Of a DNA stretch of 46,772 bases, positions 1 to 46,772 are shown piece by piece (the stretch's first letter is position 1; each line of letters starts with the position of its first letter). This DNA is from a virus. Location: positions 1 to 46,772 of the IMG/VR virus record IMGVR_UViG_3300044712_001577; one strand, given 5' to 3'. A program made the position numbers and the translations under genes. The notes below the pieces were generated by a model that saw nothing but the letters and a program-made list of their open reading frames with translations, had not been told where the DNA came from and did no database searches.

Positions 1-921
1 GTTGCCGCCAGTGATGTTGCCAGTTGCGCTTACACCGCCTGATCCTGCTGTAATTCTAGTAGTAGCAGATAAGTTGTTTGCAGCCACGTTTGATGTAATA
101 GACAAATTGCCGCCAGCAATGTTGGCTGCACTTGTAATATTGCCTGTAGCCGATACCAAACCTGCTGTGATATAGTTGCCACCAGTAACGTTGCCAATCA
201 CTGTAGCAGTACCGCTGGTATAAGTATTACCTGACACAGCAAATGTATGCAGCGGAGCGGTGTTTGCAACACCAACATTGCCAACGTTGTCTACTACAAA
301 CTTGGCAGAAGCTGCCGATCCGCCGGTGGATGTTAATACTTCAAAACGTGCGTTACCAGTATCACTGGTTGCTATAGATCTAACCGCAGTGGTTACACGG
401 CCGCCCGGAGAAAGATCGCTTGTGTACCACTCTACTGCACCCAGCACAGTGTTTGTTGTTACCGTGGTATCAGTGTCGTTGAATATAAACGTAGGCTGGC
501 CGGCGCTAGCGTCCCTAGATATAACAATATTGCCATTGGCATTTAAATTGCCACTAGTACTTACGTTACCAATTGCAGTAATGATACCGTTTGAAGAAAC
601 ATTTCCTGCTGAAATGTTGCCTGTAAAACCAATGGATCCTGCAAAAGTTGTTCCTGTTGACGATACAACAACCACATTGCTCACACCGCCTACACTCATG
701 GCAATATTGCCGTTGGGAGAAGGAATGTCTATGGAAGTTGTGCCGTTAAAAATCTTGTCGCCTGCAATGTTACCAGTTAAACTAGCGTTTCCACTTACAC
801 TCAAATCTCCATTGATCACTACCGATACTGCGTTGGCTGTAGGTCCAATGAACGACACTGAAGAGTTAGCTTCAAGTGTTTGAAAAACAATATTACCGGT
901 GGAACGCTTATAGGTAGACAT
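1..921 (-). CDS. Tail fibre / structural protein with GN(I/V) repeats, partial (C-terminus beyond the window)
   Basis: The minus frame is open from the ATG at 921 to base 1, giving the first 307 residues; the stop lies left of the window. The protein is dominated by short repeats of the type GNI-x(4)-GN (for example SATGNITSAANIAGGN), the pattern of beta-rich trimeric phage fibres. Near residues 160-195 a segment reading LGAVEWYTSD followed by GGRV matches a unit common in phage tail fibres, followed by a GNVGV-x-NTAPLHTFAVSG segment. That segment often precedes a C-terminal S74-type chaperone, which would be off the edge here. The ATG follows the stop codon of the upstream gene (922-924) without a spacer, so translation is probably coupled. 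A role in host attachment is inferred from the repeats and from late-gene context. Confidence 0.75.
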   Translation of the reverse strand, partial: MSTYKRSTGNIVFQTLEANSSVSFIGPTANAVSVVINGDLSVSGNASLTGNIAGDKIFNGTTSIDIPSPNGNIAMSVGGVSNVVVVSSTGTTFAGSIGFTGNISAGNVSSNGIITAIGNVSTSGNLNANGNIVISRDASAGQPTFIFNDTDTTVTTNTVLGAVEWYTSDLSPGGRVTTAVRSIATSDTGNARFEVLTSTGGSAASAKFVVDNVGNVGVANTAPLHTFAVSGNTYTSGTATVIGNVTGGNYITAGLVSATGNITSAANIAGGNLSITSNVAANNLSATTRITAGSGGVSATGNITGGN

Positions 922-1509
922 TTACAGATCCTTTGTGTTATTTAGCCGGTTTAAGAAGTCCTGCATGGGCATGGTCACGAGGTTGGGCACTCCGTTGAAT
1001 TCCAAAATGTCTGCTGTGGTTGTGCCCTTGACTCTGAAGAAGTTTGTTTTAGGAAAATCTTTCATTACTTGTACTAACTGTCTGGCCCAATTGCCTGAAA
1101 ACGTTGGCTTAGCTGAGCTTTTTTTGTAAAATTCAGTGTCAGCGTACACATTGTTAAATTGATTATGACCAACTGGGCCCATGTCGAACCCTACGAGATA
1201 CACAGCAACGTTTTGATCCATAGCAGCCAACCCGGCAGCAATGGGACCTGAACTGTAACCAAAATAAGGCTGTGGTACACGATAGGCACCAAGACCTGCT
1301 ATGGGTTTTCGTGTGTACATTCTATGCTGCTCAGCATATCCAGACTGTTGTATGGCAGTGGCAATAGGTGTATCTGTACTGACCAGCACGTCTGGAGCAA
1401 ATGTTCTGTACAAGGCATTGCAGCCGTAGACTTTGCCTTCGCGTTTTAACACGTTTAAATCTACTTCTAATCGGCTTACACCGTTGCCTAGTACAAATGC
1501 TCTGCTCAT
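922..1509 (-). CDS. Rossmann-like protein of unknown function (DUF115-like N-terminus)
   Basis: A 195-residue soluble protein. It starts with a nucleotide-binding-like FVLGNGVSR motif (residues 5-13), followed by a CNALYRTFAPDVLVSTD segment. This pattern is shared by a family of phage and bacterial proteins related to the MptE/DUF115 group; some phage members are annotated as glycosyltransferase-like or morphogenetic proteins. No membrane segment or signal peptide is visible. The start at 1509 is supported by a perfect AGGAGG ribosome site about 7 nt upstream, which lies inside a hairpin (see 1515-1541). It lies directly upstream of a tail fibre gene, so a role in fibre or capsid modification is possible, but the substrate cannot be read from sequence. 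Confidence 0.6.
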   Translation of the reverse strand: MSRAFVLGNGVSRLEVDLNVLKREGKVYGCNALYRTFAPDVLVSTDTPIATAIQQSGYAEQHRMYTRKPIAGLGAYRVPQPYFGYSSGPIAAGLAAMDQNVAVYLVGFDMGPVGHNQFNNVYADTEFYKKSSAKPTFSGNWARQLVQVMKDFPKTNFFRVKGTTTADILEFNGVPNLVTMPMQDFLNRLNNTKDL

Positions 1510-1541
1510 AAAAAATCCTCCTAGTAGTTATCTAGGAGGAT
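1510..1541 (-). terminator. Terminator-like hairpin overlapping a ribosome binding site
   Basis: A perfect 10-bp inverted repeat (arms 1515-1524 and 1532-1541, 7-nt loop) is followed on the minus strand by six U residues and then the ATG of the next gene at 1509. It has the shape of a rho-independent terminator. The 3' arm also contains the AGGAGG that serves the downstream gene, so the same element could hide the ribosome site when folded. Confidence 0.65.
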
Positions 1542-1558
1542 CTCAGGGTTACACCAAA

Positions 1559-2074
1559 TTAAACGTATTTTTCAACAGCAGCGTAAGTGATAGTAGCGTT
1601 ATCAGCAGCGCCAGACTTGACACCAGTTCCACCATCAGTGAAGAAGTTGATAGCATAACGGTTGTTGCTGTAATCAAGCGCATAGCGGTTGGTCAAACGA
1701 GCAATTGTGGTGGCGGCAGAGTCGCCTACGCTCATGGTAATGTTCATGTTACCTTCGGTCAATGCACCGTCAGCTTCGTCGGCTAGTGTGCAAACACCAG
1801 TGTTAGTACCGTCAGTGACCAAATACTTGGTAGCACCCTTTTGACGGATAATGTAACCGTCAGCTTCGGCGCCTGCACCGGAAATAAACACACGGCACTT
1901 GACTACAGGATAGGTAGCAGTGGCCAAATCGTTGGCAGCATCATTTCCGCCCACTACGTTGGTAAATTGGTCTGTGTTAAAAAGTTCAGGCACTACTGGT
2001 GATGTTAGTGTGTCCCAGGCGTTGAAACCAATGTCTTTGGTTGTGGTTTTTTTGATTTTTAGTGGACGTCCCAT
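1559..2074 (-). CDS. Small virion structural protein (MGRPLK-type)
   Basis: A 171-residue protein starting MGRPLKIKK, an N-terminus typical of small structural proteins in T4-like marine phages. The rest is beta-rich, Thr/Ala/Gly-rich and has no cysteine pair or enzyme motif; segments such as GYIIRQKGATKYLVTDG suggest a compact beta domain. The start at 2074 has a good AAGGAG site 7-8 nt upstream. It is the first gene behind a perfect late promoter (2163-2170), with an unusually long leader of about 80 nt that contains short hairpins. A head or tail decoration role is inferred from promoter class and neighbours only. Confidence 0.6.
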   Translation of the reverse strand: MGRPLKIKKTTTKDIGFNAWDTLTSPVVPELFNTDQFTNVVGGNDAANDLATATYPVVKCRVFISGAGAEADGYIIRQKGATKYLVTDGTNTGVCTLADEADGALTEGNMNITMSVGDSAATTIARLTNRYALDYSNNRYAINFFTDGGTGVKSGAADNATITYAAVEKYV

Positions 2075-2146
2075 TTGTTTTCTCCTTAAAGAAGTCCGAT
2101 CGGGGTTCTAGCCCGTACGCGGTGGTTGGCCGCATAAAACGCAGAA

Positions 2147-2174
2147 TTGCGTTGTAACCAAATATTTATATAAA
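2147..2174 (+). promoter_or_regulatory. Possible sigma70-like promoter for the glycosyltransferase cassette
   Basis: TTGCGT (2147-2152), a 16-nt spacer and TATAAA (2169-2174) point toward the gene at 2212. The -35 matches consensus at only 3 of 6 positions, so support is weak. The -10 overlaps the minus-strand late promoter at 2163-2170, so the two could not be occupied together. A second candidate is the late-like ATTAAATA at 2199-2206, 5 nt before the ATG. Confidence 0.3.
2163..2170 (-). promoter_or_regulatory. T4-type late promoter, perfect TATAAATA
   Basis: The minus strand reads TATAAATA, identical to the T4 late -10 element recognised by gp55-bound RNA polymerase. It drives 1559-2074 and probably the genes beyond it. 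The roughly 80-nt leader (2075-2155) holds short inverted repeats such as CGCA-ATTC-TGCG and CGGG-CTAGAAC-CCCG. Confidence 0.8.
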
Positions 2175-2211
2175 ATGTCTAAACTGCCGCTCTAGCACAT
2201 TAAATAGACGC

Positions 2212-3360
2212 ATGGAAACAGATTTTTTAATTGCACAAGGCAATCAACATCGTAGCGATAGACAATATCACGAAGCACTAAAATGCTATGCTTTGGCATT
2301 TGTACAAGATCCTGAATCTTCAGCAGCATGGAACAACTACGGCAATGTCACAAGAGAAATGGGCTACCCCAAGCGTGCCGTACCGTTTTTGCAACATGCC
2401 ATTGAATTAGATCCTACAAACATCACTGCGCATTTTAATTTGGCAGTTTGCTATTTGTTGTCCGGTGACTATGCCCGTGGATGGCCTCAGTACGAATCGC
2501 GCTGGAACTATGAACACCTTGCTGGCACAGAACCTCAGTTTTCACAGCCACGTTGGCGCGGTGAATCACTACAAGGCAAAACTATTCTAGTAGTAGGCGA
2601 ACAAGGACACGGTGATAACATACAATTTGTACGCTTCCTTTGGAACTTGCACGTCATGGGTGCTCGAATCAAATTGCAAGTCACTGATGGACTAATCCCA
2701 TTGTTGGGTCGTAGCAGCATTATTGAACAGATAGGACGTTACAGCGACGACATGGGCGAGTTTGATTATTGGGTTCCGATCATGAGCATTCCGGGCGTGC
2801 TGGGTATTACCTTAGACACACTAGCAAAGCCTGTGAGTTATCTCAATGCTGACCCTGCGTTGATGCAGCAATGGCAACAAACACTGGGGCCGAAAACAAA
2901 ACTGAGAATTGGTCTGTGTTGGAGCGGCCGCAGAGATAGTTGGCTCAATCAGCACAAAGCCATGCCGTTTGAGGATGTAGTTCGCATGATCGAAACCAAT
3001 TCCCAATACGAATGGATCAATTTACAGTGCGATGCTACACCCGAAGAAGAAGCCAAGTTACTGGAACTAGGTGTAAAAACTTTCCCCGGCCATATTCAAA
3101 GCTTTGCTGAAACTGCTGCGTTGATCATGCACATGGATGTGGTTGTAAGTGTGGATACCGCAGTGGCGCACCTTGCAGGGGCTTTGGGTAGACCTCTGTG
3201 GCTAATGCTCAACAAGTACAGCACAGACTGGCGTTGGTTGTTGGATCGAGATTCCAGTCCTTGGTATTCCAGTGCCCGTCTGTTCCGTCAAGACGAGTAT
3301 GGTGTTTGGAATAATGCTATCAACAAAGTAACACAATTTTTGTCGTGGTTTAAAGTATGA
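2212..3360 (+). CDS. TPR-repeat glycosyltransferase (heptosyltransferase/GT9-like C-terminal domain)
   Basis: A 382-residue two-domain protein. Residues 1-105 are tetratricopeptide repeats (a clear unit is AAWNNYGNVTREMGYPKRA, then AIELDPTNITAHFNLAVCYL). Residues 115-382 resemble the GT9/GT41-like glycosyltransferase fold found fused to TPRs in bacteria: an early GEQGHGDNIQFVRF loop, GLCWSG near the middle, and a C-terminal SVDTAVAHLAGALGRPLWLM then DWRWLLDR block, the usual sugar-nucleotide site. It probably moves a sugar onto a protein or lipid glycan. It overlaps the next gene by 4 nt and runs against the flanking structural genes, so the pair behaves like an acquired cassette. Virion-protein or host-surface glycosylation are both possible. 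Confidence 0.8.
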   Translation: METDFLIAQGNQHRSDRQYHEALKCYALAFVQDPESSAAWNNYGNVTREMGYPKRAVPFLQHAIELDPTNITAHFNLAVCYLLSGDYARGWPQYESRWNYEHLAGTEPQFSQPRWRGESLQGKTILVVGEQGHGDNIQFVRFLWNLHVMGARIKLQVTDGLIPLLGRSSIIEQIGRYSDDMGEFDYWVPIMSIPGVLGITLDTLAKPVSYLNADPALMQQWQQTLGPKTKLRIGLCWSGRRDSWLNQHKAMPFEDVVRMIETNSQYEWINLQCDATPEEEAKLLELGVKTFPGHIQSFAETAALIMHMDVVVSVDTAVAHLAGALGRPLWLMLNKYSTDWRWLLDRDSSPWYSSARLFRQDEYGVWNNAINKVTQFLSWFKV

Positions 3361-4421
3361 ATATCCAAGTTCTTGACGAGAAAAATATTCTAGGAACCAA
3401 ATTTCACATGGCTCAGCAATACATCGAGTATTGTTCCCAGTTATTTGATTCACCTGAAATAACTTGGAGTACTGCCAAAGGAGAATTACTGGCCGTTACA
3501 AACATTGATCTACAAGAAAGACTGACCATAGATTGGCATGACGTTAATTTAATCTTTGCAGAAACTTGCCAACAAATCTACGATTATTCGTTCAAATTAA
3601 ACCCTGCCAAAGCATATGTGTTTATCACAGAAAGTGCTGCTGACTTCAAGGATTTACAAGAAAAGTTTTTTGGTATTTCAATCGTCAAACACTTTACAAT
3701 ATTCAACGAAGTAATTGACTATGGCAAAGAGTTATTTGTCATGCAATCACATTTGGCTACAATAGAGCCAGCTAGGCACGAACCTGAGTTTGATTTTTTC
3801 TGTTTGGTGGGCAGGAAAAGCACACTGAGAAGTCGTTTTGTTTCAAGACTGTCACAGCTTGATCTCAGTAAAAGCTTGGTAAAATATCACGGCGAAGTTG
3901 TTCCTGGATCGGGCGCACCGTTTGGTTACGATCAGTTTGATTATGCGTCGAAAAATTTCTATCGAGATTACTACATGGTCACGTCTGGTATGACTTTGTT
4001 GAGTAAAATTGTACAGCCAAAACTTTACGATAATTTTCGATTCGAAGTACAATACGAAACAGACTCTCTAGAAAGTCACGGCTGGAGTATCAAAGAATAT
4101 CATGTTACCGAAAAGACCATCAAGCCATTGATAATGAACAAACCTTGTTTAATGTACGGACCTTGGCAGTATCATCAATGGCTAGCATCGTACGGTGTAG
4201 ATCTAGGGCACGGAAACTTTGATTACGCTCAATTTGACAACATTCAAGATGATGCGCATCGAGCAGATGCAATGATACATTATCTAAAGAGCTTTGAAAA
4301 CTATCAAGCGATAGTACCCGATCAATCTTGTTTTGAAAAAAACATTTTTGGCTTGTACCGTTTGTCGTGCTGGACCAGAGAGAACGTCAGAGATTTTTAT
4401 TCGTTTCTGAAAAACTCTTAA
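3357..4421 (+). CDS. Putative glycosyltransferase-like protein (GT10-type TEKT-KPL motif)
   Basis: A 354-residue protein whose start overlaps the previous stop (ATGA, 3357-3360), so the two are translationally coupled. The N-terminal 120 residues match nothing I recognise. The C-terminal third has the motif YHVTEKTIKPLIMNKPCLMYG, then a W-x(3)-GVDLG segment. This is the arrangement of the conserved acceptor-side motif in fucosyltransferase-like (GT10) and related phage or bacterial proteins (TEK-x(2)-KP...KP-x(4)-G). That and its partner, a clear glycosyltransferase, make a sugar-modifying role likely. Several expected GT10 features cannot be confirmed by eye, so it may be a diverged family member. 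Confidence 0.5.
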   Translation: MNIQVLDEKNILGTKFHMAQQYIEYCSQLFDSPEITWSTAKGELLAVTNIDLQERLTIDWHDVNLIFAETCQQIYDYSFKLNPAKAYVFITESAADFKDLQEKFFGISIVKHFTIFNEVIDYGKELFVMQSHLATIEPARHEPEFDFFCLVGRKSTLRSRFVSRLSQLDLSKSLVKYHGEVVPGSGAPFGYDQFDYASKNFYRDYYMVTSGMTLLSKIVQPKLYDNFRFEVQYETDSLESHGWSIKEYHVTEKTIKPLIMNKPCLMYGPWQYHQWLASYGVDLGHGNFDYAQFDNIQDDAHRADAMIHYLKSFENYQAIVPDQSCFEKNIFGLYRLSCWTRENVRDFYSFLKNS

Positions 4422-4443
4422 CCATACTGGTTGTAAATTTTTT
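4420..4443 (+). terminator. Weak terminator-like hairpin at the end of the cassette
   Basis: AACCA-TAC-TGGTT (4420-4432) overlaps the stop codon and is followed after 5 nt by six T (4438-4443). The stem is short, so termination here may be partial. Confidence 0.35.
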
Positions 4444-4522
4444 CCAAGACAGTATAATTACAACTGCGTGTCAACGCTTATTATCTATAGTAAAAGCAAG
4501 GTCGTTAAACTTATATTATCTG

Positions 4523-4569
4523 GCCCGCACTTCTCCTGGACTGACCGAACTGGATGTGCGGGCTTTCTT
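4523..4569 (+). terminator. Rho-independent terminator between convergent genes
   Basis: GCCCGCAC (4523-4530) pairs perfectly with GTGCGGGC (4556-4563) across a 25-nt loop and is followed by TTTCTT. It closes the plus-strand glycosyltransferase cassette before the minus-strand gene that ends at 4585. I see no gene in the rest of 4422-4584. Confidence 0.6.
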
Positions 4570-4584
4570 ACGAGTTAAGTTTTA

Positions 4585-5133
4585 TTAACCAATGCGCCAA
4601 ACACTACCGTCCGACCACACCGGCACAATATTGCTGCCACCGTCGGTGATCTGGGCACCAAAATTTCCTGCGGCTGCTAGATTGGCATCATTAGCAAATC
4701 CGCGGAGGCCAGCACCAAAAGTAGCAGGAGGAAGATTGTTCAAGGGCATTACGTCAAATATCATGTATTTGGTCGAGAGCTGTTCTAAGGTGCCAATGTT
4801 GTTGGCAATAATGTTGCCCGTAACCGAGACATTGGCTGTTGCAGAGATGTTACCGCCAGTGATGTTGCCTGTGGTAGATATAGTATTAGATCCAAATGTG
4901 GCCAACAGTGTCACTACATTGGCATTGCCATAGGTGCCTCCAGTGGTGACAGCAGTTAATTGTCCAGAGTTGTTGCCTACATACAGCGGAGGGGGATCTT
5001 GAGTTAGATCAACTACCAGTTCGCCTGGGCGTGCATTGCCGTTATATTCTGCCAGTGTAACCTGCGCATTGTCTTTCATTACAGCACGACTTATGCCAGT
5101 GATATCATCATATGGTGGTGGAGGATTTGCCAT
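4585..5133 (-). CDS. Short tail-fibre-like protein
   Basis: A 182-residue protein in three parts. The N-terminal segment of about 65 residues (MANPPPPYDDITGISRAV, then ARPGELVVDLTQDPPPLYVGN) is shared by many fibre and decoration proteins of T4-like marine phages and looks like a virion-attachment adaptor. The middle holds GNITGGNISATANVSVTGN repeats like those of the partial fibre at 1-921. The C-terminus, GGSNIVPVWSDGSVWRIG, is a typical fibre tip or trimerisation end. No ribosome site is visible; GGTAAATA ends 5 nt before the ATG, so the message may be leaderless. A terminator separates it from gp23, so it is expressed from its own late promoter. Confidence 0.7.
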   Translation of the reverse strand: MANPPPPYDDITGISRAVMKDNAQVTLAEYNGNARPGELVVDLTQDPPPLYVGNNSGQLTAVTTGGTYGNANVVTLLATFGSNTISTTGNITGGNISATANVSVTGNIIANNIGTLEQLSTKYMIFDVMPLNNLPPATFGAGLRGFANDANLAAAGNFGAQITDGGSNIVPVWSDGSVWRIG

Positions 5134-5138
5134 GTTTA

Positions 5139-5146
5139 TATTTACC
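5139..5146 (-). promoter_or_regulatory. Late promoter GGTAAATA, 5 nt before the start codon
   Basis: The minus strand reads GGTAAATA-TAAAC-ATG. The last six bases match the T4 late -10 element. With usual late-promoter spacing, transcription would begin at or next to the ATG at 5133. Confidence 0.6.
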
Positions 5147-5154
5147 GAGTCAAC

Positions 5155-5178
5155 AAAAAAGGCCCCGAAGGGCCTTTT
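5155..5178 (-). terminator. Strong rho-independent terminator after the major capsid gene
   Basis: On the minus strand GGCCC-TTCG-GGGCC carries a stable UUCG-type tetraloop, flanked by AAAA and TTTTTT that extend the stem and form the U-tract. It lies 24 nt after the gp23 stop and would end the head-module transcript. The plus strand also ends in TTTT, so it may work both ways. Confidence 0.9.
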
Positions 5179-5202
5179 GGATCGTGTAATCCAGCTGGTT
5201 GA

Positions 5203-6399
5203 TTAGCTGAAAGACAAGTTCTGTACAGCGATCTCACCAACGTAGTCGCCAGCGTTGCCGAAGCTGCTAGCAGTGTTGGTCAATTCGATGTAACCATAAC
5301 GAGTCATGAAGCTCACGACTGGTTCGAATGTTGACGGATCCAGAACAACACCGCTGCTCATCAATGGGATGTATGGGCAGTAGAATGCTGGAGCGTCAGC
5401 TTCGCTGGAACCCTTGTAACCTACGAGCACAGGAGTTGTGTCGCTGGCGTAAGAGTCAACAAACACACGCATAGAACCGTTCAGGGTACCAGCGAACTTG
5501 GTGTTTGTAGGAGCTTCGAAAGTACCTTCGGTGGTACGAGCGAAAGCAGAAGTAGTAGCACTTTGCAGTACTGTCAGAGCGGCTGAGCTAACAACGGCGT
5601 AGTTACCAGCGCCACGACGTGTACGCTGAGCGATCAGGTTAGCAACACGGTTGATCAGAACGGCCAGAGCGGCGTGTTCGTCACCAACGAATGTAGCAGT
5701 ACCAGAAACGGTAGCTTGGTTGTATGTGAACTCAGTAGAAGCTAGGCTGCGTAGGGACAGGAGAATCTCCTGGTCAATTTCAGCTGTAATTTCTTGTGCC
5801 AGAGCAGCCATGATTTCGGCTTCGACGTCAATACCGTGCATAGCTTGAGCGTCTTGGGCACTTTCAAATGTCCAACGAGCTTGCAGCTTACGGGTCTTGG
5901 CTTCAACAGCTTGCTTCAGGATCTGAACGCTGATCTGCTTACCGCCGGTACCTTCCATGCTAGCAGTAGAACCGCCAGTGTAGCTAGTAGCTGTGCTAGT
6001 GTTTTGTGGAACAGTAGAGTAAGCTGTAGCAATGGTGAAGGGAGACAGAGCTTCCTGGCCAGCTGTTACAGAAGTAGCAGCCAAGCTGTTGTCGGTCAAG
6101 CTCTGAGCGTAACGAACACGCAGAGTGTGGATTTGACCAACAGGACCGGTCATGGGCTGAACGCCAACCAACTCGTTAGCAATAACGGTAGGCATAACAC
6201 GACGAATAACTGGCAGAATCACACGGTTAAGTGTGGCGATGTTGCCAGCAGAGGTAGAACCTGCGGAAGCGTTTTCCTTCAGGTACTTGCGAGTGTTTTC
6301 GAGGATAACACTCATGCTATTGCGCTTAGTGCCGTTCAGACCTTCGAGCAGAGCTTCTTTGGTCTCGCCCCAGCGACTTTCAAGTAGTTCTTGTGACAT
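5203..6399 (-). CDS. 23: Major capsid protein gp23
   Basis: A 398-residue major head protein of the HK97 fold, T4 gp23 type. The diagnostic block is IRRVMPTVIANELVGVQPM followed by GPVGQIHTLRVRY (residues about 65-100), matching the gp23 region that ends in VQPM-x(2)-P-x-GQ. The C-terminal ITAEIDQEILLSLRSLA and FMTRYGYIELTN segments also fit. It is shorter than T4 gp23 (521 aa), as expected when the peripheral insertion domain is small. An L-x-E protease site, YLKE at residues 39-42, precedes an Ala/Ser/Gly-rich stretch and is a plausible gp21 maturation cleavage point (inference). AGGAGA lies 7 nt before the ATG. It is the last gene of the 67-21-22-23 order and is followed by a strong terminator. 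Confidence 0.95.
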   Translation of the reverse strand: MSQELLESRWGETKEALLEGLNGTKRNSMSVILENTRKYLKENASAGSTSAGNIATLNRVILPVIRRVMPTVIANELVGVQPMTGPVGQIHTLRVRYAQSLTDNSLAATSVTAGQEALSPFTIATAYSTVPQNTSTATSYTGGSTASMEGTGGKQISVQILKQAVEAKTRKLQARWTFESAQDAQAMHGIDVEAEIMAALAQEITAEIDQEILLSLRSLASTEFTYNQATVSGTATFVGDEHAALAVLINRVANLIAQRTRRGAGNYAVVSSAALTVLQSATTSAFARTTEGTFEAPTNTKFAGTLNGSMRVFVDSYASDTTPVLVGYKGSSEADAPAFYCPYIPLMSSGVVLDPSTFEPVVSFMTRYGYIELTNTASSFGNAGDYVGEIAVQNLSFS

Positions 6400-6421
6400 T
6401 TAAGTCTCCTATAATAAAAGA

Positions 6422-7513
6422 TTATAAACCTGCCAAACGCTTGAGGTCGATCACATTGCTGCGGTCTTCCGGCTCTTGCTGTGTTGGAACAGTTTTATCT
6501 CCAGTAGCAACAGATACAGATTCAGCAATCACGTTACGGGCTTTTGCTGAACGATCTTCCATTACTGCAGGGAGATATTTTTCGAATGCGCCTTTGAGAC
6601 GGCTAGTCTGTACGCTTTCGAGCAAATTACGCATTACTTCGGCTTTTTCACGATTTAACGGAGCAAGCAATTCGGCCATGAGTTCTTTACGCTCATTGCT
6701 TTCACGAAGAATACGCATTTCGCGTTCTTTGGACTCAACGAGGACTTTCGCCTTTTCGGTGAGTTGGATGGCTTCCGCCAACTTGCGATCTTTGTCAGCG
6801 ATCATGTTATACAGCTTCTTGACTTCGGCCTTCTCATTGAGGTGAGTAGAACCAAATTCGGCTGCATATGCTTCAAAGATACGACGACCAAAACTGTTCT
6901 CGCGAGCAATTTTGATGTCTTCTTGCAACTGTGTGAGTTCAGCCTTGAGATGGCTGCTAACTGCTCGGCTCATCTTCTGAGCACTTTCCTTAACGAAACG
7001 TGCCTTGAGATTTTCTAATTGTGTGCGGGCTTCACGAACTAGGCGTACCTTGGTTTCCACCATGTCACGCTTGTCAGCAGCAAACTCTTGAATTTCTTTG
7101 GCCAGAGCATGCACAACAAAGTTCTCGAGTTTGGCGATTCCTTCGGCATGCATTTTACGATCTTTACGCAGTTCGCTAATTTCTTCGGCCAATTTGGTCA
7201 CCAAGAAGCCGTTAAACTTCTGTGCTGATTCTTTCATCTTGGCTTGGAACTTAACGCGATCTTCAACAATTGCTTTCTTTTCAGCAGCAACAGCTTGAAG
7301 TTCAGCAGCAAGACCTTCAGTTACCATCTTATCTAAGGCTTCGACCATGACTGTTTTGTCATGGTCGTAGCGTTGTGCGAATTCCTCACGGAGTTCTGCA
7401 CGTACTTGCTCACGTGCCTCGTTCAACTTAGATTCCCAAGCCTCGTTTAATTCTCGGCTTACGTCTTCGTTGATCAGGCCGCTTTCGAGCAAAGGTTTGA
7501 TTGCATCAAACAT
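6422..7513 (-). CDS. 22: Prohead core scaffolding protein gp22
   Basis: A 363-residue, highly charged and almost entirely alpha-helical protein with long heptad-like coiled-coil stretches (about residues 25-320). That is the character of the gp22 core scaffold around which gp23 assembles before gp21 digests it. The segment ENSFGRRIFEAYAAEFGSTHLNE (residues about 205-227) is the most conserved part of gp22 in T4-like phages. The C-terminus ends NVIDLKRLAGL. It has a strong AAGGAG site before the ATG at 7513 and sits between gp21 and gp23 exactly as in T4. Confidence 0.9.
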   Translation of the reverse strand: MFDAIKPLLESGLINEDVSRELNEAWESKLNEAREQVRAELREEFAQRYDHDKTVMVEALDKMVTEGLAAELQAVAAEKKAIVEDRVKFQAKMKESAQKFNGFLVTKLAEEISELRKDRKMHAEGIAKLENFVVHALAKEIQEFAADKRDMVETKVRLVREARTQLENLKARFVKESAQKMSRAVSSHLKAELTQLQEDIKIARENSFGRRIFEAYAAEFGSTHLNEKAEVKKLYNMIADKDRKLAEAIQLTEKAKVLVESKEREMRILRESNERKELMAELLAPLNREKAEVMRNLLESVQTSRLKGAFEKYLPAVMEDRSAKARNVIAESVSVATGDKTVPTQQEPEDRSNVIDLKRLAGL

Positions 7514-7525
7514 TCCTGATTCTCC

Positions 7526-8164
7526 TTAGATTTTAAGTTCTCGGATAAGGCGTTTTACTTCCTCGGCCAAGTACTTTTGCACTTTGTCGCTTTGACCAGA
7601 CTCACGAGCAATTTCCAACACTCGGTGTCCGTGTTTCATATTCATGAGACCTTCGTACACTGCTGTGGGATAAGCATTGGGTGCGCTGGGTTGGGCAACC
7701 ACATCAATAGTGACTATTTCAAAGTCACTAACATGTCCTGTTCTGTCATCAACGTTACCTGATCCGCGGCTGGAAACACCCAACTTGACACCACTTTGCA
7801 ACAGGGTTTTAATCAGGTTGCCCATGGGTGTGGGTAGAATCTTGAGCTTGCCGCAACCGGCGTGGCCGTCCATCCACATGCCCTCAACCGAGTGACATAC
7901 TCGGTCAAGGTTGATCTTGAGATCGTCAGGATGGTCCACTTCACCTAATACAGAGTTTCCATTGCGAATTTGCTCGTTAATGGTTTCAACTGCCTTGATG
8001 ATCTCGTGGCGTGGATAGATACGTTCGTTTGCATTGCGCTTGTCGCCTTCAATGCAAATGCCCTTGAGATAAAGATTCTTACCGCCAGACACATCAGCTT
8101 CTTCAAGAACCTGAATGTTCGCCTGGACGAATGTAAGATCTTCTCTTAGGTATCTAGATGACAT
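7526..8164 (-). CDS. 21: Prohead core protease gp21
   Basis: A 212-residue serine protease of the herpesvirus-assemblin-like fold (peptidase family U9/S80-type) that matures the T4 prohead. Visible catalytic elements are His78 in GEVDHPD and the serine of GVSSRGSG (residues 129-136), followed by the conserved DVVAQPSAPNAYP segment. The early YLKGICIEGDKRNANERIYP block is also diagnostic. Its likely substrates gp22, gp23 and the acidic core protein are encoded next to it. The start at 8164 is 4 nt from the previous stop, with AAAGG about 10 nt upstream. Confidence 0.93.
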   Translation of the reverse strand: MSSRYLREDLTFVQANIQVLEEADVSGGKNLYLKGICIEGDKRNANERIYPRHEIIKAVETINEQIRNGNSVLGEVDHPDDLKINLDRVCHSVEGMWMDGHAGCGKLKILPTPMGNLIKTLLQSGVKLGVSSRGSGNVDDRTGHVSDFEIVTIDVVAQPSAPNAYPTAVYEGLMNMKHGHRVLEIARESGQSDKVQKYLAEEVKRLIRELKI

Positions 8165-8168
8165 TTAA

Positions 8169-9035
8169 TTAACCTTTACGGCCGCCTGGTAGCGGGCTCT
8201 TGGTGTTTACGCCAGTGGCTTGAGCCAAGTGTGGCTTGGTAGCAGCAGAAAGGTCTTTCATGCTAGAACCAGCCTTGTTCTGGAAGTCACCAATGAGATC
8301 TTTGGTCTGATTGCTATAGGCGCCAGCAGCATCGTGCTTGCCGCCCATGCTAGCACCAGTGTGAACTGGCTTGGCAGCCATGCCAGCGGCACCGCTGTTA
8401 GCAGCAACTGTAGACTTCTTGTTTACACCGCCTTCTTCGCTAGTAACTGGCTTTGGAGCAGCCTTCAAACTTACGGCTTCGGCCATGGGGATCATTTCTT
8501 CTGTGTCGTCAACTTCGATAGCATCGCCACCTTCGTCGGCACCAAAGTCATCGCCGTCGCCCATGTCACCACCGGCTTCGCTGCCCATTAGTTCTTCAAA
8601 TTCAGCCATGAGTTCGTCAAGCTTGTCTTCAAGGTCCATAACACGGTCTTCGAGTTCTTCTTCGCCGGCTTCAGCGCCTTCGTCGTCGGCAGCACCAACT
8701 TCCATGTCGTCGGCGCCTTCGTCGTCGCCTTCGGCTTCCATGCTCATGTCTGACTCTTCTTCCATTTCGACATCGTCGATCAGGTCGTCAGCAGCGTCAC
8801 CGCCCATGGCACCTTCTTCAATATCTTCGTCAGCAGATTCGTCAAGTTCTTCTTCGTCCTTGGCTTCATCTAGCTCTTCTTCTTTGGCTTCGTCGAGGTC
8901 TTCCTCGGCTTCTTCAGCCATGATATTTTCGTAAATCTGGCGGCTCTTTTCTACAACAATGTCGTGGAAAAGCTCGCGAGCTTTTTGTTCTTCATCGTTG
9001 ATCACGTATTCGATCAACTGTTCAAATCTGTTCAT
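8169..9035 (-). CDS. Acidic prohead core protein (gp67/gp68-type)
   Basis: A 288-residue protein. The first ~40 residues (FEQLIEYVINDEEQKARELF then VVEKSRQIYENIM) match the conserved start of prohead core proteins in T4-like marine phages. Residues 40-165 are extremely acidic (runs such as EEELDEAKDEEELDE) with Ala/Gly/Met, and the rest is Ala/Gly/Lys-rich. T4 has small core proteins gp67 and gp68 at this site, between portal and protease, and gp67 is likewise very acidic. This version is much longer than either. Its likely role is a scaffold-core component digested by gp21. AGGAG precedes the ATG and a TGTAAATA late promoter lies 31 nt upstream. Confidence 0.75.
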   Translation of the reverse strand: MNRFEQLIEYVINDEEQKARELFHDIVVEKSRQIYENIMAEEAEEDLDEAKEEELDEAKDEEELDESADEDIEEGAMGGDAADDLIDDVEMEEESDMSMEAEGDDEGADDMEVGAADDEGAEAGEEELEDRVMDLEDKLDELMAEFEELMGSEAGGDMGDGDDFGADEGGDAIEVDDTEEMIPMAEAVSLKAAPKPVTSEEGGVNKKSTVAANSGAAGMAAKPVHTGASMGGKHDAAGAYSNQTKDLIGDFQNKAGSSMKDLSAATKPHLAQATGVNTKSPLPGGRKG

Positions 9036-9066
9036 AGAGAAAACTCCTATAGGTAAAGTGTATTGT

Positions 9067-9074
9067 TATTTACA
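9067..9074 (-). promoter_or_regulatory. Late promoter TGTAAATA
   Basis: TGTAAATA on the minus strand ends 31 nt before the ATG of the acidic core protein (9035). An AGGAG ribosome site lies in between, which gives a conventional short leader. The 103-nt gap 9036-9138 holds nothing else I can identify. Confidence 0.6.
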
Positions 9075-9138
9075 ATAGAGGGAAAAAATACGCGGTTTAA
9101 TCGGCAAAAAAGACTATAAATTGTCTGTTCTTATTAGA

Positions 9139-9357
9139 TTACGCAATGGGCTGCGGTGGAGGTGCGTACTGTTGACGAATTTTCTTGAGCTTTTCTTTGT
9201 ATTCAAAAGCTCGTACATCATTCATCTTTCGTAGCTTGTTGAGCTGTCGCAAAGTCAAACGAGTTTTACGCAGGTCATTTTTGGTAACCTGTGCATTGTC
9301 TTGACTTACGTCTTGATAGGCTTCGGGGGCCTTTTTCCAAAATTCTTGTAACAGCAT
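9139..9357 (-). CDS. Small conserved protein between gp20 and the prohead core gene
   Basis: A 72-residue, basic, helix-rich protein (NDLRKTRLTLRQLNKLRKMN, then EYKEKLKKIRQQYAPPPQP). An ORF of this length and pattern is conserved directly after the portal gene in many T4-like cyanophages and may be a gp68-like core or portal-assembly factor, but its function is not established. It begins 8 nt after the gp20 stop. No clear ribosome site is present; CATAAATA lies 5 nt before the ATG. Confidence 0.6.
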   Translation of the reverse strand: MLLQEFWKKAPEAYQDVSQDNAQVTKNDLRKTRLTLRQLNKLRKMNDVRAFEYKEKLKKIRQQYAPPPQPIA

Positions 9358-9362
9358 GACTT

Positions 9363-9370
9363 TATTTATG
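9363..9370 (-). promoter_or_regulatory. Late-promoter-like CATAAATA, 5 nt before a start codon
   Basis: The minus strand reads CATAAATA-AAGTC-ATG, overlapping the TAA stop of gp20. Its match to the late -10 element, and the same 5-nt spacing seen at 5139, 31798 and 2199, suggest a leaderless start. The overlap with a stop codon makes chance possible. Confidence 0.45.
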
Positions 9371-11162
9371 CGGGTGGGGGTGCGCCTGTGGCGCTAGCAG
9401 GAACTACACCGCCCGGGCCACCTGGGGCAGCAGCAGCGTCGACTCCGGGTGTGCCTGGTGTGCCTGGCTGCATTCCGGCCATTTCTGCACCAGCTTCGAT
9501 GTCACTTTCCAGGCCGCCTGGAGTAATGCCCACAGAACGTAGATCCTGTCCTGAAGTGGTTTGCATTTCAGGTTGATCACGTTCTTCCATCCACATGTCT
9601 TCGTTTTCTTTGATCTCGTCTTCGGTGAGACCAAGGTAACGTTTGAGCAAGAAACGCTTGCTCATGTAAGGCAGTGGCTCTAAACTAGTAAATGCATTGA
9701 TACGTGTAGTATCCAGCTCTGCTTGACGATAGCTGGCAAAGTTCTGCGGTGGGTTAAACTTCAGTGTAAACAGACCAGAGTCAATGTTGAATCCGCGCCA
9801 CTTCAAGAACATCTTGAATTCGTCGTCTAACTTCTGTGCAATGTGTCCTTGTAGACGTTCGCAGTATTGATTGAAACGATATTCTTGAATCAATGCTGTG
9901 CCTACTTTGCCGTCGGCCATTGAGCGATCTGAGTCATCGGGGCCTGTGGGCAAGTAGCTAGAAGGCACACGCAGGCCACGTGCCATTTTGTTGTTGAAGT
10001 ACTTTAGGTCGTCAATCTCGCCTAGGTTCTGTCCGCCGGGCAGAGTTTCAACTGAGCTGCCACGACCGTCTTGTGTTTGTGGAAAGAAGTAATCTTCGTT
10101 GATACTCAGTGGATTGTAGCTGGCATCCATCATGTTCTGTCCACCACCTGTTACAGTGGGGATTCTACGCTGGTGCATTTCGTTTTTCACACGTTCTACA
10201 AACGCCATAGCAAGGTGACTAGGCATGTTGCCCACGTCAATCTTGAAGATTCTACGCTCTGGAGCACGGCTCACACGATAGATAAGAATTGAGTCTTCTA
10301 GCAGTTCTTTTTGCTTGAATACCTTGTAAATCTGTTCCAGTACTGATCGTCCAAAAGGCCAAAATACGTCAAGACCTTCGTTCAAACTCATGTGAACCAC
10401 GTGCTTGGCATCAATACAAGTTTCGTTCATGGCAGTCATAAAGCGGCTGTTGCCCACACCGCCACCTACACCGCCGTTGGGCATGGTATAGTTTGCTGAA
10501 CCAGAGATTGTGCCTGTCACAGGGTTGGTCATGTAGTCTGTGGTTGTTTTTGCAGCCACAGTCATGTTTTGGAAGTTGGGATTGATGTCACGAATCACAT
10601 ACTGCTCAGGGCGCTTGCCTTCTGATTCGTTTACAATGATTCGCATGACCTTTGACATGTCTACCCAGAACATTTCAAAAGTTTCTGGGTCACGCACAAA
10701 TACCTGATCTCCGTACTTTATAGTATTACGGAACAGTTTGAAAATTCTGTTGTCTAGTTGGTTGATTTTGACCCACTGCTGTAGCTGCTTGCGGATAATG
10801 CTGACTTCGTTGTCAGTGGGCTTGTCTTTGTAATCTACAGCAAAAGGTGTGCCGTTGTCTTCGTTAATCTGTGTGGAGAATTCAGCAATGATGTCTAAGC
10901 AAGCATTGATTTCTGAATCCATGTCCATGTTTTCGTATTGGTTGTATCGCTCAATACGGTTGGGGTGGCCAGAATAAACTTCGGGAAGTCTACTGGCATA
11001 GTTGCGGAATACAAAGTCCGGGGGCATGCCGCCAGTGCCGTCGTTTTTGCCGTAACCGGGCAGACCGTATTGATTGCTGCCCGAAATGGGACTCATCACG
11101 CCCGATGTGTCTGCTACTTTGAAGTATTTGCGCCAGCCGCCGCTTGATCTTGGTTCTGCCAT
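9366..11162 (-). CDS. 20: Portal vertex protein gp20
   Basis: A 598-residue portal protein forming the dodecameric DNA-packaging channel and head-tail vertex. Diagnostic segments are YENMDMDSEINACLDIIAEF (residues about 75-95), LFRNTIKYGDQVFV, LEQIYKVFKQKELLEDSILIYRVSRAPERRIFKIDVGNMP, and YFNNKMARGLRVPSSYLP. The C-terminal ~60 residues are Gly/Pro/Ala-rich and probably disordered. T4 gp20 is 524 aa; the extra length is in that tail and a Gly/Asn-rich loop near residues 225-245. No ribosome site is visible; GGTAAATA ends 7 nt before the ATG. Confidence 0.95.
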   Translation of the reverse strand: MAEPRSSGGWRKYFKVADTSGVMSPISGSNQYGLPGYGKNDGTGGMPPDFVFRNYASRLPEVYSGHPNRIERYNQYENMDMDSEINACLDIIAEFSTQINEDNGTPFAVDYKDKPTDNEVSIIRKQLQQWVKINQLDNRIFKLFRNTIKYGDQVFVRDPETFEMFWVDMSKVMRIIVNESEGKRPEQYVIRDINPNFQNMTVAAKTTTDYMTNPVTGTISGSANYTMPNGGVGGGVGNSRFMTAMNETCIDAKHVVHMSLNEGLDVFWPFGRSVLEQIYKVFKQKELLEDSILIYRVSRAPERRIFKIDVGNMPSHLAMAFVERVKNEMHQRRIPTVTGGGQNMMDASYNPLSINEDYFFPQTQDGRGSSVETLPGGQNLGEIDDLKYFNNKMARGLRVPSSYLPTGPDDSDRSMADGKVGTALIQEYRFNQYCERLQGHIAQKLDDEFKMFLKWRGFNIDSGLFTLKFNPPQNFASYRQAELDTTRINAFTSLEPLPYMSKRFLLKRYLGLTEDEIKENEDMWMEERDQPEMQTTSGQDLRSVGITPGGLESDIEAGAEMAGMQPGTPGTPGVDAAAAPGGPGGVVPASATGAPPPA

Positions 11163-11169
11163 GGTGACT

Positions 11170-11177
11170 TATTTACC
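11170..11177 (-). promoter_or_regulatory. Late promoter GGTAAATA upstream of gp20
   Basis: GGTAAATA-AGTCACC-ATG on the minus strand, in the 16-nt gap between the tape-measure-like gene and gp20. Spacing to the ATG is 7 nt, so a transcript from here would have almost no leader. Confidence 0.55.
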
Positions 11178-11178
11178 G

Positions 11179-14100
11179 TTAGTTAGACGCCAGCTGTGCC
11201 ATTCTTGTGCTGGCTGTGGCAGTAGTTTGCTGATTACGACTGATCGATTCCAACAATTCAATCATGCGCTGCTGTGATCCGCTGTCTTTCATGGCTATCA
11301 TAGCGTTGGTTAATTCACGCATCATTGATCCCATTTCGTTGCGCAACACTTGTACTTGGGCGTCTACTGCACGGTTAGATGATACAAGTTCATCTAAACT
11401 GGGCAAGCTCACAGGAACAGCACCGTTTTTCAGTGGTATCACTGCTTCTTTGCCGTGTAGCACAGCAGGGTAGCCAGTCATCGGTCCTGAGAACATGCCG
11501 CCATCTCTAGCTTTGGGGGCGTCTGACAGAGCAGTTAGCACCTCTTGCCGACTGATAGTTGCTTTGTTTGATCCAACACCTTGAGCAGCACTAACACCAC
11601 TGGACAATGGAAGTCCTGCCCATACCTGTGCAATGGCATCAGCAAATTGTTCCGCAGACATTTTTCCGCTTTGGAATTTTTGAAAGCCTTTTTCATTGAG
11701 CAATGCAATTGCCAATTTGTCCTGTGTACCCGGAGAAAATGTTTCGTTGGGAGTTACTACTCCCTGGTTTAGCAACCCTTGTAAAGTTTTTTGCACAATT
11801 TGGTATTTGCCAACTGCGGTACTTTCGTGCCCCTGTGCAATCATGTTGCGTTGGAAATCCAATACTTCACGGATGGTCATGCTGGTAAGCTCAGGATTTA
11901 CTTTGCCACCAACTAAAATATTGTAGTTGCCACCACTTTCAGCTTTACCAATAATATCTAGTATCCTAGTAGCAGAGGTTGTTGGGCGTTCTCCAGCAAG
12001 TGGCGTTTCTTGTCCAACACGAGCTCTTGCAGACATTTCTGCTGCACCAGCACGTTCTGCTTGTCTTCTTGCTTTGAATTCGGCTATACGTGCTGCTCTG
12101 GCTTCTGGACTTGCAGCACCTTTTTCTTCTGTTATTTTGACTCGTTTGGCTGTAGCTTCTTGCAGTGCAGCTTGTGCTGTTTTTGCGTCGATTGTAGTTG
12201 CTGCTGCTGCACCTGCGGCAGTGCCTGACTTAGTCGACGATGGTGCAGGAACAGCTGGTGCGCTCTTGCCTGCTGCTGAAGCTGTGCCTCCATCATACAC
12301 CGGTGTTCCTCCTGGGACCTGTGTTCCAATGATATCGCCAAATGTAGACACTGCATCAGCAAAAGTTTTTGATGCTGTTTCGTGTATCTCTGCTGCAATG
12401 TTGAACTGACTGATACCACGTTCCATGGTCATAGTAGCAGCTCTTTGCGCACGATTGGCGTCAATTAGATCTTTGGTGTTCTTATCAACTTTGATACGTT
12501 CATCTTTGACTGCTTCAACAAATTGAATAACAGCGTCTGGTCCTGTGAATCCGCGTGCTTCGGCAGCTTTTCTAAGTTGTGCCTGGCGAGCTTCGTCTTC
12601 TCGCAACGGCACAGATGCAATTTGAAATCCTTTGATGTCGCCAACTATTGCATTGATACTGGCCAACGAATCTGCTTGTGCTACAGCAGTTTTTACTGAT
12701 CGGTCGTAAACTTGTGCTACAGTTAAGTTTGTGTCTTCGATTAAACTAGTAAAACCTGTGCTGAGTTCTAGCTGAGTAGCTGCTTCTGTTGTCAGCGCAC
12801 CTCGACTTGCTCCTAGCTGCAATGCACCAACAAACGCTTCTTCGCCCAGCGTTTTACGATACATGCTTGCTACTTCTTGCACACGCTTCAGTCTGTTGAT
12901 TTCTGCAACGTTGCCTTCTTTCATGGCTTGTGTAAGAGCAGCACGGAATCTGGTTTCAGCCAACGCAGCTTCTCTGGCTTCTTGTTGATCTTTTCTAGTA
13001 GTGCCTGTGAGCTGTGCTGCAAGATCCAGTTCTCTGATGTAGTTGGCAGAGCTTTCAACTAACTTGTTGGTATTGTTGAGTTGCAATTGACCAGTTCGAG
13101 CCAGAATCGACATGTAGCTTAGAGTAACTTCACGTTGCTCCTGCATTGTGATGCCCATGTATTCAAGTTCTCGGCCAAACTGTCCTTTAGTTAAATCGCC
13201 GGCAACTTTTGTAAATGCTTTAGCACCAAGTTGCGAAGTTCCACCCATGATAGCCAAGTTGCGATTGTTTTCAACAATGAGTTTGTTGAACTGCTCAATC
13301 TCACTCATGGTCATACCCAGAGTCTGAACTGCGTCGATAATACCGTCTATACCGTTCTCTACTGCTATGCCGCCCCGACTGAGTTCATTGAAACTTTTGA
13401 GTTGTGCATCCAGTTGCTTGGCGGCCATTTCATTGACTTTGAGTGTTGCGCTGATTGCAGCAGTGCCCAATCCCAACAATGCAGCACCAGCTCGCATACC
13501 CCATTTTATTATGTTGGCCATTGGGCCAGCAGGCGTAAAGAAGGATGCAATGGTCAATATATTGCTTGCAAGACTGCCTAACTCCAACAACGGCTTGGCA
13601 AATTCAGAAACAGCTTTGGCTGAAAGTTCGGCACCTTGTTTGCCGTCTAGTAGACCTGTGGCAAACAACTTCAAAGACTGAGTTGCACCTTGGCCTGCTG
13701 CGCCAAGCACTCTTAGGCCAGTCTGGGCTGCTATTGAGTCGCCAGCTAGATCAAAGAATCTGGTTTTTAATAGTTCGGACGCGGACCCAGATGCAGCAAA
13801 GGCATCAAACATCACGGCGCTGCTGGCTTGAGCTTTGTTTAGATCTTCAGCTTGTCTACGAACGTTTTTAGACCTAGCTTCTGTTTCTGCTTTGGCTCGT
13901 TGCTGTGCTTGCTCACGTTCTTCTTTTATCAACTGTTCTTGTGATAGCTTGCTTTTGCGTATAGCTTCTTCACGAGCCTTGGCTTCTTCTTCCAGTTTGT
14001 CAATGGCAGCTTGACGTTCTTTTTCTTCTTCGTCAAGTTTTCCTGCTGTTTTCTCCACAGCTTTGGTAAACTTTTCGATGGCTTCTTGTTCAGTGACTCG

Positions 14101-14292
14101 ATTTTTCTTAGAGGTATCGAGCTTGACTGCCAGGGCGCCCAAGGCCACAACCACACGATCCACGCTGCGAACCATGCGTTCGGTGCCGTCCACTGCGTTC
14201 TTCGGAGACGTAGCCCCTGTGCCGCTGATGTTTTGCAGCACAGGAATCAACTGACGCATCTGTTCAACTAAGTCTCTTAATTCTTGATCCAT
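11179..14292 (-). CDS. Tail tape-measure-like protein with a C-terminal lytic (lysozyme-like) domain
   Basis: A 1037-residue protein. Residues 60-160 are a charged coiled coil. Residues ~195-290 carry several hydrophobic stretches (LASNILTIASFFTPAGPMAN; AALLGLGTAAISATL), typical of tape measures. The middle is helical. Residues ~776-915 form a domain resembling lambda-type lytic transglycosylase: IGKAESGG with candidate catalytic Glu785, then AVGKYQI, FSPGTQDKLAIALL and VWAGLP. A GG-F-x-GPM-x-GY...LHGKEAVIPL segment (~935-960) is typical of tape-measure C-termini. It probably sets tail length and locally cuts peptidoglycan during DNA entry. In T4 the tape measure gp29 lies elsewhere and lacks such a domain; here it sits directly upstream of gp20. 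Confidence 0.75.
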   Translation of the reverse strand: MDQELRDLVEQMRQLIPVLQNISGTGATSPKNAVDGTERMVRSVDRVVVALGALAVKLDTSKKNRVTEQEAIEKFTKAVEKTAGKLDEEEKERQAAIDKLEEEAKAREEAIRKSKLSQEQLIKEEREQAQQRAKAETEARSKNVRRQAEDLNKAQASSAVMFDAFAASGSASELLKTRFFDLAGDSIAAQTGLRVLGAAGQGATQSLKLFATGLLDGKQGAELSAKAVSEFAKPLLELGSLASNILTIASFFTPAGPMANIIKWGMRAGAALLGLGTAAISATLKVNEMAAKQLDAQLKSFNELSRGGIAVENGIDGIIDAVQTLGMTMSEIEQFNKLIVENNRNLAIMGGTSQLGAKAFTKVAGDLTKGQFGRELEYMGITMQEQREVTLSYMSILARTGQLQLNNTNKLVESSANYIRELDLAAQLTGTTRKDQQEAREAALAETRFRAALTQAMKEGNVAEINRLKRVQEVASMYRKTLGEEAFVGALQLGASRGALTTEAATQLELSTGFTSLIEDTNLTVAQVYDRSVKTAVAQADSLASINAIVGDIKGFQIASVPLREDEARQAQLRKAAEARGFTGPDAVIQFVEAVKDERIKVDKNTKDLIDANRAQRAATMTMERGISQFNIAAEIHETASKTFADAVSTFGDIIGTQVPGGTPVYDGGTASAAGKSAPAVPAPSSTKSGTAAGAAAATTIDAKTAQAALQEATAKRVKITEEKGAASPEARAARIAEFKARRQAERAGAAEMSARARVGQETPLAGERPTTSATRILDIIGKAESGGNYNILVGGKVNPELTSMTIREVLDFQRNMIAQGHESTAVGKYQIVQKTLQGLLNQGVVTPNETFSPGTQDKLAIALLNEKGFQKFQSGKMSAEQFADAIAQVWAGLPLSSGVSAAQGVGSNKATISRQEVLTALSDAPKARDGGMFSGPMTGYPAVLHGKEAVIPLKNGAVPVSLPSLDELVSSNRAVDAQVQVLRNEMGSMMRELTNAMIAMKDSGSQQRMIELLESISRNQQTTATASTRMAQLASN

Positions 14293-14304
14293 GTTTTTGT
14301 GGCC

Positions 14305-14312
14305 TATAAATA
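14305..14312 (+). promoter_or_regulatory. T4-type late promoter, perfect TATAAATA, for the hub/chaperone block
   Basis: TATAAATA on the plus strand ends 30 nt before the gp26-type ATG at 14343. It interlocks with the opposing GGTAAATA at 14323-14330, so each -10 lies in the region first transcribed from the other. Confidence 0.8.
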
Positions 14313-14322
14313 GATATAATCA

Positions 14323-14330
14323 TATTTACC
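14323..14330 (-). promoter_or_regulatory. Late promoter GGTAAATA for the tape-measure/head block
   Basis: GGTAAATA on the minus strand ends 30 nt before the ATG at 14292, the same distance as the opposing promoter from its own gene. The predicted start sites of the two are only a few bases apart. Confidence 0.65.
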
Positions 14331-14342
14331 GCGAGAAAATCC

Positions 14343-15179
14343 ATGAATTCTAATCCCCTAAGTCAATACTTTAGGCAACCCGCTATCTTTATTAGATTGC
14401 CCAGTCAGGGCGATTTTTATCCTCAAGGCACACTTGAGCACACTGTAAACGGTGAATACCCTGTGCTGCCCATGACCACTGCTGACGAAATTACCTATCG
14501 TACACCTGATGCACTGTTCAACGGACAAGCAGTGTGTTCGGTAATTGAAAGCTGTGTACCCAACATCAAAAATGCCTGGGCCGTACCCAGTGTGGACCTG
14601 GACACTATTTTGGTGGCCATTCGCATTGCTACTTACGGCAACGATCTTGATATCATGAGCACATGTCCTGCCTGTGAAACTGAAACTGAATATACCTTGG
14701 ATCTAACACAGGTACTTTCCAGTATTCAGGGCATTGACTACAGCAAGAGCTTGGTGTTAGGCGATTTGGAAATCTATTTCCAACCCATGAGCTACAAGCA
14801 AATGAACGATAATTCGCTGATTCAGTTCGAAGAACAACGTGCGTTACAGTCTTTGCAAAATGCCGAAGTTGACAGCGAGGCACAAACCAAACAACTGTCC
14901 GAAGTGCTGAGAAAGATCAACACAGTGACCACCCGAGCACTGGCTCAAAGCATTGCAGTGGTCAAGACACCCACAGCACAAGTCACCGATCCTAACCACA
15001 TCGGTGAATGGTTGCTAAACTGTGACCGCAACACTTTTGCTGCCATTAGAGACTTTATTATCGAGAGCAAGCAGCAAAGCGAACTCAAGCCAATGAAGAT
15101 CAAATGCACCAATTGCAATCACGGTTATGATCAACCATTTACACTGAACATGACTGATTTTTTCGCGGCCGCCTCCTGA
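14343..15179 (+). CDS. 26: Baseplate hub assembly protein, gp26/gp51 family (probable tail assembly chaperone)
   Basis: A 278-residue protein of the T4 baseplate gp26/gp51 family (Pfam T4_baseplate type). It begins NPLSQYFRQPAIFIRLPSQG and contains TPDALFNGQAVCSVIESCVPNIKNAW (residues 55-79). Two CxxC pairs, Cys108/Cys111 and Cys255/Cys258, can form a zinc-binding knuckle. No lytic or membrane features are present. The frame ends shortly after a T TTT TTC slippery heptamer (15158-15164). A -1 shift there continues directly into the next ORF and would give a product of about 350 residues. It opens the plus-strand block behind a perfect late promoter and is divergent from the tape-measure-like gene, as befits a tail chaperone. 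Confidence 0.85.
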   Translation: MNSNPLSQYFRQPAIFIRLPSQGDFYPQGTLEHTVNGEYPVLPMTTADEITYRTPDALFNGQAVCSVIESCVPNIKNAWAVPSVDLDTILVAIRIATYGNDLDIMSTCPACETETEYTLDLTQVLSSIQGIDYSKSLVLGDLEIYFQPMSYKQMNDNSLIQFEEQRALQSLQNAEVDSEAQTKQLSEVLRKINTVTTRALAQSIAVVKTPTAQVTDPNHIGEWLLNCDRNTFAAIRDFIIESKQQSELKPMKIKCTNCNHGYDQPFTLNMTDFFAAAS

Positions 15180-15231
15180 TTCAAGACAATGAGCAAGTGG
15201 TTGCGTCAATAGAGCGACTGGAGAAGGAGGC
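15158..15231 (+). promoter_or_regulatory. Candidate programmed -1 frameshift signal
   Basis: In the gp26 frame the codons are GAT TTT TTC, so T TTT TTC (15158-15164) fits the X XXY YYZ rule for -1 slippage. After a 6-nt spacer, GCCTCCT (15171-15177) can pair perfectly with AGGAGGC (15225-15231) to make a 7-bp stem. The -1 frame is open from the slip site through 15394 without a stop. The downstream ORF lacks an ATG start and a convincing ribosome site. Confidence 0.6.
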
Positions 15232-15394
15232 CAAGCAGATCAAAGACGAAATGTTTAGGGTTTGCTGGCACATGCGCGGTGGTATCACCATAGATCAAGC
15301 CATGCAACTGAGTTATCGCGACAGGGAAAGCATTGCTGAACTGATCAAGAGCAATCTAGAAACAACCAAAAAATCTGGACTTCCATATTTCTAA
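15197..15394 (+). CDS. Small hub/chaperone ORF, probably made as a -1 frameshift extension of gp26
   Basis: A 65-residue helical protein if started at GTG 15197 (VVASIERLEKEAKQIKDEMF, then MRGGITIDQAMQLSYRDRES and ETTKKSGLPYF). The RGG-I-x-(Y/I)-DQA-x(2)-LSYRDRE pattern resembles the C-terminal part of phage tail assembly chaperones, and homologues follow gp26 in T4-like marine phages. I see no AUG and no ribosome site at the expected distance, and the frame is open upstream to the slippery site. Its main product is therefore probably the gp26 fusion, adding 11 linker residues (RGRLLIQDNEQ) plus these 65. A free protein from GTG cannot be excluded. Its stop overlaps the next ATG by 1 nt. Confidence 0.7.
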   Translation: MVASIERLEKEAKQIKDEMFRVCWHMRGGITIDQAMQLSYRDRESIAELIKSNLETTKKSGLPYF

Positions 15395-15897
15395 TGGACA
15401 TTGAACAAGTTAAAAAAGACATCGAGCAGTGGTTAGTGAACTTTGTAGAAGTTCCACATCCTGCCCTGGGAGGATTCCCTCCTTGTCCTTACGCACGGTC
15501 TGCACGATTGAAAAAGAGCTACCAAGTGTTTTTGGGCACAGATCCCTACTACGATCTAAAAAATCGAGCTAGGATGGGCATGGGTCAGTGGGAAGTTATA
15601 ATCTATGCCTACGATCCTGCAGAATGGAATCACGCACTGTTCAGTGCCAGTTTGCACTCAGCCAACACAGAATTCCTGCTGCACAACGACATACTGGCCT
15701 TGGAAGATCATCCTCACGATGTAGAAAACGTCAATGGCGTGATCATGAATCAAGGTACCTATGCTTTGGCTTTGGTGCAGAGCCTAAGCGATCTCAACAC
15801 CAAAGCAAAGATCATGGCCAGCAAAGGTTTCTACGATTCGTGGCCCGAAGAGTATCTTCAAGCACTGTTTCATCACAGACAGGACCCTAGACTATGA
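15394..15897 (+). CDS. Conserved phage protein with CPYA motif, function unknown
   Basis: A 167-residue protein. The signature is VPHPALGGFPPCPYARSARL (residues 19-38), recalling the CPFA motif of DUF1415-like proteins, followed by MGQWEVIIYAYDP and a C-terminal GVIMNQGTYALALVQSLSDLN segment. Homologues of similar length next to the gp26 region are widespread in T4-like cyanophages, but I know of no demonstrated role. It is translationally coupled on both sides (1-nt overlap upstream, 4-nt overlap downstream). The single Cys in the motif may be catalytic or metal-binding; this is speculation. Confidence 0.65.
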   Translation: MDIEQVKKDIEQWLVNFVEVPHPALGGFPPCPYARSARLKKSYQVFLGTDPYYDLKNRARMGMGQWEVIIYAYDPAEWNHALFSASLHSANTEFLLHNDILALEDHPHDVENVNGVIMNQGTYALALVQSLSDLNTKAKIMASKGFYDSWPEEYLQALFHHRQDPRL

Positions 15898-16328
15898 GTT
15901 GGCAGTTTGGGCGCATTGATCTTGCCAAAACAACCTACAACAACGAGCTCGACTGGTGGTTGTTGGACCCTGTGCCTGTAGAACAAGTGCAGCGAGTGTA
16001 CAGAGATTATTGTGCTCACAAAAACTTTCAAAGTGTAATGCCCATGCTAGCTGGCAGACTCACTGCACCCAACACTGAAATCATTGGCTATCATGATCAG
16101 GGCCGTCTGGTAGCTTGGAGCATGTACAGGGTCTGGGACAACGAAAATGTGCTCAGTGATCATTTTGCCTGGGATTATCGCAATCCCCGGTTGAGACTGG
16201 GCATACGCAGTATTGAAAACGAGTGTGCGATCTACAGAGATCGCGGTTACCGCTGGATGTATTTTGAAGCGGTAGAGCCCTACATGTTAAGCTTGCAGGG
16301 TTTTGAAATTTTAGGAGCACTGAAGTAA
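15894..16328 (+). CDS. GNAT-like / arginyltransferase-like small protein
   Basis: A 144-residue protein. The second half (GRLVAWSMYRVWDNENVLSD, then FAWDYRNPRLRLGIRSIENE and GYRWMYFEAVEPYML) follows the pattern of N-acyltransferase-like folds: a beta strand carrying an Ala-Trp-Ser segment, a WDY-x-NP-x-L-x-LG turn and a final YMY/YFE strand. Phage homologues are usually called hypothetical. An acetyltransferase or aminoacyl-transferase fold is inferred, and no substrate can be proposed. It starts inside the last codons of the preceding gene and shares one base with the next start, so it is part of a tight operon. Confidence 0.5.
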   Translation: MSWQFGRIDLAKTTYNNELDWWLLDPVPVEQVQRVYRDYCAHKNFQSVMPMLAGRLTAPNTEIIGYHDQGRLVAWSMYRVWDNENVLSDHFAWDYRNPRLRLGIRSIENECAIYRDRGYRWMYFEAVEPYMLSLQGFEILGALK

Positions 16329-16660
16329 TGGATATCTACACAATTTGGGCCGACAAAGAAGGCGACATCTCTGACCTAGACTGGGTCAACAACATGAAGA
16401 AGTTTTTTGACCACTTGGTCAGCGAAGACCGAATGGTCAGCTATAGAATCACACGCTGCAAAATGGGCTTTAGATCTATCCCAGACATGCCGGAATGGAT
16501 GATACTGATGGAATTCCGCGACATGGGTCAAATGGATTCGGCATTTCGTCGTGTGGCACCACTCAAAGGCGAATTAGAAGACAAACACCGCAGCTTCAAT
16601 CAATTTGTGTCAGGCAACATTCAACACGCACTGTTTAGAGACTGGCCCGATCAACTATGA
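16328..16660 (+). CDS. DUF6614-like small protein
   Basis: A 110-residue protein matching the pattern of a small family found in bacteria and phages: an N-terminal IYTIWADKEG strand, then VSYRITRCKMGFRSIPDMPEW, then a strand and helix MEFRDMGQMDSAFRRVAP, ending FRDWPDQL. The fold is probably a dimeric alpha/beta (ferredoxin-like, ABM-type) barrel. No catalytic residues are obvious. It overlaps the next gene by 4 nt (ATGA at 16657). Its function is unknown. Confidence 0.6.
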   Translation: MDIYTIWADKEGDISDLDWVNNMKKFFDHLVSEDRMVSYRITRCKMGFRSIPDMPEWMILMEFRDMGQMDSAFRRVAPLKGELEDKHRSFNQFVSGNIQHALFRDWPDQL

Positions 16661-17691
16661 CCAATTTGGTATGTACCACTAGCCGACATTCAGTTGGATG
16701 CACGTTTTTAGATTGGTCTATAAACTATCTCAAAGGTGCGTCCAAATTCTTCAATAGAAAACTAGGCTGGATTGATGTGATCAGCGATCCACTTCAGTCA
16801 ATCAATGCTCACGGGCATCGTAAAAATCATCCCAATGGATTTTTAGAAACACGCGAGTTTGTTGAGTTCTTGCAGAAAAATTCAGATTTTGTATCTTTGT
16901 ATCCCTGTCCTATATCATTGAATTTAGCTGCCACAGCATTGAATCTTTCGTTAGAAAACGTAGATAAAAAGTCCTGGCAGGCGGTAGTTGGTTACTGTGA
17001 CAACGATTACAATCAGATGTTGCATTGGTTGGAAAAGCAAGGAGCAAAAACTGTTTTTGTCTCCATTGACAAATTTTCACCGTTGTATGTGACCAGCGAA
17101 GTCAGATCGCTGGAAAAAATGATGCACTACGACAGAGTACCAACATCAATTGACGAAATCAGACAAAGTAGAGACATAGTGTTTTTTCAACACAGTGTCA
17201 ACGAGTGGGAAAAAAACGGACTCAAAGATGTCTGGGATGTCAGGGAAAGACTGGCGTTGGATACACGCCCATTTGAAATGCTCAATGAAAACGTAGATCT
17301 TTCATTTGAACACTATTGGATAGATTCTCGAGAATTGTGGTTCAATGGTGATAAAAAAATTCCTGAGATCATGGACTGGCTAGAAATAAAAGTCGATTCT
17401 CAAAGATACAACCAATGGCTAACAGTGTATCACAAATGGAGAAATTTGCAATCAAAAACTTTTTCATTTCAAGTCAACTATCAACACATAGTTGAATCGA
17501 TTGTCAATGGTTGGTCGTATCCCATAGACCTAACATTTGATCAAGAAGTTGTAATTCAGCATTGTTTGATCTATCAACACAATCTCAACTTGAAAACTTG
17601 GGAGCTAACAAAATTCCCCAATAACACCAAAGACCTACACAATCTACTTGAGCCAAACATACATCCAATAGAAAAATATGTTAATGCATAA
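16657..17691 (+). CDS. Phage protein of unknown function, possible sulfotransferase-like N-terminus
   Basis: A 344-residue soluble protein. The N-terminus LVCTTSRHSVGCTFLDWSIN has a Ser/Arg/His/Gly-rich loop placed like the phosphosulfate-binding loop of sulfotransferases, but the second conserved region is not evident, so this is tentative. The C-terminus EVVIQHCLIY followed by FPNNTKDLHNLLE resembles, in spacing and hydrophobic pattern, the end of the unknown protein at 20370-21200 (QAVLYYFIY, then FTNTTDIVKMLE). The two may be distant relatives from one marine-phage family. It is the last gene of the plus-strand block; its stop codon overlaps a terminator hairpin. Confidence 0.5.
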   Translation: MTNLVCTTSRHSVGCTFLDWSINYLKGASKFFNRKLGWIDVISDPLQSINAHGHRKNHPNGFLETREFVEFLQKNSDFVSLYPCPISLNLAATALNLSLENVDKKSWQAVVGYCDNDYNQMLHWLEKQGAKTVFVSIDKFSPLYVTSEVRSLEKMMHYDRVPTSIDEIRQSRDIVFFQHSVNEWEKNGLKDVWDVRERLALDTRPFEMLNENVDLSFEHYWIDSRELWFNGDKKIPEIMDWLEIKVDSQRYNQWLTVYHKWRNLQSKTFSFQVNYQHIVESIVNGWSYPIDLTFDQEVVIQHCLIYQHNLNLKTWELTKFPNNTKDLHNLLEPNIHPIEKYVNA

Positions 17692-17712
17692 AATGATCTA
17701 CTTCGTAGATCA
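17690..17712. terminator. Bidirectional terminator hairpin
   Basis: TGATCTAC-TTC-GTAGATCA is an 8-bp perfect stem (17694-17701 with 17705-17712). On the minus strand it is followed at once by UUUU; on the plus strand by GTTGTTTT. It overlaps the stop codon of the plus-strand gene ending at 17691 and could also end a minus-strand transcript crossing 17713-18154. Confidence 0.65.
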
Positions 17713-18154
17713 GTTGTTTTCGCTATCGCTCAACAACATGTTTAGTTAAAGAGCGAAGCGATTAAGTATTCATCCAGATTCAATGGTCACACTTTGCCCG
17801 CACAGGGCAAAAGGTGCTTCATCCGAGTTCGGCAAGTCACACAGCGTTAGGATCTGTTTGCTATTTGCAAATAGCAAATGCGTAGGCGGTTGTCCGGTAC
17901 CTACTCATCCCGTCTTATTACAACGGCGGTTGATGCAACATACGCTATCACATCACATCAACGTGCTGCCCCACGGCAGCGTCATTTTAGCTTTTTTTGT
18001 ATTCTGTTCAAACAGCAAAACCGCAAGCATTTCGCGATCGTCGTCCTGTTAAGGATAGTTGCTGAGTGCTCACTAGCGCGGTGAGGCTTCCGTCCCTGCG
18101 ATCCGAGATCCAGGTCTAGGGCACACGGTGTTGGCTTGTGCGGGCCGTAACTGC
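17713..18154. ncRNA. Candidate structured non-coding RNA or regulatory region between convergent genes
   Basis: This stretch of about 440 nt has no believable gene. It is packed with hairpins: an 11-bp stem with one bulge (17720-17731/17751-17761); TTTGCCC/GGGCAAA (17793-17811); a perfect 22-nt palindrome (17857-17878); GTAGGCGG/CCG..CCTAC (17882-17904); GTTGATG/CATCAAC (17929-17962); GCTGCC/GGCAGC (17965-17980); TCCT/AGGA (18044-18055); CTCAC/GTGAG (18069-18085); and GCACA/TGTGC (18121-18141). A minus-strand sigma70-like pair (TTGAAC 18006-18011, TAAAAT 17984-17989, 16-nt spacer) could start a transcript ending at the 17690 terminator, but its start would clip the first hairpin, so orientation is open. 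No tRNA, tmRNA or RNase P signature was recognised. Confidence 0.4.
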
Positions 18155-18583
18155 TTAAAGTTTGCCTATGATATGACTACCATGAACACGTACTTGAATG
18201 TGTCCGTTGTAGTAGTCTTTGCTTTCTAATACTCGTCGGGAAAATTGTTCTCTTGCTTCAATGTAACTGCATTCGGCTTTGCTTTTACAATAATATAGGA
18301 TTTCGCGTTGGAATTTGTCTGTGCCTAACTGTTCCACATCCTTGGTAAGCTCAGGACTTGACCCGTAATAGTCTCGCCAATCGCTGTCGACCTTAGTGCG
18401 GATTTTCTTTTTCTTTTTGCTGCCGTTTTTTAATTTGACTGTTTTTTGTGTAGTCTTAGAGAACTTTGCTAGTTTTTTGCCTATATACATGCGGCCGTTT
18501 GTGGTGTTTGTAATAAGATATACAAACCCCACACAATCTTCAGGTAGTTGATCTACCACTTGATTTTGAAACGTCCATGTCAT
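18155..18583 (-). CDS. SegE-like GIY-YIG family protein
   Basis: A 142-residue protein with the GIY-YIG core in variant form: GFVYLITNTTNGRMYIGKK (residues 19-37) supplies the VY-L and YIG strands. A KKKKKIRTKVDSDWRDYYGSS segment with basic DNA-binding character follows, then a helix ending with the expected Glu (SYIEAREQF). This matches the T4 SegE-like branch of freestanding endonucleases. In many T4-like phages such proteins are domesticated or of unproven activity. No C-terminal DNA-recognition domain is visible. No clear ribosome site precedes the ATG at 18583. It ends the gp55-gp47-gp46 run and borders the structured gap, a typical position for an endonuclease gene. Confidence 0.75.
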   Translation of the reverse strand: MTWTFQNQVVDQLPEDCVGFVYLITNTTNGRMYIGKKLAKFSKTTQKTVKLKNGSKKKKKIRTKVDSDWRDYYGSSPELTKDVEQLGTDKFQREILYYCKSKAECSYIEAREQFSRRVLESKDYYNGHIQVRVHGSHIIGKL

Positions 18584-18619
18584 GTATCGTAATTATCATG
18601 GTACTGCCTGTGGGTAAAA

Positions 18620-20386
18620 TTATGCTATATCAATGTCTGTGTTGTAATTTGTAAATCCGTTTTCTTTGATCACTTTGAGTATGTTTTCTACTCGTCCAGC
18701 TAATTCGTCTTTGTGACTCACAAGCCAGATACTCTTATGACGTTCGCGGCTCATCTTCTTCAGCAAGCCCAAGCCGTTTTCCACACCTTGTGTGTCCAAA
18801 CCATTGTCCATGAGTTCATCGATGAACAACAAGTTTATGGGATGGTACAGGCTTTCCCACACATCGCGGAATGCCCAACTCATTGAGAGAATCAAACGTG
18901 TGCGTTCACCACGACTCAAGTTGTCGAAGTCTAGTTCACGACCTAGCTCTTCGATGCTGACACTGAGATCATTCTGGAATTTCACAGTGTGTGGCAATCC
19001 AATGCGATCCAAGTAGTGTGTGAGTCGCTGATTCAAGTAACTCAAGTTCTGGTCAATGATCTTCTTGCGCACAAATGAATCTTTGCTGGTCAACAGTTTG
19101 AGCAAGAAGTCTTGATGCTCTTGCACTCGAGTAAGTTCGTTCAGCGTGTCATAGGTCACTGTTTGCAATGCTTGTCCTTGCATGTCGGCAATTTGTTCGC
19201 CGTAAGGATCAACTTCGGCAAGGCGTGCAGCAAGGTCTTTGGCAAACCCATCCACGGTGTTTTTGTGATTCAGTGCTTGTTCAAGGCTGTCGTAAAACAC
19301 CACAGGTGCAGTGCCTAGCTCGCCTAGCTCGTCGAGTTCATTTTCGTATTCCACTAGCTCGTTGCGTTTTTCTTGCCATGTGGCGTTGATTTCTTCCAAT
19401 TCCTGAAGTTTGGCTAACTTGATAGTTTCGTGTTGGTTGTCGTGAATGTCTTGACCACATGCATGACAGCGATGCGAATTCAACATAGCAAGTTCTTGTT
19501 CTAGCTTGACACGGCTTTTTTCTAATTTACTAATCTCTGCAGACACCAGTCTGTGATTGCGAGTACAATCGTCTATGTTCTTTTTCAGGCGCTGATACGT
19601 ATCTAAATCTCTATGTGCTTGAACTTCGTGATCAATGTCGATGTGTTCAAGATCCCGAATGGCCTGTTCAAATGCTGCACAGTCTTCTTGTTGCTTTTTG
19701 AGCCACAACGTCTGACGCTTACGCAAGCTTTCAATCTGTTCTTCAATACGTTTGTTGGCTTCTTGTACAGCACGGATACGGAATTCTTCTTGGCTGATGG
19801 CATCTTTGGTTGACTTATTGAGTTCTTTGATGCGATCAGCACGTTCACTGAGTTGTGTGATACCCAACAACTGCTCAATGATAGTGCGTTGCTCATTGGC
19901 CTTCAAACTCAAAAACGGTTCAGTGTAAGTGTTCAGGGCCAAGATATGTTTGAACATATCATGGCTCATGCCTAAGATACGTTCGATGGCTTCCTGTGTT
20001 TCTCTGCTGTCACCTTGTGCTTCGTCTGTGGCCGCTTGTTCTTCATTGTTGACGTAAAACTTTAGCACATTGGGTTTACGCCCACGCTCAATCTTGTATT
20101 CTTTGCTACCTACAGTGAAATCCAAACTTACCAACATGTGTTTGGCATTGGTCTTGTTAACCAAATTGTCTTTGCGAATGTTGCTCAGTGCCTGGCCGTA
20201 CAGAGCATAGCTCAGTGCATTGATGATTGTGGTCTTGCCTGTGCCGTTACGACTACCGTCGCCGCCGAGATCCAAGTTTTCGCCCAGCACCAGGGTAAGG
20301 TCTCTGCGGTCAAAGTCAATGCCTTGCGTGGCATTGCCCACGCTCATAAAGTTACGAACAGTTAAAGTTTTAAAATGAATCAACAT
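18620..20386 (-). CDS. 46: Recombination endonuclease subunit gp46 (Rad50/SbcC-like)
   Basis: A 588-residue SMC-type ATPase. The Walker A lies in GSRNGTGKTT (to residue ~53) with the T4-type insertion after GEN. A long coiled coil (about 180-460) surrounds a zinc hook with Cys307-His-Ala-Cys310. The ABC signature NLSRGERTRL starts near 489, Walker B LLFIDE at 519-524, and the switch His is at 558 (WLVSHKDE). With gp47 it resects DNA ends for the recombination-dependent replication typical of T4. Its start overlaps the end of the preceding gene by 17 nt, so translation is probably coupled. All ATPase motifs are intact. Confidence 0.95.
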   Translation of the reverse strand: MLIHFKTLTVRNFMSVGNATQGIDFDRRDLTLVLGENLDLGGDGSRNGTGKTTIINALSYALYGQALSNIRKDNLVNKTNAKHMLVSLDFTVGSKEYKIERGRKPNVLKFYVNNEEQAATDEAQGDSRETQEAIERILGMSHDMFKHILALNTYTEPFLSLKANEQRTIIEQLLGITQLSERADRIKELNKSTKDAISQEEFRIRAVQEANKRIEEQIESLRKRQTLWLKKQQEDCAAFEQAIRDLEHIDIDHEVQAHRDLDTYQRLKKNIDDCTRNHRLVSAEISKLEKSRVKLEQELAMLNSHRCHACGQDIHDNQHETIKLAKLQELEEINATWQEKRNELVEYENELDELGELGTAPVVFYDSLEQALNHKNTVDGFAKDLAARLAEVDPYGEQIADMQGQALQTVTYDTLNELTRVQEHQDFLLKLLTSKDSFVRKKIIDQNLSYLNQRLTHYLDRIGLPHTVKFQNDLSVSIEELGRELDFDNLSRGERTRLILSMSWAFRDVWESLYHPINLLFIDELMDNGLDTQGVENGLGLLKKMSRERHKSIWLVSHKDELAGRVENILKVIKENGFTNYNTDIDIA

Positions 20387-21200
20387 TTACTCCATTGTCT
20401 TCCAACATTTTAACAATGTCGGTGGTATTTGTAAACCAGTTTGAATAGTCGTTGTGTGGCACCTCTATGTGGAACTCTAGATAGATAAAGTAATACAGCA
20501 CTGCCTGGGTCCACAAGTCTGTTATGTGAGTTAGATCGTGTGGTTGTTTGTTTTTTACTTTGGTGATAATTTTTTTTGATATTTCAACGGGAGAAATGTA
20601 AACATCGTTTGCATCGCGCCATTTTTCCCAAGTAGACTTAAAGTGGCCCATGTGTACAATCTGATCCAGTGCTTTGTATAACTGGCGATAATCACAGATC
20701 TGTTCTATGTTGATAGCGTATTCTCCCCAGGTATCGTCCTTCCACTGAAATCGAAATTTGTGATCCCTGAGATACAAAAAATATTTTTCGCGACGTGCCC
20801 AGTCGTCGTCGATGTCCCATGCATCAGTGGTTAACTCCCGGTCTATACTACTATTCATGGCTTTGTCAATTGCAGTTCTAGCAACAATAGGCCAAGAATA
20901 ATCTGTGTAGCAAATTTTAACAACTTCGGCTTGGGGCAACACCAATTTAAACTGCTTGCTTTCGTTGTCAATACCGTTATCGATTAACACCGAGTAGTTT
21001 TTTGATTGATCAAATTCGATTCCTCCGGGCCAGCATTCGTGTATATATTTTGGGGTAACCAGATCCAAAGAATGGCTGTTACCATTGGATGAAAACTCTA
21101 ATGCTCCCTTGGGACGAACAAAGTTATTCCCGTACAAAGTCAACACAGCGTTTACAAAATGTCCAAACCCGCCACTAGGGTACCAAACACAATAAATCAT
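20370..21200 (-). CDS. Unknown phage protein inserted between gp47 and gp46
   Basis: A 276-residue protein with an N-terminal CVWYPSGGFGHFVNAVLTLYG segment, then PKGALEFSSNGNSHSLDLVTPKY, and a C-terminal QAVLYYFIYLEFHIEVPHND then WFTNTTDIVKML segment. The pattern recurs in marine T4-like phages, but I know no function. The PSGGFGHFVN loop near the N-terminus could bind phosphate or a cofactor; a sulfotransferase-like fold is one guess. It overlaps gp47 by 4 nt (ATGA) and gp46 by 17 nt, so it is embedded in the nuclease operon and co-translated. Whether it takes part in recombination or is simply a passenger is unknown. Confidence 0.55.
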   Translation of the reverse strand: MIYCVWYPSGGFGHFVNAVLTLYGNNFVRPKGALEFSSNGNSHSLDLVTPKYIHECWPGGIEFDQSKNYSVLIDNGIDNESKQFKLVLPQAEVVKICYTDYSWPIVARTAIDKAMNSSIDRELTTDAWDIDDDWARREKYFLYLRDHKFRFQWKDDTWGEYAINIEQICDYRQLYKALDQIVHMGHFKSTWEKWRDANDVYISPVEISKKIITKVKNKQPHDLTHITDLWTQAVLYYFIYLEFHIEVPHNDYSNWFTNTTDIVKMLEDNGVNVDSF

Positions 21201-22213
21201 AGATTCTGATAGATCTTCAACAACAATTTGTTGTCGTAAAACTCTGATTCAATGTTTGTGAGCTGATCTACTACGATTTGGTCCACCGATTCAAATTTGA
21301 CTTCACCGGGGGCCATGTCTTCGTCCACGCCCGCGGTTTTGTTTGGGATAAGCGCCATCTCGCGTAGACCGTGCTGTTGAATAAACGTTTCTTTGATGAA
21401 GTTGGCTTCTTCGTACGAGATTTCGATATCGAGATTAACCCGAACGTGCATTTTGGGCTGAAGAAGAGTTTGAGCGTTGTCGATAAGGTTGGCAAGTCCG
21501 TAAACTCTGTAAGTAGGCTGGTCTGGCCAGGCATGATATACCGGATCTTTGCCCCACTCCAACACAGTGAGCCCACGTTCGTCGTCACCAGCGTCCGCAT
21601 AGTTGTGTGGGAACGCATTGCCAATGTAGGTGATATTCTTTTTAGTCTGGCGTTTGTGAAAGTGTCCTGTAAAAACATGACCAAACCCTGTAAGATCTTC
21701 ACGTTTGATTTCTCCATGATCTGGCATCTCCACCATTGCGTTCATTAGATACCCGGGAAGTTCAAAGTGTCCAAACAAGTAGTCGCCTGACATCTTGGTC
21801 AACCTCTTGTGATCATCGCCACAAAGCCAAGGAGCGATAGTGACACCACCACTACTAAACCAATCGTTGCAGATTTCCACATTGGGCAGGTGCTTGGCCC
21901 ATTCCACACTTTGAATATCGCGTTTGTCGCGATAGTACAAGTCGTGGTTGCCAGGAATAAAGTAAACCCGCTCAAAGTTGGCATTGAGATGCTCCAGCGC
22001 TCGTAGGCTGTAGTTCAGGGTAACAATGTTTAGGCTGGCACGGTTGTTGTGCCAATCACCTAGGAACAAGCAGGTTTCGCAGCCCTCTTCACGAGCCTTT
22101 TGGGTAGCCCACTGGACAAAAGCCAAACAGTCTTCGTTGTGAACTACACTGTTTGACTTGAGCCCAAAATGGATGTCAGTAAAGATTGCTGCTTTGCGAA
22201 ATAAGTTACTCAT
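21197..22213 (-). CDS. 47: Recombination endonuclease subunit gp47 (Mre11/SbcD-like)
   Basis: A 338-residue metallophosphoesterase. The metal-binding motifs appear in order: TDIHFG (Asp13, His15), GDWHNNR (Asp53, His55), GNHD (Asn89, His90, Asp91), FGHFE (near 148) and GHFHKRQ (His184, His186). This set is that of Mre11/SbcD nucleases, and gp47 of T4 is the phage form. It acts with gp46 in DNA end processing, recombination and host DNA breakdown. The C-terminal ~100 residues are the cap/partner-binding part. It starts 12 nt after the gp55 stop. Confidence 0.94.
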   Translation of the reverse strand: MSNLFRKAAIFTDIHFGLKSNSVVHNEDCLAFVQWATQKAREEGCETCLFLGDWHNNRASLNIVTLNYSLRALEHLNANFERVYFIPGNHDLYYRDKRDIQSVEWAKHLPNVEICNDWFSSGGVTIAPWLCGDDHKRLTKMSGDYLFGHFELPGYLMNAMVEMPDHGEIKREDLTGFGHVFTGHFHKRQTKKNITYIGNAFPHNYADAGDDERGLTVLEWGKDPVYHAWPDQPTYRVYGLANLIDNAQTLLQPKMHVRVNLDIEISYEEANFIKETFIQQHGLREMALIPNKTAGVDEDMAPGEVKFESVDQIVVDQLTNIESEFYDNKLLLKIYQNL

Positions 22214-22225
22214 CTCGCTAGTATA

Positions 22226-23110
22226 TTACTCATCCAAGCTAGATACAACCGGTCCGGACATTTCTGCTGCACTTTTGCCCCCGGCGTTTTGGCGAGTCCA
22301 ACTTGGATTCAATCCGTTGATTTCCAAAATGTCGTCGCGAATGTTCTGCATCTTTTTCTCAATGTTGAGGATTCTGGTAAAGCTGTTGGTGATTGCAGCA
22401 GTGTAATACGCAAACGGGTTTTGACTCTTGCTTTCGTCAAACTGCAAACCAATTTGACTGAGCTGTAGCAGGGCCTGACCGCGCATTTCTTCGTTGTAGG
22501 TATAGCCGCGCCAGTTAGAACGGGTAGCATAGCGTTCGCACAGTTTCATAAACATCATGGCCAACTTGCGAGTCATGTTGCCGTGATCTCTACAGTATTC
22601 ACCGGTTTCCAAATCGCCTTTCCAGTGACTCTTGCCCACAATGTAAGGCACTTTGTCGGCGTCAATACGGTAGTGAAAAAACGGGGGGAAGTTCAGTCGC
22701 ACATGTGTTGGGTCCAACACTGGCTCTTCCACTAGGTCGTCTAGCACTGGATCAGCATCGTCCAAATCCAAGATGTCTTCGAGCTTTTTGCGCTTGGGAG
22801 CATTTTTGGGCACTTTTTTTGGTGCCATGGGTATGTGATCCCATGTAGTAACACGAAACACTAGATCTGTGTTTTCAATCTTTTTGGGATCGATTATTTC
22901 GCCAGTTTCGCGTTTGATACGGTCAGCACGGTTGCGACGAGCTTCGGCAATGGTACGCTGATTGATCTTGTCCACTGAGGGTAGAATAATGTCGTACTGG
23001 TGATCTAGCACGGGATCTCGGTAGCTGCAATATGTGTTTTTGCTGAGATGGATTTCTTTGAGAATGTCTCTGTTGTTTAAGTAATTGACCTTTTTTGCTG
23101 GTTCTAGCAT
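22226..23110 (-). CDS. 55: Late-transcription sigma factor gp55
   Basis: A 294-residue version of gp55, the sigma-like factor that lets host RNA polymerase recognise TATAAATA-type late promoters. The sigma domain-2-like core is NWRGYTYNEEMRGQALLQLS followed by NPFAYYTAAITNSFTRILNIEKK (about residues 200-260), matching the gp55 WRGY...NPFAY-x-T pattern. The N-terminal ~140 residues are charged and longer than in T4 gp55 (185 aa), with MLEPAKKVNYLNNRDILKE at the start. I chose the ATG at 23110 because AGGAGA lies 11 nt upstream and a sigma70 promoter lies just beyond. A longer reading to 23224 would run through that promoter. Confidence 0.9.
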   Translation of the reverse strand: MLEPAKKVNYLNNRDILKEIHLSKNTYCSYRDPVLDHQYDIILPSVDKINQRTIAEARRNRADRIKRETGEIIDPKKIENTDLVFRVTTWDHIPMAPKKVPKNAPKRKKLEDILDLDDADPVLDDLVEEPVLDPTHVRLNFPPFFHYRIDADKVPYIVGKSHWKGDLETGEYCRDHGNMTRKLAMMFMKLCERYATRSNWRGYTYNEEMRGQALLQLSQIGLQFDESKSQNPFAYYTAAITNSFTRILNIEKKMQNIRDDILEINGLNPSWTRQNAGGKSAAEMSGPVVSSLDE

Positions 23111-23138
23111 TGGGGGTAGTCTCCTGGGATATGTACTT

Positions 23139-23166
23139 ATTGTACTACAAAAGTGTGGCTTGTCAA
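23139..23166 (-). promoter_or_regulatory. Near-consensus sigma70 promoter for the gp55-gp47-gp46 operon
   Basis: On the minus strand: TTGACA (23161-23166, 6 of 6), a 16-nt spacer, TACAAT (23139-23144, 5 of 6), then the AGGAG ribosome site and the gp55 ATG at 23110. This is the strongest host-type promoter I found and indicates early or middle expression. Confidence 0.85.
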
Positions 23167-23196
23167 CCTTTCTTAAACTATGCCGATAATTTTTTG

Positions 23197-23204
23197 GGTA
23201 AATA
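23197..23204 (+). promoter_or_regulatory. Late promoter GGTAAATA for the baseplate block
   Basis: GGTAAATA on the plus strand ends 18 nt before the ATG at 23223. It is back-to-back with the sigma70 promoter of gp55, so the two kinetic classes diverge from one 110-nt region. Confidence 0.65.
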
Positions 23205-23222
23205 AGGTATAGGAATACAAAC

Positions 23223-25217
23223 ATGGGTTACGATGCAAAAAAGGCGGAAACGTTTAACAAACTGCGACAGGCTGGCGTTTCAGAAGATCAGGCACTAGCT
23301 CAGGCTGGTATCACTGACGCTGACATAGGCAATTACGCCCTGGGCAGCAACGGCCAAATGGGTGCGCTGAACATCGGCGGCGGCAAAGTTGCTGGGGTTG
23401 ATTATGAAAAGTTATCACCTGCTGAACTTCGTGAGCAAGCTCGTTTTGATCAAGGTCTCAAGTCAGTTGACTACGATGAAACCGCCAACGCACCGCCTAA
23501 GCCAACAACACCAATCAACTATACCACAACCAGCACAGAAACTGTAAGCGGTGGTGGATCTACTACTATTGTTGCAGGCCCTAGACAATCCAATGCAACC
23601 AGTCAAGCACTGGGCAGCGCCTATGATGCAAAAAATGCCGAGTACAATCAATTTGTCAAAGACAATCCCAGCGACTTTGCTAGACGCCGCCAAGGCCTTC
23701 CGCCCCTGACTCCCCAAGAGGCGCAGCAAAGACAAGCTCGCTTGGATCAGCTCAATCAAGAAAAAGAAACACTGAAGAATCGACAAATTGATGCTGAAAC
23801 ACCAGGCACACCCACAGTAGTTACTACACCCAACACAACCACAACCACGACCACAGTGACGTCGGGACGAGTGGCACCCAATGAACCGGTGAACATTCAA
23901 AACGATCCAGCAGTATTCAATCAGGCTGAACAACAACTTGATAATCAAACTCCTCAGGCAGCTACTGTAAACACAGTTAGCGCACCAACCGAAGTTGACA
24001 CAGGTGCAGACGCAGGTGAAATCACAGTGGCACAAGAACCGCCTACGTTTGAACCTCAAAGCATTGACCCCCAGGAAGATCCCTTTGAAGCCGAACGATT
24101 ACGTATAGAGCAAGAGTTTGACAATCCTGCTCCGGTGCTCACAGCTGAAGATGTACCGCCATTGGATCCTGAAGTACAGGCACAGATTGAACGTGAGCAA
24201 GAACAATTTCGTGCTGATTTTGCAGTGCAGTCAGCACAGGCCGATGCTGTTGATCTCGACAATGATCCAGCAGTAAGAGAATTTGCAGAGCAGTCGCGAC
24301 TGGAAGCAGAACAACGCTTTAACGAAATGTCTGATCCTGATGGGGCATACGAAGCAGAAACCAAAGCTAAACTAGCGGAATTACAAAAACAATCCACTAT
24401 ACAAGATCGCTTGGGTCAAAATGCCAAAGGCGACTGGCGTGTACGTTTGCGCATTGCACCTGAAGCCACATATCTATATCAGGACCCAAGTAACACGTTG
24501 CTGGCTCCACTCAAAGTCAGTGACGGTGTGGTATTCCCGTATACTCCTATCATCAATACCAACTATGCTGCCAAATATGATGCATATGATCTAACGCACT
24601 CTAACTATCGTGGATATTTCTATCGCGGTAGCCAGGTCAGCGACATCAATATTCAAGCTACATTTACAGCACAAGACACTCGAGAAGCTGAGTATGTGTT
24701 GGCAGTGATACACTTTTTTAGATCTGCTACCAAGATGTTCTATGGGCAGGACAGAGAGCGCGGCGCCCCGCCTCCACTGGTATACCTACGTGGTTATGGA
24801 GAATATCAATTCAATGACCACGCCTGTGTAATTTCTAACTTTCAGTACAACTTGCCCAATGATGTAGACTACATCTCTATAACCCCCAACAACATTGGAT
24901 TGAATATGAGCAACCGTCTTGCTCAAGTAGGTTCGTCGCCTACTAGCACACTAAGCTCTGCTGTGAATCGCTTGAAGAATTTGTACAATGCAGTATCTGG
25001 TCAACCTGGCGTACCGAGAGGTGCCAAACCCGGAGAGCGTGTAGAACTTGGCACAGTGTCTCAAACAGTTAACAAAACTGGTCAGTCTAGCTACGTGCCT
25101 ACCAAGATCGATCTCAGCATTACACTGTTGCCTGTGCAAACTCGCAGTCAAGTTAGCAAGCAGTTCAGTGTTAAAGAATTTAGCAATGGCAACTTATTGA
25201 AGAAAGGATTCTGGTAA
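23223..25217 (+). CDS. Large baseplate / tail-tube-associated structural protein
   Basis: A 664-residue protein. Residues 1-400 are Gln/Thr/Pro/Glu-rich and low in complexity, with a short N-terminal helical unit (KAETFNKLRQAGVSEDQALA) and a charged helix near 290-390. The conserved domain is C-terminal (about 412-664): GDWRVRLRIAP, GVVFPYTPII, YDLTHSNYRGYFYRGSQVSD, YVLAVIHFFRSATKMFYGQD, APPPLVYLRGYG, and a final VKEFSNGNLLKKGFW. This pattern recurs in structural proteins near gp53 in marine T4-like phages and may correspond to a baseplate tube-initiator (gp48/gp54) type fold, but I cannot prove that by eye. Its stop overlaps the gp53 ATG by 1 nt. Confidence 0.65.
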   Translation: MGYDAKKAETFNKLRQAGVSEDQALAQAGITDADIGNYALGSNGQMGALNIGGGKVAGVDYEKLSPAELREQARFDQGLKSVDYDETANAPPKPTTPINYTTTSTETVSGGGSTTIVAGPRQSNATSQALGSAYDAKNAEYNQFVKDNPSDFARRRQGLPPLTPQEAQQRQARLDQLNQEKETLKNRQIDAETPGTPTVVTTPNTTTTTTTVTSGRVAPNEPVNIQNDPAVFNQAEQQLDNQTPQAATVNTVSAPTEVDTGADAGEITVAQEPPTFEPQSIDPQEDPFEAERLRIEQEFDNPAPVLTAEDVPPLDPEVQAQIEREQEQFRADFAVQSAQADAVDLDNDPAVREFAEQSRLEAEQRFNEMSDPDGAYEAETKAKLAELQKQSTIQDRLGQNAKGDWRVRLRIAPEATYLYQDPSNTLLAPLKVSDGVVFPYTPIINTNYAAKYDAYDLTHSNYRGYFYRGSQVSDINIQATFTAQDTREAEYVLAVIHFFRSATKMFYGQDRERGAPPPLVYLRGYGEYQFNDHACVISNFQYNLPNDVDYISITPNNIGLNMSNRLAQVGSSPTSTLSSAVNRLKNLYNAVSGQPGVPRGAKPGERVELGTVSQTVNKTGQSSYVPTKIDLSITLLPVQTRSQVSKQFSVKEFSNGNLLKKGFW

Positions 25218-25516
25218 TGGCCAACTACGATTCTACCAGTCCCTATTACGCAACACCATACAGTCAGTTTTTTCTTGACGTCATGGTTGATCGTCCCATT
25301 CCCAAAGAAAGCGACGATTTGAAAACCATTATCAACTTGACCTATCAATATCGTCCAGACTTGTTGGCATTTGACTTGTACGGTACTCCTACCCTGTGGT
25401 GGGTGTTCTATCAACGAAACCCCAACACGCTGACCAAGCCACCGTTGGATTTCACAGTGGGCAAAGAAATTTACTTGCCCAAAGAATCAACACTGAAATC
25501 AGTGCTGGGGTACTAA
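25217..25516 (+). CDS. 53: Baseplate wedge protein gp53-like
   Basis: A 99-residue protein carrying the core of T4 gp53: TYQYRPDLLAFDLYGTPTLW (residues about 42-61), WVFYQRNPNTLTKPPLDFTV, then GKEIYLPK. The end forms a LysM-like fold that in T4 joins neighbouring wedges into the hexameric baseplate. T4 gp53 is 196 aa, so this is a minimal version. It is coupled to the upstream gene by a 1-nt overlap and is followed after 3 nt by the next ATG. The hydrophobic LWWVF segment is part of the domain core, not a membrane anchor. Confidence 0.85.
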   Translation: MANYDSTSPYYATPYSQFFLDVMVDRPIPKESDDLKTIINLTYQYRPDLLAFDLYGTPTLWWVFYQRNPNTLTKPPLDFTVGKEIYLPKESTLKSVLGY

Positions 25517-25519
25517 TCA

Positions 25520-28500
25520 ATGGCCAATCCAGCAGTAGAAATTGCCAACTTACAGCGTCGTCGTGAACAGTTGTTTGCCGAGCGCGACAGACTGGAAAGT
25601 GAAAGAGATGCATTAATCGCAAAAGCACGGATTCAATCGCAAGGCGGCGACAGAGAGGGTGCTACCACTCTGCGAGATCTTGCAGCTCGAATTGAAACAC
25701 AATTAAATGGCATTGAAGAACAGATTGGTAATCTATCTACTCAAATTGGCATATTAGAGCAACAACAAACACGTCAAGACAAAGAAGAGCAACCACAAAC
25801 CACTGTCAGCGGTCCCGCGCCGCCCACAGAAGATCCGACAACAAAACAAGTAGATGCTGCATCAAATGCTGCTGATGTCAACACCAACAGTGGTGACCCT
25901 GGCGATCCTGGACCTGCTGCTATTGCAAAAAAAGGCGACAACAGCGCTCAAGATGACAATCCTCAAACTGCTAACACGTCTGCGCTGGGTCAGCCTGTTG
26001 CTACCACTGCTGCAACTCCAGTAAATTCCCCAGCGTCCAAACCTATTGTTCCTCAGCCCAACATACTTGACCGTTTTGCTAGTTATACATATCAGGCCGC
26101 AGTTTATCTGTTGACACCCGAACAACTCAATGCGCTGCAAACTAGTCAAAAAAAATCAGTCAACGGATACAACTTGTTATTTCAAAGCGGCGGAGCCCCC
26201 AACAACATTGGCGGCCCACAGGCCGCGCCAACTTCTCAAACAAACACAAGTTCATCAGACGGAGTAGATGCAACTGCTGGTACACCAGTGGCATCAGGAC
26301 CCGACGCTGGCCGTAATCCTTTTTTCCCTAACGACTTTTACATCGACACAATTACCATTGAAAACGTACCGTTGGGCAAAGGTACTATGGCCGCGCACGG
26401 CTCTACACAATTGAAATTCACAGTAATTGAACCTGCAAATATCACCTTGCTGGATTGCATGTATCAGGCTGTGCAAAACTTGCAGCCAAAAAGTGGCGGG
26501 GGCAAAGGCCCTGTAAACTATGCAGCCGCTTGCTATCTCATGGTAATTCGTTTCTATGGATACGATGAACAGGGCAGATTACAAAAAGCTGGATTCCTTA
26601 CAGAAAATTCATCGTTGACTGATCCCAATGCAGCCATAGAAAAATACATTCCTTTTAGAATTAAAAATATCAACTGGGAAGTCAGCAACAGGTTGGTATC
26701 GTACGAATTTGATTGCCAACCCATTGGTCAAATTGTAGCTGGCGGAACTCGTCGAGGAACCATACCTGCTGATGTTGAAATCAGTGGACAGACTGTGGGC
26801 GAACTTCTAGTTGGCAGTGTGCCTGCCAACAATGCCAGCGCCACAGCCCAAACTGGATTGCGAGCAGATGAAAATCAAACTCAGGCCGAAACAAATCGTC
26901 TGGCTGGCCAGGCATCGGCACCACCCAAAGCCGCTGCTGCCCAACAAAAATCAGCTCTGCGTACCGGAATAATTGGTGCAATGAATGCTCAACAACAAAA
27001 GTTGTTGAAAATGAACGAAGTTGAAATTGCCGACGAGTACGAAATAGTATTTGCTACAGGTGCAGAAAAAATCAGAGACGCCACTGTGACCAAGCCGGGG
27101 TCCACAGTAAACAAAGGTGCCACTGACATGGGCCCTGCACCTCAACAGAATCCCAGTGGGCTCAGTCCAGACAAAGGCGCTGTAAAACAAAACAGCAGAA
27201 ATCAAGGCATCACTGCTGGTATGCAATTGTTGCAAGTGATTGATTTGGCCATTAGAAATTCAAACTATATCACTGACCAAGCAACCACTGTGATCACCGA
27301 AGGCAGCGATGGCAAATCAGAAGCCAATGGCACTGCCAACTCCACTTCATTTTTGTGGTATCACATTGCCATGAGTGTGCAGCAACTGGGCTACGACTTC
27401 AAACGCCGTGACTTTGCATACCGTGTGAGATACACTATTCTCCCCTACGCACCACAGGATTTTCAAAGTCAGTATTTCCCTCAGCCCAAATTCCGTGGAG
27501 TGGTCAAAAGCTATCCATACTGGTTTACAGGACAGAACACAGCAGTGTTGGACTACAGAGCCAGCTTCAACAAGATGTATCATTTAACAGTGTCTGGAAG
27601 TTCAGCCGAAACGTCACTGTTGGCAAAAAGCAGACAAGATTATGTGACCAGCATGAGAGATCTGCCATTTGTACAGTATCAGGCCCGCAGTACTGAATCG
27701 TCGATGGGTGCAGCAGGTCGTGCCAACGAACTAGCAGCCAATGCTGCTGAATATCTGTACAATCCAGCAGACAACGGCCAGGCCGAAATGACCATAATAG
27801 GCGATCCGGCTTGGATACAACAAGGTTCTTCCATTGGCCAACTTGATCCCAAAAATATCAATTATGATCCGTTCAATCCCGACGGCACTATCAATTTTGA
27901 CACCAATGATGTGTTGTTTGAAATAGTGTGGCAACGACCTGAAGATTATGATCTAGGCACTGGCCTGGCAGATCCTTACGCTAGAACTCAAGCTACATTC
28001 GGCGATAGACAACCACGGCAAAGTGTGATTTACCGAGCAATCAATGTAGTCAGCGAGTTCCGACAAGGTAGATTCCAACAAAAACTCAAAGGCGTTCTGT
28101 ATAGATATCCAGTGCCGGGCAAAAAGTCAGACGCTGATACCACTGCATCAAAAGCAACCGGTGGCAGCGAAACTGGTTTAGACGCAAGTGGTCGCCAAAC
28201 CAGCGCCAGCGACACTCGTGTGCAGGGTCGCAGTAATCAAAGTTTGGCTGTGCAATTGAGAACTGGTGTCAACTTAAACAGCACAGCAGGTGCTGGCCGC
28301 GGCATTGTTGCTGGGCCCACAGCTGAAGAACTTGCTGCTTACTCGGATGCAAAATCTGCACAGACTGCGGCTGCAAGATTATCATCGTCGGCCACGCCCA
28401 GTGCTAGACCTGCCCCAACACCAAACGTCACAGCAACACCTGTCAGTAGCGGAGAGTTTTCTGCTCCTACGGCCGAATCTGGTGCAGTTTCTCCACTGCC

Positions 28501-28666
28501 TCCTGCTCAACCGGTAACTAGTAATGGTGCAACAGTGACTCGACCAGCAACTAATAGTACCGCAACAGCAAATCAATCTGGTGCAGATACAGCAAGGCTG
28601 AGACGAGCAGGACAAGCAACAGCTGGTGCTCTTAACTTGCCCCAACAAGGCGCTAGAGATTATTAA
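25520..28666 (+). CDS. Giant baseplate structural protein, function not assigned
   Basis: A 1048-residue protein. Residues 1-85 are a strong coiled coil (NLQRRREQLFAERDRLESER), followed by a disordered Gln/Thr/Pro/Ala stretch. Two or more beta domains follow: one from ~270 (FPNDFYIDTITIENVPLGKG; LKFTVIEPANITLLDCMYQA; YLMVIRFYGYDEQG) and a later one around 570-800 (FLWYHIAMSVQQLGYDFKRR; VRYTILPYAP; FRQGRFQQKLKGVLYRYPVP). The C-terminal ~170 residues are Ala/Ser/Thr-rich. The EP-x(2)-ITLLDC and RF-x-GYDE signatures are familiar from structural proteins beside gp5 and gp53 in marine T4-like phages; a hub or wedge role is likely but not demonstrated. AAGGA follows its stop for the next gene. Confidence 0.6.
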   Translation: MANPAVEIANLQRRREQLFAERDRLESERDALIAKARIQSQGGDREGATTLRDLAARIETQLNGIEEQIGNLSTQIGILEQQQTRQDKEEQPQTTVSGPAPPTEDPTTKQVDAASNAADVNTNSGDPGDPGPAAIAKKGDNSAQDDNPQTANTSALGQPVATTAATPVNSPASKPIVPQPNILDRFASYTYQAAVYLLTPEQLNALQTSQKKSVNGYNLLFQSGGAPNNIGGPQAAPTSQTNTSSSDGVDATAGTPVASGPDAGRNPFFPNDFYIDTITIENVPLGKGTMAAHGSTQLKFTVIEPANITLLDCMYQAVQNLQPKSGGGKGPVNYAAACYLMVIRFYGYDEQGRLQKAGFLTENSSLTDPNAAIEKYIPFRIKNINWEVSNRLVSYEFDCQPIGQIVAGGTRRGTIPADVEISGQTVGELLVGSVPANNASATAQTGLRADENQTQAETNRLAGQASAPPKAAAAQQKSALRTGIIGAMNAQQQKLLKMNEVEIADEYEIVFATGAEKIRDATVTKPGSTVNKGATDMGPAPQQNPSGLSPDKGAVKQNSRNQGITAGMQLLQVIDLAIRNSNYITDQATTVITEGSDGKSEANGTANSTSFLWYHIAMSVQQLGYDFKRRDFAYRVRYTILPYAPQDFQSQYFPQPKFRGVVKSYPYWFTGQNTAVLDYRASFNKMYHLTVSGSSAETSLLAKSRQDYVTSMRDLPFVQYQARSTESSMGAAGRANELAANAAEYLYNPADNGQAEMTIIGDPAWIQQGSSIGQLDPKNINYDPFNPDGTINFDTNDVLFEIVWQRPEDYDLGTGLADPYARTQATFGDRQPRQSVIYRAINVVSEFRQGRFQQKLKGVLYRYPVPGKKSDADTTASKATGGSETGLDASGRQTSASDTRVQGRSNQSLAVQLRTGVNLNSTAGAGRGIVAGPTAEELAAYSDAKSAQTAAARLSSSATPSARPAPTPNVTATPVSSGEFSAPTAESGAVSPLPPAQPVTSNGATVTRPATNSTATANQSGADTARLRRAGQATAGALNLPQQGARDY

Positions 28667-28675
28667 GGACAAACA

Positions 28676-30181
28676 ATGGCACAAGAAACGGAACGCAGTA
28701 GAGGTCGGCCGCAGAATTACAAGTTAGATCGCGGCGGAGTACCTGCGGAACCAGGTCCATTTATTGGTATAGTAATGAACAACGTAGACCCTGCCCGATC
28801 TGGCAGACTACAAGTGTACATCGAAGCGTTCGGTACCGGGGATATCAACGATTCTAGCAAATGGGTACGTGTAAGATACTTGCCGCCATTTTACGGTGCT
28901 ACACCTGCTGGCAAGACACCCGGCACAGGGCCCGGAACATATCCAGGTAATCAAAACAGTTATGGCATGTGGTTTACTCCGCCAGACATTGGTGTCAAAG
29001 TACTGTGCTTCTTTGTCAACGGTGACAGAAGCGAAGGTGGATACTATGTTGGTGTAGTACCCGAAAATGGTGTAAGTCACATGGTTCCTGCCATTGGTGC
29101 AGAAGCCAACTACATTGTAGGCAACAAAAACCAAGAAAGTTATTTTGCTGATAGCCCGTTGTTGCCTGTGACAGAAATCAATACCAACAACAAACAGCTA
29201 GACAACGCTGGCAGATTTTACGATCAAGCCAAACCAGTTCACGGTGTTGTAGCGTCAGCAATGTTCCAGCAAGGACTAAACAACGACGTTGAACGTGGAC
29301 CTGTGCGCAGTAGCAGTCAGCGCGAATCTCCGTCTGCGGTATTTGGAATCAGCACACCGGGTGTGGCAGTTTATCAAGGCGGCTTGACTCCACAAGATAT
29401 ACGAGAAAAACTCAACGCAGGTGAAGTAAAGCCTTCTGATGTGGGTGTAATTGGACGCATGGGCGGTCATACCTTGGTCATGGACGACGGCGACATAGAC
29501 GGCAACAATCAAATGTTGCGTTTGCGCACAGCCAAAGGTCATCAAATCACCATGAATGACACAGGTAACTTCTTGTACATCATTCATGCCAACGGGCAAA
29601 CTTGGATTGAACTAGGGGTAGAAGGCACAGTTGATGTGTTCAGCACTAACTCTGTGAACATACGTACACAGGGAGATATCAACTTGCATGCCGACCGTGA
29701 CATCAACATGTACGCTGGTAGAGATTTCAAAGTCAAAGCCAATGCCAACATCACCATGGAAGCAGTGGTCAACACCACAATTACGGCACAAGCAGATTTG
29801 AAACTGTACAGCAAAGCCACCATTGGAGTCAAAGCCGATGGATCATTGGCATTGAACAGCGAAGGCGGCTCATGGGCCGCTGGCGGCAGTTTGATCGTGA
29901 GTGCAGGTGGAATTGACCTCAATGGTCCTGCTGCTCCTGCTGTGGAAGCGCCGCGCCCATTGCAAAAAACCAAGTTAGATGATACTGCATTTGATAACCT
30001 CAAAGGCTGGCAAGTTGAAAAAGAAATGCTAGAAAGCATTGTGGGACGAGCACCCACACACGAACCATACCCATATCACAACAAAGGTGTGGACGTTGAA
30101 GTTGCGTTTGAAGAAGGAACACCAAGTCCGCCGCCAGGCGCACCGCCTGTTCCTGCTGGTGTAGAGATTGTGAGGGTATAA
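28676..30181 (+). CDS. 5: Baseplate hub spike protein, gp5/VgrG-like, without lysozyme domain
   Basis: A 501-residue spike. Residues ~27-110 form an OB-fold region (GPFIGIVMNNVDPARSGRLQ, then VRVRYLPPF and a GMWFTPPDIGVKVLCFF strand), as in gp5/VgrG. The middle has GRMGGHTLVMDDGD and LRTAKGHQITMNDTGN, the typical approach to the needle. Residues ~315-415 are a short-period beta-helix (DINLHADRDINMYAGRDFKV). T4 gp5 carries a lysozyme between OB fold and needle; no such domain or catalytic Glu motif is seen here. The C-terminal ~85 residues are extended and Pro-rich. It has AAGGA 7 nt before the ATG. Role: central membrane-piercing spike of the contractile tail. Confidence 0.85.
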   Translation: MAQETERSRGRPQNYKLDRGGVPAEPGPFIGIVMNNVDPARSGRLQVYIEAFGTGDINDSSKWVRVRYLPPFYGATPAGKTPGTGPGTYPGNQNSYGMWFTPPDIGVKVLCFFVNGDRSEGGYYVGVVPENGVSHMVPAIGAEANYIVGNKNQESYFADSPLLPVTEINTNNKQLDNAGRFYDQAKPVHGVVASAMFQQGLNNDVERGPVRSSSQRESPSAVFGISTPGVAVYQGGLTPQDIREKLNAGEVKPSDVGVIGRMGGHTLVMDDGDIDGNNQMLRLRTAKGHQITMNDTGNFLYIIHANGQTWIELGVEGTVDVFSTNSVNIRTQGDINLHADRDINMYAGRDFKVKANANITMEAVVNTTITAQADLKLYSKATIGVKADGSLALNSEGGSWAAGGSLIVSAGGIDLNGPAAPAVEAPRPLQKTKLDDTAFDNLKGWQVEKEMLESIVGRAPTHEPYPYHNKGVDVEVAFEEGTPSPPPGAPPVPAGVEIVRV

Positions 30182-30182
30182 A

Positions 30183-31799
30183 ATGGGCAGTTTTGTCTTT
30201 AATTTACCAACAGCTGGTGCAGCAAATCTTGGTGCCAATATTGATGCCAATTTGTACGCCAAGACCAAAGATTCTGATTTGACCTATGGCGGCGACGATA
30301 CCATTGTGTGGGACAGAATCGATGCTGAACGACAGCGTCGAGGATTACCAGGGCTAGCAGCAATAGGTTCGCCTCGTCCACCAGAAGAAGAAACGCCTAC
30401 AACTTCTGATTCAGGCGGCGGAACTTTTGAAGTCAAAGGGCCACCTGGCATGACCTTTGAACAAGCCAAAGCCATATTTGATCAACAAGTTGCTGCTGGC
30501 AGTTTTGTGGGATTCAAACCCGGTGACGTGTTGAACGCAGCAAGTCAAGCCGCTGCTGGCCTGCCTGGCGCAGCATCACAACTGACTCAGTCTCTAACTG
30601 GCACTACCAGTATAATCAACGGTTCTGTGATCAACAACGCTGTTGGAAAAATTGGAGGACAAGTATCGCAAGCAGTTAATCAAGCAGTGTCTGTGGCCAA
30701 GCAAGCTGTGAGCACAGTGACTGGCGTGCTGAGTAAAGTTCCTGTAACCGACGGAATTAACACCGCAGACTTTGCAAAACAAGTACCTGCGTTGACATCC
30801 ATGGGCAGTTTGACCGCAGTAGATGTTAGGGCAGGCCTAGCACAAGCATCCAAATTGGTAGGACAACCCGCTGACAAGATTACTGACGCTGTGGGAGTTG
30901 GCAAGTTTGGGCTCGATGCTACTCAACTAGAAGCAGCAGGTGTTCTCAAACCAGGTGTAGCAGCACAGTATCTGCAAAGTGGCGCTAACTCTTTGACCAG
31001 TGTGCTAAAAAGTCCCACAGTGTTTACGGGCAAAGACGGTATAAAGTCGCTGACAGATCTGTTGAAGTCAGATTCAAAACAAAACGCAATACAACAAAAC
31101 TTAATGGCTCAAGGACTCAGTGGATTAAAACAAGTGGGCATACCCACTGACAGTTTGAATCCTTCTGCCCTCACTGGCACAGTATTAAACGCAGCCAAAA
31201 GCCTACCTAACACAGTTGATTGGGCTAAAGGACTGCCATTGCCGCCGGGGGTAAAGACATCATTTGACACTGTGGCTAGAGACTCTGCTTTTGCCGTGGA
31301 TTTTGCCAAGCAAAAAGTTGACAACAGTTTGAAACAAGAGATTGTACCTACACCAGCCAGCGACACAGTCAACAGAGAAACACTGAATGCAGCAGCCACC
31401 AGAGTAGTAGGCAATGACAAAGTGCCGCCTGTGAGTTACAGCAGCAAGACCACACAAAGAACGCCAAGAGAACTTGACGCTGCAATATCTGTGATTCTCA
31501 ACAATATAAACATTTTGATAGATGCCAGCATTGTGGTAATGAGTAAATCTGACCGCACACGAGCAGAAACCAACAGTTACAACGCTGATATTAGAAATCT
31601 TGAATTGCTGATTGCTGACTTGCAAGCAGCCGATGGACAACTGCTGGAAATTGTTAGAGAATCCAACGCACTTGAACCGCCGTTCCCAGCCATTACAGCA
31701 AGAGCTGAAACAATAATAGAAAAAGCCAAAAAAGCCATTGCAGTTATACAAAGTGCAATAGATTCTTTACGCAGGACTGTGGCTAACTTATCAGCCTAA
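30183..31799 (+). CDS. Baseplate-region structural protein, unassigned
   Basis: A 538-residue Ala/Gly/Ser/Val-rich protein with no enzyme signature. A recognisable unit is FDQQVAAGSFVGFKPGDVLN (near residue 100). Residues 185-380 contain helical repeats in which Leu-x(2)-AGVL-KPG and SLTDLLKSD-type segments alternate. Residues 435-535 are two long helices (ELDAAISVILNNINILIDAS, then TIIEKAKKAIAVIQSAIDSL), probably a coiled coil. It lies directly between the gp5 spike and gp25 genes, with a 1-nt gap after gp5, so it is probably a virion protein of the baseplate. Weak resemblance of the middle to peptidoglycan-binding repeats is noted but not reliable. Confidence 0.5.
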   Translation: MGSFVFNLPTAGAANLGANIDANLYAKTKDSDLTYGGDDTIVWDRIDAERQRRGLPGLAAIGSPRPPEEETPTTSDSGGGTFEVKGPPGMTFEQAKAIFDQQVAAGSFVGFKPGDVLNAASQAAAGLPGAASQLTQSLTGTTSIINGSVINNAVGKIGGQVSQAVNQAVSVAKQAVSTVTGVLSKVPVTDGINTADFAKQVPALTSMGSLTAVDVRAGLAQASKLVGQPADKITDAVGVGKFGLDATQLEAAGVLKPGVAAQYLQSGANSLTSVLKSPTVFTGKDGIKSLTDLLKSDSKQNAIQQNLMAQGLSGLKQVGIPTDSLNPSALTGTVLNAAKSLPNTVDWAKGLPLPPGVKTSFDTVARDSAFAVDFAKQKVDNSLKQEIVPTPASDTVNRETLNAAATRVVGNDKVPPVSYSSKTTQRTPRELDAAISVILNNINILIDASIVVMSKSDRTRAETNSYNADIRNLELLIADLQAADGQLLEIVRESNALEPPFPAITARAETIIEKAKKAIAVIQSAIDSLRRTVANLSA

Positions 31800-31805
31800 T
31801 AAATA
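31798..31805 (+). promoter_or_regulatory. Late promoter AATAAATA, 5 nt before the gp25 start
   Basis: AATAAATA-TTGCT-ATG. The element overlaps the stop codon of the upstream gene. With T4-type spacing, transcription would start at the gp25 ATG (31811), giving a leaderless mRNA; no ribosome site is visible. Confidence 0.55.
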
Positions 31806-31810
31806 TTGCT

Positions 31811-32185
31811 ATGACTACATTTATCGGCTTCAACACTATCAATCAATTCAAAAAGTTTACACTCACAGACTTTGCATTGATTCAGCGCGACCTGTTGAAT
31901 GCCTTTAACATACGTCAAGGCGAACTTCCAGGCCGTCCTGCATATGGCACTGTGATGTGGGACTTCTTGTTTGAAAATCAAATTGAAGAATTAGCCAACA
32001 ACATTCGCGCCGAAGTAGAGCGTGTGGTATCTGGCGATCCTAGAATTGTGGTATCAGACATTCAAATATTTCCGCAGCAAAACGGCATTTTGCTACAGAT
32101 ACAAGTCACAGTGGTGCCCACAGCCAACGCTGAAATACTCAGTATCTTTTTTGACCTACAACAACGTTCCGCTTCCTACGTATAA
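31811..32185 (+). CDS. 25: Baseplate wedge protein gp25
   Basis: A 124-residue gp25-family protein (GPW/gp25 fold). Characteristic segments are DFALIQRDLLNAFNIRQGEL, GRPAYGTVMWDFLFENQ (residues 42-58), and the closing strands VVSDIQIFPQQNGILLQIQV. This is the sheath-initiator wedge component that contacts the first sheath ring. It is close to T4 gp25 in length (132 aa). It directly precedes gp6, as its complex partner, and is read in the same direction. Confidence 0.9.
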   Translation: MTTFIGFNTINQFKKFTLTDFALIQRDLLNAFNIRQGELPGRPAYGTVMWDFLFENQIEELANNIRAEVERVVSGDPRIVVSDIQIFPQQNGILLQIQVTVVPTANAEILSIFFDLQQRSASYV

Positions 32186-32188
32186 CTA

Positions 32189-32205
32189 CGCCGTTTTTTA
32201 CGGCG
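32189..32205 (+). other. Hairpin in the gp25-gp6 gap touching the late promoter
   Basis: CGCCGT (32189-32194) pairs perfectly with ACGGCG (32200-32205) across five T. The last base of the stem is the first base of GATAAATA. No T-run follows, so it is more likely a 3'-end protecting or processing structure for the gp25 message than a terminator. Confidence 0.5.
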
Positions 32206-32212
32206 ATAAATA
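32205..32212 (+). promoter_or_regulatory. Late promoter GATAAATA upstream of gp6
   Basis: GATAAATA ends 18 nt before the gp6 ATG (32231), the same spacing as the GGTAAATA at 23197. The 18-nt leader includes an AGAGG ribosome-site-like stretch. Confidence 0.7.
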
Positions 32213-32230
32213 ATACAGAGGTTCTACGGA

Positions 32231-35200
32231 ATGGCACAAACTACTAGACAAACAGCTATCTTTGGCGTTGAAGACTGGAAACAGATCTATCAAACATATC
32301 GCGAAGCAGACTTTCAAAGCTATGACTTTGAAACTCTGCGCAAAAGCTTTATTGACTATATCCGCCTCTACTACCCTGAAACATTCAATGACTATATTGA
32401 ATCGTCAGAATTCATTGCTTTGCTGGACGTTATTGCGTTCATGGGCCAAGCTCTAGCCTTCCGTACAGACCTAAACACTCGTGAAAACTACCTAGACACT
32501 GCTGAACGTAGAGATTCAGTGGTGCGCCTTGCTAATCTTGTTAGCTATACACCCAAGCGTAACACAGCAGCCGAAGGCCTGCTCAAAGTATTCAACGTCA
32601 CAACTACAGAAAATGTTGTGGACTATAACGGTGTTAACCTTTCAAACGTCACCGTGAACTGGGCTGATCCCACAAACCCAGACTGGCAAGAACAGTTTAC
32701 AACCATTATCAATGCTGCATTGGTTGACAGCCAAAAAGTGGGACGCCCTGGCAATCGTCAAACTATCCTAGGTGTTCGCACTGACGAATATGCAATTAAC
32801 CTAGTGCCTGGATTCTTGCCTGTTGTGCCTTACAGCGCAACAGTGGACGGCATCAACATGCCTTTTGAAGCTGTGACTTCTACCACAGTGGGCGCAGACG
32901 TAATCTACGAACCCAGCCCTGTGTCTAGTACCAGTTTCAACGTGCTGTATCGCAATGACCAACTGGGATTCAACTCTGACAACACAGGTTATTTCTTCCT
33001 GTTCAAACAAGGTATTTTGCAAAATCAAGATTTTAACCTTGCAGAGCGCATCGCTAACCGTACGGTTGACATCAACATCGAAGGTGTCAACAACCAAGAC
33101 CGTTGGCTGTTCCAACTTGACAACCTAGGCAATGTAAGTCGTGAATGGACATACGTTGAAAACGTATACACAGCGGCTGCTGAACAGCAGACCACATTGC
33201 GTCCAATTTATTCAACTACCAGCAGAGCCAATGATCAGATCACTATGATTTTTGGTGATGGCGTGTTCTCTGAAATTCCTGTGGGCACATTCCGTGCATA
33301 CGTTCGTAGTTCCAACGGATTGCAGTATATTATCAATCCCGAAGAAATGCAGAACGTTGTGATTCCAATCAGTTACACTGATCGCAACGGCAACCTGCAG
33401 ACTATTACATTTACTTGCGGTATCACTCGTCCTGTGACCAATGCACAGGCACGTGAGCCCATTGCTGCGATCAAACAACGTGCTCCTGCTCGTTACTATA
33501 CACAGAACCGCATGGTCAACGGCGAAGATTACAACCTATTCCCGTTTACCCAATATAATTCTATCATCAAGTCAAAGGCATTGAATCGTGCTTCGATTGG
33601 TACCAGTCGTTATCTTGATCTAGTGGACAACACTGGCAAATACAGTTCTACCAATACATTCGGCAGCGACGGCGGATTGTGGGAACAAAACATTCTGCCC
33701 ACAATACTGTTTTCGTGGACCAATCGAAATGAAATTGCTGATGTTATTTCTAACCAAGTTCAGCCAGAGCTTACACAAGCTTCGGTAAAACAATTTTACT
33801 ATGCCAACTTCCCACGCAAGTCAATAAACACCATTGACGTGGTTTGTACCGCAACTACTCAAACAGTGAACACTATCACAGTGAGTGATGCCACTGCTGC
33901 ATTGTTTGGTCAATATGTATTTGACAACATGCCTGTGGTGTTTGGCAATGCCGGTGACGGAGATGTGTTTGGCGGACTAATCGGTGGCATCACATACTAT
34001 GTACGTCCCGGTAGCTGGAATGCCACTGCCAAAACTTTTACAGTGAGTTCAATTGCCAACGGTGGTGTATTCCCTCTCAGTACCACCACAGCTAAATCAG
34101 TTGCCACTGTGGCCACTGTGATCACCGGCGGAACAGTGTGGAATCAAAGCACAACCATAGCCAACGAAACCACAGGTTATTTCAAAACTGCCACAGGAAC
34201 ACCAGTGCTAGTAGGCCCTGACTCGGGCACAAATTTTGAATATGCAGTAACAGGCAGCTTGATTAAATTTGTTGCACCTGCAGGCCAATACTTTGATCGT
34301 AACAACAAACTACAATCAGGTATTCCTACCAAAACAGAACAAAAAACAGAAATTTGGGCCAGTCCAGTACAAGTTATTGGTGACGGCACAAACTCTAACC
34401 TAGGTAACTTCAGCAACGGCACAGGTCCCATTACTCTTAATAACTTTGTGCCTACCGGCGCCATTGTAGACACTATCATTCCATTGTTTGTGTCCGATTT
34501 GCCTGTGAGCATTGAGCAGCAAATGGCTGAACAAATCACACTGTTCAGAAACTTTGGCCTGGGCTACGACAGTGATGGCGCTATCACAGGTACACCGTAT
34601 TCGTGGTATTTGATTCCATCACAATACCTTGACGAAAACGCACCTTGGAGTCAAACCAATGCAGGCCAACCAGTACCCGGCGGCGATGCTAGTTGGATGA
34701 TTCAATTTGTAGTTGAAAATCAAAACTACACAATTACTTTCCGCGGCCTGGCCTACTACTTTGGTTCTGTACTACAAACTAGATTCTTCTTCTTTGAGGA
34801 TCAGCAAGTGTACGACAGTCGTACAGGCACAGTAATCAAAGACTTTATCAATGTCTTGGCCATGAATAGCCGCCCTGGCGACACACTGGGCGAGCCTTTG
34901 CAGAGCGACATACCAGTGACTATCATTGGTCAGCCAGTGGAAAGCGACGGCTATGTAGATGACTTCCAAGTGTTGGTCAGTTATCGAGACTCAGACAACG
35001 ATGGAGTGCCCGACAATCCAGATTTCTTTGACGAAATTGTTGGTACAGTGCCTGCTACTGCCAACGCAAGCTCTCCTTGGGTGTTCTTGGAACGCACAGT
35101 TGACTTCGACAACCTACAAAGATATCTGCTGGTAGACAGTGATAGAGTAGTAAGTCAATACGGAACTTTGGACGAGATTGAATTGGTCAAGACTGAATGG

Positions 35201-35962
35201 ACACCGGGACAAGTGTTCTATGCCTACAGCGAAAATACTTTCTACAGACTAAACATCACAGTTACTGGAGTCAGAGAACTTATTGAATTTGAACAAGGTG
35301 AGTGGCTTGCACGTTCGGGGCGCCAAGGCCTGTACTATCAGTATCGTCACAACTCGCCGCTGACTAACCGTATCGACCCAGGCACATCCAACATTATTGA
35401 CCTTTATGTTGTTACACAGGCCTACTATACTGCATATCAGAACTGGTTGCGAGATACCACTGGCACCGTAGTAGAGCCTGAACAACCTACCATTGATGAG
35501 TTGAACACTGCATATCAAGGATTGCAGGACTACAAAATGGTGTCGGACAACATTGTATTGAACTCGGTTACCTTTAAGCCATTGTTTGGCGCCAAAGCAT
35601 CACCTGAGCTCAGAGCCACAATCAAAGTTATTCGTGCGCAAAATTCAACAGCATCTAGTTCAGAGATCAAGTCGGCAGTGCTGGCACAGATGAATGAATA
35701 CTTCAGTATTGACAAGTGGAATTTTGGAGACACGTTCTACTTCTCAGAACTGGCTGCATATTTGCACCGAACTTTAGGAACCATAATTAGTAGTGTGGTC
35801 CTAGTTCCTTTAGATCCTCAAAAAGCTTTTGGCGATCTTTATGAAATCCGATCACAACCTAACGAAATATTTGCCAATGGCGCAACCATTGACAATATTG
35901 ATGTAATTGAAGCATTGACAAGTACTAACTTGCGTACCGCAGCCGGCAGTGGAGTAATTTAA
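32231..35962 (+). CDS. 6: Baseplate wedge protein gp6 (baseplate J family), enlarged
   Basis: A 1243-residue gp6 homologue. The N-terminal wedge part reads LRKSFIDYIRLYYPETFNDY, IALLDVIAFMGQALAFRTDL and LNTRENYLDTAERRDSVVRL (residues 35-100), the standard gp6/baseplate-J start. FGDGVFSEIPVGTFRAYVRS (near 338-357) and APARYYTQNRMVNGEDYNLF (near 417-436) complete the core. T4 gp6 is 660 aa. The extra length includes an inserted beta domain at residues ~536-632 (CTATT... GGITYYV... FTVSS) that also occurs in the giant protein encoded next. gp6 forms the ring that holds the wedges together and triggers sheath contraction. Its stop overlaps the next ATG by one base. Confidence 0.93.
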   Translation: MAQTTRQTAIFGVEDWKQIYQTYREADFQSYDFETLRKSFIDYIRLYYPETFNDYIESSEFIALLDVIAFMGQALAFRTDLNTRENYLDTAERRDSVVRLANLVSYTPKRNTAAEGLLKVFNVTTTENVVDYNGVNLSNVTVNWADPTNPDWQEQFTTIINAALVDSQKVGRPGNRQTILGVRTDEYAINLVPGFLPVVPYSATVDGINMPFEAVTSTTVGADVIYEPSPVSSTSFNVLYRNDQLGFNSDNTGYFFLFKQGILQNQDFNLAERIANRTVDINIEGVNNQDRWLFQLDNLGNVSREWTYVENVYTAAAEQQTTLRPIYSTTSRANDQITMIFGDGVFSEIPVGTFRAYVRSSNGLQYIINPEEMQNVVIPISYTDRNGNLQTITFTCGITRPVTNAQAREPIAAIKQRAPARYYTQNRMVNGEDYNLFPFTQYNSIIKSKALNRASIGTSRYLDLVDNTGKYSSTNTFGSDGGLWEQNILPTILFSWTNRNEIADVISNQVQPELTQASVKQFYYANFPRKSINTIDVVCTATTQTVNTITVSDATAALFGQYVFDNMPVVFGNAGDGDVFGGLIGGITYYVRPGSWNATAKTFTVSSIANGGVFPLSTTTAKSVATVATVITGGTVWNQSTTIANETTGYFKTATGTPVLVGPDSGTNFEYAVTGSLIKFVAPAGQYFDRNNKLQSGIPTKTEQKTEIWASPVQVIGDGTNSNLGNFSNGTGPITLNNFVPTGAIVDTIIPLFVSDLPVSIEQQMAEQITLFRNFGLGYDSDGAITGTPYSWYLIPSQYLDENAPWSQTNAGQPVPGGDASWMIQFVVENQNYTITFRGLAYYFGSVLQTRFFFFEDQQVYDSRTGTVIKDFINVLAMNSRPGDTLGEPLQSDIPVTIIGQPVESDGYVDDFQVLVSYRDSDNDGVPDNPDFFDEIVGTVPATANASSPWVFLERTVDFDNLQRYLLVDSDRVVSQYGTLDEIELVKTEWTPGQVFYAYSENTFYRLNITVTGVRELIEFEQGEWLARSGRQGLYYQYRHNSPLTNRIDPGTSNIIDLYVVTQAYYTAYQNWLRDTTGTVVEPEQPTIDELNTAYQGLQDYKMVSDNIVLNSVTFKPLFGAKASPELRATIKVIRAQNSTASSSEIKSAVLAQMNEYFSIDKWNFGDTFYFSELAAYLHRTLGTIISSVVLVPLDPQKAFGDLYEIRSQPNEIFANGATIDNIDVIEALTSTNLRTAAGSGVI

Positions 35963-38900
35963 TGGCCCGAGTAAGATCAGTAGATTTTCTACCAGAAATT
36001 TTTAGAACAGACGCCAACAAGCAATTCTTGGCAGCTACTCTTGATCAGTTGATCCAAGAGCCTAAGTTCAAAAAAACACAAGGTTATATTGGTAGAACTG
36101 TAGGACCGGGTGTAAACCCCAACGATCGTTATGTAGTTGAGCCAACCAAAACTAGATCAGATTATCAGCTGGAAACTACAGTTGTTAATCTGCGTCCTGA
36201 AACCAACATCATACAAAACGCAATCACATACCCAGGCATCAACGATGCCATTCGTCTAGCCGGCGGTAACAGCAGCCGTCCCGATCGTCTGTATGAAAGT
36301 GATTACTATACTTGGGACCCGTTTGTTGATTTTGATACTTTTGTAAACTTCAGTCAATACTATTGGTTACCCAACGGGCCTGACGCTGTGGAAGTATCAG
36401 CTTCTACTATTCCTGCCACAGAAAATTTTGTTGTCACTCGCGAAAACGGGGTATACACATTCTCTGGATTGCCAGGCACAAACCCTAATATTGAGTTAGT
36501 GCGCGGCGGCAGCTACACATTCCAAGTAGCGCAAAATGCCAAAGAAACTGTTAACTATCGCGTGGGCAATCAAGGCAATGCAGCCTACCTTATTGATTTT
36601 GTCAGCAACCCCACACTGACACTGGCTCGTGGCAACACCTACGTGTTCAACGTTGACACCCAAGGTGTCTATCCTTTCTGGATCAAAACAGCACCTACCA
36701 CTGGCACTGGCGATGCCTACAGCATCGGTGTAACACGCAACGGTGCATCAACCGGCCTGGTAACTTTTGTTGTGCCCCAAGATGCTCCTGACACACTGTA
36801 TTACATCAGTCAGACAGTGTCAAACATGGGCGGCCAGATCAACATTGTCGATGGCACACCGGGCACAGGTCCTGGATTTTGGATTCAAACCAATCCTGGA
36901 GTATCTGGTCGTATTCCCACAACACCAAACATCAGCAGTAGAGATGTGTTTGGTGTAGTTAACAATGGCGAAGACCTTGGTGTAGTTACATTTGATGTGC
37001 CCACCCGCACTGCACAAGAGTTTTTCTATAACCTCGATCCCACAGTTCAACCTGTTGACCTAGTTACTGATTTGAATTTTAGTCAAATCAACAATGCAAG
37101 ACTTGATCAGTTTGTTGCACAATACGGCGGCATCGATGGTATTACCAGTCTTGAAGGTAGAAACCTTGTGTTTATTGGCTCCTCAGAGGACGATGCAGCG
37201 TGGGAGCGCACTAGCTTTTTTGATCCTTTAAATGCTGGACTATCTAACAATGGTCTTCCGGGCAGCTACGATACCTTGACTTACTCTGAAGAGAACTTGA
37301 TACCTCTAGCTGATCGTCGACAGATCTGGCAAATCGGCTATGTTGTTGACAACGGCCTTACCTATCTTCGTTTGACCAAACTTACTAACATTGACGAATT
37401 ACAAAAGTTCAGTGTGAGATACGGTAATGTGTACAGCAATACCAATTGGTACAAAACCAACGTTGGAGAAATCAAACAGATTCCGTTGTTGACTGCTGCT
37501 CTAAACACATTATATTACCAAGACGGTACAGACCCAGAAATTTTTGGTCGCATCACGCTGCTTGAGCAACCCGAAGAGTCTACTCTGTTTATCAACAACA
37601 TTATTGGACAACCAAACTACACTTCTCCCAACGGAGTTGAGTTCACCAACGGACTCAAAGTGGTATTCCGTGGAGATGTACGTCCAGCAAGTTACAAATC
37701 AGGCTCAATTGCTTTTACTTGTACAGCAACCACTGCTGGTACCAACACAATTACAACTTACAGCACAGAAGATCTATATCCTGGTCTTGCAGTGGTATTC
37801 ACTGACCCCACCGGCGGACTTGTCAGCGGCGTAACATACTATGTCAGTTCAGTTGTAAACTTGTTTGAGTTTACTGTGGCTGCTACACCTGGTGGCCTAC
37901 CTGTGACACTGACCAACAGTACAGCTGACTTTGATGCTTTGGCCATAGTTTACAAAGAATATTATGTGTCTGGAGTAGGCACTGGAATCAGACTGTTGCC
38001 TGTAACCAACTTTGTTACTCCAGAGACCTATGTTGAAGCCAGCAACGACAGCAGTTTGCCTGTGCCCGAAGAACCTGATTATCTAACCATCGACCGCGGC
38101 AGCAGAGATCTCAATGCCTGGAGCCGCTCAAACCGTTGGTTCCACATTGATGTTATCAATGCCACATCAGCTTATAACGGCACTATTGCTGTGCTAGACA
38201 ACAATTTTAGAGCCAAGCGTCCTATTATTCAGTTCCGCCCAGATCTAAGATTGTACAACATGGGCACACAAGGCAAGCAGCCTGTGGATATCATTGACTT
38301 CAACGAAACAGATGCTCTAAGTAACATTCAAGGTGCTACTAGTTATTCAGTAGACGGATACAGTTTTGTAAACGGTACACGAGTTATTTTTGCCGCCGAC
38401 GAAGACAACCAGGTCAGAAACAAAATTTATGTTGTTGAGTTTATTACACCCGACACAGTTGCTCCATTGATTGATCAACCAATCATTAATCTCACACTGG
38501 CCACTGACGGTAATGTTGAAATAAACGAAAGCACACTGATACTGCAAGGTCAAACCCTACAAGGAAAGACTTACTGGTATGACGGTGTCGAGTGGACCGA
38601 AGCACAACAAAAAACTGCAATACAACAAGCACCGTTGTTTGACATCTATGATTCAGACGGCGTAAGTTTTGGTAACCGCGCAGTCTATCCAAGTTCAAAC
38701 TTCAACGGTAGCAAGTTGTTCAGTTATGCAATAGGTGATACTGGCATTCTAGACACAGTATTGAAATTCCCGTTGAAATATCTAAACATTGCCAACGTAG
38801 GCGATATTGTTTTTGACAATAATTTCTACGCTGATACTTTTGTGTATACTGTAAACAACGTCAGCACCGAATTGCCTATCAGCCGCGGATATGTTAGAGA

Positions 38901-41900
38901 ATATGCAACTCGCACAACATATCAATCTTTGATTGGTTGGCAGAATGCAGTGGCTCCAACCAGAGTATATCAGCAATTTAAATTTGCATACGACGGCAGA
39001 CCGCTGACTGTGGACGTTCGTGCCAATGACGCTGGCACCGTGCCAGTGATTAAAATTTATGTTGGATCAGCGTATGTATTGCCACGAGACTTTACCTATA
39101 CACGTACCAGCAATACTACCACAATTACTCTGTCCAAAGTTTACGCACCTGACGACATCATTGAAGTGCTGGTGCTCAGCGATCAAACCAGCAAAACTGG
39201 ATTCTATCAAGTTCCTATCAACTTGGAAAACAATCCGCTGAACGGCAACAGTGACACTTTCACTCTGGGTACAGTTCGTCAACACTATCAGACAATTTGC
39301 GAAAACCTCAGCACATTCTCAGGATCAATCTCTGGCGCTAACAACACTAGAGACCTGGGAAATATTGTTCCCTATGGACTGAAGATTCTTCAACAAAGTT
39401 CTCCGCTGACCATGGCTGGCTATTTCATGCGCAGCGAAGAATACAATGTATTCAATTCGTTGGTTTACAACAGTCGTGAGTATATCAAGATGAAAAACTT
39501 GATACTCAACAATGTAACTCAACAAAACATACAGTTCCAGACTCCGGCGCAGATACTGGACGAAGCAATAGAAATGCTAACTGCTGGTCGAGTAGAATCA
39601 CAACCATTCTACTGGAGTGACATGTTGCCGTCAGGCGCTGTGTACACTGATACAACCTATACCATTGGTTTTACAACCACCGACGTGTTTGATACAGTGT
39701 TGGTACATGATTATACCAAGTCGAATTATCAGGGTATGAACGTGTATCTCAACAACGTAATTCTCACAAGAAACCTAGATTATGTTGTGGCTACCGACGG
39801 TCCTCGTATCACTGTATTGACTAACTTAAATGTTGGCGATGTACTGGTCATTCGTGAATACACAGCAACCTATGGTAACTTTGTACCAAACACACCGTCT
39901 AAGATGGGTCTGTACCCAGCTTGGCGTCCTGAAATAACCACTATTGTATCATCGACTGGAACACAAGAAGTTATTATTGGGCATGATGGTTCTGTGACAC
40001 CAGTGTTTGGTGATGTTCGTGACGATGTATTGTTGGAATTCGAAACTAGAATTTTCAACAATATCAAGATGGATGACAATCCTATTCCTCTAACTGTGGC
40101 AGACGTAATTCCGGGTCAGTTCCGCGTTACTGGTTATTCAAACAACGAGATCAACGGTATCCTTGATCAGCAGTTTTTGAGCTATGTTGCTTGGAACAAG
40201 CTGGATTACAACACTCAAAATTACAGTGCCAGCAACGAGTTTACTTGGAACTATAGTTCAGCACAAAACAAACTCAACAATCAAAACTTGTTGGGCGCCT
40301 GGCGCGGCATCTATAGATATTTCTACGATACACAACAACCAGAATTAACACCTTGGGAAATGTTGGGCCTCACAGTAAAACCAGACTGGTGGGACAACAC
40401 CTACGGTACTGCACCGTATACATCTGGAAACTTGGTGTTGTGGGATGACCTTGAAGCTGGTTATGTTAGAGATCCTGTGGCTCCTTACTATAACTTGCAA
40501 TATGCTCGTCCAGGTTTGACTCAGGTAATCCCTACCAGCGACGAAGGTGAATTGCTGAGCCCGTTTGACTGTGTTGTAGGAACATACGACAACACACAAT
40601 TCCGCAAGAGTTGGGGCACTGCCGACGGCGGTCCTGTGCAAGCATCGTGGTACAACAGCTCAGACTATCCTTTTGCTGTGATGCGTTTGTTGGCGCTGAC
40701 CAAGCCGGCACAGTTCTTTGCACTGTTTGCTGACAGAGATTTGTATCGATACAACGCTGACCTTGATCAGTACCTGTACAACAATCGTTATAGACTCGAC
40801 GCCAATGGCGTTGAAGTGTATGGCAACGGATTGAGCAAAGCCAGTTTTATCAACTGGATTGTAGATTACAACCGTCAGAGTGGACTGGACTCAACTGCGG
40901 ATCTAACAGCCAATTTGGCTAGCCTTGATGTTCGCCTGAGCTATCGTTTGGCCAGCTTCTCAGACAAGCAATACATTAAGATTTTCACTGAAAAGTCCAG
41001 CCCTAATTCTACCAATACTTCATTCTTGATACCAGACGAAAGTTATAACTTGATTCTGTACAAGAACCAACCATTTGAACGAATTACCTATAGCTCGGTG
41101 CTGGTCCAACAAGTGCCCGGCGGCTATTCAGTGTTTGGTTACAGCACTGTACAACCGTACTTTAATGTCTTGCGCAGTGTGCCCAACGGCAGATTGCAAA
41201 CCATAAGTGTAGCCGGCGCAACTGTGAGAGTTCCCACTACATATTCGGACACTGTGGTACAGATACCCTATGGCTATGTGTTTAACAACACAACGTCCGT
41301 GGTTGATTTCTTGCTGAGCCTTGGCAAATACTATGAGACACAAGGTCTAGAATTTACCAACATTGACAATGGTTATGTGCTGACATGGGGTCAAATGGCA
41401 CAGGAATTCCTGTACTGGAGCCAACAAGGTTGGGACACAGATGCATTGATTAACCTCAATCCGCTGGCAACCAAACTCAGTGTCACACGAGAGCAAGCTG
41501 TGGTTGATAGCATCAAAACACAGACCAGCCAGAACGTACTGTTGGATCAAAACCGTCAAGAACTACCAACCAAGAATGTAAACATTGTCAGAGTTGACAA
41601 CACATTCTCTGTTCAGCCCCTAGTGGATCAAACACTGAGTTTTGTTGAACTCAATTATACTTCCTACGAACACATGATTGTGTTGGATAATGTCAGTGTG
41701 TTTGGCGACTTGATTTATCAACCTATTACTGGCGCTCGCCAGAGCCGACTCAACTTGGTCATGACCAACAGCACCGACTGGAACGGCAGTGTTGACGCTC
41801 AAGGCTTTATTCTCAATCAGAACAATGTAGAAGAGTGGACAGGACTGCGTACATACAGCAAAGGCGAAATCGTCAAGTACAAAAACAGATTCTGGAGTGC

Positions 41901-44900
41901 TGCTACCATTGTACAGCCCAGCGTTGAATTCAATTACAGTGACTGGTTGCAAAGCGACTATGAACAAATTGAACAAGGCTTGTTGCCAAACTTGGCCAAC
42001 AAAGCTGATCAACTGGAAAACAGTTACAACATCAACACAGCCAACGTTGAGAGCGAAAATGACTTGTTCAGTTATGGACTGATTGGATTCCGACCACGCG
42101 AATACATGGCTGCATTGAACCTTGACGATGTAAGTCAGGTCAACATCTATCGACAGTTCTTGGGCAGCAAAGGTACTATTCTAAGTGCAGAACTGTTCAG
42201 TCAAGCCAACCTTGGCAAAGAAAGTGCTGATTACGATATCTATGAAAACTGGGCGGTACAACGTGCTGTGTACGGCGCTAATGCTAACCGCAGTTATGTA
42301 GAATTGCGACTGAACCGTGCGCTGTTGAGTGCAAGTCCTAGCACAATACAAGTAACAAATCCTCAGGAACCCAGCGTTGCAGATCAACAGATATTCCTGA
42401 GCAATGTTTGGAAACAAAGTTTCAAATTGACTTCTCCAGACTTCCTGCCGACTACCACTGAGCTGCCTACAGACATTGGTTTGCCCGGTGCTGGTTACGT
42501 CAATTTAAATGATGTTGATATCACAATATTTGATATCAACGATTCAGACAACATCTTGGCCAATCTTGATCAAGTTGTTAATGGCGCTACAATTTGGGCA
42601 GCTAAAGTAAACAACTATGATTGGAATGTGTATCAGTGTGATGCTGTGCCTGGTGTGATCAGTCACGTTTGCGATAACTTAGACTTTACCAGCAGAGTAA
42701 TTTTTACCCAGCAACACAATCTCACTGTTGGCGAAAAACTGATTATCAAGTATTTTGACACTGAAGTTGACGGCGTGTACGAAGTACTGTCAGTGCCAAC
42801 GCTAACTGAAATTACCATTGCCTTCCAGTTTGCAGGAAATCGAACAGTTGTCAACGGCAACGGCATAGGCTTTACTCTAAAGAGCCTGCGAGTCGCTCAA
42901 GCCAGCGATGTTGTAGACTTACCGTATGCCAACAACATTGGTACCAACATCAAAGTATGGGTCGACAACAACGGCGACAACCTCTGGGAAGTGTTGGAAA
43001 AAAATGTAGTGTTCAATCAGGTAACTGAACTTGCACCCAAAACTCTAGATGCTAGAGAAGAATTTGGTCGTTCTATTGCACAAGGCGGCGATCAATTTGC
43101 AGCCTTGGTAGGTAGCCCCAATTACCTAGCAGGTACAGATCCTTACCAGCGCGGCGCAGTGTATGTCTATGTAAAAGATTTCAGCGGCAATTATCAACCA
43201 GTAAGCCCTGTAGATAATTCAGATGCTATTTTGACTCTATCTGTAGAGCAAAGCGCCGGCGTTCCTGCAGTTCGAGGATATGGATACTCAGTTGACTTTG
43301 GCAACAAAGATTGGGCTATAGCTGGTGCACCTTATAGTCTTGGATCTGCAGGGCAGGCCAACAATGGATATGCTTGTGTAATTTACAGAGATCAGTCTTC
43401 GTACACTCCTGGCACCAATCCGTACTTCAACTGGCAAATGCTTACTACACCTGACAGTGTCAGTGTAGACCAAGGCAAGTTTGGTTACAGCGTAACCATG
43501 AGTCAGGACGAGCGTTGGATGTACGTTGGTGCACCTGCTGTGAACAAAGTTTACGCATATGGTCGAGTTGACTGGCAAGATCAGACTGTGAATGCTCGTG
43601 GCGACGGCGCCACTACTACATTTAATTTTGATGACAATATCAAAATTGCAGCAAACACACAGATTCGTGTGACCTTAGACGGCGCTACACAAACATTGGG
43701 TGTTGACTATACAGTTAGTTCGCTGTCATCGGTTGTGTTTGCAACTGCACCAGCAGATGGTGTTCTTGTAACAATCACACGTATTTCTTTGTATCAGTTG
43801 ACAACCAACGGAGTTACCACATCGTTTGCGTTGGCACCTTACTTGTATCAAGTAGGATTAACTGACAGCACAATCAACAGTTTCAGCATTGAAATAGACA
43901 CTGTGCTTCAGCGACCCAACATTGACTATACATTCAATACATCAACCAAACAAGTGACATTTGCAGTGGCACCTGGATCTTCGGATGTTGTTATTGTACG
44001 AGCCAAAGGATACTGGCAGTATGTAGACACACTTACAGCAGCCGGCTTAGCTAGCGATGCCAACTTTGGACAAAGTATCAGCTGCACCACAGATGGGCGA
44101 CAAGTTCTAATTGGTGCTTCGGGCGTGGATGTTGGCAGCGAAGCTGATGCTGGATCGGTATATGTGTTTGACAGAAACGTTCAGCGATTCATCTACCAAG
44201 GCAGCAGTGACATTGTGTTCAGTGTCGATGGCACAGTCACCGAGCCTGTTAGTGTAATTGTAAACAATCAATTCTTGGTCAACGAACTATACAGCTCGCC
44301 GGCTGCTACCAATACATTCTCTGTGAGTGGCAACAATGTTACAATCAACTATCCGTTGAGCATTGGAGATATTGTTGAAATTGAAACCAATCAATTTGTA
44401 CTTGCCCAACAGATCACACAGGATGTACCTGCTGAGTTCTCTAACTATGGACAGAGCGTTGACATCTGTAATTACAATTGCAGTTTGTATGTTGGCGCAC
44501 CTCAAAGCAGTATTCAAGTGTACAAAGGTGGTGTTGTAGAACGACAAGTAAACCAAGCCAGAGTGTATGGCACAATTACTTCTACCGTTTCTAATCCTAC
44601 CCTCACTGCTGGTGATACTCTGCGTGTCAACAACATTGACGTATTTGTTCCTGTGGCTCCCAACAACAACATTGCCGGCCTTGCTGCTGCAATTCAAAAC
44701 ACAGTTCCCAACACCACAACATTGGTAACTGCGGACGGCAAGCTCACAATCAGTGTTGCAAATACCAACGCAGCACCATTTGGCAACAAGCTCCAAGTTG
44801 CTCCAGGCAGCATTGGATCAGCGTTTGATGATCTTGGTTTTGAAATGTTTGTGTACACACAAACTATCACAAGCCCTTATCCACAAAACTATGCACAGTT

Positions 44901-46772
44901 TGGTTACAGTGTAAACGTAGATGACACTGCAACAACCTTGGTTGTTGGAGCACCAACAGGAACCACTTACATCATTGCTGTATGGGATGACAACACCACA
45001 GATTGGGATGCCGGCGCCACTGAATTCTTTAGCGGCGTGCCACAGAGCGGTGCTGTTTACACATACGATTATTTAAATGCAGCATCACCGTCTATAACCA
45101 ACCCAGGAAAATTTGTGTTTGGTACACAGGTAGAAATCCCATCGTTGATCTACGGCGACAACTTTGGTACCAGTGTAAATTACGCTTCGGGCGTGCTGTG
45201 GATGTCTGCACCCGGTGACGATTTCAACGATTCTTCGTCATCTAACTACGGTCGTGTATACGTTTGGAGTAACCCAACTCGTGAACCTACTTGGTTGCCT
45301 GTGAGACTTCAGCAACCTACTGTAGACATTCGCCTGTTGAACTCTGTGTTCTTGTACGATCAAGTTACATCAGCAACCACAGAGTTCTTGGATTTCTTCA
45401 ACCCACTGCAAGGCAAGATCCTTGGTGCGGCACAACAGAACATTGATTACACAGGTGCTGTTGATCCTGCTGGATACAACGCTGGTCCAAGAAACAATCG
45501 TGGATCTACTTGGGGCAAAGAACACGTAGGCGAAGTTTGGTGGGATATCAGTTCAGTGAGATTCATTGATCCCAACCAAGACGACATTGTTTATGCAAGC
45601 CGTCGTTGGGGTCAACTATTCCCGGGCAGCACCGTAAATGTTTATCAGTGGATTGAGAGCCCTGTACCGCCAGCTAACTATACAGGCCCTGGTACACCGC
45701 TTGACACATTGAGTTTCACCATTAACAACACCCTCAATCAACAAGGTGTGTTCAGCACACAATATTACTTCTGGGTGCGCGGGTTGACCACAGTGGCCAC
45801 TCAACGAGGTAAAACTCTAAGCGTTGACACGGTTGCAAGATACATTGAAAATCCACGTGCAACTGGTATTTCATACTTGGCACCCATTGATGCCAACACA
45901 GTGGCAATTTACAACTGCGAAACATTGATTGAAGCACAAGATACTGTGCTGCACATCGAGTTTGATAGAGAGCTAACTGACGACAATGTTCACGTTGAAT
46001 ATGAATTAATTCCTCAGGATCGCGAAGACGGTTTCTTGAGCACTGGACTCTATAGAAAGTTCCAGGACAGCCTATGCGGTGTTGACACCGCTGGCAACCA
46101 AGTACCTGACTTGAACCTAAGTCCTGCAGAACGCTACGGTGTACAATTCCGTCCACGTCAGTCGATGTTTGTTGACAGATTTGCAGCACTGCAAAACTAT
46201 GTCAACAAAGTTAACAATGTGTTGGCTCAATATCCTATCACTGAGATTCGCAGTTTTAACTTGTTAAACAGTGCTGATCCTGTGCCCAAAGCAGGTACAG
46301 GTGAATGGAACATGGAAGTAGCTAACCTTGAGATTCTTGGCTTCCAAAATATCTACGCAGTACCACTGGGTTATAGATATCTTGTGCTGTCTGACGCAGA
46401 CAACCGAGGACTGTGGACCATCTACGAAGTTCAATCAGTAGCTGGCAGCACCCTGGGTGCTAGGGACCTAGTACTGATCAAAGTACAAAACTACAACACA
46501 CCCGACTACTGGAACTATATCAATTGGTATCGAGTAGGATACAACTCAAGTATCAAGCCAATTGCTGAAGTTCCTACATTCAGCAGCCTTGACACAATTG
46601 ACGTGCCAGTTGGTAGTTCAGTCAAAGTCACCGCAAACGCCCAAGGCAAGTTTGAAATTTATCTGCTGACCGAACTTGGATGGGAGCGTGTAGGTCTCCA
46701 GGACGGAACCATTGCAATATCTAACGAAGTTTGGAATTACTCTATTGGTCGATTTGGGTTTGATGCAGAAGT
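35962..46772 (+). CDS. Giant baseplate wedge-associated structural protein (gp7 position), partial at the 3' end
   Basis: The frame is open from ATG 35962 to the window end: 3,603 codons without a stop in my line-by-line reading. The N-terminus (MARVRSVDFLPEIFRTDANK, KKTQGYIGRTVGPGVNP, then DFDTFVNFSQYYWLPNGPD) is typical of the very large protein encoded after gp6 in T4-like marine phages, where T4 has gp7. Visible domains: a cupredoxin-like beta sandwich (residues ~214-297); a beta domain shared with gp6 (~585-664); a conserved core (WGTADGGPVQASWYNSSDYP near 1550; YGLIGFRPREYMAALNLDDV near 2040); seven FG-GAP-type repeats (~2366-3103) with three beta inserts and an RGD (43597-43605). It probably links wedge and fibres; partner binding is inferred. 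Confidence 0.85.
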   Translation, partial: MARVRSVDFLPEIFRTDANKQFLAATLDQLIQEPKFKKTQGYIGRTVGPGVNPNDRYVVEPTKTRSDYQLETTVVNLRPETNIIQNAITYPGINDAIRLAGGNSSRPDRLYESDYYTWDPFVDFDTFVNFSQYYWLPNGPDAVEVSASTIPATENFVVTRENGVYTFSGLPGTNPNIELVRGGSYTFQVAQNAKETVNYRVGNQGNAAYLIDFVSNPTLTLARGNTYVFNVDTQGVYPFWIKTAPTTGTGDAYSIGVTRNGASTGLVTFVVPQDAPDTLYYISQTVSNMGGQINIVDGTPGTGPGFWIQTNPGVSGRIPTTPNISSRDVFGVVNNGEDLGVVTFDVPTRTAQEFFYNLDPTVQPVDLVTDLNFSQINNARLDQFVAQYGGIDGITSLEGRNLVFIGSSEDDAAWERTSFFDPLNAGLSNNGLPGSYDTLTYSEENLIPLADRRQIWQIGYVVDNGLTYLRLTKLTNIDELQKFSVRYGNVYSNTNWYKTNVGEIKQIPLLTAALNTLYYQDGTDPEIFGRITLLEQPEESTLFINNIIGQPNYTSPNGVEFTNGLKVVFRGDVRPASYKSGSIAFTCTATTAGTNTITTYSTEDLYPGLAVVFTDPTGGLVSGVTYYVSSVVNLFEFTVAATPGGLPVTLTNSTADFDALAIVYKEYYVSGVGTGIRLLPVTNFVTPETYVEASNDSSLPVPEEPDYLTIDRGSRDLNAWSRSNRWFHIDVINATSAYNGTIAVLDNNFRAKRPIIQFRPDLRLYNMGTQGKQPVDIIDFNETDALSNIQGATSYSVDGYSFVNGTRVIFAADEDNQVRNKIYVVEFITPDTVAPLIDQPIINLTLATDGNVEINESTLILQGQTLQGKTYWYDGVEWTEAQQKTAIQQAPLFDIYDSDGVSFGNRAVYPSSNFNGSKLFSYAIGDTGILDTVLKFPLKYLNIANVGDIVFDNNFYADTFVYTVNNVSTELPISRGYVREYATRTTYQSLIGWQNAVAPTRVYQQFKFAYDGRPLTVDVRANDAGTVPVIKIYVGSAYVLPRDFTYTRTSNTTTITLSKVYAPDDIIEVLVLSDQTSKTGFYQVPINLENNPLNGNSDTFTLGTVRQHYQTICENLSTFSGSISGANNTRDLGNIVPYGLKILQQSSPLTMAGYFMRSEEYNVFNSLVYNSREYIKMKNLILNNVTQQNIQFQTPAQILDEAIEMLTAGRVESQPFYWSDMLPSGAVYTDTTYTIGFTTTDVFDTVLVHDYTKSNYQGMNVYLNNVILTRNLDYVVATDGPRITVLTNLNVGDVLVIREYTATYGNFVPNTPSKMGLYPAWRPEITTIVSSTGTQEVIIGHDGSVTPVFGDVRDDVLLEFETRIFNNIKMDDNPIPLTVADVIPGQFRVTGYSNNEINGILDQQFLSYVAWNKLDYNTQNYSASNEFTWNYSSAQNKLNNQNLLGAWRGIYRYFYDTQQPELTPWEMLGLTVKPDWWDNTYGTAPYTSGNLVLWDDLEAGYVRDPVAPYYNLQYARPGLTQVIPTSDEGELLSPFDCVVGTYDNTQFRKSWGTADGGPVQASWYNSSDYPFAVMRLLALTKPAQFFALFADRDLYRYNADLDQYLYNNRYRLDANGVEVYGNGLSKASFINWIVDYNRQSGLDSTADLTANLASLDVRLSYRLASFSDKQYIKIFTEKSSPNSTNTSFLIPDESYNLILYKNQPFERITYSSVLVQQVPGGYSVFGYSTVQPYFNVLRSVPNGRLQTISVAGATVRVPTTYSDTVVQIPYGYVFNNTTSVVDFLLSLGKYYETQGLEFTNIDNGYVLTWGQMAQEFLYWSQQGWDTDALINLNPLATKLSVTREQAVVDSIKTQTSQNVLLDQNRQELPTKNVNIVRVDNTFSVQPLVDQTLSFVELNYTSYEHMIVLDNVSVFGDLIYQPITGARQSRLNLVMTNSTDWNGSVDAQGFILNQNNVEEWTGLRTYSKGEIVKYKNRFWSAATIVQPSVEFNYSDWLQSDYEQIEQGLLPNLANKADQLENSYNINTANVESENDLFSYGLIGFRPREYMAALNLDDVSQVNIYRQFLGSKGTILSAELFSQANLGKESADYDIYENWAVQRAVYGANANRSYVELRLNRALLSASPSTIQVTNPQEPSVADQQIFLSNVWKQSFKLTSPDFLPTTTELPTDIGLPGAGYVNLNDVDITIFDINDSDNILANLDQVVNGATIWAAKVNNYDWNVYQCDAVPGVISHVCDNLDFTSRVIFTQQHNLTVGEKLIIKYFDTEVDGVYEVLSVPTLTEITIAFQFAGNRTVVNGNGIGFTLKSLRVAQASDVVDLPYANNIGTNIKVWVDNNGDNLWEVLEKNVVFNQVTELAPKTLDAREEFGRSIAQGGDQFAALVGSPNYLAGTDPYQRGAVYVYVKDFSGNYQPVSPVDNSDAILTLSVEQSAGVPAVRGYGYSVDFGNKDWAIAGAPYSLGSAGQANNGYACVIYRDQSSYTPGTNPYFNWQMLTTPDSVSVDQGKFGYSVTMSQDERWMYVGAPAVNKVYAYGRVDWQDQTVNARGDGATTTFNFDDNIKIAANTQIRVTLDGATQTLGVDYTVSSLSSVVFATAPADGVLVTITRISLYQLTTNGVTTSFALAPYLYQVGLTDSTINSFSIEIDTVLQRPNIDYTFNTSTKQVTFAVAPGSSDVVIVRAKGYWQYVDTLTAAGLASDANFGQSISCTTDGRQVLIGASGVDVGSEADAGSVYVFDRNVQRFIYQGSSDIVFSVDGTVTEPVSVIVNNQFLVNELYSSPAATNTFSVSGNNVTINYPLSIGDIVEIETNQFVLAQQITQDVPAEFSNYGQSVDICNYNCSLYVGAPQSSIQVYKGGVVERQVNQARVYGTITSTVSNPTLTAGDTLRVNNIDVFVPVAPNNNIAGLAAAIQNTVPNTTTLVTADGKLTISVANTNAAPFGNKLQVAPGSIGSAFDDLGFEMFVYTQTITSPYPQNYAQFGYSVNVDDTATTLVVGAPTGTTYIIAVWDDNTTDWDAGATEFFSGVPQSGAVYTYDYLNAASPSITNPGKFVFGTQVEIPSLIYGDNFGTSVNYASGVLWMSAPGDDFNDSSSSNYGRVYVWSNPTREPTWLPVRLQQPTVDIRLLNSVFLYDQVTSATTEFLDFFNPLQGKILGAAQQNIDYTGAVDPAGYNAGPRNNRGSTWGKEHVGEVWWDISSVRFIDPNQDDIVYASRRWGQLFPGSTVNVYQWIESPVPPANYTGPGTPLDTLSFTINNTLNQQGVFSTQYYFWVRGLTTVATQRGKTLSVDTVARYIENPRATGISYLAPIDANTVAIYNCETLIEAQDTVLHIEFDRELTDDNVHVEYELIPQDREDGFLSTGLYRKFQDSLCGVDTAGNQVPDLNLSPAERYGVQFRPRQSMFVDRFAALQNYVNKVNNVLAQYPITEIRSFNLLNSADPVPKAGTGEWNMEVANLEILGFQNIYAVPLGYRYLVLSDADNRGLWTIYEVQSVAGSTLGARDLVLIKVQNYNTPDYWNYINWYRVGYNSSIKPIAEVPTFSSLDTIDVPVGSSVKVTANAQGKFEIYLLTELGWERVGLQDGTIAISNEVWNYSIGRFGFDAE

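Follow-up and report, generated by a model that had tools for sequence, protein, structure and literature searches.

The DNA analysed here, a stretch of 46,772 nucleotides from a large T4-related phage (IMG/VR record IMGVR_UViG_3300044712_001577; hereafter the window), carries a gp26-type gene that runs up to a small open reading frame. The locus raises the question of whether the two are read separately or whether some ribosomes pass from the first into the second. Judging from sequence comparison, we consider a ribosomal -1 frameshift at the end of gp26, giving a short and a long product, to be very probable. That the pair acts as a tail assembly chaperone is likely by analogy with known systems, and the best reading makes the gp26 protein the TAC-N and the 350-aa frameshift product the TAC-NC of such a chaperone.

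Reading frames and slip site in the window

The gp26-type gene (14343..15179, + strand) starts at the ATG at 14343 and stops at the TGA at 15177-15179, giving a zero-frame product of 278 aa. The heptamer T TTT TTC (15158-15164, + strand) lies in the X_XXY_YYZ register of this frame, with T at 15158 followed by the codons TTT (15159-15161) and TTC (15162-15164), 12 nt upstream of the TGA, just as the preliminary description had claimed. It differs from the heptamer of lambda gpG/gpGT. That description also had the -1 frame continue across the gp26 stop into the next open reading frame, which is correct, the frame being open from 15158, immediately after a TGA at 15155-15157, to the TAA at 15392-15394. 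Read from the slip point, the -1 extension (15164..15394, + strand; the candidate TAC-C) has 76 codons plus a stop, so that the fusion product would measure 274 + 76 = 350 aa. The small open reading frame as listed has 65 aa and begins with GTG at 15197; the first in-frame ATG is extension codon 30, as read in a locus with an identical protein (L001).

The window contains 14 copies of TTTTTTC against 12.9 expected from shuffles, and the heptamer alone therefore means little. Within the window sequence it is weak evidence; it is the relatives that lift the site above chance.

Conservation of the site and the extension

Relatives were collected from IMG/VR by a gp26 protein search whose peptide patterns leave out the slip region, and the best 80 of 185 were kept. 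An in-register slip site is present in all 80 of these contigs (best 80 of 185), as TTTTTTC in 79 and as TTTTTCC in one. This sole TTTTTCC (L016, 3807-3813) is either a sequencing error or a weakened site. Across the same 80 loci (best 80 of 185) the distance from the heptamer to the gp26 stop is 3 or 12 nt. Four of the 80 loci are cut by contig ends (L004, L035, L062 and L073) and were excluded from the length, selection and folding counts; the 76 complete loci were merged into 64 distinct loci, or 58 distinct regions, from which 39 lineages of less than 80% identity were kept. Of the 39 lineages, 38 share the same bases at the synonymous positions of the heptamer, while Phe elsewhere in the same genes is encoded by TTT 294 times and by TTC 135 times. 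With the amino acids taken as given, the heptamers of the 39 lineages would have a log10 probability of -37 if the lineages were independent, a figure that shared ancestry weakens.

A heptamer no commoner than chance in the window could be an inactive coincidence, or the arrangement could be an error of contig assembly. Against this, the gp26 protein is 100% identical in a 251,693-base record (L001), possibly from the same sample as the window, and 79 further contigs (among the best 80 of 185 relatives) keep both site and frame at identities down to 38%. Coincidence and assembly error are contradicted by this comparison of homologues, and we give them a negligible probability.

The same arrangement is found in cultured jumbo phages. 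Among GenBank phage records 64 matched and 60 were listed, from which 16 were fetched, picked to span different genera. The matches also include Escherichia phage Sharanji, whose record gives K-12 MG1655 as host. All 16 of these cultured jumbo records contain the slip site and a -1 extension, with TTTTTTC in 14 and TTTTTTT in two (RAS14 and XacN1). In none of the 16 does the annotation join gp26 to the extension, which is given as a separate hypothetical gene, as part of one, or is absent from the annotation (RaK2 and PA5oct). Wider T4 relatives were also compared. S-PM2 and KVP40 have TTTTTTC before the gp26 stop and a -1 extension, as does HTVC008M with TTTTTTT, and 80 of 80 S-PM2-like (cyanophage-like) contigs, the best 80 of 276 relatives, contain TTTTTTC and a complete extension. 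T4 differs from the window in that its gp26 has no heptamer and no -1 extension at its end, gene 25 coming next. Its gp51, encoded separately, is a paralogue and second member of PF12322 (177.9 bits), the family to which both T4 genes and the gp26 of the window belong. It has a C-terminal segment resembling the S-PM2 extension, and its alignment with the S-PM2 fusion spans the junction (E 2e-4), as would be expected if TAC-N and TAC-NC were encoded separately in T4.

In 75 of the 76 complete loci the extension is 76 codons long, and in the remaining one (L067) it has 75. Its first residue, Arg, and its fifth, Leu, are invariant in the 39 lineages; conservation thus starts at the slip point. 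Over 526 pairs, the -1 frame gave a pS of 0.64 and a pN of 0.27 (mean pN/pS 0.41), whereas the zero frame gave 0.34 and 0.35, and the +1 frame 0.24 and 0.37. This comparison indicates that the extension is coding in the -1 frame and under purifying selection.

Several records (Phosso, 121Q, BF, XbC2 and Kaldavass) annotate the small frame as a separate gene, whose translation would begin at a start codon of its own or follow from reinitiation at the stop of gp26. An ATG is present somewhere in extension codons 1-30 in 51 of the 64 distinct complete loci. However, its position is not constant (often codon 15 or 19), 13 of the 64 lack one in these codons, and in the window itself the first does not come until codon 30. 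Only two of the 64 loci (L040 and L072) have an ATG at codon 2, where it overlaps the gp26 stop. The earlier view that the small frame lacks a start of its own holds up on the homologues, in that no start codon is conserved. Moreover, conservation of both sequence and length begins at the slip site, upstream of the candidate starts, and a separate gene would not explain why the heptamer is fixed or why structure follows it. Having weighed this alternative, we judge it very unlikely.

The AlphaFold2 model of the extension (pLDDT 88.1, pTM 0.62) consists of a long helix, a turn and more helices. A profile of the window-clade extensions matched those of cultured jumbo phages at 99.6%. Against the cyanophage TAC-C the match was weak and not significant (hhalign, 1.2%), and the cultured jumbo profile matched the cyanophage extension profile at 25.8%. 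These profile matches suggest that the TAC-C domains of the window clade, the cultured jumbo phages and the cyanophages may all be of common descent. The extension could not be convincingly assigned to a family in Pfam, PHROGs or NCBIfam, searches of solved structures by sequence gave no convincing relative (best E 0.18), and a fold search of BFVD gave no match at E 0.001. The frameshift reading provides peptides for testing, LLIQDNEQVVASIER within the extension and a predicted junction peptide ending in MTDFFR.

RNA structure after the slip site

A 7-bp stem had been described 6 nt after the heptamer, and it is present in the window as stated. The proposed 5' arm GCCTCCT (15171..15177, + strand) follows a spacer of 6 nt (15165..15170, + strand), and the proposed 3' arm AGGAGGC lies at 15225..15231 (+ strand). 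The window stem by itself gave z -1.59, with 15 of 200 shuffles folding equally well.

Folding energies were compared with those of synonymous shuffles, which preserve the encoded protein. Of the 58 distinct regions, 55 fold better than the shuffle average (mean z -2.59); z is below -1.5 in 42 of 58 and above 0 in three. For a 90-nt stretch in the 39 lineages, mean z was -2.60 starting at +6, -1.88 at +7, and -2.10 when starting at -10, with most of the stem region still inside. Away from the site in these lineages, mean z was no lower than -0.66 (up to +0.01) for starts between -400 and -40, and -0.63 or weaker from +20. Comparison with shuffles thus places an excess of structure directly after the site. 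In 23 cyanophage-like lineages mean z was -1.96 at +6, yet it was also low at -40 (-1.67) and at +60 (-1.21), so the structure signal there is less sharply placed. The 16 cultured jumbo records gave weaker structure and no clear peak (mean z -1.19 at +6, -1.45 at +40).

The register of the stem is more variable than its presence. A survey of anchored stems found the window register to be the best one in 25 of 64 distinct complete loci. The remaining loci have the same 5' arm with a 3' arm at other distances, or a weak stem, and the anchored stem has fewer than seven pairs in four of 39 lineages. The survey was built to accept only 5' arms beginning at +5 to +9 and lacks shuffled controls, and the folding-energy scan over start offsets is the less biased guide to stem position. 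The conservation across homologues that had been looked for was found for the heptamer, in 79 of 80 contigs (best 80 of 185), and in part for the window stem: a stem is supported among relatives, but the register described for the window is one of several.

Covariation was examined in a subgroup of nine sequences, picked because the anchored-stem survey placed their stems at +5..+19/+62..+76; L067, whose best stem is one column off, was kept. In this subgroup 91.1% of cells pair, against 60.7% at most when the arms are slid. Changes on both sides occur in 4 of 15 stem pairs, which 5 of 500 shuffles reach, and the covariation score was reached by none of 500. The folding comparison and this covariation both support a 3' stem a few nucleotides past the heptamer, less strongly so in the cultured jumbo records.

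One possible though doubtful account is that the stimulator is conserved with its 5' arm about 6 nt past the heptamer, that its 3' arm shifts between lineages (about +26-55, +57-76, +82-90, perhaps +109-119) within constrained coding sequence, and that the 3' arm may also cause ribosomes to pause. The arms read CCTCCT and AGGAGG in one subgroup; once the stem opens, the AGGAGG arm could pause ribosomes by binding the anti-Shine-Dalgarno sequence at the end of 16S rRNA. The proposed stem, like the junction peptides above, lends itself to testing.

The placement of this structure also bears on the possibility that RNA polymerase, slipping on the run of T, changes the frame and the ribosome does not. 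The run has six T here, seven in RAS14 and XacN1 and eight in HTVC008M. Polymerase slippage usually requires longer runs, however, and 79 of 80 loci (best 80 of 185) have just six T and then C, even though a longer run would still encode Phe. Excess structure directly past the run is what suits a ribosomal stimulator. We weighed transcriptional slippage and judged it highly improbable.

Candidate roles of the two products and neighbouring genes

The gp26 protein of the window is a member of PF12322 (T4_baseplate; E 9.6e-17, 61.8 bits against a curated cut-off of 24.5) and matches phrog_150 (E 1.4e-17). Its AlphaFold2 model, made from an alignment of 32 of the 39 lineages, has a pLDDT of 86.7, and the best Foldseek match in BFVD was a predicted T4-like baseplate hub assembly protein (E 6.3e-25). 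Among solved structures the best match by sequence was unconvincing (E 0.27) and there was none by fold at E 0.001, while a DNA-level search of phage records gave no match.

Among the closest known systems are the tail assembly chaperones of T4-like phages. Vladimirov, Gautam and Davidson reportedly described in 2022, for several T4-like groups, gp26-family TAC-N proteins with a -1 frameshift into a short C-terminal domain, T4 genes 26 and 51 reportedly being separate genes. The preliminary description had known of no such case for gp26-type genes. That part did not hold, the mechanism being known in kind: a passage of one paper treats -1 signals in the TAC-N genes of T4-like phages as known, citing Vladimirov et al. 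2022 (PMC12846349), and an excerpt of another refers, with the same citation, to T4-like phages that have a short gene plus a fusion gene instead (PMC10885494). The same passages of PMC12846349 describe a TAC locus in Pakpunavirus/Vandenendeviridae which, like the window, has a -1 frameshift predicted from conservation at a polyT signal (GTTTTT) and a downstream open reading frame mostly annotated as hypothetical; unlike the window, it belongs to another phage family, has another motif and has its tape measure gene downstream. No report of a frameshift in the present jumbo clade was found among the titles and abstract openings listed. The present analysis adds the clade, the count of its breadth and the stem.

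A real frameshift might also yield a part of the baseplate hub and an extended variant, both residing in the virion, and such an outcome is compatible with the frameshift half of the best explanation. Databases name the family baseplate hub, and the record of phage CBB lists the gp26 homologue as structural, a label at odds with a pure chaperone. The PA5oct record, on the other hand, has an ESI-MS/MS note on the portal and on the divergent neighbour and none on the gp26 homologue. Chaperone or cofactor roles have been proposed for T4 gp26 and gp51 (PMC9024508), and a TAC assignment in T4-like phages is published (Vladimirov, Gautam and Davidson 2022, Virology 566:9-15). We regard virion residence of the products as unlikely, and our results favour a tail assembly chaperone over a baseplate hub part as the reading of gp26.

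On the chaperone reading, a single gp26 start would give two proteins. Most ribosomes would terminate at the TGA at 15177, producing the 278-aa short form (TAC-N). A minority would slip back by one base on T TTT TTC, aided by the mRNA stem 6 nt on, and translate 76 extra codons into a 350-aa TAC-NC with a helical TAC-C domain at its end; the comparison shows the site, the frame, selection on the extension and the excess structure, and from there we infer the slip, its efficiency and the chaperone action. Lambda gpG/gpGT is a further close known system, described in a passage of PMC5009743 citing Xu, Hendrix and Duda 2004. By analogy with it, many short forms may coat the tape measure protein, a few long forms may connect that protein to the tail tube subunits, and neither form would be retained in the virion. 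The likeness to gpG/gpGT is one of analogy. In lambda the tape measure gene lies downstream, whereas in the window the tape-measure-like gene is divergent, a point against the chaperone reading. The earlier comparison with tail assembly chaperones is upheld by the homologues in heptamer, frame, spacer, stem and absence of a conserved start codon. The T4-like chaperone frameshift would thereby also take in jumbo phages, both an uncultured clade and cultured ones, and the small genes downstream of gp26 in such jumbo records should be merged with gp26.

The divergent neighbour (11179..14292, - strand), of 1037 aa, is probably the tape measure protein, as its composition and matches suggest. It is helix-rich in composition, as is the gp46-like gene at 18620-20386, and has a lysozyme/muramidase-like segment at about residues 758-924. 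Its C-terminal segment presumably resembles tape measure C-termini, by a motif that we take to be typical of them. Among the 25 of 110 records listed there were lysozyme or phage muramidase-like matches up to E 3e-14 and one record named tape measure; the match to lambda-type lysozyme was weak (E 0.013). A profile search with the neighbour gave no tape-measure family match of its own. In RaK2, 121Q and GAP32 the corresponding protein matches a virion structural protein PHROG; that of GAP32 also matches a tape measure PHROG weakly (E 0.028), and the RaK2 record notes its counterpart as similar to a tape measure.

Other genes were noted in the window. A gene pair on the minus strand (18620-22213) has AAA_23/SMC_N and Metallophos domains and is gp46/gp47-like; between the two lies a 276-aa gene without a Pfam match. 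The 142-aa protein at 18155-18583 (- strand) matches a PHROG named NAD synthetase, a doubtful label, as well as several homing endonuclease families. Three genes downstream of the frameshift pair is a DUF6614 protein (16328-16660, + strand; E 5.3e-21). The region 25217-35962 (+ strand) forms a baseplate module with wedge and hub/lysozyme-like proteins, in which a 1243-aa protein matches a wedge subunit family (1.5e-279).
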